58,782 bases of DNA from an uncultured Saprospiraceae bacterium. Its GTDB lineage: Bacteria > Bacteroidota > Bacteroidia > Chitinophagales > Saprospiraceae. The notes beneath the pieces were generated by a model, which did not search any database, had not been told where the DNA came from, and saw only the letters and a list, made by a program, of their open reading frames with translations. Positions 1 through 58,782 of this stretch are shown piece by piece (position 1 is the first letter of the stretch; each line of letters begins with the position of its first letter). A program made the position numbers and the translations under genes. The stretch lies in NCBI GenBank assembly GCA_937951615.1, contig CALFBH010000118.1:1-58782 (forward strand), in the 5' to 3' direction.

Positions 1-1
1 T

Positions 2-127
2 TCTCCACCAGAACCCTATTTGTTCAGAGATCAGAAAAGAGCTAAAATACTCCAGAAGATGAAAAAAAATATCGCAAAACTAAAAATTACTGACAGCGAA
101 CTGGGCTTGAATGTCAGTCATTTATAG
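2..127 (+). CDS. 3' end of an unidentified gene (partial)
   Basis: An open frame runs from the first bases of the window to a TAG at 125-127 and encodes the last 41 residues of a protein that begins outside the window. The tail is rich in lysine and arginine, contains the stretch KRAKILQKMKKNIAK and ends in NVSHL. I do not recognise the family. The frame stops 30 bases before the next gene. A short inverted repeat (ACTGACA at about 90-96, TGTCAGT at about 112-118) lies inside its last codons, next to a possible cassette junction. Confidence 0.45.
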   Translation, partial: SPPEPYLFRDQKRAKILQKMKKNIAKLKITDSELGLNVSHL

Positions 128-157
128 AACGTTAGTTGGAAGCAAAAAAAAGAAAAA

Positions 158-955
158 ATGCCCATTCTCCTAAATGACATCCTCAACCTCGAAGAAATTG
201 ATAATACCAAAATTCGGTTTAATCAATCTAATGGAATTATTGACCCTATAAAAATTTTTAAGGAAAATAAAGAAGAACTTTTACATTGGCAGTTTTGGAA
301 TTATGATAAAAGGTCTTTTTATGAAGGGCAAATTACTATTGGTTTTGTGAAGATAGAAAGTAATAAATGGTTGCTATTTGATATAAGTAGAGTCACCAAA
401 GATTTGAACAGATTTAAAGCTGTTGGATATGAATTTGAACCAATCGAAAAATATAAAAAATATTCGGGGCGAATAATTATCGAATTCAAAAACAATGCAA
501 CACAGCTAATCAGAAGAGCAAATACGGTACTTGGAAAATGCGAAGTTGTTCAAATATTAGAAGATACTTTCGATAATGATATTTTCCCAGGATATGAAAA
601 TGTAAATCTATCATGGAGTGACTTAAAAAGAGTTTTGAACAAAGGAGTTTGGAAAACCGCATTAGAAAATCAAAAAGGAGTTTACTTGATAATGGATAAA
701 AATAATGGTAAAATGTATGTTGGTTCTGCCTATGGAACAAAGATGCTGCATGGACGATGGACTCAATATGCAAAAAATGGGCATGGTGGAAATTCTGAAT
801 TAAAAAACTTAAATTTCGAGTATATAAAAGAAAATTTCCTTTATTCTATTCTTGATATTTATAAATCTACAATAGAAGATAAAGTGATTATAAAGAGAGA
901 GATTTGGTGGAAAAATACTCTTTTGAGCAAAAAGTTTGGGTATAACAAAAATTAA
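158..955 (+). CDS. GIY-YIG nuclease family protein
   Basis: This 265-residue protein has a C-terminal GIY-YIG fold. The sequence shows GVYLIMDKNNGKMYVGSA (about residues 173-190), the two short strands that define the family, then a conserved-looking arginine (GRW) and a helix ending in KREIWWKNTL. The first 160 residues are an unassigned N-terminal region, as in many stand-alone Bacteroidota GIY-YIG proteins of unknown role. GIY-YIG domains cut DNA with a metal-dependent active site; whether this one does is inference. The gene is AT-rich compared with the metabolic genes downstream and sits alone between possible cassette boundaries, which suggests recent acquisition. Start chosen at the ATG after an A-rich leader. 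Confidence 0.75.
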   Translation: MPILLNDILNLEEIDNTKIRFNQSNGIIDPIKIFKENKEELLHWQFWNYDKRSFYEGQITIGFVKIESNKWLLFDISRVTKDLNRFKAVGYEFEPIEKYKKYSGRIIIEFKNNATQLIRRANTVLGKCEVVQILEDTFDNDIFPGYENVNLSWSDLKRVLNKGVWKTALENQKGVYLIMDKNNGKMYVGSAYGTKMLHGRWTQYAKNGHGGNSELKNLNFEYIKENFLYSILDIYKSTIEDKVIIKREIWWKNTLLSKKFGYNKN

Positions 956-1154
956 AAGAAAACGCTTACTCAAAAAATTATTCTAAAAGAAAAAGTTTAC
1001 GTTCATGTTTTGGACAAAAAAAAAGAAAACGCTCGCTAAAAGATTCGAGCAAAAAAATATAATTTGCGTTTCCGTTTCGGGGCGTAAAAGAAAGGAGAGT
1101 TTGCTGAGAAAATGGAGGAAAAGAAAATTCGTTTCTTCATATCACTAAATAAAA
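956..1154 (+). other. AT-rich intergenic spacer with a short direct repeat
   Basis: This stretch carries no convincing gene. It contains two copies of AAAAGAAAACGCT (around 956 and 1021) and long A runs. A tiny frame before the kinase gene (M-E-E-K-K) stops within about 20 codons and is not called. Confidence 0.4.
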
Positions 1155-1796
1155 ATGAATATAAAACAAATAAAATATGAATTACAAAATCTCATTTCGG
1201 GAAAGAGCGGCGCAAGCTATGATGCGCTTATCCAAACAGTCGCCAGTCACCTTAGAAGAGGCAAGAGCACAAGTCCAATGGCTAAAGAAAAACACCAAAA
1301 CAAAGCACAAGAAACAGAGAAGTTGATTGCTTTTGCAAAATCAAATAATCTAATATTAGAGAATATTCCAGAGGAGCGTTTTATAGCAAGTGGTGCAGAG
1401 CAAAAAGTTTATATCACAGGAGAGAAATATGTCATCAAGTTAAATGATGCTATATATTACGCATCATGGGAAGATTACTTTTACAATCTACTTTTACATA
1501 ATTACTTTTTTGCTGATACGGCTTACCATCTGTTGGGTTTTCATTTGTCAGAAAGCACTTTTTATGCAGTAGTCCGACAGCCATATATTAAAGCAGACAG
1601 CATAACGAATTTGCAAGAAGTCAAAGATTTTATGGCTGCTAACGGATTTGAAAATAAAAGGCGAAACGATTACGAAAATGTAAATCTCGGATTAATTTTA
1701 GAAGACTTGCACGATGAAAACGTATTAACGGCTGACGGGATGCTCCATTTTATTGATACTGTTTTCTTCATTAAGCCAAATAAGTTTTGGGATTAG
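1155..1796 (+). CDS. Protein-kinase-like domain protein of the polyvalent-protein type
   Basis: This 213-residue protein resembles the Ser/Thr/Tyr kinase-like domain described in 'polyvalent proteins' of conjugative elements and phages. The visible landmarks are a glycine loop equivalent (IASGAEQKVY, about residues 76-85), a lysine strand (YVIKLND), a catalytic-loop-like LEDLHDENVL near residue 185, and FIDTVF in place of the DFG segment. The first 60 residues are basic and low in structure (SHLRRGKS). Such domains normally sit within much larger polyproteins; here it stands alone, so it may be a cassette-borne or excised module. The kinase fold is likely; activity and substrate are unknown. 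It lies between the GIY-YIG gene and an attC-like hairpin. Confidence 0.65.
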   Translation: MNIKQIKYELQNLISGKSGASYDALIQTVASHLRRGKSTSPMAKEKHQNKAQETEKLIAFAKSNNLILENIPEERFIASGAEQKVYITGEKYVIKLNDAIYYASWEDYFYNLLLHNYFFADTAYHLLGFHLSESTFYAVVRQPYIKADSITNLQEVKDFMAANGFENKRRNDYENVNLGLILEDLHDENVLTADGMLHFIDTVFFIKPNKFWD

Positions 1797-1830
1797 GACA
1801 GAAAAGAAAATCAAAAAAAGAAGGCGAAAA

Positions 1831-1896
1831 GGGAACATTGCATCTATGTCCATGCCGCATAAAAAATGCGGCACGGCATAGATGCGAGGACGTTCT
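1831..1896 (+). repeat. Imperfect hairpin resembling an integron attC site
   Basis: Nested complementary blocks are GAAC (1833-1836) with GTTC (1892-1895), GCATCTATG (1840-1848) with CATAGATGC (1877-1885), and TGCCGCAT (1853-1860) with ATGCGGCA (1866-1873). The outer and inner blocks are separated by unpaired spacers of unequal length, and the left arm has one extra base (TCCA against CGG). That layout (outer R box, unpaired spacer, inner L box, bulged base, short loop) is the layout of attC sites. The R' box GTTCTCG fits the usual GTTRRRY poorly. A plain terminator hairpin is the alternative, but no T run follows. Confidence 0.4.
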
Positions 1897-1915
1897 CGGC
1901 AAGCAAAAAGAAAAA

Positions 1916-2029
1916 ATGACGAAGCTACTTCTAATAGTCATAATTTTTTCAAATACGGGAATTCTTTTCTCTCAAAATAGAATTCAAGGGATTTATGAAT
2001 TAAGAATTGGTACAACAATAATCACCTAA
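1916..2029 (+). CDS. Truncated secreted peptide, probable cassette remnant
   Basis: A 37-codon frame starts at an ATG after an A-rich leader nearly identical to the leader of the GIY-YIG gene (AGC, A run, G, A run, ATG). It encodes a clear signal peptide (MTKLLLIVIIFSNTGILFSQ) followed by only 17 residues (NRIQGIYELRIGTT...), then TAA. The rest of the gene seems to be missing, and 16 bases later the conserved Nramp-like gene begins. I infer that this is the 5' stub of a secreted protein cut at the edge of an accessory insertion. A longer in-frame upstream extension to 1787 would run through the hairpin and is not favoured. Confidence 0.35.
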   Translation: MTKLLLIVIIFSNTGILFSQNRIQGIYELRIGTTIIT

Positions 2030-2045
2030 TACAGAAAACCATCTT

Positions 2046-3284
2046 ATGATTCTTTCAGAAAAACTAAAAAGAAGACTAAAGGATTTTGGACCCGCTTTTT
2101 TTATTATTGGGTACGTAGTTGGGACGGGAAGTGTTACGTCCATGGTCGTTTCTGGGGCTAAATTTGGTCTAAGCCTATCGTGGGCATTATTACTGTCTTG
2201 CTTTTTTACTTACTTTTTGCTGATCTCGATTAGCAAACTCACCATTGTCTCTGGCAATACTTTGATGTTTAATTTTAAAAAGACCTTTGGCAAACCTATC
2301 ACCCTATTTGTCATCACTGCCTTAGTCGTCTCCATTGTATCATCTGTGATAGGAGTGATGGGGGTAGTCGCTGAAGTCGCTATGGAATGGATATCAGTAA
2401 AAACTTCAATTTCCTTTTTGAATGGGCCGATTATTTCCAGCCTCTTTATCCTCTTATTGATTAGTTTGTTTTGGACGGGAAAGCATGAAAACTTCATTAA
2501 AGCGATGAGCATAATGGTAGGCTTTATGGCACTGGCGTTTATGATTACCAGTGTGATGGTTTTAAAGGAATCTGGAAAATCAATTATAGACTTTTTCCCT
2601 CAACTTCCACAGGGCGATAACACTGGACTTATCATTGCAGGAATAGTAGGCACGACCATGGCCGGAGTTTGTCTGGCTTCACGTAGTATCCTGGTCCAGG
2701 AAGAAGATTGGAAGGTAGGCGATTTGGAAAAAGATAAAAAAGATGCGATGTCCTCCATGGTGATGACGTTTTTAATAAGTTTAGCCATTATGATCAGTGC
2801 AACAGGGACATTATACTTCACCGGAGTACATGTTGATGATGCGACAGATTTGATGCATGCACTGGGTCCATGGGCTGGAGAATTTGCGCTGACTTTATTT
2901 ACCTTAGGAATTATTGCGGCAGGATTATCCTCTATCTTCCCGAATCTTTTATTGTTTCCGTGGTTGATCTCAGATTACACAGGTACGCCGCGTAATATGA
3001 AAAGACCATTATTCAAAGTCATCGCAGTATTGGTTGCTCTATCTGGATTAATTGTTCCGCTTCTAGGTGGAAAACCTATATGGATATTAATCGCATCACA
3101 GGCACTTAGTCCATTTGTCATGCCATTGATTACCTTATTCCTGATTATTCTTTTGAATAAGTCGGAGCTAATGAAAACGCATAAAGCAAATCTTGGCTTG
3201 AACATAGCATTAGGCGCGACTTTTATATTTAATTGCTTTATGCTATATATCGCAATAACTGGATTTATTGATTTTTTAATGTAG
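2046..3284 (+). CDS. Nramp-related membrane transporter
   Basis: This 412-residue protein has about 11 hydrophobic segments and the overall pattern of the Nramp (SLC11) family. The canonical TM1 metal motif DPGN is replaced by GTGS (GYVVGTGSVTSM, about residues 23-34). In TM6 the metal-binding MPH region reads TMAGVCLASRS, followed by ILVQEEDW. The residues that bind Mn2+/Fe2+ in canonical MntH are therefore absent. It begins a same-strand run with a mannose-6-phosphate-isomerase-like gene, an SDR and uxuA. It may supply a cation such as the Mn2+/Fe2+ used by UxuA, or it may carry a different substrate such as a sugar acid; the second option is inference from context only. Confidence 0.75.
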   Translation: MILSEKLKRRLKDFGPAFFIIGYVVGTGSVTSMVVSGAKFGLSLSWALLLSCFFTYFLLISISKLTIVSGNTLMFNFKKTFGKPITLFVITALVVSIVSSVIGVMGVVAEVAMEWISVKTSISFLNGPIISSLFILLLISLFWTGKHENFIKAMSIMVGFMALAFMITSVMVLKESGKSIIDFFPQLPQGDNTGLIIAGIVGTTMAGVCLASRSILVQEEDWKVGDLEKDKKDAMSSMVMTFLISLAIMISATGTLYFTGVHVDDATDLMHALGPWAGEFALTLFTLGIIAAGLSSIFPNLLLFPWLISDYTGTPRNMKRPLFKVIAVLVALSGLIVPLLGGKPIWILIASQALSPFVMPLITLFLIILLNKSELMKTHKANLGLNIALGATFIFNCFMLYIAITGFIDFLM

Positions 3285-3727
3285 CAACGGGGGAAGTCTT
3301 AATACAATAATTTAAGTTGCTATACACTTTTGAATTTGAATGACAATATCCCCCTTTGGAGGCAGGAGTGATTGGTTCTGATTTTCAGATGAAACTCTTA
3401 TTAAAGAAGGTATTTCGCTTTGCGAAATATGTCCCCTCTTGAGAGGGGAATAGAGGGGTGTGTTAGGCAGAAAAGGGTTGAACGAATTGTATGCTCAACT
3501 ATTTGTCGGTATTCCAGCCAACACACCCCTTTGGTTCCCCTCTCAAGAGGGGACGTAATCTCTTACGAGATTACCTTCGATGTAGATATATGCGATGCTT
3601 TACAACCAATTCCCCCTGCACCCCCGCTACCATAGCTATGGGTAGGGGATATTCAGCAAGTTTGAAAAAGAGTATAGCAACGTATAATAATTATAAACAC
3701 TTTACACATAATTTTTAATTACAAGAA
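3285..3727 (+). repeat. Intergenic region with a long inverted repeat
   Basis: There is no gene in this 443-base gap. A large inverted repeat has arms at 3431-3464 and 3520-3553; each arm contains the smaller palindrome CCCCTCTTGAGAGGGG and the word ACACACCCC. Just upstream, TATTTCGCTTTGCGAAATA (about 3412-3430) is a small hairpin of the TTTGC-type seen in many gaps of this window. Further down, CAATTCCCCCTGCACCCCC and CATAGCTATGG are other short repeat words. Apparent short ORFs here run through the repeat and are rejected. Confidence 0.7.
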
Positions 3728-4822
3728 ATGAGTAGTGGTCTAGAAAAATACGCCCACATCCCTCTAAAACAACTTTCTAATAGAGTTTGGAGAACTTATG
3801 AAGGAGGTGCATTAATTGATAACTGGAAAAATACTGACCCTCAAGTCGATGGAAGTATGCCTGAGGAATGGATCATGTCTACGGTTACTGCACGGGGCAT
3901 CAATAGACCTGAAGATGAAGGTTTGTCGCGTATAAAAACTGAAGATGGAGATTTAGTTCTAAAGGATTTGATTGACTCAAATCAAGAACTGTATTTGGGC
4001 GCAAGCCTCGCCCAAAAATACGGTACAACTGGTGTATTGATCAAAATGCTAGATTCCATAGAAAGACTAACCGTCCAGGTTCATCCAGACAAAAAATATG
4101 CGAAAACTGTTTTCAATTCGGAGTTTGGTAAAACAGAATCATGGTACGTTTTAAATACACGCGAAATAGAAGGGGAGAAGAGTGTTGTTTATATGGGCTT
4201 CAAAAAACACGTCACCAAAGAAATATGGAAGCAGCATTTTGACCATCAAAACATAGAAGGAATGCTGGATTGCTTACATAAAATAGAAGTGAAGCCGGGG
4301 GATGCGTTTATGATTTATGGAGGTGTCCCTCATGCCATAGGTGCGGGCTGCTTTTTAATGGAAGTTCAAGAGCCTACAGATTATACGATGCGTGTAGAAA
4401 GGACAACTCCCAAGGGATTGAAAATTGGTCCTCAATTGATTCATCAAGGTGTAGGAGAAGAAAAAATGCTGGAATGTTTCCATTATGACACCTATACGCT
4501 TGAAGAGGCACTGAAGAATTGGAAGATCATTCCTGAAGTTGTAGACCGCACAGATGAATTTACTTTTAGAACGCTGTTCAATGAAAAACATACGAATTGC
4601 TTTGGTCTTAACGAATTAATTTTAGACGGAAGTTATACTATATCAGGCAATGGCGTTTTCTATGCAGCTGTTATTTATTCGGGTGATGGATTCATGGGCT
4701 GCAATGGAAAAGAATATGAATATAGAAAGGGAGATGAAATATTTATTTCGGCAGCTATTTCAGCAATTACTTTCACCTCTAACAGCCCATCAAAAATATT
4801 ACTGTGTTATCCTCCAAGTTAG
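3728..4822 (+). CDS. Class I mannose-6-phosphate isomerase-like protein
   Basis: This 364-residue cupin-type enzyme matches the type I phosphomannose isomerase family, which interconverts mannose 6-phosphate and fructose 6-phosphate with a Zn2+ ion. The sequence shows the metal-site segment LTVQVHPDKKYAK (about residues 114-126), GDAFMIYGGVPHAIGAGC (about 195-212) with a second histidine, and EPTDYTMRVE (about 218-227). The length is typical of the short bacterial form. It lies between the Nramp-like transporter and the hexuronate SDR/uxuA pair, so its natural substrate may be another sugar phosphate or a free sugar of that pathway; this is inference. The start is the ATG after ACAAGAA, which fits the family N-terminus. 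Confidence 0.8.
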   Translation: MSSGLEKYAHIPLKQLSNRVWRTYEGGALIDNWKNTDPQVDGSMPEEWIMSTVTARGINRPEDEGLSRIKTEDGDLVLKDLIDSNQELYLGASLAQKYGTTGVLIKMLDSIERLTVQVHPDKKYAKTVFNSEFGKTESWYVLNTREIEGEKSVVYMGFKKHVTKEIWKQHFDHQNIEGMLDCLHKIEVKPGDAFMIYGGVPHAIGAGCFLMEVQEPTDYTMRVERTTPKGLKIGPQLIHQGVGEEKMLECFHYDTYTLEEALKNWKIIPEVVDRTDEFTFRTLFNEKHTNCFGLNELILDGSYTISGNGVFYAAVIYSGDGFMGCNGKEYEYRKGDEIFISAAISAITFTSNSPSKILLCYPPS

Positions 4823-4825
4823 GCT

Positions 4826-4945
4826 GGTGCTTGGACTCAACTAAACGCCATTTTCAATTTGGATAATTGGCTTATTGTCAATAGTTTTTTGTTCCGATGG
4901 CTATCGGGAGAATTTGACGTTTGGATTTGTATTTCCACTTATTGT
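4826..4945 (+). repeat. Dispersed ~110-bp direct repeat, copy 1
   Basis: This segment is largely the same as 8949-9052: GACTCAACTAAACGC, CTTATTGTCAATAGTTTTTT and GACGTTTGGATTTGTATT recur in order. Copy 1 carries an extra small hairpin (TTCCGATGGCTATCGGGA at about 4891-4908) that is absent from copy 2, so a second short element appears to have inserted into the first. The repeat argues that the SDR gene starts after it. Confidence 0.75.
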
Positions 4946-4957
4946 AAAAAAAAGAAC

Positions 4958-5770
4958 ATGAATTTATTCAATATAGAAAACAAAGTCATCCTAATAACCG
5001 GTGGCTGTGGCGTCTTAGGCGGTGGAATCGCAAAATACTTATTAGAAAATAATGCAACCGTAATCATACTACATTATAAAGAAATCCAGCTTAGAGATAC
5101 GATCAGAGACTTTAAAAAGATCAGTCAACATGTTGAAGGCTATGTTTGCAATGTTTTAGAGGAAAATAGCCTGGAAGTAGTCGCAAAAAAAATCATGGCT
5201 AAATACGGCAAAATAGACGCGCTTATCAACGCGGCGGGTGGAAACAAACCTGGCGCAACTATAGCCCCAGACCAATCCGTATTTGATGTAGATATTGAAC
5301 AATTCAAACAGGTCATTGATCTAAATCTATTTGGTAGTATTATTCCCTCACTGGTTTTTGGTAAAATCATGTCAAAGCATAAAAAAGGGGCGATTATTAA
5401 TATTTCCTCTATGGCGGCTGAAAGAGCGATAACGAGAGTCATGGGATATTCCGCTTCTAAAGCAGCCATAGATAATTTTACGAAATGGATGTCGGTCGAA
5501 CTCGCTCAAAAATATGGAGATGGCATGCGCGTAAATGCAATAGCGCCAGGTTTTTTTATTGGAAATCAAAACAGAGCTTTATTGACGAATGAAGATGGAA
5601 GCTATACAGATAGAGGTAAAACGATCATTAAAAATACACCCATGAATCGTTTTGGAAATGCAGATGAACTAAATGGTGCAGTTCATTATCTATGTACCGA
5701 TGCTTCAAAATTTGTAACAGGAATTGTTATCCCAATTGATGGCGGGTTTAGTGCTTTTAGTGGGGTTTAA
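4958..5770 (+). CDS. SDR oxidoreductase, probable D-fructuronate reductase (D-mannonate oxidoreductase)
   Basis: This 270-residue classical short-chain dehydrogenase/reductase shows the dinucleotide loop TGGCGVLGGG (residues 14-23), NAAGG (91-95) and the catalytic Ser151, Tyr164 and Lys168 (YSASK). It ends in VIPIDGGFSAFSGV. Its sequence style matches the SDR enzymes that reduce D-fructuronate to D-mannonate and stand in for UxuB next to uxuA, which is the next gene. An upstream in-frame extension to 4859 is rejected because it is translated from a dispersed repeat; ATG 4958 begins the conserved N-terminus MNLFNIENKVILITGG. The substrate is inferred from context and is fairly secure. Confidence 0.8.
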   Translation: MNLFNIENKVILITGGCGVLGGGIAKYLLENNATVIILHYKEIQLRDTIRDFKKISQHVEGYVCNVLEENSLEVVAKKIMAKYGKIDALINAAGGNKPGATIAPDQSVFDVDIEQFKQVIDLNLFGSIIPSLVFGKIMSKHKKGAIINISSMAAERAITRVMGYSASKAAIDNFTKWMSVELAQKYGDGMRVNAIAPGFFIGNQNRALLTNEDGSYTDRGKTIIKNTPMNRFGNADELNGAVHYLCTDASKFVTGIVIPIDGGFSAFSGV

Positions 5771-5784
5771 ATTGCTATTAAGTG

Positions 5785-5937
5785 GAAGTACAAGTTTAAG
5801 CGTAAGTTTAAGTTTAAATAAATAATTCGCTTTCAGCGAATTATGAAAAATTAAAGTGTCGCTTATTTAAGTCCAACCACTTAATCACCAATCACCAATC
5901 AACCAATCAACCAATCACCAATCAACCAATCACCAAT
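5785..5937 (+). repeat. Mosaic of short intergenic repeats
   Basis: The gap contains a GTTTAAGCGTAAGTTTAAG tract, then the hairpin AATTCGCTTTCAGCGAATT (about 5824-5842), then a tandem array of the words AATCACC and AATCAACC (about 5880-5937). The same three elements recur separately at 34460-34565 (GTTTAAG), in many gaps (small hairpins) and at 9059-9122 (CAATCACC). The array ends 14 bases before the uxuA start. Confidence 0.8.
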
Positions 5938-5950
5938 AAAAATAAAATTA

Positions 5951-7132
5951 ATGGAACAGACATGGCGTTGGTACGGTCCAAAAGATCCGGTATCCTTATT
6001 AGATATAAAACAAGCTGGCGCAACAGGCGTGGTAACGGCATTGCATCATATTCCAAACGGGCAAGTATGGACGGTGGAAGACATTAAGGAACGAAAAGCG
6101 ATTATAGAAAAATCTGGTTTGATTTGGAGTGTTGTTGAGAGTATTCCTGTACATGAAAATATTAAGACACGATCAGGGGATTTTCAATTATTTGTGGATA
6201 ATTACCAAACAAGCATTGAAAATTTGGCTAGCTGTGGTGTGACTACAATTTGCTATAATTTTATGCCTGTGTTAGATTGGACAAGAACCTCATTAAATTA
6301 TGAGCTTGAAGACGGGTCAAAAGCATTGCGTTTTGACTTTATGGCATTTGCTGCATTTGAACTTTTTATTTTAAAAAGACCTGGCGCAACTGCTTTATAT
6401 AGCGATGAAGAACAAAATGCCGCACAAACTTATTTCAATAACCTTAATGAAGCTGACATTAAACGATTAAGCAATAATATAATCGCAGGTTTGCCTGGTG
6501 CCGAAGAAGGATATACATTAAACCAGTTCCAAAATATTTTAAATACCTATGAAGATATAGACAGCACCCGATTAAAAGAAAACTTAATTGCCTTTTTAAA
6601 AGAAATTATACCTATAGCTGCAAAAAACAAGGTTTTAATGTGCATTCATCCAGACGATCCTCCAATGCCAATTTTAGGCTTGCCCAGAGTTGTCAGTACG
6701 GAAGAAGATTTTGCATATATTTTTGAACAAGTGCCGGACTACGCGAATGGAATAACTTTTTGTACAGGCTCTTTAGGTGTTCGGGAAGACAATGATTTGG
6801 TAAAAATATTTAAACGATTTGCCGATAGAGTTCATTTCTTACACTTAAGGAGTACACAGAGAAATGCCGAAGGAAGCTTTTACGAAGCCAATCACTTAGA
6901 AGGAGATGTTGATATGTTTAAGGTCGTGAATGAGGTGGTCAAAGAAGAGAAAAGACGTGTTTCAGTAGGAAGACGAGACAGTATAATCCCAATGAGACCA
7001 GACCACGGACATCAAATGCTGGACGACTTAAACAAAACGACTAATCCGGGATATTCCGGGATAGGACGTTTGAGAGGTTTAGCCGAAATTAGAGGCTTAG
7101 AATATGGAATATCAAGAAGTCTGGACTTATAG
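5951..7132 (+). CDS. uxuA: Mannonate dehydratase
   Basis: This 393-residue protein is a full-length UxuA, which dehydrates D-mannonate to 2-keto-3-deoxygluconate in hexuronate breakdown and needs Mn2+ or Fe2+. Recognisable segments are the N-terminal [30 protein letters not shown] (about 31-41), [12 protein letters not shown] (about 97-108), [17 protein letters not shown] (about 234-250), the metal-site region [16 protein letters not shown] and RPDHGHQ near residue 350. It is the last gene of the co-oriented Nramp/isomerase/SDR/uxuA set. A 2-keto-3-deoxygluconate kinase and aldolase, needed to finish the pathway, are not in the window. Confidence 0.95.
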
Positions 7133-7181
7133 CTGAAGTAAAAATTGCGGTAGCCTGCATGACGCAGAAATGTAGAAACTG

Positions 7182-7892
7182 TTATGGAGTAGGCGCCAAA
7201 AAAGCAATCAACTCCTCCAAATCCCAGGCATCTTCCAATTTGAAATCTCCAATACTTGTACGAATCAAAGCTGTCAGATGTGCGCCACTACCGACTGCCT
7301 GACCTAAGTCATGCGCCAAAGAACGGATATAAGTTCCCTTGCTACAGGTCACCCGAAAATCTACATCGGGCAGCGTAATATTGGTCAGAGTAAACTCATC
7401 TATACGAACCTGCCGAGATTTGATTTCTATTTTGATGCCTTGACGGGCTTTTTTATACAAAGGTTGTCCATCTACTTTAATTGCAGAAAACATCGGAGGA
7501 ATCTGGTCGATTTCTCCAGTAAATTGTTGTGTGTTTTCCTTTAATAAAGCTTCGGTAATATGCTCGGTAGGGTAGTGGACATCCGGTTCTGTTTCGGCAT
7601 CATAGGATGGCGTACTTGCGCCAAGCTGTAATGTGCCGGTATAAGTTTTATCCAGCCCTTGAAATTCGTGTAGCTTCTTGGTGGATTTTCCAGTGCAGAT
7701 AATCAGTAGTCCAGTCGCCATAGGATCTAGCGTGCCTGCATGACCGACTTTGATTTTCTTCACGCCTAATAAGTGTTTTAAGCGAAAGCGAATTTTATTG
7801 ACAACATCAAAAGAAGTCCAGTCTTTGGGTTTGTCGACCAACAGGGTTTCACCTGCCAGAAAGTCGAATTGTTCCAGCGTTTTTTTACTCAT
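7182..7892 (-). CDS. truB: tRNA pseudouridine(55) synthase
   Basis: This 236-residue protein makes pseudouridine at position 55 in the T-loop of tRNA. The N-terminal VDKPKDWTSFDVV and the catalytic block KVGHAGTLDPMATG (about residues 49-62; Asp56 the nucleophile) are typical, as is CSKGTYIRSLAHDLG (about 184-198). It ends about residue 236 without a PUA domain, as in short bacterial TruB. It stands alone between uxuA (convergent) and a lipoprotein gene; the gap to the latter is filled with a repeat element. Confidence 0.96.
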   Translation of the reverse strand: MSKKTLEQFDFLAGETLLVDKPKDWTSFDVVNKIRFRLKHLLGVKKIKVGHAGTLDPMATGLLIICTGKSTKKLHEFQGLDKTYTGTLQLGASTPSYDAETEPDVHYPTEHITEALLKENTQQFTGEIDQIPPMFSAIKVDGQPLYKKARQGIKIEIKSRQVRIDEFTLTNITLPDVDFRVTCSKGTYIRSLAHDLGQAVGSGAHLTALIRTSIGDFKLEDAWDLEELIAFLAPTP

Positions 7893-7904
7893 GGAAAAAT
7901 ATTA

Positions 7905-8040
7905 GGTCGATGGTCGACAGTTCATAGTCGATGGCTGAAAATTGTCTTCAAGCTATTTTAGGGTTCATTTTGCTTTGCAAAATGCGCATTAAACTCACAA
8001 AACGAGAATGTTGTAAAGCCCTCTCCATAGACTATCGACA
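7905..8040 (-). repeat. Inverted repeat of the TCGATAGTCC family
   Basis: The left arm reads GGTCGATGGTCGACAG and CATAGTCGATGG; the right arm reads CATAGACTATCGACAAC. Between them is the small hairpin CATTTTGCTTTGCAAAATG (about 7967-7985). Closely similar mosaics occur at 34293-34415 and 35500-35643. No coding potential is seen. Confidence 0.75.
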
Positions 8041-8045
8041 ACAGC

Positions 8046-8690
8046 TTAGAGTCGGATGATGTAACCTTTCACCCGACGATATACGCCATTATACTCATCG
8101 CGTTCAACCATCCCGGCACCTTTGGCATACCAGTAATAAGAGGTGCCCAAAAACAACTCTGTACCATTGGATACAAAATACCTGCGCAGGCGTACACGGA
8201 TAACGTCATTGATGTCATTGCCATTGAGTCGGCGGGTATCTTCCAGGTCGTCGATTGCCCAATGGTAAGCGATGGTATCGCCATTTGCCATTGGAATCAA
8301 ATCCTCCCAACCTTCTTCTACACGTTGATTGTCTATCAGGAAAGTAATTTCAGTAGAGTCGGCTTCAGCACCAGGAACTTGAATTAACTGACGATATGTA
8401 TTGCCTTCATTGCGAATGTATACATCTGGTTCGCCCTGGTCGGAAGTAACTACTTTATAGGTGATACCATTGGCAAAAGTAGAATCATAGCCAATAAGGT
8501 AGCGATATAAATTTTGGAAACCATCGTCATACTCCCAGGCACTACTATCTGTCATGGGATAATATTCTCCAGCATAAGCAGCAGCAGTTGGAAATTCATA
8601 GGGATCAAATGCGGGCGTCTCGTCTTCTGCACAAGCCCAAAACATCAGCAGCATGCCTGCGATGATACTTAAAGTTAGATATTTGTTCAT
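8046..8690 (-). CDS. Hypothetical lipoprotein
   Basis: This 214-residue protein starts at ATG 8690 with a lipoprotein signal peptide (MNKYLTLSIIAGMLLMFWAC, lipid-attached Cys at residue 20) followed by an acidic linker EDETPAFDPYEF. The rest is a beta-rich domain with YPMTDSSAWEYDD, RQLIQVPG and a C-terminal WYAKGAGMVERDEYNGVYRR, the style of Bacteroidota outer-surface lipoproteins whose first lines read 'yyPlt.g..W.Y'. Function is not recognisable. A longer frame to 8768 would add residues ahead of the signal peptide and is rejected. A TATCTTTG promoter box lies 45 bases upstream. Confidence 0.7.
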   Translation of the reverse strand: MNKYLTLSIIAGMLLMFWACAEDETPAFDPYEFPTAAAYAGEYYPMTDSSAWEYDDGFQNLYRYLIGYDSTFANGITYKVVTSDQGEPDVYIRNEGNTYRQLIQVPGAEADSTEITFLIDNQRVEEGWEDLIPMANGDTIAYHWAIDDLEDTRRLNGNDINDVIRVRLRRYFVSNGTELFLGTSYYWYAKGAGMVERDEYNGVYRRVKGYIIRL

Positions 8691-8735
8691 AGTTTTTTTG
8701 ATAACACTATTAAAAGGGTAATTAGGTAACGATCG

Positions 8736-8743
8736 CAAAGATA
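8736..8743 (-). promoter_or_regulatory. Bacteroidota -7 box (TATCTTTG)
   Basis: On the minus strand TATCTTTG matches the Bacteroidota consensus TAnnTTTG. It sits 45 bases upstream of the lipoprotein start at 8690. No clean TTG was seen at the -33 position. Confidence 0.45.
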
Positions 8744-8768
8744 ATAATGTCCCCGTTAAATGGAGCAT

Positions 8769-9128
8769 AAACCTTTTTTAGATACTAAGATTTATTAAGT
8801 GACACCAATTCTCGTAATCTGCCCTGTGTTGGGGTGTTGGGATGTTTGGGAGCATTGTATCTTGATTTTCAAATTGTCCATATCCCGCAGTTGGTTTCGA
8901 CTCCGCTCAACCAACTGTACTCCAGTTGCCTGAGCGGAGCCGAAGTAAGTGCCTGGACTCAACTAAACGCTACTTTCAATTTATGTAATTGACTTATTGT
9001 CAATAGTTTTTTGAATTTGAATTTGACGTTTGGATTTGTATTTCCACTTAACTACTATTAACCAATCACCAATACCCCAATCAACCAATCACCAATCACC
9101 AATCACCAATCAACCAATCACCAAATAC
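8769..9128 (-). repeat. Gene-free region made of three repeat types
   Basis: About 8881-8944 is an inverted repeat of CAGTTGG and GACTCCGCTCA with CAGTTG and TGAGCGGAG. 8949-9052 is the second copy of the ~110-bp repeat also found at 4826-4945. 9059-9122 is a tandem array of AATCACC and AATCAACC words like the one at 5880-5937. The TonB receptor gene ends at 9130, directly against the array. No gene is seen. Confidence 0.75.
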
Positions 9129-9129
9129 C

Positions 9130-11643
9130 CTAATTCTTAACCTTCCCTTTCAAGTTGACATCTGCACGAACCGTGAAATTCATAGGAGCTTCCAGCAGGG
9201 CGGGGCGAACGGTGTAAGCCTTATTGGTCGCATTTTTCAAAATAAAAGAAATTCTTGCCTGTTCCGTAATATTATAAGCTAGGCGCAGGTCGAGTACCAG
9301 ACTACCATTGTCATAATTATCCCTGTAGTCTTTTACGCCGAGTAAGTCTTCACGCTGATCACCTAAAGCATCAGGTAATAGGAATTTCCCCAAGTCATAG
9401 AAATAGGAATCGAGGGCTTCCATTTTGCTATTATATTGCAACGAAACACCAATAGATACTTTCTTTTTAATGGTGGATTCAATATCCATTTTTGCGGTGT
9501 GGCGGAAACGGTATTTCAGTACATTTTGATCGGAAGTAGAATTGGCAACTTTTAAAGAATCGAAATTTTGATATTGTGGATTGATGTAGGTATAACCTGC
9601 AAGCATAGTAGTGGGTAAGCCAAATAATTCTCCTTGCCCCATAAAGCTGATTTCTGCGCCATTGATACGGGTGTCATCAATATTGGTCGATTGAAAACCT
9701 GTGACGGGTTGGGCGGGGTTGCCACCAAAACTAAACTCCATCATATCCTGATACTCCGTTGTGAAAGCAGCAATATCAAGGAAGCCCTGCCAAGAGGAAA
9801 TTTTCAAGCCTTGACGAAGCCCAATTTCTGCCGACCAACCTGTTTCTGAATCTAGAGCGGGATTAGGGCATATAAATAGAATGTTTCCAATGTCTGTAGA
9901 AATATACCGCTCACCAATAGTTGGAAAACGATAACCTTGTCCCCAGGAGGCGCGAAGGTAGGTGTATTCGGCTGGTTGGTAGTTGATGCCCGCGCGGAAT
10001 ACAGGTTTGGCTTCGTTTGATTTAGGGCTTGGATTGGGAATGAACCCACCTGGATGTTCTACCAACTGGCATTGACTGGCAACACTGTCGGGACTGTTGA
10101 TAGTATTGGATTCATAACGAGCACCTAGAGAAACAGACAATTTGTCCATGAATTTTTTATCGACTTGCACATAAGTTCCCAGATTGGAACTGCTGTATTC
10201 GGCATTCCCATATAATTGTGCTTCCGATTGTGTCCCTGTACCTACGATTCCAGCAACAACATTGATACCGCTACCTTCAAATTTTCGTTGGTACTGATAT
10301 TCTCCGTATAATAATTGAGATTTATTGCCCTGATTATTTCCATTATCATTATTAATAAAATAATACCGCGACAATACTTTGTGTCGATTGCCTTTTGTAT
10401 CAAAATAGGTCAGGAAAGGATCAACATTATAACGAAGTATTTTACTGCTCGTTGTTGTACTGAATTTACTCTCAAATCCAAATAATTCCACGAGTGCGCC
10501 TAAATTTCCATCAAGTCTGGCAAAAGTTTCATAAGCACCTTCATAAGGATTTTGCCAGAGGAAGTAAGAGCGACTATTGCCCCGATTTACATTAGCATTT
10601 ATGCCGACCGAAAGGCGGTCTGTGATGCGGTAGCGAGTATTCAGGTTGATGCGTCCTTTGCGGTCGTATTCTTCCTGTCGGAATCCATTTTTATTATAAA
10701 AAGTTCCACCCACAACGAGGTCAAATTTTCCAAATTTCTGGCGATGGGCAAATTGAATCCCATAATCACCCGGTTTAGGCAAGGTATCATTCATCGCCAT
10801 CGTATCGGCTGCAATTCGGTCTTTGCCCCACCATTGACGATTAACACTTCCTGTACAGTCAGCAGTCGTACAGGTGTCTATAGTTGGTGGTGTAAAATAA
10901 TTGGTATTATAAATAGCAATCTTAGTCAACGGTTCGCTAGTCGGATAAGCTGTTTTGAAATTGATAATTCCATTCATGGCAGAAGAGCCGTAGAGGGCAG
11001 AAGCTGCACCTTTGAGGACTTCAATTTGCCCGACATTTTCAATTGGAATATCTCGCCAGTTGGGAAATCCAGAATCTCCGGAAAGGAAAGGCAAATCATC
11101 AACGAGTAGCAATACGCGGCTACCTGCTCCATAAGAATACCCAGAACCACCCCGTATATTGGCTTGTCCGTCAATGACCGTTACACCAGGTACTTTCTCG
11201 ACGACTTGTTCTGTATCTGAGTTGGTGCGATCAATAAGATCTGGTTTGATAACGGACACAGAAACAGTAGACTCTCCGACTTTCACGCCGGATTTATTAG
11301 CCGTTACGACGACCTGATCTAAGAGTTCTGCACTTTCGCTCAATTGAGCATTCAGTTCTCTAACTTCACCTGCACTGAGGGTGATTTCTTCGGTTTGGCT
11401 TTTTAGCCCAATGTATTCAAATTTAACCGAGTATATACCAGGGTCGAGTTGTATTTCATAATTGCCATCATAGTCGGTTGTTGTGCCGGTATCTCCTATA
11501 ATAACATTGGCAAATGGCAGTGTAGAGCCATTGTCTTTACTGATCATTTTTCCTTTTAAAGTCGCTTTTTGTGCCAAAACAGGGAAGCTCAATAGGGCAA
11601 TAAATAGTAAAATTATTGGGGTACGTAAGGCTTGAGTATTCAT
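9130..11643 (-). CDS. TonB-dependent receptor with N-terminal carboxypeptidase-regulatory domain
   Basis: This 837-residue outer-membrane protein has a signal peptide (about 1-24), a carboxypeptidase-D regulatory-like domain (about 27-115: GTTTDYDGNYEIQL, DQVVVTANKSG), a plug domain (about 130-240: VEKVPGVTVIDGQANIRGG, IEVLKGAASALYG) and a large beta-barrel ending in NFTVRADVNLKGKVKN. It would import an unknown ligand using TonB energy. There is no SusD-like partner, so it is not a typical glycan-uptake pair. Expression probably starts at the TACCTTTG box at 11668-11675, which has a TTTG 18 bases upstream. Confidence 0.92.
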   Translation of the reverse strand: MNTQALRTPIILLFIALLSFPVLAQKATLKGKMISKDNGSTLPFANVIIGDTGTTTDYDGNYEIQLDPGIYSVKFEYIGLKSQTEEITLSAGEVRELNAQLSESAELLDQVVVTANKSGVKVGESTVSVSVIKPDLIDRTNSDTEQVVEKVPGVTVIDGQANIRGGSGYSYGAGSRVLLLVDDLPFLSGDSGFPNWRDIPIENVGQIEVLKGAASALYGSSAMNGIINFKTAYPTSEPLTKIAIYNTNYFTPPTIDTCTTADCTGSVNRQWWGKDRIAADTMAMNDTLPKPGDYGIQFAHRQKFGKFDLVVGGTFYNKNGFRQEEYDRKGRINLNTRYRITDRLSVGINANVNRGNSRSYFLWQNPYEGAYETFARLDGNLGALVELFGFESKFSTTTSSKILRYNVDPFLTYFDTKGNRHKVLSRYYFINNDNGNNQGNKSQLLYGEYQYQRKFEGSGINVVAGIVGTGTQSEAQLYGNAEYSSSNLGTYVQVDKKFMDKLSVSLGARYESNTINSPDSVASQCQLVEHPGGFIPNPSPKSNEAKPVFRAGINYQPAEYTYLRASWGQGYRFPTIGERYISTDIGNILFICPNPALDSETGWSAEIGLRQGLKISSWQGFLDIAAFTTEYQDMMEFSFGGNPAQPVTGFQSTNIDDTRINGAEISFMGQGELFGLPTTMLAGYTYINPQYQNFDSLKVANSTSDQNVLKYRFRHTAKMDIESTIKKKVSIGVSLQYNSKMEALDSYFYDLGKFLLPDALGDQREDLLGVKDYRDNYDNGSLVLDLRLAYNITEQARISFILKNATNKAYTVRPALLEAPMNFTVRADVNLKGKVKN

Positions 11644-11667
11644 AGCAAATTAGGTTTTTGTTTATGA

Positions 11668-11697
11668 CAAAGGTAGTTTTTTTATCAAAAAAGCAAA
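11668..11697 (-). promoter_or_regulatory. Promoter of the TonB receptor gene (-7 TACCTTTG, -33 TTTG)
   Basis: On the minus strand TTTG (11697-11694) and TACCTTTG (11675-11668) are separated by 18 bases, the Bacteroidota sigma-A arrangement. The start codon at 11643 follows 24 bases after the -7 box. Confidence 0.6.
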
Positions 11698-11886
11698 TTA
11701 TATTTTGAGTTTGAATTGTTTTGGAAGATAAATTTGACAGTTTCGTGTTGATAAGCTAAGTCTATTTTAGTTCTGTAAGAAGGTAGGGACGTAATGAAAA
11801 TTAGGATTTTATTTTTACCCTCAAAAAAAAGCCATATCTTGCAACGTTAAATAACAAAAAAATGCTTTACTTTTAAAAAATTAGTT

Positions 11887-12690
11887 ATGAAAAAAATCTT
11901 ACTTGCAAGTTTTATTTTGACCCTTAGTATGAGTGTGACAAACCTGTTTGCACAAGCTTGTACGCCCGACCCACAATATGAAAACGAAGAAGCTGGTGTA
12001 TATCCTTTGCCGGATACAGTAGGTTCCGTAACTTCTGTTTTGCCTACAGCTTGCGTTGGATTAGCTTATGAAGCATTATGGACGGCTGTAGTACCAGATT
12101 CTCTTACAGTAGAATTGGTGCCTGGTTCACCGACTACGCTGGATTTGGTCAGTGTTACCGTTACAGATATTACAGGACTTCCCCCTGGAGCAGATACTTG
12201 GGTATGTGAGCCAAGCGCTGACTGTGTATTCCCGGATCAGGCAGTTGGTTGTCTGGCTGTTGTAGGTACGCCAACGACTGCGGGAGATTATTTTCCTATT
12301 GTTGTTACAGATGTAAATGTAGGTGCAACTTTAGAAGTTACTTTCCCAGGATCTATTTTTCCTGGTCAGTACAAAATAATTGTCCAAGATGCAGCTAATT
12401 GTACGATTGGTGTGAATGATGCTTTCGCTTCTAAGTTAGAATTGGGGCAGAATATTCCTAATCCATTCAGCAATACAACTCAAATCAGCATTGATTCTAA
12501 AGAGTCTGGCGAATTTGATTTTAAGGTGTATAGCCTGATTGGTGAAATGGTACATGCAGAGCGTGTAAACCTGATGACAGGTGAAAATACAGTTGAATTT
12601 GATGCTAGTAAATTGAATTCAGGTGTTTACTTTTATGCTATTGGTCAAGGCAATAGCGTAATCACGAAAAGAATGGTCGTTAGCAAATAA
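11887..12690 (+). CDS. Secreted protein with T9SS type A sorting domain (paralogue 1)
   Basis: This 267-residue protein has a signal peptide (MKKILLASFILTLSMSVTNLFAQ), a central Ig/putative-Ig-like region with ITGLPPGADTWVC and GTPTTAGDYFPIVV, and a C-terminal type IX sorting domain of about 80 residues (LGQNIPNPFSNTTQISI, then VYSLIGEMV, LNSGVYFY and a final KRMVVSK). The T9SS moves such proteins across the outer membrane and removes the domain. The cysteine-containing N-terminal half is related to that of the next gene. No enzyme motif is visible; it may be an adhesin or matrix protein. A strong terminator follows, so it is probably transcribed alone. Confidence 0.88.
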   Translation: MKKILLASFILTLSMSVTNLFAQACTPDPQYENEEAGVYPLPDTVGSVTSVLPTACVGLAYEALWTAVVPDSLTVELVPGSPTTLDLVSVTVTDITGLPPGADTWVCEPSADCVFPDQAVGCLAVVGTPTTAGDYFPIVVTDVNVGATLEVTFPGSIFPGQYKIIVQDAANCTIGVNDAFASKLELGQNIPNPFSNTTQISIDSKESGEFDFKVYSLIGEMVHAERVNLMTGENTVEFDASKLNSGVYFYAIGQGNSVITKRMVVSK

Positions 12691-12710
12691 TGACGATTTA
12701 AGATGAATAA

Positions 12711-12747
12711 AAAGCGTCTGATTCCTAATAGGAGTCAGGCGCTTTTT
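12711..12747 (+). terminator. Rho-independent terminator
   Basis: A 14-bp stem (AAGCGTCTGATTCC with GGAGTCAGGCGCTT, two G-T pairs) around the loop TAATA is followed by a run of seven T, just after the T9SS protein gene. Confidence 0.88.
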
Positions 12748-12802
12748 TTATTTTTGCCCAATTACTAATAACAAACCCATCACGAATTACTACATTAAAA
12801 GC

Positions 12803-14428
12803 ATGAAAAGAATGAAACTCAAACACGTACTGCTACTATTATTTGTAGCCGGATTGTCAGTACAATCCAATGCTCAATGCCCTGCCTGCACACCCGTCAG
12901 CCCGCCTATACCTGGGATGCCTGCTGATACAATTTACATCAACGAATTACCCGATGGAATGCAGGGGGAATATTATGAAGAGCCTATTATTTTCCGCTTT
13001 CCTGAAACCTTACAGCCGATTTGTAACTTGGATCCTACTTTAGTGCCGCCTGAATTTTGTGGACTGGCACTGGATGCGATGCGGATTATTTCTGTGACTG
13101 GTTTGCCACAAGGCATGGATTATTTGCCCAATTTGCCAGAATACGCACTTCCTGCTGAAAAGGATGGTTGTGCTACGATATGTGGTGTTCCATTATTCCC
13201 TGGTTTATATACAGCAACCATCAATCTGGAAGTCAATGTACTTGGTACCTGGCAAGCTGCTTCTTTCGACCAGTCGCTAAACATCCTGCCCGCTGTGAGC
13301 AATACTGTTGGCTTTAGCGCATCTCCTGCTACAGGTTGTGAAGGGCTGATGGTGGAGTTTACCAACAACATTCCCAGTAATGGAAATGCTGGTATTACCT
13401 ATTCATGGGACTTGGGGAATGGCACAAATTCTACAGCAGAAACACCGCCTGCACAAAGCTATAATACACCAGGATCATATATTGTGAATTATGAAGCAGT
13501 CATTGATACGCTGCCGCGTGAACTGGCTATTGTTACTATCTCTGCATCGGATTGTAATGATGATGTGACGCCGCTTATTCCACTGGCACCAGATTTTTAT
13601 ATTCGTATTTTTGATCCAAATGGGGTTGAAATTTACAACACAGAACTCTCGACGGTGGAGGATCAATATCCGCCTGTACAAATCAATATTTCGCCTGCAA
13701 TCGACCTGATGGCTGGTAATTATTCAGTAGAAGTATGGGATGCAGATGATGCCCTAAATCCAGATGATGACTGTGGTAATGTGAATTTTACCGAGGCAAC
13801 AACTGGCTCTTTAAGTTCAGGTGCTTTGACCGTTGATTTGACCATTAATGATTATGCTGAAACGATTACTTCTACGGATACGATAGAAGTTTACCCGACG
13901 CCTGTAACACCCACTGTGAGTGCAGCAGGTGGTGAAGTTGAAATTTGTCCAGGTGATGTCGTCACCTTGTCTTCCTCGACCATGTCAGATAATTATCAAT
14001 GGTACTTTATTTCTGAGGTAGATACCACAGCGATTAGTGGAGCAATAGCCGCAACTTATGAGGCTGCTGAAATGGGCGGATACTATGTGATGGTGACTTC
14101 TGCCAATAACTGTTCTGCAACTTCTGCGCCTTTGTTTTTTGATTGTTCTATTGGTGTCAATGATTTACCAGAACTGGAAAACAGTTTGGCAGTTTATCCA
14201 AATCCAAATTCAGGAACATTTACGCTGGCATTTGAATTAGCGCAAAGCAGCGATGTAAGATTGAGTGTTGTAGATATATTGGGACAACAGGTTTATCAAA
14301 ATACCTTGTCTGATTTTAGTGGTTTTTATAAAGAGAATCTAACGATAGAACAGGTAAATGCTGGTATCTATATTATACAAATACAGGTCGGAAATCATGT
14401 AAGCTATAAGAAATTTTTGGTCAGGTAA
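12803..14428 (+). CDS. Secreted PKD-domain protein with T9SS sorting domain (paralogue 2)
   Basis: This 541-residue protein starts with a signal peptide (about 1-25). Its N-terminal region (VTGLPQGMDY, GCATICGVPLFPGLYTATI) mirrors the preceding protein. A PKD-like domain follows (about 172-240: VEFTNNIPSNG, YSWDLGNGT), then a region with CNDDVTPLIPLAPDFYIRIFD, an Ig-like segment (ICPGDVVTLSSS, NYQWYF) and a C-terminal T9SS sorting domain (AVYPNPNSGTFTL ... KKFLVR, about 460-541). It is probably displayed or released at the cell surface; its ligand is unknown. Together with the previous gene it looks like a local duplication in which this copy gained extra domains. Confidence 0.88.
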   Translation: MKRMKLKHVLLLLFVAGLSVQSNAQCPACTPVSPPIPGMPADTIYINELPDGMQGEYYEEPIIFRFPETLQPICNLDPTLVPPEFCGLALDAMRIISVTGLPQGMDYLPNLPEYALPAEKDGCATICGVPLFPGLYTATINLEVNVLGTWQAASFDQSLNILPAVSNTVGFSASPATGCEGLMVEFTNNIPSNGNAGITYSWDLGNGTNSTAETPPAQSYNTPGSYIVNYEAVIDTLPRELAIVTISASDCNDDVTPLIPLAPDFYIRIFDPNGVEIYNTELSTVEDQYPPVQINISPAIDLMAGNYSVEVWDADDALNPDDDCGNVNFTEATTGSLSSGALTVDLTINDYAETITSTDTIEVYPTPVTPTVSAAGGEVEICPGDVVTLSSSTMSDNYQWYFISEVDTTAISGAIAATYEAAEMGGYYVMVTSANNCSATSAPLFFDCSIGVNDLPELENSLAVYPNPNSGTFTLAFELAQSSDVRLSVVDILGQQVYQNTLSDFSGFYKENLTIEQVNAGIYIIQIQVGNHVSYKKFLVR

Positions 14429-14473
14429 AAAACAAAATAGAAATATGAGTCATCCCGAAATTTATTTTGCCAT

Positions 14474-15298
14474 TCAACTACTCAAAAAGCCCATTGCCCA
14501 GGGTTTTTTCCAGGCATCAATAATGGTAAAATGTTCAGGATGCTGATTTTCCGTTCTAAAAAACACAAAACCCATATAAAACAAATCAATCGTCAGTGTG
14601 ACTTGCGGATGCGCTTTGATTGTTTCCCAGGCTTCCCGCATCTCAGCAGACCAGTAAATATCGTCGAAAACAAAAATGCTGTTTTCATCTGCATAAGGCA
14701 ATGCCTGCTCGAAGTAGGAGAGGGTAGGAATTTTGCGGTGATTGCCATCAAAAAAAGCATAATCCAGTCGATTCAATTTTTGTAATGCAAGTGGAAGTGT
14801 CTTAGCAAAATCGCCAGTCATCAAGTCTATATTTTTAACTTCCAGACGATCAAAACCTTGCTGCGCGATATTGGAAATTTGCGGACAACCTTCCAGCGTG
14901 ACAACTTGTGCAGCTTCCATCGCCATTGCCTGATACAAAGTGGAAATGCCCAATGAAGTACCCATTTCCAGTATGGTTTTGGGTTTATAATAATTGACAA
15001 CCCGGAATAATAGCTGCGTATAACGACTTGGTGTGACAGCTGACTTAGCAATAGACTGGACAGAACGCAAATTGTTTTTGGTGGTATGAGAACCTGCTCC
15101 AAAATCGGTTACTTCAATCATCTGTTTATCCATTAGATGATTTTCGCGCAGACGCTCGATTTTTTCAAAGGCATAAAATTCTCGATCATCTTCCAAAACA
15201 TCTTTTACAAAAGAAAAGACAAAAGGCGAATGAATCTGATAACGGGTACGCGCACGGGCGTAATACTGAAAATAATTCTTGATGAGTTCCGATTTCAC
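14474..15298 (-). CDS. Class I SAM-dependent methyltransferase
   Basis: This 274-residue protein has a Rossmann-type methyltransferase core: TILEMGTSLGISTLY (about residues 115-129; motif I), VVTLEGCPQI (motif II, acidic residue at the end of strand 2), DYAFFDGNHR (about 189-198) and FVFDDIYWS (about 223-231). The FDGNHR/DD segments recall O-methyltransferase family 3 and glycan-linked methyltransferases that bind a metal with Asp residues. The first 50 residues (YYARARTRYQIHSPFVFSFV) match a widespread Bacteroidota family. The substrate is unknown. It is convergent with the T9SS gene before it and stands alone. Confidence 0.8.
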   Translation of the reverse strand: MKSELIKNYFQYYARARTRYQIHSPFVFSFVKDVLEDDREFYAFEKIERLRENHLMDKQMIEVTDFGAGSHTTKNNLRSVQSIAKSAVTPSRYTQLLFRVVNYYKPKTILEMGTSLGISTLYQAMAMEAAQVVTLEGCPQISNIAQQGFDRLEVKNIDLMTGDFAKTLPLALQKLNRLDYAFFDGNHRKIPTLSYFEQALPYADENSIFVFDDIYWSAEMREAWETIKAHPQVTLTIDLFYMGFVFFRTENQHPEHFTIIDAWKKPWAMGFLSS

Positions 15299-15481
15299 GG
15301 GGCTAAGATAGCGGATAAAATTTAAATATTAGACGGGGAAATTAAAAAGCAGCAGCGAGCCTCAAATGAAACAGGATTACTGCTTCTTCTTCCATCTGAA
15401 AAAAGGGAGAAAATAAGAAGTTTTAAAAAACCGTATGAATGTTGTAAATTCGCATAAGATTTGTAACCGCCTATTCGCTAT

Positions 15482-15646
15482 TAGACTTTATTCTGAAATA
15501 AGTTGTATAGCATGGAAATAAGGATTTTTTCGCTAATCGAGGCAGCCAAATATGACTTATGCCGTAGCATAGGGATTATTTGGCTAATGAAGAGTAGCGG
15601 GAAAAGACTATTTAGCTGCGTGCAAATTATTTCAGAATAAAGTCTA
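15482..15646 (+). mobile_element. Fold-back MITE with 20-bp perfect terminal inverted repeats
   Basis: The ends are TAGACTTTATTCTGAAATAA (15482-15501) and its exact reverse complement (15627-15646). The interior is also an imperfect palindrome: TTTTTTCGCTA pairs with TAGCGGGAAAA and AGCCAAATA with TATTTGGCT, so the whole 165 bp can fold as one hairpin. It has no coding capacity, which fits a miniature inverted-repeat element. Both ends are TA, so a TA target duplication is possible. The element ends 3 bases before the ATG of the next gene, so it supplies that gene's leader and perhaps its promoter. The surrounding gap 15299-15649 holds nothing else I can support. Confidence 0.75.
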
Positions 15647-15649
15647 GTT

Positions 15650-16165
15650 ATGAAACAGATTCTCCTTATTTGCCTGATGGCAACATTGCTGATTGCCTGC
15701 AAAGAGCAAAGCACCAAAGTACCCGACAAAAAAGCAGTCGAAGTACCTGCCCGACAAAGTACTCCAACACTAAAACCTGAACAGTTTATCGGTGAATGGC
15801 GCAACGTTTCCATGGAAATTACCACTGCACTGAACACAGCAGGCAGTGAAGTCAAAACCTATTCCGAAGCTGACTGGGAAGCGCAACTGAAAATGAAGCC
15901 TATCCGTACATACTACAAGGCAGACGGCACTTATTATTCCGAATACCGTGACTTGCGCGATAAAATTTTCAATACTCCGTCAGGAATCTGGCACGTCAGT
16001 CAGGATTCTGTTTACCTCAATCAAGTCGAGCCGGAAAAACGAAATGCAGGGTATTCAGTCTCCTTCAATACAGATAATACCGCTACCTTTAAAGCTATGC
16101 TCGACTGGACACAGAATGGCAAAAAAGATGACTTGTATATCGGTGTGCAAAGGAAAGTGGAGTAG
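15650..16165 (+). CDS. Hypothetical lipoprotein with lipocalin-like domain
   Basis: This 171-residue protein has a lipoprotein signal peptide (MKQILLICLMATLLIAC, Cys17) and then a beta-rich domain starting FIGEWRNVSMEI, with YKADGTYYSEYRD, GIWHVSQDSVYL and a C-terminal LYIGVQRKVE. This pattern (GxW near the start, repeated strands) is typical of small lipocalin-like Bacteroidota lipoproteins. Function is unknown. It lies 26 bases before the PhyH-type dioxygenase gene, so the two may share a transcript. The start lies directly against the right end of the fold-back element, so its original regulatory region has been displaced. Confidence 0.75.
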   Translation: MKQILLICLMATLLIACKEQSTKVPDKKAVEVPARQSTPTLKPEQFIGEWRNVSMEITTALNTAGSEVKTYSEADWEAQLKMKPIRTYYKADGTYYSEYRDLRDKIFNTPSGIWHVSQDSVYLNQVEPEKRNAGYSVSFNTDNTATFKAMLDWTQNGKKDDLYIGVQRKVE

Positions 16166-16191
16166 GATTTTTAGCACTTAAAATATTTGTT

Positions 16192-17166
16192 ATGTTACCA
16201 ATGATTGCATCCAATGATTTGCTGGGACAACCGGAGGCACTTCAGGCAAGATTGAAAGATAAAGGTTATCTGTTGTTCAGAAATGCCATTCCACAAACGC
16301 CACTTCTCAAGTTGAGAAAAGACATTATAAATATCCTGGCAACAGCAGGCTGGATCAAGCAGGGAGAAGAATTGATGAATGCTATCGCGCATCGTATCCC
16401 ACTGGCAGAAGGAGAAGCAGACGAAGGCTTTTTTGAAGTCTATGATGAAGTCATGAAGCTAGAATCTTTTTATGGATTGGGACAAGATTCTGCCTTGACT
16501 GCTGTAATGAAAGAAGTGTTGGGCGAAAGTGCTTTTCCGCATCCGCTTTCAGTAGCCCGACTCACTTTTCCAAAAAATAATGAGACCACCACACCACCAC
16601 ATCAGGACTACCCCAATAACCAAGGGACTAAAAATCTGACCGCCACCTGGATACCGCTCAGTGATTGTCCACAAAGCCTTGGAGGAGTCAGTATTTTGGA
16701 AGGCTCTCACAAATTTGATGAAATACTCTCCTTGGAATATAGCCTTGGCGCAGGCAAAAGAACCGTCATCATGCCCGAAAAATATAAGGAACTCAACTGG
16801 GTCGCTACGGACTTTAAATTGGGAGATTTTCTAGTCTTTCCATCGCTGACCGTACATAAAGCCCTTGATAACCTTTCTGCTCAAACCATGCGATTGTCTG
16901 TAGATTTTAGATTCCAACAGGAAGGAGAAGCACTGACTGAAAATGTATTGAAACCCCATTTTCAAAGATTTGACTGGGAAGAGGTTTATGCCAATTGGGA
17001 AAGCAAAGAACATCAATACTACTGGAAAAATAAAAACTATATCATCGAAGCCTGGGATCCTGCATTACACGAAGCAGAAGATTTTAATCTGTACAGAGCT
17101 TTGAAAATGGAAAATGATTATAAAAAGGAAAGAGAACTAAGGACGGAAAACTGGCGGAAAGAATGA
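16192..17166 (+). CDS. Phytanoyl-CoA dioxygenase (PhyH) family protein
   Basis: This 324-residue Fe(II)/2-oxoglutarate oxygenase shows the metal triad His137-x-Asp139 (PPHQDYPNN) and a distal His222 (PSLTVHKAL), with Arg234 placed to bind 2-oxoglutarate (TMRLSVDFRF). The core also has SLGGVSILEGSHKFDEI. The family hydroxylates varied small molecules and lipids; the substrate here is unknown. It follows a lipocalin-like lipoprotein and precedes a DinB relic and a convergent Gfo/Idh oxidoreductase, a neighbourhood common for sugar or secondary-metabolite catabolism. The C-terminal 60 residues (WDPALHEAEDFNLYRA, then a charged tail) extend beyond the core. Confidence 0.88.
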   Translation: MLPMIASNDLLGQPEALQARLKDKGYLLFRNAIPQTPLLKLRKDIINILATAGWIKQGEELMNAIAHRIPLAEGEADEGFFEVYDEVMKLESFYGLGQDSALTAVMKEVLGESAFPHPLSVARLTFPKNNETTTPPHQDYPNNQGTKNLTATWIPLSDCPQSLGGVSILEGSHKFDEILSLEYSLGAGKRTVIMPEKYKELNWVATDFKLGDFLVFPSLTVHKALDNLSAQTMRLSVDFRFQQEGEALTENVLKPHFQRFDWEEVYANWESKEHQYYWKNKNYIIEAWDPALHEAEDFNLYRALKMENDYKKERELRTENWRKE

Positions 17167-17184
17167 GCAGGTGACTTACGTCAA

Positions 17185-17277
17185 ATGAAAAACAAATACT
17201 TCCTCATACACCTGACTAGCCATCTCAACTATCACCTTGGACAAATCAATTACCACAGAAGATTGTTGGACAAGTAA
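17185..17277 (+). pseudogene. C-terminal relic of a DinB-like protein
   Basis: Just after the PhyH stop, a 30-codon frame encodes FLIHLTSHLNYHLGQINYHR followed by RLLDK and TAA. This closely matches the usual C-terminus of DinB/YfiT-type four-helix proteins (H-L-x-x-H-x-x-Y-H-x-G-Q-I-N-Y-x-R-R). The upstream two thirds of that gene are absent and the frame is blocked by the PhyH stop at 17164-17166. The DinB C-terminal histidines are intact, so the loss is probably recent. It is best read as a deletion scar, not a functional small gene. Confidence 0.65.
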
Positions 17278-17322
17278 TTGGCTTGAATTGTTTATGACTT
17301 AGAAAGGTGTTTTGCTAAAGAC

Positions 17323-18693
17323 TTAAACCTTAACAGCGACAACCCGCTTCTCTTTTCGACTAACTTCTGCTGAAAATCCCATTATATGACTCTGGATAGA
17401 TGCCTCAATCGTGGATGATAAGAGCGATTTATCCTGATTCGATACTGCCTGAATCCAGTCTGCTACCAAACGCCAGTCGCCGCCGCCATGACCATCAGAT
17501 TTTTGCGACCATTCTGTTTTTTCGCTGGTCAAAAAATCGGTATGTACAAACTGCTGCATATCACCAACGACATCACCCAGGCTGCCCATAATCCGCGTCC
17601 GACGCCCATGATAGGAAGTAAATGCTTCCATGCTAAAGCTGGCAGTTACGTCATCTTCAAACAACATATTGCAAGTGTAATGGTCGGGTTGGTCATTTTC
17701 CATTTTGTACACGCAGCGTCCGTAATTGGTCGTTCTGAGATATTCCAAAATGGCATCTCCATGTTTCGATTTATCTTCGGGCAAATCAAAAACGTAGGTG
17801 CGCTGGCGGTCACGATGATAGATTTTTAGAGCAGAATAGGGACAAGCCGACTCATGCAAACATCCATCCATGCAACGTGCGGTGCTACCTTCGGGCGCAT
17901 TATTTTTATTGAACCAGGAAAGCGAACCAAATGCCTGAATGTCTTCACAATTTTTATCAAGCATCCATTTGATAATGTCTAGGTCGTGGCAGGATTTTGC
18001 TAGAATAATTGGTGCGGTTTGTACAGAATTATGCCAATTCCCACGTACGTACGAGTGCGCCATGTGTACGTGTTCGATGGGTTCAAAATGTTGCATACTG
18101 ACGACTTTGCCTAAGATGCCCGAGTGGATAATTTCACGCAATTTGATAAAATACGGGGCATAGCGCAGGACATGACAAACGGCTACGATTCGACCCGTTT
18201 TTTGTGATAATTCCAGAATGTCTCGACATTCTTGTTCAGATGGTGAAATGGGTTTTTCCAACAAAATATCATAGCCCATTTTCAAGGCTTCCATGCAAGG
18301 TCCATAGTGCAGATCATCGGGTGTGGTTATGAGGATAGCATCCGCAAATTTGGGTGCTTTGAAGACATCTTCCCAAGTTAAAAAGGTGTTTTTTCTTTTA
18401 ATCTTATGTCTTTTTATGTATTGTTTTCGGCGAACATCAATAGGTTCTGCAACGCCTACAATATCCAATTCGTCAGGATATTTAATGGCATATTCACCGT
18501 ACAGATTGCCGCGATTGCCTGCACCAAGTGTGATGGCCGTAACGGCTTTGTCAGGTTTGGAATACTTGTTTCTTTCGGGCAATATCATGGGAATACTTTC
18601 AGTCGCGTTGCCCCATAATCTAGCTGGAACGGTCATTGCACCGAGGGCAAGTGTCAGGTTTTTGAGGGCAGTACGGCGGGAATAGTTGGTCAT
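17323..18693 (-). CDS. Gfo/Idh/MocA family oxidoreductase with Tat signal
   Basis: This 456-residue protein starts with a twin-arginine signal (NYSRRTALKNLTLALGAM), so it is probably exported folded with its cofactor. The NAD(P) loop is ITLGAGNRGNLYG (about residues 54-66), and the catalytic lysine motif is LLEKPISPSE (about 145-154). Downstream are HDLDIIKWML and a cysteine-rich insert (CMDGCLHESACPYSA, about 275-289), which is unusual and may bind a metal. The family oxidises or reduces sugars and inositols. It is convergent with the PhyH gene. The substrate is unknown. Confidence 0.88.
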   Translation of the reverse strand: MTNYSRRTALKNLTLALGAMTVPARLWGNATESIPMILPERNKYSKPDKAVTAITLGAGNRGNLYGEYAIKYPDELDIVGVAEPIDVRRKQYIKRHKIKRKNTFLTWEDVFKAPKFADAILITTPDDLHYGPCMEALKMGYDILLEKPISPSEQECRDILELSQKTGRIVAVCHVLRYAPYFIKLREIIHSGILGKVVSMQHFEPIEHVHMAHSYVRGNWHNSVQTAPIILAKSCHDLDIIKWMLDKNCEDIQAFGSLSWFNKNNAPEGSTARCMDGCLHESACPYSALKIYHRDRQRTYVFDLPEDKSKHGDAILEYLRTTNYGRCVYKMENDQPDHYTCNMLFEDDVTASFSMEAFTSYHGRRTRIMGSLGDVVGDMQQFVHTDFLTSEKTEWSQKSDGHGGGDWRLVADWIQAVSNQDKSLLSSTIEASIQSHIMGFSAEVSRKEKRVVAVKV

Positions 18694-19014
18694 TATTTAT
18701 GGTATTTTATAATGTATTTAGCATAAAAGTCGTTATATATAAGTGTTGTCAAATTTACAGGTATTTTAGCTGAAATACCAAATCATAGAAATCTAAGGGC
18801 TTGCGCAAAAAGACACCATTAAATGAAGCGTTTATTTTTGCGCAAGCCCTAAACACACTTTTAGTGCAAAAAAGTGACAACTAATTTTCAAATCCAGCCC
18901 ACCAAAAGCACCCTCATCTGCATCTACAAAATATAAGATAACTGAAAGAAAAATTCAAAGCAACAAGTCTCGCATCTCGTGTCTGACTTCTCGCTTCTAA
19001 AAACCAAAATAATC
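18694..19014 (+). repeat. Gap with a 16-bp perfect inverted repeat (18796-18850)
   Basis: AGGGCTTGCGCAAAAA (18796-18811) and its exact complement (18835-18850) enclose 23 bases. It could act as a transcript-stabilising or terminating hairpin, but it also matches the style of the dispersed repeats. No gene is seen in this 321-base gap between two divergent genes, so both promoters must lie here. Confidence 0.7.
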
Positions 19015-22000
19015 ATGAAATTGACCAAAGCTTTAATACCCGTCTTATTCCTAGTCCTACTAGCAGGAACAACCATGTCATTAAGCCCCGATGCCCCACA
19101 AACTTTCCGCGACATCATCCAGGAATTGCTCGCTGACCTCAAGCAATCCAACGAAGAGCGTCCCGAAGACCGCGTCTATATCCACACCGACAAACCGATG
19201 TACAAGCCCGGCGAAACCATCTGGCTGTCCACTTATGTCCGCGAAGGCGCGAGCCTCACTCCATCCGAAAAATCGGGCATTGTCTATGTCGAACTCATCA
19301 ATCCTAAAGGCAGCGTATCCAAAAAGCTCAACCTCATTGCAGATAATGGCATAGCCTGCGGTGACTTTGATATTGATGAAAATGCAGTAGGCGGGATGTA
19401 TAAAGTAAAAGCCTATACCAACTGGCAAAAAAACGATCCCGACCCAGCTTATTTTATCAAAGAACTACAAGTACAGAAAGTCGTATTGCCCCGACTAAAA
19501 ATGAAACTCGATTTTGAGCGCGAAGCCTACGGCGCAGGCGATGCGGTCAAAGCCGACCTAGACCTCAATACCAATGCCAATCAAGCACTAAGTAATTATG
19601 ATTTCAATTTTGTCGTCAATCTGGAAGGAAGGCAATTACTGAAAGGCAATGGAAAAACCAATGCAGAAGGCAAAGCCAATGTCCAGTTCAATTTACCAAC
19701 AGCCTTAAAAAGCAATGACGGTATTCTGAATGTCATGATACAATATCAAGGCTTGACGGAATCCATCTCTCGTTCTGTGCCGATTGTGCTGAATAAAATT
19801 GACCTCGCATTATATCCCGAAGGTGGCGATTTGGTTACTGGACTAAAAAGCAAAGTTGCCTTTAAAGCCTTGAATGAATTTGGCTTGCCAGCAGATATAG
19901 AAGGCAGGGTAGTCAGCAATACAGGTTTGGAAGTCGCAAAATTAAAATCCTATCATCAAGGCATGGGCGCATTTGAGTTTACGCCATTAAAAGGACAAAG
20001 CTACAAAGTAGAAATCACCAAACCAAAAAACGTAAAGGCAATTCATGACCTGCCCGAAGCCCTAAAACGGGGCTTTGCACTAGAAGTAGTAGAAGTCACC
20101 AAAGACAATATTATCATCAACACCAAATCAACTGAAAACGAAGAATTGTACGTCTTGGCGAATATCCGAGGCGAAAATTATTATGCCAATCCAATCAAAG
20201 CCAATACAGGAGAAAATATACATCGCATTCCAACCACTAAAATGCCCGCAGGCGTAGCCCAACTGACCTTATTCGATAGTAAAGGCATTGCCCGTGCAGA
20301 GCGACTGACTTTCGTCAATAAACACCAGGAACTCAAGGTCAATATTTCCACCAATAAAGAAAAATACCAGCCCCGCGAAAAAGTGGAAATGACCATCGAA
20401 GTCAGCGACCAACGCGGCGTCCCCATGCCCGCCGATCTGTCCCTTGCAGTAGCTGATGACCAACTCCTGACCTTCGCCGACGATAAATCTTCCAACATCC
20501 TCTCTTGGTTGCTCATGGAAGCTGATCTTGCCGGAGAAGTAGAAGAACCGAATTTCTATTTTGATGCAGCAGAAGAAAAAGCCGAACTCGCACTAGATTA
20601 CTTGCTGATGACTTCTGGCTGGCGCAGATTTACCTGGGAACAGGTACGTAATGATTTGCCCATAGCAGGTTATCCCAATGAGGCGAATGTAATCAGTGGA
20701 GTAGTTTTAGGCAAAGAAAATGAGCCGCTTCAAAATGCTATTATAAAAATAGAAGGCAAAGATATTCAGCAAATAACGGATAAAGATGGAGTATTTACAT
20801 TTAAAAATATAGCACTCTACGAGCCGGTAACGCTTGTCGCAAATACAAAAGAATACGACACAAAGCGACTAGTGACAAACTACGGAACAGAGGTGACTTT
20901 TCGTCCCGCAATACAGGGTGTTGTAACAGATAAAAACACAGGAGAAGGAATTCCTTTTGCTAATGTGTATATGCTAGGAACAGAGACCGGAACGCTAACA
21001 GATATTGACGGTAAATACGAAATTGTTTTGCCAGAAAGTCTTCCTGCTAACCCAAAGCTTCAAGTGAGCTATATAGGCTATATGAATGTGACCGTTCCTG
21101 TAGGAGGAAGCAGTGAAATCAATATAGAATTGGATGATGCTGGCATGTTATTGGACGAGGTAGTTGTAGCAGGTGCACGCCCAGGAAAAGGAGGTGTCAG
21201 GGAAAAAGCAAGGGGGCAAAGAGAGAGGAAAAGACCGCAGCTTGCAATGGCGGCATCACCACGACCGCCTGTAATCGAAGAAGTCCCAGAAGAAATGATA
21301 GAAATGGAAGAAGATATGGTTATGGATGATGCAGAAAACTTGCCCGTCCGTAATGTCGACGCGCTGGCAGCCCAGGCAGCTGGTGTAAAAGCAGATAAAG
21401 ATGCGGACGGCGTACAATTCAGAGGCGCAAGAGAAGGTGAGCAGGTCGTTTTTGTAGATGGTGTACGTGTAAAAGAGGAAGCTGAAAAAGCACTAAAACA
21501 AGAAGCTAAACGAAAATTAGTAGATGCGCGAATGGACAATGCAGAAGCAAAAGAACAAGCAAAAGTAGCAGGTAAAAGAGCAGAAGCAGAACGTTTTGCC
21601 ATGAAGCGTGAACGTGCGAAAGTACAGGATATTAGAATGATAGAAGATGAAGCTAATTTTGGCAATGTCAGAAAACTAGCTCCACCAAAAATCCTCTACT
21701 ACCGCCCACGCGAATTTGCCGCGCCAAAGTACGATGCACAGCCCACAAAACAAGCCCAACGCACAGACTTCCGCAGCACCATCTACTGGAACGGGCATGT
21801 AAAAGTAGACAAAACAGGAAAAGCAAAACTCGAATTTTACACCTCCGATGCCATTACATCATTCAATATTACTGCCGAAGGCATTGCGCAGGATGGAACA
21901 GTCGGTAGAGGCACGCATAAATTTTATTCTCAATTACCTTTCAGTATGAATGCCAAAATCCCGGTAGAAGTCGTGACAGGCGATGTACTGAAATTGCCTT

Positions 22001-23832
22001 TGACTTTCGTCAATAACACAGATGGCACCTTGGATGGCGTATTGGATTTTACTATTCCAAAAGGCTTTAAACCAAAAGAAAGACTGCCCGAAACACTGAC
22101 CCTTGCACCCAAGTTCACCAAGACCGATTATATAGAATTTCTAGTCACAGAGGCACAACCCAAAGCAAATTTTGGACTACAGTTTTTTAGCAATGGCTTT
22201 GAAGATAATGTGATGCAGGAAATCAGCTCAGTCTCCAAAGGCTTCCCAGCCATGCTGTCCTACTCCAATCAAGCACTCAACGAAACCTACGAAATGGACA
22301 TCAATGATGTAGTGGACGGCTCACTCGAAGTCAGCCTCACCGCTTATCCCGATTTGGCGGGCGAATTGATGTCTGGCTTGGAATCTATGTTGCGCGAGCC
22401 ACATGGTTGTTTTGAGCAAACCTCCTCTGCGACCTATCCAAATATTCTGGTTTTACAATACATGAATGAAACCGACCAAATCAACCCCGAATTAGCGAAA
22501 AAAGCAAAAGAACTCATCGCAAGAGGCTATAAACGCCTGACAGGTTACGAATCGCAAAGCGGCGGATTTGAGTGGTTTGGCAAAGACCCTGGACACGAAG
22601 GACTGACGGCTTATGGTTTGATGGAATTTACAGAAATGAAAAAAGTATGGGACGGCGTGGACACAGAAATGATCGACCGCACCGCCGACTGGCTGATGGA
22701 AAGACGCGATGGCAATGGCTTGTTCAAACGCAACCCCCGTGCTTTACATAGTTTTGGCTTGACCACTGATGAAAACATGAGTGCCTACATCACGTATGGA
22801 CTGACGGAAGCTGGTTATGAGGATTTGCAAAAAGAAGTAGATGCCGCTTACGCCAATGCTAAAACAGCTAAAAATCCTTACTTGATGGGGCTTGCCGCCA
22901 ATATTTTGTATAATAAAAAAGACAAAAAACGAGGCGATGAGATCTTAGCAAAATTAATGAAAATGCAGGCCGAAAAAGGTGCATGGAAACACGGCGAAAA
23001 AGACAAATCAGGCCCAGGTTCAGGCGGAAATGCCCTGAAAATAGAAACGGCTTCTCTGACGTTAATGGCGCTGCTCAAGCAAGACAAACCAGATGCAACC
23101 AGCATCAAAAAAGTAGCCGATTTTGTCCGCAACTCGCGTGGAGGTTATGGTGGTTTTGGAAATACGAACAGCACAGTTCTGGCTTTACGTTCCTTAATTG
23201 CTTATACGAAATATGCCAAGCAAACCGAAGAAGACGGCGAATTGGAATTATATGTCAATAACAAAAAAGTCGCCACGAAAAAATATGAAGCTGGAACAAA
23301 AGGCGAAATCGTCATGGACGACCTAGCGCAATATTTCAAAGATGGCAAGCAAAATGTAAAAGTCAAATTTGCAGGAACAAAAGCGGCATTGCCTTATACC
23401 TTAGCGGCAAATTGGAAGACCACTTTGCCCCATTCCGACGCAGCATGTGTGATCGACATAGCAACCAAATTGGCGAAAAACAGTGCAAAAGTAGGGGAGA
23501 CCCTCCGCCTCACCACCACCCTCAAAAACAAAACCGCAGACGGGCAGCCCATGACCCTCGCCATCGTCGGCTTACCAGCCGGACTGACTGCACAGCCCTG
23601 GCAGTTGAAAGAATTATTAGACAAAGAAATTGTAGATTTCTATGAAGTGATTGGCAATAATGTAGTTTTCTATTATCGTCAAATGGCACCTTCGGAAAGC
23701 AAAACCATTCACCTCGACCTGAAAGCTGAAATGCCTGGTGAATTTGATGCACCTGCTTCTTCGGGTTATTTGTATTATACCAATGAGTTTAAAGACTGGG
23801 ATGTTGTGGAGACGGTGACAATTGTGCAGTAA
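19015..23832 (+). CDS. Alpha-2-macroglobulin family protein with embedded TonB-receptor-type domains (A2M-1)
   Basis: This 1605-residue exported protein starts at ATG 19015 with a signal peptide (LTKALIPVLFLVLLAG). Domain order by eye: MG2-type domain (about 50-150, VYIHTDKPMYKPGETIW); further macroglobulin strands; two carboxypeptidase-regulatory-like domains (about 560-625 and 630-712, GTETGTLTDIDGKYEI); a partial plug (about 775-818, FRGAREGEQVVFVDGVRV); a Lys/Ala/Glu-rich helix (about 819-872); the A2M bait-following domain (about 915-962); and the thioester domain with GCFEQ (Cys1132, Gln1135). A2M proteins trap proteases or attach to nucleophiles through the thioester. The plug has no barrel, so nutrient uptake is unlikely. 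The next gene is a larger paralogue. A longer start at 18979 lacks the signal-first layout. Confidence 0.85.
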   Translation: MKLTKALIPVLFLVLLAGTTMSLSPDAPQTFRDIIQELLADLKQSNEERPEDRVYIHTDKPMYKPGETIWLSTYVREGASLTPSEKSGIVYVELINPKGSVSKKLNLIADNGIACGDFDIDENAVGGMYKVKAYTNWQKNDPDPAYFIKELQVQKVVLPRLKMKLDFEREAYGAGDAVKADLDLNTNANQALSNYDFNFVVNLEGRQLLKGNGKTNAEGKANVQFNLPTALKSNDGILNVMIQYQGLTESISRSVPIVLNKIDLALYPEGGDLVTGLKSKVAFKALNEFGLPADIEGRVVSNTGLEVAKLKSYHQGMGAFEFTPLKGQSYKVEITKPKNVKAIHDLPEALKRGFALEVVEVTKDNIIINTKSTENEELYVLANIRGENYYANPIKANTGENIHRIPTTKMPAGVAQLTLFDSKGIARAERLTFVNKHQELKVNISTNKEKYQPREKVEMTIEVSDQRGVPMPADLSLAVADDQLLTFADDKSSNILSWLLMEADLAGEVEEPNFYFDAAEEKAELALDYLLMTSGWRRFTWEQVRNDLPIAGYPNEANVISGVVLGKENEPLQNAIIKIEGKDIQQITDKDGVFTFKNIALYEPVTLVANTKEYDTKRLVTNYGTEVTFRPAIQGVVTDKNTGEGIPFANVYMLGTETGTLTDIDGKYEIVLPESLPANPKLQVSYIGYMNVTVPVGGSSEINIELDDAGMLLDEVVVAGARPGKGGVREKARGQRERKRPQLAMAASPRPPVIEEVPEEMIEMEEDMVMDDAENLPVRNVDALAAQAAGVKADKDADGVQFRGAREGEQVVFVDGVRVKEEAEKALKQEAKRKLVDARMDNAEAKEQAKVAGKRAEAERFAMKRERAKVQDIRMIEDEANFGNVRKLAPPKILYYRPREFAAPKYDAQPTKQAQRTDFRSTIYWNGHVKVDKTGKAKLEFYTSDAITSFNITAEGIAQDGTVGRGTHKFYSQLPFSMNAKIPVEVVTGDVLKLPLTFVNNTDGTLDGVLDFTIPKGFKPKERLPETLTLAPKFTKTDYIEFLVTEAQPKANFGLQFFSNGFEDNVMQEISSVSKGFPAMLSYSNQALNETYEMDINDVVDGSLEVSLTAYPDLAGELMSGLESMLREPHGCFEQTSSATYPNILVLQYMNETDQINPELAKKAKELIARGYKRLTGYESQSGGFEWFGKDPGHEGLTAYGLMEFTEMKKVWDGVDTEMIDRTADWLMERRDGNGLFKRNPRALHSFGLTTDENMSAYITYGLTEAGYEDLQKEVDAAYANAKTAKNPYLMGLAANILYNKKDKKRGDEILAKLMKMQAEKGAWKHGEKDKSGPGSGGNALKIETASLTLMALLKQDKPDATSIKKVADFVRNSRGGYGGFGNTNSTVLALRSLIAYTKYAKQTEEDGELELYVNNKKVATKKYEAGTKGEIVMDDLAQYFKDGKQNVKVKFAGTKAALPYTLAANWKTTLPHSDAACVIDIATKLAKNSAKVGETLRLTTTLKNKTADGQPMTLAIVGLPAGLTAQPWQLKELLDKEIVDFYEVIGNNVVFYYRQMAPSESKTIHLDLKAEMPGEFDAPASSGYLYYTNEFKDWDVVETVTIVQ

Positions 23833-24137
23833 CTGACGGTTTCGTAAACTTGCGCAAGGCCTCGTGGGAAGCGAGTTTGCTAAACCTTTCTATCTAAAAC
23901 ATAGAAGGTTTAGTAAACTCGCCACTCAAAACCCGCGCACAAGTTTACCAAACCGTCAAATTCCAAATTCCGAAACACTTCTGAAAAAATTACCCATGCC
24001 GTATTTGTGCGGGACGGGCTTCCTATTTTTCTCGCAAAGACGCAAAGGCGCAGAGTTTCTTTCCCTTAGCGTCTTTGCCGCCTTAGCGAGAACATTCTTC
24101 TTTGCTGAATGCTTTCTGACTCCTTTAAATAAAAAAA
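23833..24137 (+). repeat. Gap with two nested inverted-repeat elements
   Basis: About 23835-23960 is a nested inverted repeat: GACGGTTTCGTAAACTTG pairs with CAAGTTTACCAAACCGTC, and inside it GCGAGTTTGCTAAACCTT pairs with AAGGTTTAGTAAACTCGC. About 24032-24092 is another, CTCGCAAAGACGC with GCGTCTTTGCCGCCTTAGCGAG; its word recurs at 41729-41752. No gene is seen, and ORFs through the hairpins are rejected. The hairpins may limit read-through from A2M-1 into A2M-2. Confidence 0.75.
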
Positions 24138-27100
24138 ATGAATCTACCCACAGAAATAAAACATGTACTCACTATATTATTACTCCTGTTTTTCTGCTGC
24201 CAAGCAAAGGGGCAAAAACTAATAGACAGTCGCCAAACGAGCGAGTACACCTACATCTATAAAATTACAGAGAAGGAGGCAGAAGAAATTTACAGCAATA
24301 CTATTGAGGGAGTCGACAGCACATTTTTTCATACACGAGTAGATTCATTCCCAACAGACGAGGAATATAATAGACGTTTATCACAAGGGCATTATATCAA
24401 AACCTATGCAGACCAAAACAAGCAGAAAATTGCCATTACAACTATTCAAGATTTCAATGTTTTTATTTTAAATAATAATACAGATTTGAGTATTCAGGTC
24501 TATGATTTAAATGGAAAAATCATTCAGAATGCCGACCTGAAAGTGAAAAAGAAAAAACTGCGCTTCAATAAAAACACGCAATGCTATATTGATAAAAAAT
24601 CGAACAAAAAAGGTTTACTTAGCATTACGCACGATGGTTTTACAGCCTATTACGACTTGTCCAGAGATCGTAATAATTCATGCATTAAAAGAGGCTACCG
24701 AAAAATTGCTTACCAGACACCGCTGAAATACGTCTGGATGCCCATAAAATTTGTCGCGCTCATTCCGGTGGATGGTGTAAAGTCGATTGCTGATGGATAT
24801 TCAAGAGGCACAATTCGCAGAACGAAAAACTTCTTTGTAAAATCCTATGAAAAAATTGCCTGTATTTTTGATGATTATCACTGCAATGATTATAGATTTG
24901 GAGAGCGCCATACAGGCTACATGGTCTTCAATAAACCCAAATACCTGCCAGGCGATACTGTGAAGTTCAAAGCTTTTTTGGTAACAAAAAAGGGAAAACC
25001 TATTAATAAAGAAGTCAGCGTATCCATACAGACAAACAGGGAAAATGTCGAACTCACACAGCTCCAACCTTATCGGAAAGGAGGCTATGCTTATGAGTTT
25101 TTCCTACATGATTCTCTGGAATTAAAACTGGATAGATATTACAGTATCTCCCTCAAATTAAATGGCAAAAAAGAATACATCAGGAGTGCTTTTAAATACG
25201 AAGACTACGAATTGACAAAGACACAACTTGCGGTCAGATTGGACGATGAAAAACAATTTAGAAATCAGAAAAGAAAATTATTCATCAAGGGAACAGACGA
25301 AAATGATTTGAATATTCTGGATGGCAGGATTGAGGTTTTAGTAATGCCCAAAACAATACATAAGTACTTTGACAATCCTGTATTTGTGCCAGATACCCTG
25401 CTTTTTGTAAAACAGCAACTTAAACCTAGCAGTGAAACAGAGGTGCTACTGCCTGATTCTTTATTCCCCAAAATCAATTTTGATTATAGTGTAAATGTAA
25501 AACTACTCACTTCCGACAATGAAGTCTTATCCGAAAAAAAGACGGTAAATTATTTCTATCAGTTAAAAACTTTTGATGCCAGGGTACTAACAGATTCTAT
25601 TCGATTTTTTTATAAAGAAAACGCAGTAGCAAAGCCTGAAAAAGTCACGATAAGTGCTAAGGATAATTTCGGAAATAGCACGCCAGTTTATAGTGGGTAT
25701 ACACCTTGTACACTTGCGCTGAATCCTTACTATTCCCACTATGTCATAGAAGCGGATAGCCTGTCGAAAAGCATTAGGATGAGCAAAGAACCTGATTTGC
25801 TGAGCTGCTATGCGGATAGAACGCTCGATTCAGTTTTTGTACAGGTGGATAATCCGCGTAATATTCCTTTTAGTTACAACATTTACAGAGGGAATAAAGA
25901 AAAATATGCAGGCTACGCTGATTCGCTCAATCTACAACAAAAAACAAAGTCAAAGCAAAATTATTTTGTGTCGATAAGGTATTTATGGGCAGGTAAAATA
26001 GTGGAAAAAAGCTATAATATTCCTTTAGTAGATAAGCAACTAAATGTATCCATTACAGAACCTAAACTAGTATATCCGGGGCAAAAATCGAAGATTGAAG
26101 TATTGGTTACCAATGCAAATGGTAAACCTGTTGAAAATGTGGATGTTACAGCTTATGGATTGACAAAGAAGTTTAATTATGCGACACCAAATTTACCTTA
26201 TTTTGGCAAAGACAGAAAAGGCAAATCATTAATCAATAATTTCAGTCTCAAAAACACTAAACCCTACAGTGAGGACTTGGATCTGAATTACGATGCCTGG
26301 AGCATACTGGCAGGGCTGGATTCTATTGAATATTATACATTCATTTACCCGAAAGACAGCATCTACCGTTTTGAATATGAAAGTGCGGATACGCTGACGC
26401 AGTTTGCTCCCTTTGTCGTTTCCGATGGAGCGATTCAGCCCATTCATGTTGTTTATGTGGACAATAAACCAGTATATTTTAGTTGGTCGACACATAATCA
26501 ACCTTACTCCTTTCCGATTGACAGTGGTTTCCATCAAATCAATTTGCGGACAAGTTATGCAGATATCACGATTGACAGCATGTATTTTCAGCCAGGCAAA
26601 AAATTGATTTTTAGTTTGAATGAGGATGTTCAATTGAAGAATGTCAGAATAAGAGATGTGAAGCCTGAACTTAGCCAGCAGGAACAAAACTTATTATACA
26701 AATATATCTTTCCTTACCGACAAAAAAATTGGGAACAATATGCTTATCTGGAACAGGATGGACATATTCAGGTACTGAAGCCTCATGCAAGAGCAAAAAA
26801 ACGGGGGTATTATTTTGCAGGGCCAATAGTGGGTGATTTAAGTTTTAATCTTACAGACAGTGTCTCCACCAACTTTCAGCACGAGCATTTCTTTGAATAT
26901 GATTTCGCGCCCGAATTGCTGAAAATGCGTAGCGTGGATAGACGAAAATATCCTAAGGAACTCAATCTATACAAACCTGTAACAGTCTTAGCAGATGAGT
27001 ATATTTCCAAAGCAGCTTTCCTTCAAAAATGGGAGGATAATCTTGCCGCAAGACAATTAAGACTGGCAAGACATTTTTCACCAACAGTAACACCAAATAA

Positions 27101-30100
27101 TCGTGGTCGCCTTCAAGTTTATTTTACAGGACTACAAAAAATGAGCGAAAGACCACTGCATATCTTATTATTCAGTCAGGATAAAGATGAATTGCTTGGT
27201 ATTTATCAGGGGCGCAGGTCTTTTTCAGGTCTTTTAAATAAAGGAACTTACAAATTCGTTTTTTTCTATACAGACGAAAGCTATCACGTATTAAATTCCA
27301 TTCAGGTAAAACCTCATGGACTCAATCATTACGAATACGAACAGCCCAAAACACGGATGAATGATAAGTACAGCATTTACATAAAAAACCTAATAGAAAA
27401 AACACTTTTTGGCGACAGGTCACTGTCTTATAAGCCCAAAAAAGAAACAGAAAAACCTATAAAGAAGTACGGGCCACACTATGATGGTCATATACTAGAA
27501 GGTTATGTGCGGGATGAAGAAGGAGAACCTTTACCTTTTGCGAATGTATTTGTAGAAGGTACGACGATTGGAACAGTAACAGATATTGATGGAAAGTATG
27601 CCTTAAAAGTACCCTGGGGTGCTGATGTTGTGGTCTTTTCTTATACAGGATATGCGGATCAATCTATTTCGGCAAGAAGCAGGAGTGTAGTTGATGTAAA
27701 TCTTAGTCAAGGGGAGCTGTTGGATGAGGTTGTCGTTGTAGGTTATGGTGTAACAAGGAGTAAAGCATCCTATTCCTATGCTGTTCAAACTGCTTCATCT
27801 GAAGAAATCCGAAGGCTTCCGACACGTAACGTAAATGCACTGGCTGGGGCTGTAGCCGGAGTATCCCAGGATAAAGAAGGCAAAAACATTAGTTTTCGTG
27901 GAGCGCGCGAAGGCGACCAGATTGTTTATGTAGACGGTGTAAAAGTACAGGGACTCGCTGTTTCTGCCAGCGGACTTGAAGTGGAAATGAGAGGTGCGTC
28001 ATCCATTAAGTTTGACAAGCAAGCTCTCTATATAGTAAACGGGCAAGTATATCTAGGCAATATTTCCGATCTCGATCCGAATACTATACAAGAAGTCAAA
28101 ACACTACAGGGAAGTGAAGCAACTGCCCTATACGGAGCAAAAGCTGCAAATGGAGTAGTTGTCATTACAACACGAGCGGGAACTTTTGAGCCAAATAAAG
28201 GAGCTGACTTTGACGATGCTTTCCTGCAAGCTGCTTCGCAGTCCAGTTCAATCAGAGAAAATTTTTCCGATTATGCCTTCTGGCAACCCACACTGCGGAC
28301 CAATAAGGAAGGAAAAGCCACTTTTGAACTTACTTTTCCCGATGATGTCACCAATTGGAAAACCCATTATCTGGCGATGAATGGCAAAAAACAATCAGGA
28401 CAAACTTCTGGTTTTGTCAAGTCATACAAACCGCTGATGGCACAACTGGCAGTACCCCGATTTCTGATTGAAGCAGATACAAGCTATGCTATTGGCAAAG
28501 TATTGAACTATGGGCAGGATTCGATAAAAGTCAGTACGCAATTTGAAATCAATGAGCAATCTTTGTATGACAATACGGAATATTGTACGCACTCCATTAT
28601 CGACACCTTGCTCATTATAGCTCAGACCGATTCGCTCTCTGTCAAATACGTCGTCGAAGACGAGAAAGGCTACTTTGATGGTGAACGTCGGGATATTCCC
28701 GTTTATCCACTCGGGCTGGAAGAAACCAAAGGACAATTCTATGTGCTGGACAAGGATACCACTTTAAACCTGACTTTCGATGCCCAACTCGGCAAAGTAA
28801 ATCTATACGCCAGAGCAGATGTACTGGATGTTATTGAAGATGAAATTAACCATTTAAGACGATACAAATACTTCTGCAATGAGCAAATTGCGTCAAAACT
28901 AAAAGGACTGATTGCGGCAAAAAAGATTGCACAATACAAAGGAGAAGAGTATAAGTACGACAAGGATATAAAAAAACTCATCCGTTTATTAAAGAAAAAT
29001 CAAAAAGCAAATGGTTTGTGGGGCTGGTGGAAAGATTCCAGGCAAAGCGAATGGATCAGTCTGCATGTTCTTGAAGCTATAACACAGGTAGAAAAATTAG
29101 GCTATACAACCAACATCAACAAAAGTCAGATTATCAAAAAACTAGTATGGGAACTTGAAGACAACCGCGATTTTTACAGACGCGCCAGAATACTCAAAAC
29201 GCTGCATCTCCTCGGGGCGCAGATAGATGAGCAGCGATATATGTCAATGTTGGAAGAAACCAAAGACAGCACATTAAATAAACAGCTTCAAATTTTTGAA
29301 TTAAGGGCTTTGTATAAAATGGAGAATGATTTGGATACCTTAGCTTCATTTATACAAACAACTTTATTCGGAAATATATATTTTGCGGAGCAAGACGATA
29401 AAAAAACGAGCCTCCTATTCAATGATGTACAAAACACCTTGCTAGCCTATAAAATACTAAGAGCAGACTCCACAAAACATGAGGAAACGCTGGCTAAAAT
29501 GCGCAATTATTTTCTAGAAAAAAGAAAAAGAGGATATTGGCGAAACACCTACGAATCGGCACAAATCATCGAAACAATCTTACCAGATCTACTTGGCGAT
29601 AAAACTGAATTAAGAAAACCAACTTTAAGCCTTACAGGTGATGTGAATCAAGTCGTTTCTGAATTCCCTTTTGAAATAGAAGTACAAGCAGACGAACAAA
29701 TCAGCATATCCAAATCAGGCGACTTTCCCGTTTATTTTACCAGCTATCAGCGATACCAAAACAAAAAACCAAAAGCTAAAAAAGACGATTTTGAAATTAC
29801 TGCAAAATTTGATAAAACCACCAATTCAATACTGACAGCAGGAGAGGAGACAAAGCTGATTGTAAACATTACAGTAAACAAAGATGCAGAATATGTGATG
29901 ATTAATATCCCGATACCAGGCGGCTGTTCTTATGCCAGCAAGAAAAATTATTACAAAAATGAATCACATCGAGAATACTTTAAAAACGAAACAGCCATTT
30001 TTTGCGAATTTTTACCTAAAGGGAAATATACTTATACCATAGATTTAATTCCAAGATATTCAGGAAACTACACACTGAATCCTGCCAAAATAGAACTCAT

Positions 30101-30155
30101 GTATTTTCCGACTTTTAGCGGAAATAATGAGATGAAAAAAGTGAAGGTGAAATAG
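24138..30155 (+). CDS. Giant alpha-2-macroglobulin family protein with a full SusC-type regulatory domain and plug (A2M-2)
   Basis: This 2005-residue exported protein has a signal peptide (about 1-26), a charged N-terminal region, an MG2-type domain (about 250-350, FNKPKYLPGDTVKFKAF), several macroglobulin-like segments, a carboxypeptidase-regulatory domain (about 1113-1205, GTTIGTVTDIDGKYAL, LLDEVVVVGYG as in SusC), a complete plug (about 1211-1350, FRGAREGDQIVYVDGVKV, LQGSEATALYG, NGVVVITT), an A2M domain (about 1377-1420) and a helical thioester domain with CNEQ (Cys1580, Gln1583). The shared plug words show it is a paralogue of A2M-1. No beta-barrel is present. It lies 153 bases before the CHAT gene on the same strand. 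I infer an outer-membrane or periplasmic protease-trap or adhesive role; it is not proven. Confidence 0.85.
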   Translation: MNLPTEIKHVLTILLLLFFCCQAKGQKLIDSRQTSEYTYIYKITEKEAEEIYSNTIEGVDSTFFHTRVDSFPTDEEYNRRLSQGHYIKTYADQNKQKIAITTIQDFNVFILNNNTDLSIQVYDLNGKIIQNADLKVKKKKLRFNKNTQCYIDKKSNKKGLLSITHDGFTAYYDLSRDRNNSCIKRGYRKIAYQTPLKYVWMPIKFVALIPVDGVKSIADGYSRGTIRRTKNFFVKSYEKIACIFDDYHCNDYRFGERHTGYMVFNKPKYLPGDTVKFKAFLVTKKGKPINKEVSVSIQTNRENVELTQLQPYRKGGYAYEFFLHDSLELKLDRYYSISLKLNGKKEYIRSAFKYEDYELTKTQLAVRLDDEKQFRNQKRKLFIKGTDENDLNILDGRIEVLVMPKTIHKYFDNPVFVPDTLLFVKQQLKPSSETEVLLPDSLFPKINFDYSVNVKLLTSDNEVLSEKKTVNYFYQLKTFDARVLTDSIRFFYKENAVAKPEKVTISAKDNFGNSTPVYSGYTPCTLALNPYYSHYVIEADSLSKSIRMSKEPDLLSCYADRTLDSVFVQVDNPRNIPFSYNIYRGNKEKYAGYADSLNLQQKTKSKQNYFVSIRYLWAGKIVEKSYNIPLVDKQLNVSITEPKLVYPGQKSKIEVLVTNANGKPVENVDVTAYGLTKKFNYATPNLPYFGKDRKGKSLINNFSLKNTKPYSEDLDLNYDAWSILAGLDSIEYYTFIYPKDSIYRFEYESADTLTQFAPFVVSDGAIQPIHVVYVDNKPVYFSWSTHNQPYSFPIDSGFHQINLRTSYADITIDSMYFQPGKKLIFSLNEDVQLKNVRIRDVKPELSQQEQNLLYKYIFPYRQKNWEQYAYLEQDGHIQVLKPHARAKKRGYYFAGPIVGDLSFNLTDSVSTNFQHEHFFEYDFAPELLKMRSVDRRKYPKELNLYKPVTVLADEYISKAAFLQKWEDNLAARQLRLARHFSPTVTPNNRGRLQVYFTGLQKMSERPLHILLFSQDKDELLGIYQGRRSFSGLLNKGTYKFVFFYTDESYHVLNSIQVKPHGLNHYEYEQPKTRMNDKYSIYIKNLIEKTLFGDRSLSYKPKKETEKPIKKYGPHYDGHILEGYVRDEEGEPLPFANVFVEGTTIGTVTDIDGKYALKVPWGADVVVFSYTGYADQSISARSRSVVDVNLSQGELLDEVVVVGYGVTRSKASYSYAVQTASSEEIRRLPTRNVNALAGAVAGVSQDKEGKNISFRGAREGDQIVYVDGVKVQGLAVSASGLEVEMRGASSIKFDKQALYIVNGQVYLGNISDLDPNTIQEVKTLQGSEATALYGAKAANGVVVITTRAGTFEPNKGADFDDAFLQAASQSSSIRENFSDYAFWQPTLRTNKEGKATFELTFPDDVTNWKTHYLAMNGKKQSGQTSGFVKSYKPLMAQLAVPRFLIEADTSYAIGKVLNYGQDSIKVSTQFEINEQSLYDNTEYCTHSIIDTLLIIAQTDSLSVKYVVEDEKGYFDGERRDIPVYPLGLEETKGQFYVLDKDTTLNLTFDAQLGKVNLYARADVLDVIEDEINHLRRYKYFCNEQIASKLKGLIAAKKIAQYKGEEYKYDKDIKKLIRLLKKNQKANGLWGWWKDSRQSEWISLHVLEAITQVEKLGYTTNINKSQIIKKLVWELEDNRDFYRRARILKTLHLLGAQIDEQRYMSMLEETKDSTLNKQLQIFELRALYKMENDLDTLASFIQTTLFGNIYFAEQDDKKTSLLFNDVQNTLLAYKILRADSTKHEETLAKMRNYFLEKRKRGYWRNTYESAQIIETILPDLLGDKTELRKPTLSLTGDVNQVVSEFPFEIEVQADEQISISKSGDFPVYFTSYQRYQNKKPKAKKDDFEITAKFDKTTNSILTAGEETKLIVNITVNKDAEYVMINIPIPGGCSYASKKNYYKNESHREYFKNETAIFCEFLPKGKYTYTIDLIPRYSGNYTLNPAKIELMYFPTFSGNNEMKKVKVK

Positions 30156-30158
30156 AAA

Positions 30159-30212
30159 TTAGCCACGAATGCACGAATGACATTCGTCCTTAATTCGTGC
30201 ATTCGTGGCTAA
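30159..30212 (+). repeat. Hairpin repeat of the CACGAATGCACGAAT family, copy 1
   Basis: Arms TTAGCCACGAATGCACGAAT (30159-30178) and ATTCGTGCATTCGTGGCTAA (30193-30212) are exact complements. The same element occurs at 41624-41677 with a different loop. It begins 3 bases after the A2M-2 stop. Confidence 0.85.
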
Positions 30213-30308
30213 AAATAAAAGTCCAAAAAAATTACAGATCAAATCAGGAAGTTATTTTTTTACCATTCCTAAAAGCCTTAAATTGCAAGCCAAACATTGT
30301 AATTTAAG

Positions 30309-33308
30309 ATGCTTATTAAACATTTCATTCCACTCTTTTTTGCCTTTTTATTTTTTGGAAATACCGCTTTGGCACAGGCGGATAAAAACACCGATGAACA
30401 ACTCAATACACTGCTCGCCAAAGCTGGTGCGCACCTCTACACGAAGATGGACAGTGCCTTGTTTTATCTCAATCAAATCACCAAAATCACGGCGGAACAT
30501 GAGAACTGGAACAGCTACCTGAGTGCCTGTTTGTGGAAGACGAATTGTGCCGGGCATCATTATCGTTTTGATTCGATGTATGTCTATTTGTCGGATGCCG
30601 AGGAGATGATAAAGCGGCAAAATATCAACTTGGACACGATGGAATATGGTGGCGAAACACGACTGGGATTGGACACCAACTGGGGAAATTATTATTATAA
30701 AACTGGAAATTTTGACAAGGCTTCTACTTATTTCAAAGCCATTATTGAAACCTTGAGCGAACGGGATACGCTGGGCAAATACGAATACCAAACCATCATT
30801 TCCAATTATTTGTATCTGGGGAATATTGAGAAGGCAAGGAGCAATTATAAAGCTGCGCTTGACCACTTTTTATATTGTGAACAAGTGGATAAGGAGATGC
30901 GCGATAAATTTGGAAAAGGCTATGCGATGAGCCTGATTTATTCGTCGCTGGCAGGGACTTATAAGGCATTGGGCGATTATGATAATGCTCGCATACAACA
31001 TCAAAAAGCCATCGGACTGAGCAATGAACAATTGCGCAGCAAAGAAAAATCACTGGCAAAACTGAAAAACGGACTGATTACACATTATAATCAGTTTGCC
31101 CGACTGTATATTGAGGAAGGCGATGTGGAGAATGCCCGCGATCTATTGAATACTTCCTTGAAATATCATATTGAAAATGATCCTTTTTATCCGAAAACCA
31201 ATATGCTGATGGGCAGGACTTATGCCTTGGAAGGCAAAGCAGAAAAGGCGATGGTTTATATGAAGGATGCCCTGGAACAAACCCGTAAAAGATATGGCGC
31301 ACAGCATTATCGGGTAGCGGAAGATTTGCTTCAGATTGGAGATGTTTTTTATAAGGAGAAAGATTACGGGAAAGCATTGATACATTATCATGATGCGCTC
31401 GCGAGCATAACAGAAAATTACGATACAGCTCGTTTCGCAAAAGCGATGGGTTTAAACCCATCGCTTTTGCGAAACGAGCGTATTTATAGCTTACCGCAAA
31501 TAGAAAATACGATTCATAAAAAGACTGTATTACTGGCACTCAGTTCGAAGGCGAATGCGTTGTTTGAGCTATATCAGTCGGATAAAAATATGCAGAATTT
31601 GGAAGCTGCGGAAGGGCATATCCAATTGGCAGTACAAGTGATGGACGAGATGCGATTAGAATACCATTCAGAAGAAGCCCGACAGTTTTTGGTCGAGCAA
31701 AGTTATCCTGTTTTTGAAAAAGCAATTGAAATTAATCGACAATTATACCAGCAAAAATCGGATAAAAATTATTTGGCGAAAGCCTTTGAATATGCGGAAA
31801 AAAGCAAGGGTTTGTTGTTACTGGATGCGCTGAAAAGCACCGCTGCGCGGCAGTTTGCCAATATTCCGGAAGCCACGCTAGAAGCCGAACGATTATTGCG
31901 TTTCAATATGAATCACCTGCGGGAAAAAATTGGAAAACTCAAAAAGGAAACCAAAAACGAAGCGCGACTCCGAAAATTGCAGAATGACTTGTTTGAGCAA
32001 ACAAATCAGTACGAAATATTTATTGCCAAATTGGAAAAGATGCATCCTGATTATTATCAGGCGAAATACGATAAACAAACGATGAGTATCGATGATATTC
32101 GACGTGATGTTCTGGATGAAAATATGGCTTTTGTTGAGTATTTCATGGGCGATAGTCAGGTCTATGCTTTTTTGATTACAAAAGATGATATTCAACTGGA
32201 AAGCAGCCCGAAAGTAGCAGAAATACAAACTGCAATAGCTGGTTTGAGAGAAGCGATTGTTTTGAAAAAAGATGACCAAGCCTATCTAAGCAATGCTCGT
32301 CTATTGTATCGGCATTTATTAGAAAATATACTGGACACAAAAACGAATAATATCAAGCGACTCATCATCGTACCAGATGGTGGACTTGCTTATATTCCCT
32401 TTGATATTTTATTGGAAAAAGAACTGTCAGAGGAGCAGATTGCAACTGTCAATTATCGGCGTGATGCGATGCCTTATCTGCTGAATCGTTATGCGATTAG
32501 TTATGCTTATTCTGGGGCAGTGTTGCGGCAAAACCTGAATACAAAGCCGAACCGTCGTCCTTCCGTGGCTTTTGGAGGTTTCGCGCCTTCCTTCGATCAT
32601 TTGCCTGACTTGGGGCTGGCCATGCGTTCTTGTGCTTCGGGGCGTTTATCGCCTTTAAAGCATAATCAAAAAGAAGTGGAAAATATTGCGAATACTATGG
32701 GAGGAAAGGCTTTTGTAGGCGAATCGGCAGGCAAGGCGGATTTTGAAGAAAAGTCGAGTAAATGTCGCATTTTGCACCTAGCCACTCATGCTTGCGCGGA
32801 TGATGATGCAAGTCTGAGCCGGGTGTATTTTGGAGAAGATGATTATATGAGTGTGCTGGATTTATATGGCTTAGAATTGAATGCTGAAATGGTGGTGTTG
32901 AGTGCTTGCGAAACGGGTGTCGGGACGATGAAAAGGGGAGAGGGCGTGATGAGTCTGGCGCGTGCTTTCGCTTATACTGGTGTGCCGGGGATTACCATGA
33001 GTTTATGGTCGGTCGATGATGAAGCAGCGTCGAAAATCATGGTCTATTATTATCAGCATTTGAAGGCTGGGAAGCCTAAAGACGAGGCCCTTCATGCTGC
33101 CAAACTGGATTTTCTGGATAATGTAGAAATAACACGCAATCAGCATCCGTTTTATTGGGCGGCTTTTGTGCATATTGGCGATGCGGAGGCTTTGTCGGGC
33201 GGCTGGAATGGCTGGTGGTGGCTGATTGGTTTGTTTGTTGTGGTGTTGTTTATTCTTGCTCTTTCAATAACTTCACCACTGCCTCAATCCACTGAGGATG
33301 GTCATTAA
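30309..33308 (+). CDS. Exported TPR-CHAT domain protein (caspase-like)
   Basis: This 999-residue protein has a signal peptide (about 1-22), TPR-like helical repeats over about 130-460 (GNYYYKTGNFDKASTYFKAI, LGDYDNARIQHQKAIGLSNE), a helical linker, and a CHAT peptidase domain (about 660-950) with the dyad His827 (LHLATHACADD) and Cys867 (VLSACETGVGTM). A transmembrane segment lies near the C-terminus (WWWLIGLFVVVLFILALS), so the CHAT domain should face the periplasm or surface. CHAT enzymes are caspase/separase relatives, often acting as death or immune effectors. It is the last of three co-oriented genes after the two A2M proteins. A perfect palindrome is inserted in frame at residues 374-391, and the 3' end overlaps hemH by 59 bases. 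Confidence 0.88.
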   Translation: MLIKHFIPLFFAFLFFGNTALAQADKNTDEQLNTLLAKAGAHLYTKMDSALFYLNQITKITAEHENWNSYLSACLWKTNCAGHHYRFDSMYVYLSDAEEMIKRQNINLDTMEYGGETRLGLDTNWGNYYYKTGNFDKASTYFKAIIETLSERDTLGKYEYQTIISNYLYLGNIEKARSNYKAALDHFLYCEQVDKEMRDKFGKGYAMSLIYSSLAGTYKALGDYDNARIQHQKAIGLSNEQLRSKEKSLAKLKNGLITHYNQFARLYIEEGDVENARDLLNTSLKYHIENDPFYPKTNMLMGRTYALEGKAEKAMVYMKDALEQTRKRYGAQHYRVAEDLLQIGDVFYKEKDYGKALIHYHDALASITENYDTARFAKAMGLNPSLLRNERIYSLPQIENTIHKKTVLLALSSKANALFELYQSDKNMQNLEAAEGHIQLAVQVMDEMRLEYHSEEARQFLVEQSYPVFEKAIEINRQLYQQKSDKNYLAKAFEYAEKSKGLLLLDALKSTAARQFANIPEATLEAERLLRFNMNHLREKIGKLKKETKNEARLRKLQNDLFEQTNQYEIFIAKLEKMHPDYYQAKYDKQTMSIDDIRRDVLDENMAFVEYFMGDSQVYAFLITKDDIQLESSPKVAEIQTAIAGLREAIVLKKDDQAYLSNARLLYRHLLENILDTKTNNIKRLIIVPDGGLAYIPFDILLEKELSEEQIATVNYRRDAMPYLLNRYAISYAYSGAVLRQNLNTKPNRRPSVAFGGFAPSFDHLPDLGLAMRSCASGRLSPLKHNQKEVENIANTMGGKAFVGESAGKADFEEKSSKCRILHLATHACADDDASLSRVYFGEDDYMSVLDLYGLELNAEMVVLSACETGVGTMKRGEGVMSLARAFAYTGVPGITMSLWSVDDEAASKIMVYYYQHLKAGKPKDEALHAAKLDFLDNVEITRNQHPFYWAAFVHIGDAEALSGGWNGWWWLIGLFVVVLFILALSITSPLPQSTEDGH
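31428..31479 (+). repeat. Perfect 52-nt palindrome embedded in the CHAT gene
   Basis: The halves 31428-31453 and 31454-31479 are exact reverse complements, with GGGTTTAAACCC at the centre. It is read in frame as ARFAKAMGLNPSLLRNE plus R, in the linker after the TPR repeats. The word TTTTGCGAAAC is shared with the intergenic mosaic at 35500-35643, so this looks like a member of the intergenic hairpin family that has been accepted inside a protein gene. Confidence 0.9.
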
Positions 33309-34275
33309 GTCCTTCGACAAGCTGAACATGTTCGCCGCCCATTTCTTCAAATTCTTCTTGGTATTCTACGCTGACTTCAATGGTTGTTTCCAGACAATCA
33401 GAGACAAAAGAGGGACAAAAAACCAAGAGGCGTTTCATGCCTTTTTCAGCCATTTCTTCCAATGTCTTGCTGGTGTAGGGCTGTAGCCAGGGTGCTCTGC
33501 CGAGGCGCGACTGAAAGCAGACAGAGTATTGTTCGGGCGAAAGTCCGAGTTTGGCAGCGATGGCATAGGTCGTGTCATAGCATTGTGCGGAGTAGCAATA
33601 CTGATTTTTGAGGCTCAGCGTCTTGCAGCAATCTTCGGATTGCATACAGTGGTTGCCAATATCTGTTTTGACCATCTGACGTTGTGGTAAGCCGTGATAG
33701 CTGAACAAAACATGGTCGTAACTATCAATATCATGCTCTCTGCCACGGGCGGCAAAGACCTCAATCATTGGCTCGAAATCGTGGAAAGAATTGATGAAAT
33801 TGACTTTCGGAATGGCAAGTTGTTTGGACAAAAGGCGATTGACTTCCTCATACACCGAGCCATTGCAGGCAGAAGTATATTGTGGAAACAAAGGCAATAA
33901 AGTCAGGCTGCTGATTTTTGCTGCCTCCAATTTTTTCAAAGCAGATTCGATGGACGGGGTTTGGTAGCGCATGGCCAGTTCGACCACATAATCTTCGCCT
34001 AGCATTTTTTGTACGCCATTGCGTAGTTTTTGTCCATTGACCATGAGGGGCGAACCTTCTTCTGTCCAGAGTTCCTGATAGAGTTTGCCCGTTGGCTTGG
34101 AGCGAAAAGGCGCGATAATGCCTCTTACCAGTAGATTTCGACTAATCGCGTTGATATCAATGACACGCTTATCTAAGAGAAATTGTTTCAGGTATTTATA
34201 AACATCGTATCGTCCTGGTGAGTTGGGCGTACCAAGATTGACTAATAATATGCCTTTTCTGCCTTGTTTTGTCAT
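33250..34275 (-). CDS. hemH: Ferrochelatase
   Basis: This 341-residue enzyme inserts Fe2+ into protoporphyrin IX in the last step of haem synthesis. Seen are GILLVNLGTPNSP (about 8-20), LTLLPLFPQYTSACNGS (about 124-140), the active-site FSYHGLPQRQ (His194) and SDCLETTIEV with Glu295. Five cysteines cluster at about 209-231 (CMQSEDCC ... CYSAQC); whether they bind a metal or cluster is unclear. Start chosen at ATG 34275, which begins directly before the conserved N-terminus; an extension to 34308 is translated from repeat sequence. A TATATTTG promoter box ends only 4 bases before this ATG. The 3' end overlaps the convergent CHAT gene. Confidence 0.95.
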   Translation of the reverse strand: MTKQGRKGILLVNLGTPNSPGRYDVYKYLKQFLLDKRVIDINAISRNLLVRGIIAPFRSKPTGKLYQELWTEEGSPLMVNGQKLRNGVQKMLGEDYVVELAMRYQTPSIESALKKLEAAKISSLTLLPLFPQYTSACNGSVYEEVNRLLSKQLAIPKVNFINSFHDFEPMIEVFAARGREHDIDSYDHVLFSYHGLPQRQMVKTDIGNHCMQSEDCCKTLSLKNQYCYSAQCYDTTYAIAAKLGLSPEQYSVCFQSRLGRAPWLQPYTSKTLEEMAEKGMKRLLVFCPSFVSDCLETTIEVSVEYQEEFEEMGGEHVQLVEGLNDHPQWIEAVVKLLKEQE

Positions 34276-34279
34276 GGTG

Positions 34280-34287
34280 CAAATATA
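34280..34287 (-). promoter_or_regulatory. Bacteroidota -7 box (TATATTTG) directly before hemH
   Basis: On the minus strand TATATTTG is followed by CACC and then the hemH ATG. With the box-to-start spacing inferred at rnpB in this same window, transcription would begin at about the start codon, which implies a leaderless or nearly leaderless mRNA. Confidence 0.45.
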
Positions 34288-34292
34288 GTATT

Positions 34293-34565
34293 TATGTCGA
34301 TAGTCCACGGTCGATAGTCGATAGTTTTTTACGCATTTTGCAAAGCAAAATGAAATACTGAAATGACTTGAATATTAAAAAGACAGCCATCGACTATGGA
34401 CTATTGACTATCAACCCAAACGGGATAACTTTATGGTAACAAAAAGACTAAAAGGATGTTCAAGCTTTGAAGTTTAAGTTTAAGAATAAGTTTAAATTCT
34501 TATTGAAAGTGTTGCCTTTGGCAATATCCATTTTTAAACTTAATCTTCGACTTAAACTTAAACTT
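34293..34565 (-). repeat. TCGATAGTCC inverted repeat followed by a GTTTAAG repeat
   Basis: 34293-34415 has arms GTCGATAGTCCACGGTCGA and CATCGACTATGGACTATTG around the hairpin CATTTTGCAAAGCAAAATG. 34460-34565 is a second element with arms AAGTTTAAGTTTAAGAATAA and CTTAAACTTAAACTTA. No gene is seen. The second element abuts the aldose-epimerase stop codon. Confidence 0.8.
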
Positions 34566-34567
34566 AT

Positions 34568-35491
34568 TCAGCGCAGCTGAACAGCATAGGATACCGCAAG
34601 TTGCTCGTCAGGCGAGAGTATTTTTAAACCCATTTTATTATTAAAAGCATCTGCTGCGCAGGTCATAGGTTCTATGGCAATAGAGCTTCTTTCTGGTGGC
34701 GTGTAGACTTGAAGATAGGGACAGTTTGTTTGCGAAATGCTTAGCGTTACATCTTGTTGAGCATCGTGCAGTAGGGTAGTTGCTTTAGTAATGTCAGCAA
34801 GGAGGAAACCAGTGTCAAATTCAGTTTGCCCAATAGAGGAGCAGTCTTTGAAATTTGGATAATCTGTTAGTTGTCCAGTTGGAATCATATCCTTGACGTC
34901 CAGTCGTTTACAATTTGGCAGTTGCAGAGATAGTTGATTAATTTTTTTGTCGCCTATTTTGAAATAGGGATGCCAGCCGATGCCCGCAGGCATATTGCCT
35001 TTGCTGGTATTCGTCAGGTTGACTTTGCAGGAGAAATGACCTTCAGAAATCCGATAATGGAAATCAAGATGAAAAGAAAAAGGAAAGTAAGGAATTGCCT
35101 CAAAATTGAAAGTCAAAGAAACTTCACTAGGTTTTTCGGGCTTATCTTTTATGCTAAAAAAATTATTGTAAACCAGCCCATGAATGGCATTGCCTTCCTG
35201 CGCAAAATTAAGCGAAAGCTGATAATTTTTACCTTCAAACTGATATTGTCCTGCCTGAATTCGATTGGGAAAAGGAATGAGGTGGGAACTTTTAAATTGC
35301 TTATTGGTCTTTAATTCTTCAGCGTTTTTACAGCCATCAATGAGGTCATGTAAGTGTTCACCTTTTCGCAAAACCAGTTCTTGTATGGCTGCGCCAAAGT
35401 CAGGAACAAAAGTAAAATACTCGCCCGTTTTGGTATTGGCGATTTTGTGTAAAGTGTATTCGCCGAAAGGTGTTTGTGTGTGTTGGTACAT
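34568..35491 (-). CDS. Aldose 1-epimerase family protein
   Basis: This 307-residue protein belongs to the galactose-mutarotase-like fold. Family marks are FPNRIQAGQYQFEGKNYQL (about 73-91), the catalytic-histidine segment NAIHGLVYNNFF (about 100-111), GWHPYFKIG (about 172-180) and the catalytic glutamate in IAIEPMTCAADAFNN (about 266-280). It would interconvert alpha and beta forms of a hexose or related sugar; the exact sugar is not evident. The start is ATG 35491; the upstream in-frame extension is encoded by repeat sequence (words of the GTCGATGGTC family) and is rejected. Confidence 0.88.
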   Translation of the reverse strand: MYQHTQTPFGEYTLHKIANTKTGEYFTFVPDFGAAIQELVLRKGEHLHDLIDGCKNAEELKTNKQFKSSHLIPFPNRIQAGQYQFEGKNYQLSLNFAQEGNAIHGLVYNNFFSIKDKPEKPSEVSLTFNFEAIPYFPFSFHLDFHYRISEGHFSCKVNLTNTSKGNMPAGIGWHPYFKIGDKKINQLSLQLPNCKRLDVKDMIPTGQLTDYPNFKDCSSIGQTEFDTGFLLADITKATTLLHDAQQDVTLSISQTNCPYLQVYTPPERSSIAIEPMTCAADAFNNKMGLKILSPDEQLAVSYAVQLR

Positions 35492-35499
35492 GGTATTGG

Positions 35500-35643
35500 T
35501 CGATGGTCGGCAGTCCATAGTCCATGGTCGATTACGCAGGACTGAAGTCCTACGCTTTTGCGAAACACAGGTAATCGTTCGCAAAAGCGGCAGGTTTCAA
35601 CCTGCCGTGCAACCATCGACTATGGACTATCGACCATCGACTT
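35500..35643 (-). repeat. Composite hairpin mosaic of the TCGATAGTCC family
   Basis: Outer arms GGTCGATGGTCGGCAGTCC and ACTATCGACCATCGAC enclose at least three smaller hairpins: AGGACTGAAGTCCT, GCTTTTGCGAA with TTCGCAAAAGC, and GGCAGGTTTCAACCTGCC. The inner GCTTTTGCGAAAC word is also found in the palindrome inside the CHAT gene. Confidence 0.85.
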
Positions 35644-35646
35644 TTT

Positions 35647-37440
35647 TCAATTACAATTCGCTAAAGCCTTAGTTGCCTGACGAAGATTATGCTCTACATC
35701 ATGCAGTCTGTCTGTTACTTTTTCAATGCTTTTGCTATATGCTTTAAGACCTGATTTAGAAACCGTATCATTCAAAAGATCAGAAGAAGTTTCCAGTAAT
35801 TCAGATGCATCCAACAGATCTGAATTAGCTTCTCTAAACAATTGATTGGCACTTGCACAATCCATTGATGCACTGGTCGTTTTGGCTTTATTCATTTGCT
35901 GCGTAGCTTTACGGATTTTCAGCAATGCCGTATTCATTTTACTGCGTGCGACTCTTGCATTTTGCTCAAAAGCATCAATGTCGGCGTGTCCGGCATTCAG
36001 GTACATCAGACTGGCATTATAAGCCATGCGGCTGTCGCTAATTGCCTGCTCTACGCCATGCATCTGCTCAATAAATCGGATGCCGGCAGGAGCGTTTTCA
36101 TCAATTTCTACTGTTGTATCGTTTTGTGGCTTGGTAGAAGGCTTTGGCTTTTTGCCTTTTCCTTTCCCTTTACCCTTTGTTTTGTCTTTGCCTGGCTTGG
36201 TGACCTGTAATTCGCCATCTTCTTTTATTTCTTCTGGCTCTTCCTCATACATTTCCTCTTCGTCTTCGTAGGTTTCTTCTACCATTTCGCCTTCCTCTTC
36301 ACCTTCATCTAATAACATTTCCTCTTCTTCCTCTTCTTCGATGACCTCATCTACAACCATTGCTTCTTCATCTTCAATCAGACTTTCTTCATCATCAATG
36401 TCATCCATTGGTGGTGGAATTGGAGATTCTTTGGCAATCGCTACCAATTGATCTTTTACACGGAAAAAACCAGTCGCCAATTCAAATTCAAAAGGAATCA
36501 TCATCTCGCCATTCGTGTCAATATAGCCCCAATAGCCATCCTGCAATACTGCAGCAGAGCCTTGAGAGAAGGAACTACAATCATCGTATTCAAAAGGAAT
36601 CACAACTTCTCCACTTTTATTGATGAAGCCCCATTTTCCGCCAGATCTGACAGCAGCCAGTCCGCTATTGAAGCCTTCTCTTTTTACATCACTGTAAGTG
36701 GCATCAATAACCATATTACCAGTTTTGTCAATTGCACCAAATTTATATTCTTCTGCCACAAAAGCCAGTCCTTCGCTATAACTGTAAGCTGTTTTGTATT
36801 TGTGACTGACAATAGTCGTACCGCGAGTATCTACAAAACCCCACTTGCCCGTGCCGCGAATACGTGCAGCGACCATACCTTCCTGCGGAAAAGCCAGATT
36901 CATATACGTATCACTGCGAATGACAAATTTATTGTCTTTATTAATCATACCAACAGTCTTGTCAAAACGCTTTCTGACCACTGAATAACCACCTTTAAAA
37001 GGCGAAGCCTCAGCATAGATATAGTCAATAAATAATTTGCCATAACGATCAATAAAACCCCAACGTCCAAGTTTCTGCACCGCAGCAACCCCGTCTTCTG
37101 TAAAGCCAGTCGCATCATCGTAAATGGCATCTATGACCATATAACCTTTCTCACTTACAAAACCATAATTGCCTTTGTGACGCACGGCAGCCAGTCCGTT
37201 GGAATACCCTTTGATGGCTTCGTATTTGGCTTTGAGGACAATGTTGCCATTCTGATCCATCAGACCATAACGATTGCCTTTTTTGATTTTAATCAAATCG
37301 CCAGATGGAGAAAGTTCATCGGCTTCTACCCAGGCGAGGCGGTCACCTCTAGTGGTAATGACAAACCAGCCTTCTTGTCCGTAAACAGAAGACAAAGCGG
37401 CAAGCAGCAGTAAAGCGGTTAATTTTATTATCTTAATCAT
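35647..37440 (-). CDS. WG-repeat protein with acidic and Lys/Gly low-complexity regions
   Basis: This 597-residue exported protein (signal peptide about 1-21) carries about eight WG repeats over residues 30-330 (NYGFVSEKGYMVIDAIYDD, RWGFIDRYGKLFIDYIY, KWGFINKSGEVVIPFEYDD, YWGYIDTNGEMMIPFEF). A strongly acidic stretch follows (about 350-415, runs of Glu), then a basic tract of Lys-Gly pairs and a Pro/Lys segment, and finally a helical C-terminal domain with QMHGVEQAISDSRMAYNAS and a Cys near the end. WG repeats form beta structures in many surface and envelope proteins of unknown role. Start chosen at ATG 37440 in front of the signal peptide. Confidence 0.85.
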   Translation of the reverse strand: MIKIIKLTALLLLAALSSVYGQEGWFVITTRGDRLAWVEADELSPSGDLIKIKKGNRYGLMDQNGNIVLKAKYEAIKGYSNGLAAVRHKGNYGFVSEKGYMVIDAIYDDATGFTEDGVAAVQKLGRWGFIDRYGKLFIDYIYAEASPFKGGYSVVRKRFDKTVGMINKDNKFVIRSDTYMNLAFPQEGMVAARIRGTGKWGFVDTRGTTIVSHKYKTAYSYSEGLAFVAEEYKFGAIDKTGNMVIDATYSDVKREGFNSGLAAVRSGGKWGFINKSGEVVIPFEYDDCSSFSQGSAAVLQDGYWGYIDTNGEMMIPFEFELATGFFRVKDQLVAIAKESPIPPPMDDIDDEESLIEDEEAMVVDEVIEEEEEEEMLLDEGEEEGEMVEETYEDEEEMYEEEPEEIKEDGELQVTKPGKDKTKGKGKGKGKKPKPSTKPQNDTTVEIDENAPAGIRFIEQMHGVEQAISDSRMAYNASLMYLNAGHADIDAFEQNARVARSKMNTALLKIRKATQQMNKAKTTSASMDCASANQLFREANSDLLDASELLETSSDLLNDTVSKSGLKAYSKSIEKVTDRLHDVEHNLRQATKALANCN

Positions 37441-37667
37441 AAAAAAAAGTTTTGTGTAAACGTCGTACAAACATTTGAGGTATATCACGGATAAGGCAAA
37501 CATGATACCAAATGATATTTGCAGCGTATAAATCCGTAAATAACTGACGTTTTAGGATGCATATTAATTGCTTGATAATTAGATGGTTTTGTCTATTTTT
37601 CTTCTCAGAAATTATTTTGATAAATAAAGATAAGTTAAAAAAAAGATATAGCTTGATTTTTTGGTGT

Positions 37668-38105
37668 TCATTTCATCATGCCTGAGATTGTGCCTCTGCA
37701 AACCAATTCTTCCTTTTCATTGAACATCTGCACTTTGCACTTCAGTTTATTGAGCCTGAAATATTCCTTTTCACTTTTTACGATTACTTGTTCTCCTGGG
37801 AAAACAGGTTTAAAGAAATCTATTGCTGAAGAGGTTAAAGCTATTTTTATGTCGTCTAATGCAGCACTACTTTTTACATTCATCATATAAATGCCTAGTG
37901 AGACCAAGCCTATTTGCGCCATTGTTTCGGTGAGGATGACGCCTGGTGTGATAGGATTATTTTTAAAATGACCTTCATAAAAAGGAAGCTTTTCATCATA
38001 GCGATAGCTGCCAGTTATGGTGTTTTCATTTACAGATAAAATTTCATCCACAAATAAAAAAGGATACTGATAGGGGAGTATTGATATGATTTCTTTTGAT
38101 GTCAT
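37668..38105 (-). CDS. 3-hydroxyacyl-ACP dehydratase, FabZ-like
   Basis: This 145-residue hot-dog-fold protein shows the FabZ marks FYEGHFKNNPITPGVIL (catalytic His in GHF) and LTETMAQIGLV (catalytic Glu). FabZ enzymes remove water from beta-hydroxyacyl chains. It is the last gene of a minus-strand set formed by an FAD oxidoreductase, a methyltransferase and an SDR, so it may serve a specialised lipid or polyketide instead of housekeeping fatty-acid synthesis. It is separated from the SDR gene by a repeat element at 38111-38216. Confidence 0.85.
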   Translation of the reverse strand: MTSKEIISILPYQYPFLFVDEILSVNENTITGSYRYDEKLPFYEGHFKNNPITPGVILTETMAQIGLVSLGIYMMNVKSSAALDDIKIALTSSAIDFFKPVFPGEQVIVKSEKEYFRLNKLKCKVQMFNEKEELVCRGTISGMMK

Positions 38106-38110
38106 GTTCT

Positions 38111-38216
38111 TGGTATTTGGTGATTGAGTTATTAAGTTGATTAAGTTATTAGGTGAGAACTATTTTGCTACGCAAAATGTGCTAAATACACCCAATAACT
38201 CAATTAACTCAAGTGC
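38111..38216 (-). repeat. TTAAGTTGATT-family inverted repeat overlapping the SDR stop codon
   Basis: Arms TGATTGAGTTATTAAGTTG and CAATAACTCAATTAACTC flank the hairpin TATTTTGCTACGCAAAATG (about 38161-38179). The SDR stop codon at 38204-38206 lies inside the right arm, so the repeat provides the last codons of that protein. Confidence 0.8.
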
Positions 38217-39007
38217 TCACCTCCATTGACTGGAATAGTTGCGCCAGTTATCCATTTCGCTTCGTCTTTAGTCAATAAATAAACAGCATTTGCAACGTCT
38301 TCTGGTCTTGTTAGCCTTTTAAAAGGATTGCGCTGCAAAGCGTGTTTTTTGAGTTGTTCACTTCCTGGAATCATGCGGAGCGAAGCAGTATCTGTCGTGC
38401 CTGCTTCAATGCAATTTGCCCGGATACCGTGTGGGGCAAACTCTAAGGCAATATTTCTGGTGATGGACTCTAAGACTACTTTTGCAGCGGAGACTGCGCC
38501 ATAACTTGACCAGGCTTTTTTATTGCCTTCGCTGGTAAAACTGATGATCCTGGCATCTGCTGAAAAGATTTTTTGTTCAAAAATGCTTTTTGTCCAGTCG
38601 TACAAACTGATGGCCATATTTTCAATGGTGAGGTGGAAATCATCGTTCTTTAGTTCTGGCGAATCTGCTGAATGCATGGGTTTCAGATTGCCTTTTGCTA
38701 TGCTGTGTACCAGTACTTTTACTTTGCCCTCTTCACCCAGTTTATTCATCAATGCATGGATGATTTCCCTTCTTTTTTCTTCTTTTATAACATCGGCATT
38801 AAAATGAATCAACTGAATATCATTATTTGAGATGATCTGCTCAAACTCATTTTCAATGTCCGGCAAAGTTGATCTTCTGGCTCGGTACACAATACACAAA
38901 TTTAATCCGTGAAGGGCTAGTTTTTTGGCTGTTGCCAGACCGAGTCCACTGGATCCACCGAGTATAATCGCCCACTCTTTATTTCCTTTAAATTCTTTTA
39001 CACTCAT
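38204..39007 (-). CDS. SDR oxidoreductase, enoyl-ACP-reductase-like
   Basis: This 267-residue short-chain dehydrogenase has the nucleotide loop ILGGSSGLGLATAKK (about 15-29), LVHSIAKGNLKPM (about 98-110) and YGAVSAAK with a Tyr-x6-Lys spacing typical of enoyl-ACP reductases (FabI/FabL) in place of the usual Tyr-x3-Lys. The C-terminus has TGATIPVNGGEH. It might reduce an enoyl chain made with the neighbouring FabZ-like enzyme. The start ATG at 39007 overlaps the TAA of the upstream methyltransferase (TAATG), so the two are translationally coupled. The stop codon is inside a dispersed repeat. Confidence 0.82.
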   Translation of the reverse strand: MSVKEFKGNKEWAIILGGSSGLGLATAKKLALHGLNLCIVYRARRSTLPDIENEFEQIISNNDIQLIHFNADVIKEEKRREIIHALMNKLGEEGKVKVLVHSIAKGNLKPMHSADSPELKNDDFHLTIENMAISLYDWTKSIFEQKIFSADARIISFTSEGNKKAWSSYGAVSAAKVVLESITRNIALEFAPHGIRANCIEAGTTDTASLRMIPGSEQLKKHALQRNPFKRLTRPEDVANAVYLLTKDEAKWITGATIPVNGGEHLS

Positions 39008-39711
39008 TATTTCTGTATTATCCATTGGTAACGAAAAGCCCATCTCCAATTAATGATGCTTTTATGTTCTATTTTTTCAGCAAATCTTTCTAAGTCTATT
39101 CTTTTAAAACCTCTTAAAATGGAGGTTAGCCCATCCGCCTTGACCATTTTATTACTGATGACTAAGCCCAATAATTTAAAAAGATAATAAGCCATTGGAT
39201 GGCGATGCAAATCATTTACAACCAAGCCTATACTGGCATTATGGAATATTTTTTTAATGAAATTTAAGGCAACTTCATCTTCAAAATGATGAAGAAATAA
39301 GGTGCAAAGTGCAATGTCATATTTTGTATCTTGAAACTCATCAGACAGCACGTCTTGTTTTAGATATTTTATCTCTGGATAGTCTTTTGATAAGTCATTG
39401 GCATAATCAATTGTAGCCTGATTTGCATCTATGCCTATCAATTGGAGTTTGAAGCCTTTTTTTCTAGCCCATTTAGCTACTTTGCGCAGCATGTCTCCAT
39501 GTCCGCAACCAAAATCAACGATAGATATTTCCTTGTCTTTGGGATGGTCTTTTAGCAATAATTTTAATCCGCTTAAGGTCACCTGATTACCACCAAGCCA
39601 CTTATTGATGCTGCCAAGTTTGTCCAAACTATCAACTAGTGTTTCACCACTCATGTCAAGGTCGTCCATGATTTCAATTTCCTTGCTTCTGTATGTTGTG
39701 TCAATCCACAT
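39007..39711 (-). CDS. Class I SAM-dependent methyltransferase in a lipid/polyketide-like operon
   Basis: This 234-residue protein shows SAM motif I (SIVDFGCGHGDML, about 79-91), the acidic end of strand 2 (LIGIDANQATI), and DIALCTLFLHHFEDE (about 135-149). The C-terminal region (LVVNDLHRHPMAYYLFKLLG) matches the methyltransferases that often accompany an FAD-dependent oxidoreductase in Bacteroidota type III polyketide clusters. The substrate is inferred to be a phenolic or lipid intermediate. It shares an operon with the overlapping SDR gene and the upstream FAD oxidoreductase. Confidence 0.85.
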   Translation of the reverse strand: MWIDTTYRSKEIEIMDDLDMSGETLVDSLDKLGSINKWLGGNQVTLSGLKLLLKDHPKDKEISIVDFGCGHGDMLRKVAKWARKKGFKLQLIGIDANQATIDYANDLSKDYPEIKYLKQDVLSDEFQDTKYDIALCTLFLHHFEDEVALNFIKKIFHNASIGLVVNDLHRHPMAYYLFKLLGLVISNKMVKADGLTSILRGFKRIDLERFAEKIEHKSIINWRWAFRYQWIIQK

Positions 39712-39714
39712 TTA

Positions 39715-39830
39715 TGATGAATGAATTATTGAATGAGTAGATGAATGAATGCGAAAATGAGTAAATGATGAATGAATAAGTTTGCTTAAGAGCTTTTTGA
39801 ATTTGTATTTGACATTTGAATTTGTGTTTG
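39715..39830 (-). repeat. GAATGAAT tract and TTTGAATTTG repeat
   Basis: 39715-39775 repeats words such as GATGAATGAAT and GAGTAGATGAATG. 39796-39828 has TTTGAATTTGTATTTGACAT, a word also found at 41697-41727 and within the 110-bp repeat (about 9015-9045). No gene is seen. Confidence 0.65.
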
Positions 39831-39835
39831 TATGC

Positions 39836-40963
39836 TCATAATTCAGGTTTCATCGGTCTGCCGTGTGTTTTTTTGATAATATAGGGCAGTACAAAAGGAA
39901 ATATCTTCAAGCACAATATCATCAGTTCGGACAAGATACCCAATCTAAATAGTCTTGAAATAATATGTCCTGATTTTAATCGAGTGCCAAACTCTTTATT
40001 CCACAATTTTGAATAAGATGCTTCCAAGGCACTTCTGGATTCAAGTTCGCCACTTGTAAATCTTAAAATTTGTTGAGACGCCATTTGAGCGGCTCTGATG
40101 GCCATGCTCATCCCATTGCCAGCTAGTGGATGTATCATGCCAGCACTGTCTCCGCACATGATAATATGATGCTCAACAGGATTTTTAGCCGCAAATGAAA
40201 CCTGACTGATGGACAAAGGTTTTTCAAATGCTAATTCATAATTTTGAAATGCCTCCTTTAGAAATTTATTTTTACGAAGCACATGCACTTGAAAATCCTC
40301 AATGTTTTTGAATTTTTTGAAGGATTTAAAATCTGCAATATAACAGACATTGATGTGGTCATTTTCTACTTTTGAAATGCCGCAATATCCGCCTTCAAAA
40401 TTATGTAATCCGACCAGATTTTCAGGAAAATCGCCTTTATAATGTGCTTTGACGCCAAGAAACGGAGAGGCCTTTTTCATGAAATCCCGATTCATTTTTA
40501 CATCAATATTAGAACGCTTCCCAAAAGAACCGATGACTAATTTTGCTTCAAATTGCTCCCCTCGATTGGTAGAAACTTCAAACTGGTCATTTTTAAACTG
40601 AATGTCTTTAACGGTAGCGTAAACAATTTGAGTCCCATTTAGTTCTGCTTTTTTTGCGAGTTCAGCATCTATGCAATATCTGCTAATGCTAAATCCGCCA
40701 AGCGGCAGTTTGATCTTGATAGAACGACTGCCTGGCGTACTCAGCACTAGGTCGGTAATATTTTTTGCACCAAAATCGAATGGATTAAATCCTAAAGCAT
40801 TTAGGTAGGGAAGGACTTCATTGGAAATATATTCTCCGCAGACTTTGTGTCTGGGGTATTTATGTTTTTCTATTAAAAGCACTTTTAAGCCTTTCTTAGA
40901 AAGGTGCAAAGCACTGGTTAAACCCGCTAATCCACCTCCAACTATGATCACATTAAATGGCAT
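39836..40963 (-). CDS. FAD-dependent oxidoreductase, geranylgeranyl-reductase-like
   Basis: This 375-residue flavoprotein has an N-terminal dinucleotide loop (VIIVGGGLAGLTSALHL, about residues 5-21), a CGEYIS segment (about 42-47), and the second FAD motif CGDSAGMIHPLAGNGMSMAI (about 271-290). Relatives reduce isoprenoid chains or oxidise aromatic rings. It is the first visible gene of the minus-strand operon with a methyltransferase, an enoyl-reductase-like SDR and a FabZ. In many Bacteroidota this enzyme and the methyltransferase flank a type III polyketide synthase; here the upstream position holds only a peptidase relic. Confidence 0.85.
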   Translation of the reverse strand: MPFNVIIVGGGLAGLTSALHLSKKGLKVLLIEKHKYPRHKVCGEYISNEVLPYLNALGFNPFDFGAKNITDLVLSTPGSRSIKIKLPLGGFSISRYCIDAELAKKAELNGTQIVYATVKDIQFKNDQFEVSTNRGEQFEAKLVIGSFGKRSNIDVKMNRDFMKKASPFLGVKAHYKGDFPENLVGLHNFEGGYCGISKVENDHINVCYIADFKSFKKFKNIEDFQVHVLRKNKFLKEAFQNYELAFEKPLSISQVSFAAKNPVEHHIIMCGDSAGMIHPLAGNGMSMAIRAAQMASQQILRFTSGELESRSALEASYSKLWNKEFGTRLKSGHIISRLFRLGILSELMILCLKIFPFVLPYIIKKTHGRPMKPEL

Positions 40964-40964
40964 A

Positions 40965-41138
40965 CTATTCTATTATAATTACCTCTCCATCTCTTAAAGC
41001 TTTAAATAACCATTTATTGTCGATGCATCTTTGAATTTCTTTTCCAACTGCCTCGGATTCAAAGTGGTCGGAATCATAATGAGGCATAAAAGAATAATCA
41101 AAAACGCCCAAAGCATCGTAGATTGGTTTATCTATTTC
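40965..41138 (-). pseudogene. C-terminal relic of a peptidase S51 (dipeptidase E-type) gene
   Basis: Translated on the minus strand, 41138-40965 gives a 57-codon open tail with YDALGVFDYSFMPHYDSDHF, VGKEIQRCIDNKWLFKALRD and GEVIIIE, then a stop. The PHYDS block and the A-L-x-D-G-x-x-I-I-I ending are typical of the C-terminal third of dipeptidase E and related Class I amidotransferase-like peptidases. No start or catalytic-serine region precedes it, and its 5' side overlaps the end of the DUF2335 gene by 11 bases. It is probably a deletion scar between the FAD oxidoreductase and DUF2335 genes. Confidence 0.65.
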
Positions 41139-41541
41139 CTAATCTTGATTTGATATATGGTGCAAAAATAAGCCCTAAAATAACGACCATAGTTGCCCAG
41201 ACAATTAGATAGCCAATACCGCTCATGTTTGGACTACTTCCAATAAAAATAAGCATGAAAAATCCAAATATAAAACCAAATATAACCATTAGGTTATTCG
41301 TAGTGTTACGCCCCTGAAGCTGTTTGAGTTCCATTTCTCGCCGATGTATTCTTTCTTCTTCGATGAGGTTTAAAATACGCTCAGCACCATTGGGAACAAG
41401 CACATTATATTTTTCCAACTCGGATGACGTAGGCAGGTTTTCCTGTTCAAATAATTCACGAACTTCTTGTTCGGCTTGGTCAAAATTGAGTTGTTCTAGT
41501 TTTTCTTGGTGTAGTGATTGACGAGTTACTTGCTTTTTCAT
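41128..41541 (-). CDS. DUF2335-type membrane protein
   Basis: This 137-residue protein has a charged N-terminal half with NVLVPNGAERILNLIEEERIHRREME (read as VPNGAERILNLIEEE and HRREMELKQLQ), the hallmark of DUF2335 proteins, and two C-terminal membrane segments (NNLMVIFGFIFGFFMLIFIG and YLIVWATMVVILGLIFA). Such proteins are small predicted membrane proteins of unknown role, common on accessory DNA. Its last residues overlap the peptidase relic, so the original C-terminus may have changed. Confidence 0.75.
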   Translation of the reverse strand: MKKQVTRQSLHQEKLEQLNFDQAEQEVRELFEQENLPTSSELEKYNVLVPNGAERILNLIEEERIHRREMELKQLQGRNTTNNLMVIFGFIFGFFMLIFIGSSPNMSGIGYLIVWATMVVILGLIFAPYIKSRLGNR

Positions 41542-41830
41542 AATTTATGGTTTTGCCCCACAATATATATAATATTCTTTCATTATAAAAGTGTAAAATT
41601 TAACAAATTTTGAAAAATAGAAGTTCGCCACGAATGCACGAATCCTCCACAAATTTAATTCGTGCATTCGTGGCTAAAAATGAACACGCCGTGTTTTGAA
41701 TTTGTATTTGACATTTGAGTTTGTTTTCTCGCAAAGTCGCTAAGACGCAAAGTTGAATTGGAGAGAATATCGAATAGTAAAGTGGAAAGAAAAACATCAA
41801 CACCACAACACATCAACACGACAACACATT
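41542..41830 (-). repeat. Gap with hairpin repeat and CGCAAAG word
   Basis: 41624-41677 is the second copy of the CACGAATGCACGAAT hairpin family. 41697-41727 repeats TTTGAATTTGTATTTGACAT, followed by CTCGCAAAGTCGCTAAGACG (about 41729-41748), a relative of the element at 24032-24092. CAACACCACAACACATCAAC lies near 41800. No gene is supported. Confidence 0.75.
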
Positions 41831-44176
41831 TCACCTCTGCCGCCATTTAAAATTCCAGGTGATAGAAGGGATAATTGGGAATAAAGACACCTTATAAGCC
41901 TTCAAAGTTGCTTGTCCGCTGAGGGCATCCTGTTCAGGACTGAAATAGGTCAGGAATACATTTTTACGATTATAAATATTATACACAGAAAAAACCCAGC
42001 TTGAATGGAAAGGCTTGTCTTTACGATCAGCTTTGGGCGTAAAAGTAGCGGATAAGTCTAGTCGATGATAAGGCTCCTGCCGACTGCCATTGCGCGGGCC
42101 ATACTCTGTCGTGACCTGAAAATTGACAAAGTAAAAACTCTTTGGTAAGGTCAGCGCATTGCCAGTTCCGTAGATAAAAGCTGTACCAAATGACCATTTA
42201 GGACCGAGGTCATAATTGCCGACAATCGAGAGATCATGCGTGCGGTCATACTTGGTCGGAAAAGATTTTCCATCTTGAATATCATCAAAACGGCGGTCGG
42301 TGCGGGATAACGTGTAACCGACCCAGCCATTCAGCTTACCTTTTCTTTTTTTGAAAAATAATTCTGCACCATAAGACTTGCCTCGTCCGAACACAAACTC
42401 ATCTTCCTCTTCGGTCGTCAGGTCGGGAACATAATTTTCAGCATAGTCGATTTGATTATACAAATCTTTATAGTAGACTTCAACGGAAGCCTCGTACTGA
42501 TTGTCTTTGAAATTCTGGAAATAACCCAGCGCGTATTGTATGCCAGTTTGCGGCTTCACCTTGCGCGTACTCGGCACCCAAAGATCAGTCGGTAGGGTAG
42601 AGGTGGAACTCGAAACGAGGTGAATGTACTGATTCGTCAAAGCCACTCCGCCTTTGAGGGAAGAACTTTTAGACAAAGAATATTTTGCACTCACACGAGG
42701 TTCCAGTCCGCTATACGTCACGATAGGTTCACCGGCTTTAAATACCTCCGTAGAGTCCGCATTGCTATATGGGCCAATTTGATTGAACAAGGAGGCACGC
42801 AGTCCGAGATTGAGTGTAAAACGACTGCTCAACTTCATTTCATCTTGCACATAAATGCCGGCTTCGTGGGCGTATTTTTTATCATTTTCAGTATTAAATT
42901 CCACTTCTCCGGCGGTTGCGGAAGCGGAATTGGGCGTAAAAGTATGGTAAGTATATTGCCCGCCCACTTTGATTTTATGCTTAGGCGAAGGATAATAATC
43001 GAAGTCAATTTTACCACTCCAATCCCGAACACCAGAAAACAATTTGAAAGAAAAATCCTGCTGGCCGCCTTCCAGTTCAAATTTGTAATCATTATAAATC
43101 ACCATGGCATTCATGAATAGCTTATCGCTAAATAAGTGATTCCAGCGCAAAGTAGAAGTTGCATTTCCCCAGGGCATACGCAGCGTGAAATCGCGTGGAG
43201 CAGAATAATAATTCAAGACATCCCGACCAAAATAGCCACTAAAAAACAAGCGGTCTTTTGGGGAGAAACGATGACTTACCTTCGTATTTAAATCGTAAAA
43301 ATAATAATTGGTGCCAGCAAAATCAGTTTTATTGATAATAGGTTGTACAACATCAAACAGATAAGTCCGACGACCGGAAATCAGGAAAGAACTACGGTCT
43401 TTGACAATCGGGCCTTCTGCCGTCAGCCGCGAAGCAATGATGCCAATGCCGCCTTCTACATTATAAAACTTATCGTTGCCGTCCTTCATCTGTACATCTA
43501 CGACAGAGGACAATCGACCACCATAATTGGCAGGCATACTGCCTTTGATGAGCGTGGTGTTTTTAATAGCGTCCGCATTAAAAACAGAAAAGAAACCCAA
43601 CAGGTGTCCCGTATTATACACAACAGCTTCGTCCAGTAAGATTAGGTTTTGATCAGGACCACCGCCACGCACATAAAAGCCAGCATTGCCTTCACCAGCC
43701 GACAAAACACCAGGCAGCAATTGAATGGTTTTCAGCACATCCACTTCGCCAAATAGGGCAGGGATTTTTTTCAGCGTTTCGGTGGACAATTCAACTGTGC
43801 CCATTTCGGTGCTTTCTACATTTTTGTCCAGTTGTTCGCCTGTCACGACTACTTCAACTGTGGTCACTACGCCGCCTGTTGTCATTTCTATATCAAGTGT
43901 TTGGTCTTGATTCAGATTGACCGTAATTTCTTTATCGGCATAGCCCAGGTATTGAATCAGAAAAGTGTATTCACCTTCAGGCAAGGTCAGCGAATAGAAG
44001 CCATAGACATTGCTCGTCGTTCCCTGCGCGATGTCATTTTTATTATAAATATTGGAAGCAATCAGCGTCTCTCCGCTGTCGATGTCTTTGATGTAGCCGC
44101 TGAGGGTGTGTTTTTGGGCTTGGAGATTTTGAAGGCTGAATAGAAAAATAAAAACCAGTAAAATGTATCGTTTCAT
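41831..44176 (-). CDS. TonB-dependent receptor with carboxypeptidase-regulatory domain
   Basis: This 781-residue outer-membrane protein has a signal peptide (about 1-20), a carboxypeptidase-regulatory-like domain (about 22-110, GTTSNVYGFYSLTLPEGEY), a plug (about 125-235, LLPGVLSAGEGNAGFYVRGG, LLDEAVVYNTGHLLGFF, NYGGRLSSVVDV) and a barrel (LSGQATL, ending SITWNFKWRQR). The plug style is that of the Bacteroidota family often next to DUF4249 proteins; no such partner is visible here. The ligand is unknown. Confidence 0.92.
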   Translation of the reverse strand: MKRYILLVFIFLFSLQNLQAQKHTLSGYIKDIDSGETLIASNIYNKNDIAQGTTSNVYGFYSLTLPEGEYTFLIQYLGYADKEITVNLNQDQTLDIEMTTGGVVTTVEVVVTGEQLDKNVESTEMGTVELSTETLKKIPALFGEVDVLKTIQLLPGVLSAGEGNAGFYVRGGGPDQNLILLDEAVVYNTGHLLGFFSVFNADAIKNTTLIKGSMPANYGGRLSSVVDVQMKDGNDKFYNVEGGIGIIASRLTAEGPIVKDRSSFLISGRRTYLFDVVQPIINKTDFAGTNYYFYDLNTKVSHRFSPKDRLFFSGYFGRDVLNYYSAPRDFTLRMPWGNATSTLRWNHLFSDKLFMNAMVIYNDYKFELEGGQQDFSFKLFSGVRDWSGKIDFDYYPSPKHKIKVGGQYTYHTFTPNSASATAGEVEFNTENDKKYAHEAGIYVQDEMKLSSRFTLNLGLRASLFNQIGPYSNADSTEVFKAGEPIVTYSGLEPRVSAKYSLSKSSSLKGGVALTNQYIHLVSSSTSTLPTDLWVPSTRKVKPQTGIQYALGYFQNFKDNQYEASVEVYYKDLYNQIDYAENYVPDLTTEEEDEFVFGRGKSYGAELFFKKRKGKLNGWVGYTLSRTDRRFDDIQDGKSFPTKYDRTHDLSIVGNYDLGPKWSFGTAFIYGTGNALTLPKSFYFVNFQVTTEYGPRNGSRQEPYHRLDLSATFTPKADRKDKPFHSSWVFSVYNIYNRKNVFLTYFSPEQDALSGQATLKAYKVSLFPIIPSITWNFKWRQR

Positions 44177-44707
44177 AGTTGTTTTTGCTAAAATTGTCTT
44201 TTGCTACTATAAACTAATACGACTCGTTTTAAGTTCACAACTTATTAAGTTAATTGGGTGTATTGAGTGATTGAGTTATTAAGTGTATTAAGTGATTGAG
44301 TAATTTATGTGTATTAAGTGATTGAGTAATTTATGTGGTATTTTGCGAAGCAAAATGATTTACCTAATAACTCAATCAACTTAATAACTCAATTACCCTA
44401 ATCATCTCAATACCCAATCACCGCCCTACGATTCCATTCCAGTTGGTTTTCAAACTTTGGTAAATCAATGATGAACCTAAGTACATAAAATAATTAGGGC
44501 AAACGCATCAAATTAAAAAGCAACCAGAGTCGTCTGACGATTCAATTTATTCAGGAGTTCATCGTCCTGAAAATCATCATACGTGTGGATAAGCAACCAT
44601 CGTCAGCCGACTTTTCTTCTTCATTTTCCAAATTTAAATTTAATGCGGTGTTCAAAGTATGGAATAGTCGGCAGACGAAGGATTTGATTAAGGCAATTTG
44701 TAAAAAA
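44177..44707 (-). repeat. Gap with TTAAGTGATTGAG repeats
   Basis: 44240-44417 is an inverted repeat of words such as GTATTAAGTGATTGAG and CTCAATCAACTTAATAAC around the hairpin TATTTTGCGAAGCAAAATG (about 44339-44357). On the minus strand 44504-44418 encodes a short tail (CPNYFMYLGSSLIYQSL, then WNGIVGR and a stop) that may be the end of a lost glycosyltransferase; this is too short to call. About 44525-44690 has repeated GTCGTCTGACG/CGTCAGCCGAC/GTCGGCAGACG words of unknown meaning. Confidence 0.6.
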
Positions 44708-44737
44708 TAACTGGTCAGGATTTATTATCTATGTGAG

Positions 44738-45229
44738 ATGAAAGTGACAAAAGAAAATTATTTTGATTTATTACCGAGTTTACGTTTAGCCTGTTCTGCA
44801 TTAAAGGGTAGTAGTCGGCGACAATTTTTAGGTCAGTTAGCTTTGGATATAGGTTATGGTGGTCATACTTTAGTTTCCAAAACATTTGGAGTAGGTCGGG
44901 ATACAATCCGTAAAGGAATAAGTGAAATAGAAAGCGGAATATCAATAGAAGATAAGTTTAGTAAACGTGGTCGCCACAAAACAGAGGTTGATTTTCCTGA
45001 ACTGGCAGAAAGCGTAAAACAAATAGTGGATGGTGCAAGTCAGACAGATCCTAAATTTACAAGTACTCGTTTATATACCCGTCTAAGTCCTCGTGAGGTG
45101 CTTAAAGAGCTAAAAAATCGTGGTTATGAGTTATCAGCACTCCCTTGTGAAAGTACGATAGGTAATTTAATGAAACGTCTGGGATATAAGCGCAGAAAAG
45201 TAGCGAAGACGAAGCCAAAAAAAAATTAA
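44738..45229 (+). CDS. ISAzo13-family transposase, N-terminal frame
   Basis: This 163-residue frame holds the DNA-binding part: SSRRQFLGQLALDIGYGGHT (about 27-46) and VGRDTIRKGISEIESG (about 54-69), the pattern seen at the start of ISAzo13 transposases, plus RGRHKTEVDFPEL and LGYKRRKVAKTKPKKN. It stops at TAA 45227-45229, just after a run of nine A (45217-45225). The catalytic part continues in the next frame, which needs a net +1 (or -2) shift. Transcriptional slippage on the A run could produce the fusion; otherwise the element is broken. Confidence 0.8.
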   Translation: MKVTKENYFDLLPSLRLACSALKGSSRRQFLGQLALDIGYGGHTLVSKTFGVGRDTIRKGISEIESGISIEDKFSKRGRHKTEVDFPELAESVKQIVDGASQTDPKFTSTRLYTRLSPREVLKELKNRGYELSALPCESTIGNLMKRLGYKRRKVAKTKPKKN

Positions 45230-45965
45230 AGAGACAGATTTAATTTTTAATCAACTTACGGTAGAACATGAGGCGGCAGCGGTAGATAAGGGTATACTTC
45301 GGATATCTTTTGATGCCAAAAACAAAGTAGCTATAGGCGATTTTTCAAGAGGTGGTAAAAACTGGACTAAGGTAGAGGCAGGTGACCATGATTTTGCCAG
45401 AAAACATCTTACTCCCTTTGGATTTTACCTGACGGATGAGAAAGAAGTAAAGATATATTTGGCAGAATCTAAGGTGACAGCGGATTGCATTGTTGATTTA
45501 CTCGACGATTTCTGGTCAGGTATAAAAGAGCGATTCAGACAGGTTCATACCATTTTACTGAATGCAGATAACGGTCCGGAATGTCATAGCCGACGTACAC
45601 AGTTCATGAAGCGAATTTGTGAATTTGCACTAAAACATAACATTAAGGTGAAGCTATGTTACTATCCTCCTTATCACAGCAAATACAACCCTGTCGAAAG
45701 AGTCTGGGGTGGTTTAGAGCAGCATTGGAATGCTGATATTATGGATACCAGAATGACTGTTTTTAGATTCGTTCAGTCTTTCACATGGGCAAAGAAAAAA
45801 GCTACTGTCTGCTTTTGGAACAAAACCTATGAGACGGGAAAAAAACTAACGGCTAAAAATATGAAAAAACTTGAAACGACCATTGACAGACTTGATGACA
45901 CTATTGGAAAGTGGTTTATTGATATTTGTCCAGAAAAGATACAAAACAAATTATTTTCTGGCTAA
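45222..45965 (+). CDS. ISAzo13-family transposase, C-terminal catalytic frame
   Basis: Read from the A9 run, this frame encodes about 247 residues with a complete DDE set: Asp in ISFDAKNKVAIGDF, Asp in ILLNADNGPECHSRR and Glu in YNPVERVWGGLEQHW. YYPPYHSKYNP is typical of the family and of the related IS630 group. There is no obvious ribosome-binding site or ATG near the beginning (the first Met is at 45459), so it depends on fusion with the upstream frame. All catalytic residues are present, so the only visible defect is the shift. Confidence 0.78.
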   Translation, partial: KIKETDLIFNQLTVEHEAAAVDKGILRISFDAKNKVAIGDFSRGGKNWTKVEAGDHDFARKHLTPFGFYLTDEKEVKIYLAESKVTADCIVDLLDDFWSGIKERFRQVHTILLNADNGPECHSRRTQFMKRICEFALKHNIKVKLCYYPPYHSKYNPVERVWGGLEQHWNADIMDTRMTVFRFVQSFTWAKKKATVCFWNKTYETGKKLTAKNMKKLETTIDRLDDTIGKWFIDICPEKIQNKLFSG

Positions 45966-46050
45966 TTATCTTTTACGACTTGCCTTAGTTCAAAAACTAA
46001 GAGATTAATGTATTGTAAACAATATTACTTCAATACAAAAACACGTAAAG

Positions 46051-46644
46051 ATGAGAACCATTTTATTGCTACTTCTTATGATGCTGGCAGTTCATGCCGA
46101 TGCACAATGTAAAAAAGGAAAAATCCCCCAGAGACCCTTGAGATATTCTAAGTCTGCAACAGTTATTAAACCGGATTACCTAACAAAACATAGAGAGATA
46201 ATTGGGAAAGTGGATATGGCTGTCTTTTACAATTTTGCGAAAGCGGAAGAAGCTACTTATATGTTTATCTACATTTTCAGAGCAGCAAGTAAAAAAATTT
46301 CAATTCAAAAAAATAACAAATTCATGCTTGTAGCTTCCAATGGCGAGAAACTCTCCCTTTATCCTTGTGATGATTATTCTGGAGGCAGAGTGATTAGAAC
46401 TTATCAGGTTGGAGCTTTTTATAATCTGACAAAGGAAGATTTAGATTTTTTTAGAACTCACGACATAGTTGAAATAAAATTTGACATCTATTCAGAGAAA
46501 AAGATTACGGGCATTTTCAGGATGGAGGATGGGGAATGGAAATCTAATGGAAATAACATTTACACCTTTTCAACGCCAATTCGCAACAACAAAAAGAGAA
46601 AACGACTACAAGAATCTGCTAATTGTATTTACGCTAAACTCTAA
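46051..46644 (+). CDS. Hypothetical exported protein
   Basis: This 197-residue protein begins with a signal peptide (MRTILLLLLMMLAVHADAQ). The mature part has SATVIKPDYLTKHREIIGKV, an alternating strand pattern (YMFIYIFRAASKKISIQ, DIVEIKFDIYSEKKITGIF) and a C-terminal Lys/Arg-rich tail. I do not recognise the family. It lies between the insertion sequence and another secreted protein gene 59 bases downstream, possibly in the same transcript. Confidence 0.65.
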   Translation: MRTILLLLLMMLAVHADAQCKKGKIPQRPLRYSKSATVIKPDYLTKHREIIGKVDMAVFYNFAKAEEATYMFIYIFRAASKKISIQKNNKFMLVASNGEKLSLYPCDDYSGGRVIRTYQVGAFYNLTKEDLDFFRTHDIVEIKFDIYSEKKITGIFRMEDGEWKSNGNNIYTFSTPIRNNKKRKRLQESANCIYAKL

Positions 46645-46703
46645 AGCTCCTGTAAACCTAAAAACAACATCTTCAAAACATTTTTTCACATAAAAAAATA
46701 ACG

Positions 46704-48161
46704 ATGAAACGAAAAACAAAATTTCAATTAATCGGCATTTTGCCAATCCGTTTTACAGCTACTGTATCGATACTTTTTTTCTTTCTTATTTTTAAATCTA
46801 CGACAATCTTTGCGCAGCCCGTTCCAGTAAACATTGGAGATAATATTACAGATACCCTACAGTTTATAGGGGATGTCAATAGCTATTCTTTATGTGTTGC
46901 CGCTGGTGTCCAATTGCGTATAAGAGCAAATTCAACAGATATTAACTCTCTCCGAGTTGAGGTTCGTGATTCAGAGGGGGATTTAGTCGCCTCAGATTGG
47001 TCTAGCGGTTTAGTCAGCATTTTACAACCAATGCCAACATCAGCAGAATATACAATACAGGTAGAGGCACAGTATGGGAATGACATGGGCGAATACTTTT
47101 TTTCACTCCAAAGAATTATAAATCCTGTTGCGGCTACTCCATTAGTCTGTAATAGTGCAAACATGGATTCATTAGAGCTTGTAACTGAAGCTAAATCCTT
47201 CAATTTTAGTGTGATTCCAGGAGCAACAATTAATATAAATCTTTCTTCGTCAGAAATTAATACTAAAAGAATGGAACTTTACAATTCATTGGGTAATCAA
47301 ATTGCTTCAGATTGGTCTAGTGGGGTAGTCCAAATTCAAACTACGCTAACAGAGCCTGGCTGTTATTCACTTTTTGTAATGTCTCAATATGGAAATGATG
47401 TGGGGAGTTTTTCATTAGCTCTAAATATTATAACCGGAGCGTGTACCTCTACGTGCACCATAAATGAAATTTGCGACAATCAGATTGATGATGACGGTGA
47501 CGGTTCGATTGATTGCTCCGATCCGGACTGTTGTAATTTCCCTGTACTTAATGCTGCGATTGATGGTAATTTAGAATTTTGTGAAGGAGAAAATTCAACT
47601 CTGACGGCAAGTGGTGGCATCGATTACAATTGGAGTACAGGTGAAAATACAGCTTCTATTTTCGTTTCTAATCCCGGTAGTTATACCGTTACTGTAACAA
47701 ATGACAATGCTTGTATGGATATAGAAACAGTAACTATAATTGTCAATAATTTACCAACTGTTGATTGGGTTTTAGCACAAAATACTTTTTGTATTGACGA
47801 GTCGAATATTCAATTAATAGGTGGCTTACCTACAGGAGGAACTTATAGTGGTGCAGGGGTGACAGGTGATGTTTTTGAACCGTCAGAAGTGGGAGTAGGA
47901 ACTCATGTTTTAACCTATACTTTTACAGATTCTAAAGGCTGTATGAATGATGTTTCACAGGAAATAAGTGTTGTAATTGAGAATGGAACCTGTACAAATA
48001 ACTGTACACCCCCTAATATTCCTTTTATATTCGCAGAAAGTGATGTCTATATCAAAGATGCCTGTTATGGTGTTATAATGACTTCGCCGAATGGTTCTTG
48101 TTTTAGAATAAAGGTAGCCGATAGTGGCACATTGATTACAGAATCGATTACCTGTCCATAA
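46704..48161 (+). CDS. Secreted protein with two PPC-like domains and a calcium-loop-like motif
   Basis: This 485-residue exported protein (hydrophobic N-terminus ending in FAQP) contains two tandem pre-peptidase C-terminal (PPC)-like domains (about 35-137 and 145-248). Both carry the near-identical line DLVASDWSSG/QIASDWSSG and end in QYGND(M/V)G. Next is a MopE-type Asp-rich cysteine loop (ICDNQIDDDGDGSIDCSDPD, about 256-275), which looks like a Ca2+-binding loop, then two PKD/Ig-like segments (CEGENSTLTASGGIDYNWST; IQLIGGLPTGGTYSGAGV) and a short Cys-containing end. There is no standard T9SS sorting domain with a Lys-rich terminus, so how it is secreted is unclear. Confidence 0.75.
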   Translation: MKRKTKFQLIGILPIRFTATVSILFFFLIFKSTTIFAQPVPVNIGDNITDTLQFIGDVNSYSLCVAAGVQLRIRANSTDINSLRVEVRDSEGDLVASDWSSGLVSILQPMPTSAEYTIQVEAQYGNDMGEYFFSLQRIINPVAATPLVCNSANMDSLELVTEAKSFNFSVIPGATININLSSSEINTKRMELYNSLGNQIASDWSSGVVQIQTTLTEPGCYSLFVMSQYGNDVGSFSLALNIITGACTSTCTINEICDNQIDDDGDGSIDCSDPDCCNFPVLNAAIDGNLEFCEGENSTLTASGGIDYNWSTGENTASIFVSNPGSYTVTVTNDNACMDIETVTIIVNNLPTVDWVLAQNTFCIDESNIQLIGGLPTGGTYSGAGVTGDVFEPSEVGVGTHVLTYTFTDSKGCMNDVSQEISVVIENGTCTNNCTPPNIPFIFAESDVYIKDACYGVIMTSPNGSCFRIKVADSGTLITESITCP

Positions 48162-48196
48162 TAGTAGAGAATAACTATTATTATTCCTAATAAAAT

Positions 48197-48240
48197 ACGA
48201 GCATATATGAAGGTTGTTAAGTAGATTCATATATGCTCGT
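48197..48240 (+). terminator. 15-bp perfect hairpin after the PPC protein gene
   Basis: ACGAGCATATATGAA (48197-48211) pairs exactly with TTCATATATGCTCGT (48226-48240) around a 14-base loop. There is no long T run after it, so termination is likely but not certain. Confidence 0.55.
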
Positions 48241-48249
48241 GTTATTCTT

Positions 48250-48345
48250 AGGTTCTATAAACTCAATCACTCAATTAACCCAATCAACTTAATAACTAAA
48301 TCCACTCAATCACCCAATTACTCCATCAACTTTCTTAACTTAGCT
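48250..48345 (+). repeat. TTAAGTTGATT-family words before the helicase gene
   Basis: ACTCAATCACTCAATTAACC, CAATCAACTTAATAAC and CACCCAATTACTCC are words of the same family as at 38111, 44240 and 50700, here as one arm only. Confidence 0.7.
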
Positions 48346-48349
48346 CCCC

Positions 48350-49654
48350 ATGTTAGACAAGCCACCCATAGAACTCAATGACGACTTCCGCTACGCGCTG
48401 GATTTGCTGGAAAAATACAACACCAGCATGTTCATCACGGGTAAAGCTGGAACAGGAAAATCTACGCTCTTACAACTCTTTCGCAATACGACCCATAAAA
48501 AGGTAGTGGTGCTCGCGCCTACGGGTATAGCAGCACTCAATGTACAAGGGCAGACCATTCATTCCTTCTTTGGCTTTCCGCCAAAACCGCTGACAAAAAA
48601 AGACATCAAGCCACGTCGATACAAGAATATGTACAAGAAACTCGACACCATTATCATTGATGAAGTTTCGATGGTACGGGCGGATATGATGGACAATATC
48701 GACTACTTCCTGCGCATCAATTGTGAAAACCCTGCCCCATTTGGCGGCAAGCAAATTGTATTTTTTGGCGATTTATTCCAACTGCCACCCGTTGTCAATA
48801 ATGAGGAAAAATTATACTTCAATACTTATTACGAAAGTCCCTATTTTTTCTCAGCTACCGTGTTCAATGAATTTCACTTAGAGCCATTTGAGTTGAGGAA
48901 AGTCTATCGACAGGAAGAACGTCATTTTATCAAACTGCTCGACCGAGTGCGCACCAACCGCATCGACTGGGACGACCTGAATACGCTGAATGAACGTTAT
49001 GTCGGCGATGACATTCCATTGGAAGACGCTTACATCACCCTTTCTACCCGCAATGCCATTGTCAATCAAATCAACAGCTCTCGACTGCGCCGACTGCCGA
49101 CTACCGAGGTAACTTACACTGGCTCAGTAGACGGAAACTTTAGCGAACGTACTTTTCCGACGGATATGATCCTAAAATTGCGAGAAGGTGCGCAGGTGAT
49201 GTTTGTGAAAAACGACCCGGAACGAAAGTTTGTAAATGGTACATTGGGTAAAGTTCATTCCTTGCAGGAAGATGTCATAAAGGTGGCTATACCAACACCA
49301 GATGGAGAAGAAAAAATCATAGAAGTCGAGCAGGCAGAATGGGAGATCCTAAAATACCAGATGAAAACCGGAGAAGACGGACGCGATAAGTTGGACACAG
49401 AACCTGTCGGCTCTTTCAAGCAATATCCACTGCGCCTGGCCTGGGCAGTGACGATTCATAAAAGCCAGGGCAAAACCTTTAGCAAAGTAGTAATCGACCT
49501 CGGTAGCGGAGCTTTTGCGCATGGGCAGACTTATGTGGCATTGAGTCGCTGTACTCATTTTAATGGCATATTGCTCAAGCAAAAAATACGCCCACAGGAT
49601 ATTATGCTCGATGAACGGATTGTACAGTATTATGAACGGATGGTGGCGAGATGA
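48350..49654 (+). CDS. PIF1-like AAA helicase
   Basis: This 434-residue SF1B helicase has Walker A GKAGTGKST (about 29-37), motif Ia VVLAPTGIAALN, Walker B-type TIIIDEVSMVRADMM (about 99-113), motif III VFFGDLFQLPP (about 137-147), and motifs V/VI AVTIHKSQGKTF (about 363-374) and TYVALSRC (about 394-401). PIF1/RecD-like helicases unwind forked or G-quadruplex DNA during replication and repair. It lacks an extra nuclease or N-terminal domain, so it is a compact form. A possible role in handling the many hairpin repeats of this genome is speculation. Confidence 0.92.
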   Translation: MLDKPPIELNDDFRYALDLLEKYNTSMFITGKAGTGKSTLLQLFRNTTHKKVVVLAPTGIAALNVQGQTIHSFFGFPPKPLTKKDIKPRRYKNMYKKLDTIIIDEVSMVRADMMDNIDYFLRINCENPAPFGGKQIVFFGDLFQLPPVVNNEEKLYFNTYYESPYFFSATVFNEFHLEPFELRKVYRQEERHFIKLLDRVRTNRIDWDDLNTLNERYVGDDIPLEDAYITLSTRNAIVNQINSSRLRRLPTTEVTYTGSVDGNFSERTFPTDMILKLREGAQVMFVKNDPERKFVNGTLGKVHSLQEDVIKVAIPTPDGEEKIIEVEQAEWEILKYQMKTGEDGRDKLDTEPVGSFKQYPLRLAWAVTIHKSQGKTFSKVVIDLGSGAFAHGQTYVALSRCTHFNGILLKQKIRPQDIMLDERIVQYYERMVAR

Positions 49655-49948
49655 TTGAGTTGCGGGTTGATTGAGTTGCGGGTTGTTGGGTTGCGAGTTG
49701 AGTTACTCCTTCGTTATTCGATATTCCGTTTTGGATTTATTAAGTTGATTGACTTATAAAAGTCCAGCGAGTTCGCGAAGCAGAACAAGTACGGTGTGCC
49801 TCACCCCAGCCCTCTCCTTTCTTCGATGGAGAGGGAGCAAAAACAAAAGGAGTCCAGCGAGTTCGCGAAGCAGAACAAGCGCAGCCGAAGTCCCTCTCCG
49901 CCGCAGGATGGAGAGGCTAGGTGAGGCAAATCAGCGATTGCCGCTCCT
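49655..49948 (+). repeat. Gap with GATTGAGTTGCGGGTTG words and a 30-bp direct repeat
   Basis: 49655-49700 repeats GATTGAGTTGCGGGTT. Two copies of AGTCCAGCGAGTTCGCGAAG plus CAGAACAAG occur at about 49761-49789 and 49852-49880. Between and after them CTCACCCCAGCCCTCTCC and GGAGAGGCTAGGTGAGGC form a long inverted pair. ORFs through this region are rejected. Confidence 0.75.
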
Positions 49949-49949
49949 A

Positions 49950-50696
49950 TTAAAGCGGTCTCTCCCCTCTCTCATAAGTATCAGAAAAACTCCGCCATTT
50001 CATTTTCAAAACACCTAACACAGCTTCCTTTACAATACCGCCCGACATCTTGGAAACGCCTTCTATCCGATCCGTAAAAGTAATTGGAACTTCTTTGATT
50101 TTATAGCCCAGAGAACGGGTGGCAAATTTCATTTCAATCTGAAAAGCATAACCGATAAAACGAATTTTATCGAAATCTAGTCTTTGCAAAATTTCTCTTT
50201 TATAACACACAAAACCAGCAGTAGGATCTTTGACCGGCATCCAGGTAATCATGCGGACATAAAGCGACGCGCCAAAAGAAATAAAGATGCGACTCATCGG
50301 CCAGTTTTCCAGTTTACCCCCTCGCACATAGCGCGATCCGACCGACATACCGATGCCTTCCTCATTGGCAGCAGCATAGAGGCGGAGTAAGTCCTTTGGA
50401 TTGTGAGAAAAATCCGCATCCATTTCAAAAACATACTGATATTTTCTGTCCAATGCCCATTTGAAACCATGGATATAGGCCGTGCCTAAGCCAAGTTTGC
50501 CGCTACGCTCTTCCAGAAAAAGCCGATTTTTGAATACGGGAAGGAGTTCTTTTACAATCTGTGCCGTGCCATCAGGTGAGCCATCGTCAATAATCAGCAC
50601 ATGCATATCTTTGTCCAATGAGAAAACTGCTCGAATGATATTTTCGACATTTTCCCTTTCCTTATAGGTTGGTATGATGACAAGGCTGTCTGACAT
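49950..50696 (-). CDS. Polyprenol monophosphomannose synthase
   Basis: This 248-residue family 2 glycosyltransferase has VIIPTYKERENVENIIRAV (about 5-23), the nucleotide-sugar loop LIIDDGSPDGTAQIV (about 34-48), FEMDADFSHNPKDL with the metal-binding Asp-x-Asp (about 90-103), and TAGFVCYKREIL (about 158-169). The length and motifs match bacterial DPM1-like enzymes that move mannose from GDP-mannose to undecaprenyl phosphate for protein or lipid mannosylation. The lone gene is flanked on both sides by repeat elements and is convergent with the helicase gene. Confidence 0.92.
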   Translation of the reverse strand: MSDSLVIIPTYKERENVENIIRAVFSLDKDMHVLIIDDGSPDGTAQIVKELLPVFKNRLFLEERSGKLGLGTAYIHGFKWALDRKYQYVFEMDADFSHNPKDLLRLYAAANEEGIGMSVGSRYVRGGKLENWPMSRIFISFGASLYVRMITWMPVKDPTAGFVCYKREILQRLDFDKIRFIGYAFQIEMKFATRSLGYKIKEVPITFTDRIEGVSKMSGGIVKEAVLGVLKMKWRSFSDTYERGERPL

Positions 50697-50874
50697 TGTA
50701 TTTGGTAATTGTGTTAATTGAGTAATTGAGTGGACTGAGTAATTAGATGAAAGATATTTTGCAAAGCAAAATACTTATGGAGTAACTTAATTACCTAATC
50801 AACTCAATATACTCAAACAATGAAGGCACAAAGATATAGAACTGATTTTAATACTAAACAGTTGCAGGCGTTAT
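50697..50874 (-). repeat. TTAAGTTGATT-family inverted repeat, copy near mpl
   Basis: Arms GTGTTAATTGAGTAATTGAG and CCTAATCAACTCAATATAC surround the hairpin ATATTTTGCAAAGCAAAATA (about 50754-50773). The remaining bases to 50874 carry no supported gene. Confidence 0.75.
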
Positions 50875-52236
50875 TTATTTCTTATTATTTAACAAGTTTT
50901 CTGCCAGTTTTTTCACTTCCAATCCACCAAACTTTCCCGAACTCATCATCAATAGATTCCGATCGGTCCAGGACATCGTTTCCAAAAAGCTTTGTAAATC
51001 TTCTTTTTGTGTAAACACTTTCATGTTAGGATGTCCGAAAGATTCAACGATATCCTGCTTAGAAAGTTCAGGTAATCGTTTCATTTTGAGCGTGTGCTCA
51101 CTAAAAAAAACACAGGCTACATCCGCCATATCCATCGCTCCTTTGTATTCAGTCAGGAATTTTTTGTTCAAACTGCTAAAGGTGTGCAATTCCAGACAGC
51201 CAACCAATTGCCGGTCGGGATACTGTTCTTTCAAAGCGCGAATCGTTGCCTGCGCTTTGGAAGGCGCGTGCGCAAAATCGAGATAAGCAATGCCAGTATC
51301 CGTTTTATGAAGACACTGAAGTCGGCGAGCGGCCCCGCCAAAATTGCTGATGGCTTCATAAAATGTTTTGTCATCAATATCCAGTTCATTGCACACCAGC
51401 CGGGCAGATTCTAAGTTTTGCAGGTTGTGTTTACCGAATATTTGTAATGGAAATTCCGACTTGCCATGTTTCAAAATCGTTTGTCCATCTACGACCTTAT
51501 AATTTGGTGTCCCGTAGGCTTGTGTGCGGATATGTGGGTTGGCATTGGCTATTTTTTGCAGGTGTTTGTCTTCTTCAAACCAAAATAAAACACCTTCCCG
51601 TTCGATATCTTTGATATAAATCTCAAACTGCTCTACATAATTTTCAAAAGTTGGAAATACATTGATATGATCCCAGGCTATTCCCGTAATGATGCTGATA
51701 TGTGGCTTGTAAAAATGAATCTTCGGGCGACGATCAATAGGAGAAGCAAGATATTCATCGCCTTCCAATATAATGACCGGCGCATCCGACAGGCGCACCA
51801 TCGTCTCAAACCCTTCCAACTGTGCGCCTACTAAATAGTCCACATCCCGATTCAATTGCCCGAGGACATGAAGAATCATCGCTGTCGTCGTAGTTTTTCC
51901 ATGACTTCCTGCAATGACAACTCGCTTCTTGTCTTTGGATTGTTCGTATACATATTCGGGGTAAGAATAGACTTGTACGCCCAGTTCACGGGCTTTTTGC
52001 AATTCAGGGTTATCGGGACGAGCATGCATCCCTACAATCACCGCATCAAGTTCTGATGTAATGTGTTCTGGATGCCAGCCTTCAGTACTTGGCAATAGCC
52101 CATATTTTTCCAGCCGACTGCGTGCAGGGTCATAAATTTCGTCATCTGATCCACTAACGGTAAAGCCTTTGTGGTGTAAGGCCAGCGCAATATTGTGCAT
52201 GGCACTTCCGCCAATCGCTATAAGGTGTATTCTCAT
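50875..52236 (-). CDS. mpl: UDP-N-acetylmuramate:L-alanyl-gamma-D-glutamyl-meso-diaminopimelate ligase
   Basis: This 453-residue Mur ligase recycles murein tripeptide by joining it to UDP-MurNAc. It shows the N-terminal HLIAIGGSAMHNIALALHH (about 4-22), the ATP loop AGSHGKTTTT (about 109-118), HINVFPTFENYVEQF (about 193-207) and DFAHAPSKAQATIRALKE (about 310-327). The Mpl-specific start IHLIAIGGSAM separates it from MurC (HFVGIGGIGMS). The gene stands alone, and its upstream region has TACCTTTA in the position of a -7 box. Confidence 0.92.
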   Translation of the reverse strand: MRIHLIAIGGSAMHNIALALHHKGFTVSGSDDEIYDPARSRLEKYGLLPSTEGWHPEHITSELDAVIVGMHARPDNPELQKARELGVQVYSYPEYVYEQSKDKKRVVIAGSHGKTTTTAMILHVLGQLNRDVDYLVGAQLEGFETMVRLSDAPVIILEGDEYLASPIDRRPKIHFYKPHISIITGIAWDHINVFPTFENYVEQFEIYIKDIEREGVLFWFEEDKHLQKIANANPHIRTQAYGTPNYKVVDGQTILKHGKSEFPLQIFGKHNLQNLESARLVCNELDIDDKTFYEAISNFGGAARRLQCLHKTDTGIAYLDFAHAPSKAQATIRALKEQYPDRQLVGCLELHTFSSLNKKFLTEYKGAMDMADVACVFFSEHTLKMKRLPELSKQDIVESFGHPNMKVFTQKEDLQSFLETMSWTDRNLLMMSSGKFGGLEVKKLAENLLNNKK

Positions 52237-52336
52237 CTTAAATTAATTGTGCCGTAAAGGTAAAAATAACACCCGCTTTTTTTGAATGAAAGTTTATAAT
52301 CCGCTCAAATTCAAAAATTAAAACATCTGATTATGT

Positions 52337-52474
52337 ATGAAAAAAACTTTACTTTTCTTTGTATTATTCAATAATTTCCTCACTTTTGACCCACCTACTC
52401 TTGCGCTTAATCAAAGCAAACTATTCCCATTGAGCATTTTAACAGAACTGAACGTATTTTATGCTTTTATTTAG
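52337..52474 (+). CDS. Possible small peptide with signal sequence
   Basis: A 45-codon frame starts MKKTLLFFVLFNNFLTF and ends with YAFI and TAG. The beginning looks like a signal peptide, but the rest has no recognisable feature. It may be chance, or the stub of a lost secreted protein, in the otherwise empty gap 52237-52639. Confidence 0.2.
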   Translation: MKKTLLFFVLFNNFLTFDPPTLALNQSKLFPLSILTELNVFYAFI

Positions 52475-52511
52475 CTTTAAATGAATTTACTTTTTTCAAA
52501 TAGAGAAATGT

Positions 52512-52519
52512 TATCTTTG
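52512..52519 (+). promoter_or_regulatory. Bacteroidota -7 box (TATCTTTG) for the DUF1800/DUF1501 pair
   Basis: TATCTTTG matches TAnnTTTG. A T-rich stretch lies where the -33 element should be. It is 120 bases before the DUF1800 start. The rest of the gap 52237-52639 is AT-rich and holds no clear repeat. Confidence 0.5.
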
Positions 52520-52639
52520 TGTAAGATTTTCTGCGTATTTTTATATGTATAAAAATTTATGCGCTTTATATTTTAGCAGAAAGTACAATATAATTATTTA
52601 TCAAATACCCGGATATATTGCCGGAACTAATCTTAACCA

Positions 52640-54268
52640 ATGGCTTCACTTAATGAAAAAACTGGTGTATTGGGCAGGAGGCTCGCAGCGCATTTGCTTC
52701 GACGCACTTCCTACCAATTCACGAGAGAACGGATAGAACTTTTTGCCACTAAAACGGCTGTGGATGCAGTAGATGAGTTGATGACACTGCTTGCGCCAAC
52801 TGTTGAACAGCCCATTGATTATGCAAATGGACAAACATGGATCAATCCTGACGCAGGATCGCCTTCTAGTGATCCGCTGAAAAAATTGTTTGTAACAGGC
52901 TGGTGGGTCAATGAAGCTTTAAACGACAGTTCTATTGGCCATAAAATGTCTTTTTTCCTACATTCTAATTTTGTCATCAATCACGATCTTGGAAAATCGC
53001 AGGAATTATTTGACTATTTGGCACTTATGCGGTATTACACGCTTGGAAATTTCAAGGAACTGGCACTTAAAGTTACTCTTAATCCAATGATGCTTAAATA
53101 TTTGGACGGTACTTATAACACCAAAAATAACCCAAATGAAAATTACGCCCGCGAATTTTTTGAGTTATTTACAATTGGCAAAGGACCACAAGTCGGACCA
53201 GGAGATTACACCAATTATACAGAAACCGATATACAAGCTGCGGCAAAAATACTGACCGGTATAAAAGCACCTGCGCTACCCGATCGACCTGTTTATCTTG
53301 ATAGTGACAACAATATTCCTACGGGGTATTACGATTATTCGCTGCATGATACTACAGATAAAACATTTAGCGCGGCATTCCAAAATACAGTGATTACGGG
53401 TGCGACAGCAAGTAGCGACATAGAAAGAGAATTGCAGGATTTTGTGGATATGATTTTTGCACAGGACGAAACTGCACGTTTTATTTGTCGGAAAATTTAC
53501 CGCTTTTTTGTTAGTGGAAAGATTGACACTGAAATTGAGCAGGATATTATTGAGCCATTGGCAACGGTATTCCGCGACAGCAATTACGAGCTGCTACCTG
53601 TTATGAATATGCTGCTTAAAAGCCAGCATTTCTACGATGAAGATGACAGCACAAATAATGATGAAATTATTGGCGGGCTACTCAAATCGCCACTTGAATT
53701 GACTTTGAATATCACAAGTTATTTCAAACTTGATATACCCGATCCAATAAATGATGCAGAGAATCATTACCTCCTATTCTACGCAAGCGGTATTGTGATT
53801 GATCAATTGTACCGTTCTAATTTATACTTATTCAGACCTGATGCAGTAGCCGGTTATCCTGCTTATTACCAGCAACCCAATTGGCATCGGGAATGGCTGA
53901 CAAGTAGTAGCATTGTGCCACGTTATGAAATTCCTGATCTGTTTATAAAAGGCCAACGTTCTGATGGAGAGTTTAATTTGGGTGGCGTACAATTAGATGT
54001 TGTTGATTTTGTCAAAAATAATGTTTCAGATCCATTTAATCCCTTTATCATCATCGCTGAATTGATGGAAGATTTTTGTCCCGAACCTGTTGCCTCACAG
54101 CGATTCTCCTACTTCTTGGTAGAAATTTTCTTAGATGATATTGATTTTAACGACTGGACAATCGAATGGGCGCGTTATACGGCAACGAATAATGATGTGG
54201 AAGTCCGAATTGCACTGGAACGACTAATTAAATACATGTTATTTGCGCCCGAATTTCAGTTGATGTAA
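52640..54268 (+). CDS. DUF1800 domain protein
   Basis: This 542-residue protein carries the DUF1800 pattern: LGRRLAAHLLRRTSYQFTRE near the start, MSFFLHSNFVINHD (about 107-120), NENYAREFFELFTIG (about 164-178), FICRKIYRFFVSGKID (about 279-294) and SQHFYDEDD. DUF1800 proteins are usually encoded with DUF1501 proteins, as here, and are abundant in Bacteroidota and Planctomycetes, but their chemistry is unknown. No signal peptide is seen at this start, although its partner has a Tat-type signal; a complex carried across by the partner is possible but unproven. Confidence 0.9.
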   Translation: MASLNEKTGVLGRRLAAHLLRRTSYQFTRERIELFATKTAVDAVDELMTLLAPTVEQPIDYANGQTWINPDAGSPSSDPLKKLFVTGWWVNEALNDSSIGHKMSFFLHSNFVINHDLGKSQELFDYLALMRYYTLGNFKELALKVTLNPMMLKYLDGTYNTKNNPNENYAREFFELFTIGKGPQVGPGDYTNYTETDIQAAAKILTGIKAPALPDRPVYLDSDNNIPTGYYDYSLHDTTDKTFSAAFQNTVITGATASSDIERELQDFVDMIFAQDETARFICRKIYRFFVSGKIDTEIEQDIIEPLATVFRDSNYELLPVMNMLLKSQHFYDEDDSTNNDEIIGGLLKSPLELTLNITSYFKLDIPDPINDAENHYLLFYASGIVIDQLYRSNLYLFRPDAVAGYPAYYQQPNWHREWLTSSSIVPRYEIPDLFIKGQRSDGEFNLGGVQLDVVDFVKNNVSDPFNPFIIIAELMEDFCPEPVASQRFSYFLVEIFLDDIDFNDWTIEWARYTATNNDVEVRIALERLIKYMLFAPEFQLM

Positions 54269-54398
54269 TGCACAAGTTGTAAACAACTTGAAAATACCAA
54301 AATTGAAAAAATACCAAATACCAAAACTGATACAAATACTCATTATTCCTTTGGAATTTGGAATTTCCTTTTTTTGGGTTTTATAATTTAATAATATT
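54269..54398 (+). repeat. Short hairpin words between DUF1800 and DUF1501
   Basis: AAGTTGTAAACAACTT (about 54273-54288) is a small palindrome, and ATTCCTTTGGAATTTGGAAT (about 54345-54364) is a partial one. AATACCAAATACCAAAACTG repeats the word ATACCAAA. No gene is seen. Confidence 0.55.
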
Positions 54399-56345
54399 AT
54401 GAATAGAAGAAATTTTTTCAAAATAGCTACTCCACTTGCCGCGACACCGCTGGTACTGGGTGGCACGCCTATACGCACATTTGCCAATCAAAGACTGCTT
54501 CAAAATACGATTGATTGCGAGGAAGTTGCAGAGCGCATATTGGTTGTCATTCATTTTAAAGGAGGAAATGATGGACTAAATACGCTGATTCCCATCGAAC
54601 AGTACAGCGATTATATCAATAGACGCCCGACACTCGCGATTCCAGATTCCGGAATCAAGTCATATATTGACTTGGACAGCACACTTCCTTTGGAACAACA
54701 AGTAGGTTTACATCCTGTCATGACTGGTTTTAAGAGCCTTTATGATGAAGGTAAAGTCAGTATTATCCAAAATACAGGATACGAACTGCCAAACCTCTCT
54801 CACTTCAAATCCAGCGAGTTGTGGTTTTCTGGTGGAGATGGTACGACAGACAATTTTAATATTCCTACTGGCTGGATGGGCAGATACCTGAATAGAAGTT
54901 ATCGCGGTTATGTTGGAAGACCAAGTGAAGTTATGGCTGATCCACCAGGCATACAATTGGGAGACAGCAAACAATCGGTAGGCTTTTTATCAGAATCAGA
55001 GTTTTCTGTTGCCATCAACTTGACTGGGCAGGATCCAACTGGTTTTTATAATCAGGTCAATGAAATCGGTACTGCGCCAATGGATAGCTTTCCTACTTCT
55101 CAGTATGGTTCAGAACTAGAATATATCACCAATGTAGAAAGCAGTGTAAGTCTTTATGCACAACGCATCACACAGGTTTTTAATCAAGGACTCAACTCAC
55201 ACACCAATTACGATTCATCAAGTGATTTGGGGAATCAGCTAAAAACAGTTGCCCGACTGGTGAGCGGAGGTTGCAAAACAAAATTATACCTCCTCAACCT
55301 GCCTGGCTTCGATACACATGCACAGCAATCTGAAGCAACTGATCCTATAGAAGGCAGACACGCCCTGCTCCTAAAAGAAATATCTGATGCTATCAAAGCT
55401 TTTCAGGATGATTTATCTGGACTGGGTATAGAAGATAAAGTATTGACAGTTACTTTCTCCGAATTTGGACGAAACGCTAATGAAAACGGTGCATTAGGAA
55501 CCGATCATGGTACAGTAGCACCTATGTTTGTATTCGGGTCAGCCGTCAATGCAGGTATTATTGGAAATAATCCGATTCTAAATAATGCAGATGCCAGTGG
55601 GCAATATCAAGGTGAGTTGCAACACGATTACCGTCAGGTGTATGCTACTTTACTTCAGGATTGGCTAGGTGCTAGTGATACTGTAATAGCGGAAACACAG
55701 TTTAATCCATATATTGGAAATAAAATTCCATTTATCCAACAGGATGCAATAGCTGATCCGGATTGTTACCTGACCAATATTCTTCCCATCACCCTGACTT
55801 CTTTCACCGCTGAAGTGGTGGACAATGATAAAGTTGCCCTCAAATGGCAAACAGCGACCGAAATCAATAATGCCTTTTTTATTATCGAAAGAAGTAAAGA
55901 CGGCATTACGTTTGAAGATTTGTTTGAAGTCCCTGGTGCAGGCAATTCCAGCATTCCGATCAATTATAGCGAAATGGATGAAACACCACTTCCAGGCACT
56001 TCTTATTATCGCCTCAAGCAAGTTGATTTTGATGGCAGAGAAAACAGACATAATGTAGAAGTCGTCACACTGTCGGATAAAGAAGGTTTTATTGTAGAGA
56101 TGTATCCGAATCCGGCTGACCGTTTTATTTATATCGGCGTGACAATTAGCGGAGATGCAAAAGGAACAGTGGAGGTATATAGCATGAATGGGCAGGTGGT
56201 AAAATCAGTAAGTGTAGACGTCTATGATGGCTATAGCAAAATACCTTTTAATGTATCCGACATTCCAAGTGGGCAGTACGCTGTACAGCTAAGACTGGAT
56301 AATGGATATTTTTATACTAGTAAGCATGTTATCAGAAGATCGTAG
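54399..56345 (+). CDS. DUF1501 protein with Tat-like signal and T9SS sorting domain
   Basis: This 648-residue protein begins with a twin-arginine signal (MNRRNFFKIATPLAATPLVL). The core is DUF1501 (sulfatase-like fold): VVIHFKGGNDGLNTLIPI (about 48-65), LPNLSHFKSSELWFSGG (about 130-146), NLPGFDTHAQQSEATDP (about 299-315) and TFSEFGRNANENGALGTDHG (about 350-369). A C-terminal beta domain (LTSFTAEVVDNDKVALKWQT) and a T9SS sorting domain (EMYPNPADRFIYIGV ... SKHVIRRS) complete it. Tat export followed by T9SS sorting would place a folded protein on the cell surface. It is co-oriented with the DUF1800 gene. Confidence 0.9.
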   Translation: MNRRNFFKIATPLAATPLVLGGTPIRTFANQRLLQNTIDCEEVAERILVVIHFKGGNDGLNTLIPIEQYSDYINRRPTLAIPDSGIKSYIDLDSTLPLEQQVGLHPVMTGFKSLYDEGKVSIIQNTGYELPNLSHFKSSELWFSGGDGTTDNFNIPTGWMGRYLNRSYRGYVGRPSEVMADPPGIQLGDSKQSVGFLSESEFSVAINLTGQDPTGFYNQVNEIGTAPMDSFPTSQYGSELEYITNVESSVSLYAQRITQVFNQGLNSHTNYDSSSDLGNQLKTVARLVSGGCKTKLYLLNLPGFDTHAQQSEATDPIEGRHALLLKEISDAIKAFQDDLSGLGIEDKVLTVTFSEFGRNANENGALGTDHGTVAPMFVFGSAVNAGIIGNNPILNNADASGQYQGELQHDYRQVYATLLQDWLGASDTVIAETQFNPYIGNKIPFIQQDAIADPDCYLTNILPITLTSFTAEVVDNDKVALKWQTATEINNAFFIIERSKDGITFEDLFEVPGAGNSSIPINYSEMDETPLPGTSYYRLKQVDFDGRENRHNVEVVTLSDKEGFIVEMYPNPADRFIYIGVTISGDAKGTVEVYSMNGQVVKSVSVDVYDGYSKIPFNVSDIPSGQYAVQLRLDNGYFYTSKHVIRRS

Positions 56346-56428
56346 AAGCGAAATCGCTTCGCTGTGAGATTTTATTTTTTACTTCGTAAAATGCAATTGT
56401 AGGTAAATTAGAATATAATTTGGAATAT

Positions 56429-56470
56429 TTTACGTTATTTTGTTAACAAAACAATGGCTAAAAACGTAAA
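56429..56470 (+). promoter_or_regulatory. Nested palindromes upstream of the ImmA/IrrE gene (candidate operator)
   Basis: TTTTGTTAACAAAA (56438-56451) is a perfect 14-bp palindrome. Around it TTTACGTT (56429-56436) and AACGTAAA (56463-56470) form a second inverted pair. They lie 48-90 bases before the start codon. A role in autoregulation is inferred from the toxin-antitoxin-like context. Confidence 0.4.
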
Positions 56471-56517
56471 CAAGCGCATAAACATTTGACTTCTAATCAG
56501 CAATTTACTAAATATTG

Positions 56518-57648
56518 ATGGCTGTACAACGAGTAAATATAAATACAGATCTTATACAATGGGCGATACTTCGTGCGGGGTATTCATTAGATGAGTATTT
56601 AGATAAGAAGCCTAAGGTAAAAGAATGGCTGGATGCTACTGCTTTGCCTACTGTCAAACAGTTAGAGTCATTTACTCAAAATGTACATGTCCCTTTCGGT
56701 TATATGTTTTTACAAAGCCCCCCTACGGAAAAAATCGATATTCCTTTCTTCAGAGCTGGAAAGGAAAAGACGGATCGTATTTCTTTAGAACTATTTGATA
56801 CTGTTCAGACTATCCGCAAAAGACAGGATTGGTTAAGTGACTATCTTGAAGATGAAGAATTTGAATCATTAGATTTTGTTGGAAGGTTTACTGTAAAAAA
56901 TACAGTTGAGGAAATAGTTGAAGATATTAGAAAAGTCTTAGAAATACCTCGTGATTGGGCAAAGGAACATAATAATATGTTTAGTGCGTTGAACTACCTT
57001 ACTTCTAAGATAGAAGCGAAAAGGATAATTGTCACTTTTAACGGGGTGGTAGGTAATAATAACAGGAGGCCATTAAGAGTAGAAGAATGTCGAGGGTTTG
57101 TATTGATAGATGAATATGTTCCCTTTATGTTTGTAAATGCTAAGGACGCAAAGGTTGCTCAGGTATTTACTATTTTTCACGAATTGGCGCATATCTGGCT
57201 TGGCATATCCGCTGGATTTGATAATAATAATTTTTTGCCTGCAAATGATGAGATAGAATTATTGTGCGATAAAATAGCAGCGGAATTTTTGGTTCCTAAA
57301 GAGCGTTTATTGGACTTTTGGAAAAAAGGAGAAGATGACACCAGAGCCTTATATAAGAAATTTAAAGTTAGCCCTATTGTGATTGCCCGTCGCGCTTTAG
57401 ATTTAAAATTGATTACAAAAGAAAGCTATTTTGATTTTTATAATAGTTATGTAAGCGAAGTAAGAAGTAGCCCTAAAGGAAAAGGAGGTGACTTTTATGC
57501 AACTAATAGAAAGCGGATAAGTACACAATTTGCCCGTTTTGTAGAAAGTGCCGTAAAAGAGAAAAAGATACTATATACAGAGGCTTACAGACTAACAGGG
57601 TTAAAAGGCAAAACTTACACCAAATTTACAGAAGAACATTTAACATAA
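56518..57648 (+). CDS. ImmA/IrrE family metallo-endopeptidase (antitoxin-like)
   Basis: This 376-residue protein has an N-terminal helical region resembling a divergent helix-turn-helix (TVKQLESFTQNVHVPFGYMF, about 45-64) and a C-terminal ImmA/IrrE zinc peptidase with HELAH (221-225) inside FTIFHELAHIWLG, followed by NDEIELLCDKIAAEFLVP with the third ligand Glu. Such XRE-peptidase proteins paired with DUF4411 genes form toxin-antitoxin-like modules, with this gene first. The TAA is immediately followed by the ATG of the partner. The start is ATG 56518; the preceding TTG is less likely. Confidence 0.85.
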   Translation: MAVQRVNINTDLIQWAILRAGYSLDEYLDKKPKVKEWLDATALPTVKQLESFTQNVHVPFGYMFLQSPPTEKIDIPFFRAGKEKTDRISLELFDTVQTIRKRQDWLSDYLEDEEFESLDFVGRFTVKNTVEEIVEDIRKVLEIPRDWAKEHNNMFSALNYLTSKIEAKRIIVTFNGVVGNNNRRPLRVEECRGFVLIDEYVPFMFVNAKDAKVAQVFTIFHELAHIWLGISAGFDNNNFLPANDEIELLCDKIAAEFLVPKERLLDFWKKGEDDTRALYKKFKVSPIVIARRALDLKLITKESYFDFYNSYVSEVRSSPKGKGGDFYATNRKRISTQFARFVESAVKEKKILYTEAYRLTGLKGKTYTKFTEEHLT

Positions 57649-58143
57649 ATGAGTACTTACCTCATAGACACTAATGTTTTTATTCAGGCTTACAAAGAAG
57701 ATTACCCCTTTGATGTTGCAGTTAGTTTTTGGGATACAATAAAACAACTAACCCTTGACGAGAAAATATTCAGTATAGATAAAGTAAAATCTGAATTATA
57801 TGCTCAGGATGATGATTTAAAAATGTGGTGCGAAACTAATCTGCCAGATAATTTTTTCAAAGAGTCTCAAGGAGCTATTTTGGAATATGGTCAGCTTATA
57901 AATTGGGCAGCCAATCCTGTGAGAAACTATAAGCCAGAAGCTATTCAGGAATTTTCAACAGCCTCGGTGGCAGACGCTTGGATTATTGCTTGTGCAATTA
58001 AGAATAATACTAAGGTTGTTTCTCTCGAAAAAGGAGGTACTGGAAAACTTAAAAGGGTTATGATTCCAGATGCTTGCGATGCTTTTGGTATAAGTTGTAT
58101 CCGTACTATGGAAATGTTTAGAGAACTTGGAGTGACGTTTTAG
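57649..58143 (+). CDS. DUF4411 (PIN-domain-like) putative toxin
   Basis: This 164-residue protein has the PIN-like layout: Asp7 in YLIDTNVFIQAY, an acidic residue in DKVKSEL (about 44-50), ASVADAWIIACAIKNN with Asp (about 106-121), and a late KLKRVMIPDACDAFGI. PIN proteins are typically Mg2+-dependent RNases and often act as toxins. It abuts the ImmA/IrrE gene with no spacer, so the two are co-translated. RNA cleavage is inferred from fold only. A strong bidirectional terminator follows. Confidence 0.85.
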   Translation: MSTYLIDTNVFIQAYKEDYPFDVAVSFWDTIKQLTLDEKIFSIDKVKSELYAQDDDLKMWCETNLPDNFFKESQGAILEYGQLINWAANPVRNYKPEAIQEFSTASVADAWIIACAIKNNTKVVSLEKGGTGKLKRVMIPDACDAFGISCIRTMEMFRELGVTF

Positions 58144-58151
58144 GAAGTAAA

Positions 58152-58194
58152 AAAACGCCTTCCAATTTTGCTCAAGCAAAACGGAAGGCGTTTT
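58152..58194. terminator. Bidirectional terminator between DUF4411 and rnpB
   Basis: AAAACGCCTTCC (58152-58163) pairs exactly with GGAAGGCGTTTT (58183-58194), and an inner TTTTGC/GCAAAA extends the stem. A and T runs on both sides make it suitable for both the plus-strand gene and rnpB on the minus strand. Confidence 0.85.
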
Positions 58195-58202
58195 ATATTA
58201 TT

Positions 58203-58580
58203 ACAAGTCGATAAGCCGAATTCTGTTGCCCCGCAAGCGAGGTGTCTATCATTTATCTCGACCTGCCATCACTGACAGGCTCTATCTGCCTACCCTCCGA
58301 CAAGGACGAGCCGCCCTTTGGTCAGTCGAACTGACCCCGCCGGTTTACATGGCATTTCAACCCACAAGGTTTATCCCTTTCTGATGTTACCATCGGAAAG
58401 CGTGCGCTCTTACCGCACGTTTTCACCCTTACCCTCCGACAAGCGAAGGGCGGTTATTTTCTGCGACACTTTCTGTTGCTTAGCTTGCGCTAAGCCCCCA
58501 CCCGTTAGGTGGTGTGGTTGCTCTGTGTTGTTCGGACTTTCCTCATTCTGCAACATTGCAAAACGCGATAGACTGACTTG
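58203..58580 (-). ncRNA. rnpB: RNase P RNA, bacterial type A
   Basis: On the minus strand the RNA shows the conserved core GAGGAAAGTCCGAACA near the 5' end, AACGTGCGGTAAGAGCGCAC in the middle, AGATAAATGATAGACACC, and AGAATTCGGCTTATCGACTT at the 3' end. The P1 stem is visible as CAAGTC (58580-58575) with GACTTG (58209-58204). This is the catalytic RNA that trims tRNA 5' leaders. The length of about 378 nt fits. The 5' end lies six bases after a TACATTTG promoter box, and the 3' end is just before the shared terminator. Confidence 0.96.
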
Positions 58581-58782
58581 ATGGGGCAAATGTACGCAAT
58601 TTGGATATTTATTTAGAAATTCCAATTTTTTATTATAAATTGAATCTTAGATTCAACCAATAAATGCAACGGCATTTTTTTTAGTTGAAAAAACAAGTCC
58701 ATCGTTCTTTTTTGCCTAGGCAAAAAAGAACGATGGACTTGTGGCGCAAATTTTTCCTCTTATCTTTGGTTTTACAACAAGC
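58581..58782. repeat. 50-bp perfect palindrome (58693-58742) in the end region
   Basis: ACAAGTCCATCGTTC, a T run and GCCT are followed by their exact complement, with no loop (centre CCTAGG). It could end transcription from a gene beyond the window, or be another intergenic palindrome. No gene is seen in 58595-58782. Confidence 0.75.
58587..58594 (-). promoter_or_regulatory. -7 box (TACATTTG) of rnpB
   Basis: TACATTTG on the minus strand matches TAnnTTTG, and the P1-based RNA start (58580) follows after six bases. A clear -33 TTG was not seen. Confidence 0.6.

Follow-up and report, generated by a model that had tools for sequence, protein, structure and literature searches.

Bacterial alpha-2-macroglobulins (A2Ms) are described as periplasmic protease traps, and ECAM/YfhM of E. 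coli and the Salmonella A2M are bacterial thioester A2Ms, like the two proteins reported here; we know of no TonB-system modules in either of them. Human A2M and the complement proteins C3, C4 and C5 share overall fold and order with the two proteins and carry a bait peptide or an anaphylatoxin at the position where the latter have an insert of CarbD, TonB box and plug; C3 has its releasable C3a domain there. ECAM is described in excerpts of PMC4498604 as an inner-membrane lipoprotein with ten MG domains whose activation follows the untethering, by cleavage, of a disordered bait.

The order NTE-like CarbD, TonB box (L/V)DEVVV and plug is also that of SusC/RagA transporters. In the SusC protein Bt1763 the TonB box is VDEVVV, and its loss caused a levan growth defect like that after loss of SusD (excerpts of PMC7782687). 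TonB boxes are bound by TonB, which is able to transmit force (excerpts of PMC9022066). VreA of the PUMA3 system in P. aeruginosa combines a barrel-less TonB-receptor-type part with an ECF sigma link (excerpts of PMC2729926); it is comparable to the ECF-linked relatives described below rather than to the window genes, and differs in being a small protein with a FecA-type signalling domain and no A2M. No A2M with a plug, TonB_C or ECF linkage was found in open-access titles and abstracts, a weak negative since subscription papers and preprints fall outside that scope.

Two alpha-2-macroglobulin genes in a Saprospiraceae genome

The window, i.e., the whole stretch of DNA analysed, comprises 58,782 nucleotides from the genome (7.0 Mb, with six A2M matches) of an uncultured bacterium whose nearest named relatives are Saprospiraceae. 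Genes 1, 2 and 3 lie on the + strand in that order, and their reading frames of 1605, 2005 and 999 aa bear out the three large co-oriented genes of an earlier note on this DNA. Gene 1 was read from an ATG (1605 aa); starting at a GTG 36 bases further upstream would lengthen it to 1617 aa. The genes and the repeats in their gaps are:

19015..23832, + strand: gene 1, thioester A2M, 1605 aa, N-terminus signal-peptide-like by eye
23871..23922, no strand: inverted repeat between genes 1 and 2 (sequence)
24138..30155, + strand: gene 2, second A2M, 2005 aa (ORF and Pfam)
30159..30212, no strand: dispersed palindrome between genes 2 and 3 (inverted repeat; core recurs genome-wide)
30309..33308, + strand: gene 3, TPR-CHAT protein, 999 aa (Pfam CHAT 1.2e-59; HLATHA and SACETG motifs)

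Over the Pfam cut-offs, gene 1 has MG2, A2M, TED_complement (7.5e-36), A2M_recep and CarbopepD_reg_2, and gene 2 has MG2, A2M, bMG10, CarbopepD_reg_2 and Plug; in both proteins MG2 and A2M stand in the expected order, and the A2M fold is borne out. The CxEQ motif that the earlier note read in both is present as CFEQ in gene 1, where it occurs in all rows of the 14-row alignment A1 except L050, and as CNEQ in gene 2. TED_complement had no match in gene 2 in the Pfam scan, and the thioester part of this protein is deduced from the CNEQ motif, the A2M and bMG10 matches, and conservation. Judged by these sequence features, gene 1 and, with less certainty as to its thioester domain, gene 2 are A2Ms of the thioester (type I) kind, which would trap proteases.

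The sequence match of the window A2Ms to ECAM/YfhM and the Salmonella A2M is only distant, and they do not resemble the lipid-anchored ECAM type: no lipobox was seen by eye, and the Pfam scan found no bMG3, bMG5 or bMG6, unlike in the paralogue L040. Since there is no type IX sorting domain in Pfam either, the periplasm is the default location to be presumed for genes 1 and 2, and the surface placement suggested earlier is not upheld.

Ton-system modules at the bait position

CarbD/TonB-box/plug modules occupy the place of the protease bait in these A2Ms, and the gene 1 family profile aligns with the human A2M precursor from residue 724 on. The features of gene 1 at and after this place are:

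20689..20901, + strand: first CarbD-like domain, residues about 559-629 (AlphaFold confident; Pfam counts two CarbD stretches)
20911..21168, + strand: CarbopepD_reg_2, residues 633-718 (Pfam 5.9e-26; AlphaFold confident to about residue 704)
21151..21168, + strand: TonB-box motif LDEVVV, residues 713-718 (motif)
21325..21477, + strand: plug fragment, residues 771-821 (Pfam Plug 16.0 bits, below cut-off; pLDDT under 50)
21778..22035, + strand: A2M domain, directly after the bait position (Pfam)
22408..22419, + strand: thioester motif CFEQ, residues 1132-1135 (motif; little or no variation in alignment A1)

Those of gene 2 are:

27498..27737, + strand: CarbopepD_reg_2, residues 1121-1200 (Pfam 7.1e-18)
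27720..27737, + strand: TonB box LDEVVV, residues 1195-1200 (motif; L.EVVV in 10/10 family members)
27765..28157, + strand: SusC/RagA-type plug, residues 1210-1340 (Pfam 1.8e-12, positions 3-107 of 107)
28275..28541, + strand: A2M domain (Pfam 2.5e-17)
28875..28886, + strand: thioester-type motif CNEQ, residues 1580-1583 (motif; C.EQ in 10/10 gene-2-family proteins)

The CarbopepD_reg_2 domain of gene 1 resembles the SusC N-terminal extension, and residues 1124-1353 of gene 2 match RagA (6sli_B, 1.9e-22). By the features of SusC transporters, the TonB box LDEVVV is present in both proteins (as a motif only), and a plug over the cut-off in gene 2 only. The plug of gene 1, at 16.0 bits, falls short of the cut-off of 23.9; it spans positions 15-69 of the 107 and lies within residues 710-886, which AlphaFold predicts to be disordered. 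Therefore the earlier reading, with a carboxypeptidase-regulatory domain and a plug between the macroglobulin and thioester parts of both proteins, stands in full for gene 2 and for the CarbD of gene 1, whose plug is reduced to a sub-threshold fragment; the HMM search that the note had proposed thus placed the plug over the cut-off in gene 2 alone and the TED match in gene 1 alone. Unlike in SusC/RagA, the modules are embedded in an A2M and come without the 22-strand barrel: as the note had stated, no barrel domain was found in either gene in the Pfam scan (E up to 0.1).

Searches for the gene 2 family used the C-terminal part as query (a full-length search was swamped by transporter plugs, with 2 candidates scored per genome). 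The box L.EVVV occurs in all ten proteins of this family, with 5/6 positions invariant, as against 4/76 in the CarbD, 0/82 in the linker, 1/64 in the plug core, 41/861 in the N part and 82/640 in the C part; in L153 the plug tail is gone and the box kept. The earlier note had suggested that the plug could dock to, or block, an outer-membrane partner; docking of this part to a Ton-system partner gains support from the TonB box, which is conserved better than anything else in the gene 2 insert.

The gene 2 plug has an extra stretch of ~27 residues (window about 27855-27980, RGARE...VDGV) that is like the gene 1 plug fragment. It is missing in the orthologues L052, L053 and L054, in L053 although its gene probably adjoins the gene 1 orthologue. 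Recent copying between genes 1 and 2 was considered and rejected, as the DNA identity of their inserts is confined to 71% over 78 bases of the CarbD part.

Bait-position Ton modules were also found to recur in many Bacteroidota relatives. In the gene 1 family 29/130 non-duplicate bait segments contain NTE-like CarbD, plug or TonB C-terminal domains, and 55 of 76 segments have neither modules nor repeats. The counts from the two profile searches are lower bounds, since neither search scored more than 2 or 3 candidates in a genome; the named loci are 80 of the 576 relatives found, and for 41 named segments without modules the check consisted of local profiles only. A looser box pattern was present in 21/29 module-bearing and 11/96 module-less segments, a comparison that left out five repeat-bearing segments, while shuffled controls gave a mean of 1.6 of 29 and at most 6. 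The box has drifted in L042 and L043, close relatives of gene 1, both of which the looser pattern misses. Both Ton-interface partners, plug/TonB box and TonB_C, are found at the bait position and vary between relatives. In the model of L209 (alignment of 7 rows) the CarbD and TonB_C are ordered and the box region has pLDDT under 50; pairing of the box with the protein's own TonB_C was not seen in this model.

When A2M plugs were compared by BLAST with 51 transporter ORFs, those of L145, L146, L147, L203 and L232 were slightly closer to a transporter than to other A2M plugs and the others were not, the set being too small to speak to origins. A plug called in L171 by a local profile was not confirmed by Pfam. 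The family tree was built quickly and has known long branches, so its change counts are rough, and a viral structure library returned Ig-like and other proteins at uninformative TM-scores of about 0.1.

Relatives without a thioester domain and relatives behind ECF sigma genes

Three macroglobulin proteins of about 780-840 aa without a thioester domain (L017, L018 and L020) share the macroglobulin part of the window A2Ms and have, in the same place as in the A2Ms, a plug in L017 and L018 and a plug-like tail unseen by Pfam in L020; L018 and L020 end directly after the MG7-like part. Since these relatives keep the plug or plug-like tail, its role would need no covalent trapping, and we argue that it is probably docking or sensing rather than covalent capture alone.

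On the other side of the family, the next upstream ORF carries Sigma70_r2 and r4_2 in 5/5 loci (L039 in the genome of the window, L046, L047, L048 and L050), the spacing between sigma and A2M genes ranging from an overlap to a gap of 429 bases. The same layout of ECF sigma gene then A2M was found in L215, L220 and L226 (L222 being a duplicate of L046), giving eight distinct loci. The N-termini of their A2Ms contain a W..M(E/D)..L segment (7/8 by pattern, L220 by eye as WEKMDALL) and, after it, a hydrophobic stretch; in L061 a non-A2M protein behind an ECF sigma gene has a similar start. We infer from these sequences that the segment is a putative anti-sigma segment; because it stands with a hydrophobic helix behind an ECF sigma gene, the ECF-linked A2Ms probably signal to transcription. 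Four of the eight (L047, L215, L220, L226) have Ton-system modules in the bait and the other four have repeats; the window genes have no sigma match at their locus.

The repeats are of the type IPAxYETVT..V and fill the bait position in L039, L046, L048, L049 and L050, in all of these except L049 behind an ECF sigma gene; nothing in Pfam scored over the cut-off in them. Divergent ECF sigma genes lie within about 120 bases of the A2M in L089, L092, L093, L094, L097, L100, L163 and L186, followed in L100 and L163 by a Cys-containing anti-sigma-like gene. The ECF-linked A2M at L220:6338-12112 is split into two ORFs of 1596 and 310 aa.

A tentative model and its alternatives

We propose that genes 1 and 2 would be periplasmic thioester protease traps whose bait position holds a TonB-engaging module: a CarbD resembling the N-terminal extension of SusC, then a TonB box, then a plug or what remains of one. 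Through this module the trap would be docked to TonB, or to TonB-dependent transporters at work, which is where proteases from outside would get into the periplasm; a cut in the disordered stretch beside the module would spring the cage and expose the thioester, as in the E. coli A2M; and in the ECF-linked members of the gene 1 family the same device probably signals to transcription that cleavage or TonB engagement has occurred. This reading, which gives the CHAT gene no part, is tentative, with a rough probability of 0.4. Several observations weigh against it: i) the plug of gene 1 is a disordered fragment and the TonB box has drifted in its relatives L042 and L043; ii) the relatives without a thioester domain keep the plug without covalent trapping; iii) most of the 76 family segments counted above lack modules and repeats; iv) the pairing of box and TonB_C inside L209 was not seen. 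If it holds, Ton-interface partners at the bait of one A2M family and the invariant box of the gene 2 family would link complement-like proteins to outer-membrane import, the ECF-linked A2Ms would represent envelope sensors of a new class, and the barrel-less plug proteins of Bacteroidota would be offered a concrete role.

The modules may instead have been captured neutrally, the bait loop tolerating inserts and abundant CTD/plug pieces settling there without function. Because the genome has 46 plugs, some chance capture of plugs is to be expected, and the degenerate plug of gene 1 would fit. On the other hand TonB_C cannot be called abundant (the genome has 8, including one in an A2M bait), the only other Pfam families over the cut-off in the inserts overlap the CarbD domain, and the gene 2 family has kept its TonB box throughout, even in L153 without the plug tail. 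Neutral capture is therefore unlikely as the explanation.

Three further readings give the module another task than docking. First, TonB might pull on the box, unfold the bait and open the cage, instead of or after cleavage. The conservation of the box in gene 2 is in line with such a trigger, the bond of TonB and box withstands a force that unfolds half a plug (excerpts of PMC9022066), and ECAM activation, as noted above, depends on bait untethering (excerpts of PMC4498604). We nevertheless regard it as quite unlikely, as there is no sign of coupling, gene 1 has no folded plug in its AlphaFold model, and TonB_C-bearing relatives would pull other partners. In a wider version, to which we give equally little weight, the bait would be a TonB-operated switch, relatives with both box and TonB_C would clip themselves shut, and membrane-bound members would relay cage opening to the ECF sigma factor; one device would then read protease attack as well as Ton-system traffic.

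Second, the modules might be integrated decoys that mimic the targets of proteases or toxins attacking the Ton system, the attacker springing the trap. The presence of both plug/TonB box and TonB_C at the bait position, varying between relatives, is what a decoy would predict, but the relatives without a thioester domain keep the plug and we know of no protease that cuts these Ton-system domains specifically, which makes the decoy decidedly unlikely. Third, cleavage might free or expose a CarbD/TonB-box/plug piece; competing for TonB or for transporters, this piece would act as a signal or an uptake brake. The insert is located where C3 has its releasable C3a domain and the predicted disordered stretch would suit cleavage; no receptor is known for such a messenger, and we hold it to be highly unlikely.

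The TPR-CHAT gene

Gene 3 has TPRs and a CHAT domain in Pfam; judged by eye, it also has a signal peptide, and a hydrophobic segment at the C-terminus. The earlier note had joined it with the A2Ms in one protease-trap/effector system and had asked whether the neighbourhood recurs. Orthologues of gene 1 were identified in G001 (L008), G003 (L041), G005 (L042) and, in another genus, G009 (L043), and those of gene 2 in G001 (L053), G003 (L052) and G005 (L054). In G003 and G005 the two orthologues lie apart with other genes flanking, and the fetched pairs show no contig-end overlap. In G001, where the gene 1 contig stops 226 bases past the gene and the gene 2 contig starts at the gene, exactly 43 bases are shared by the overlapping contig ends, which puts gene 1 ahead of gene 2, so the pair is probably adjacent there and is thus probably kept in one of three congeners.

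Among 78 gene-1-family and 10 gene-2-family loci the CHAT profile, which found 6/6 control CHAT genes, matched in the window only, i.e., in 0/77 and 0/9 of the other loci and in 0/80 named loci within the stretches fetched; many of these end at contig ends (the L008 locus is 5.6 kb), so the absence is partial. The best gene 3 matches (L056, L057 and L058 in G001, G003 and G009; the L057 locus is only 5.5 kb) adjoin no gene 1 or gene 2 relative. The genome has 15 CHAT matches and six A2M matches, so one chance adjacency of the two is unsurprising. An operon of all three genes was also considered, and is weakened by the inverted repeats in both gaps; the palindrome before gene 3 has a 21-base core with 26 exact copies in the genome (control pattern 0). 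Despite the co-oriented adjacency in this genome and the presence, on the G001 contig with the gene 2 orthologue, of a different type of CHAT ORF in two copies (the nearer one ends about 8 kb off, on the opposite strand), a joint CHAT and A2M system is extremely unlikely, the partnership being rejected on missing recurrence in the loci fetched, with a positive control, and gene 3 appears to be a chance neighbour unrelated to the A2M pair.

A further copy of the dispersed palindrome lies at 41657-41677 of the window. Two more plug domains, at 10966-11274 (- strand) and 43514-43750 (- strand), are in ORFs of transporter size, which by that size are TonB-dependent receptors.
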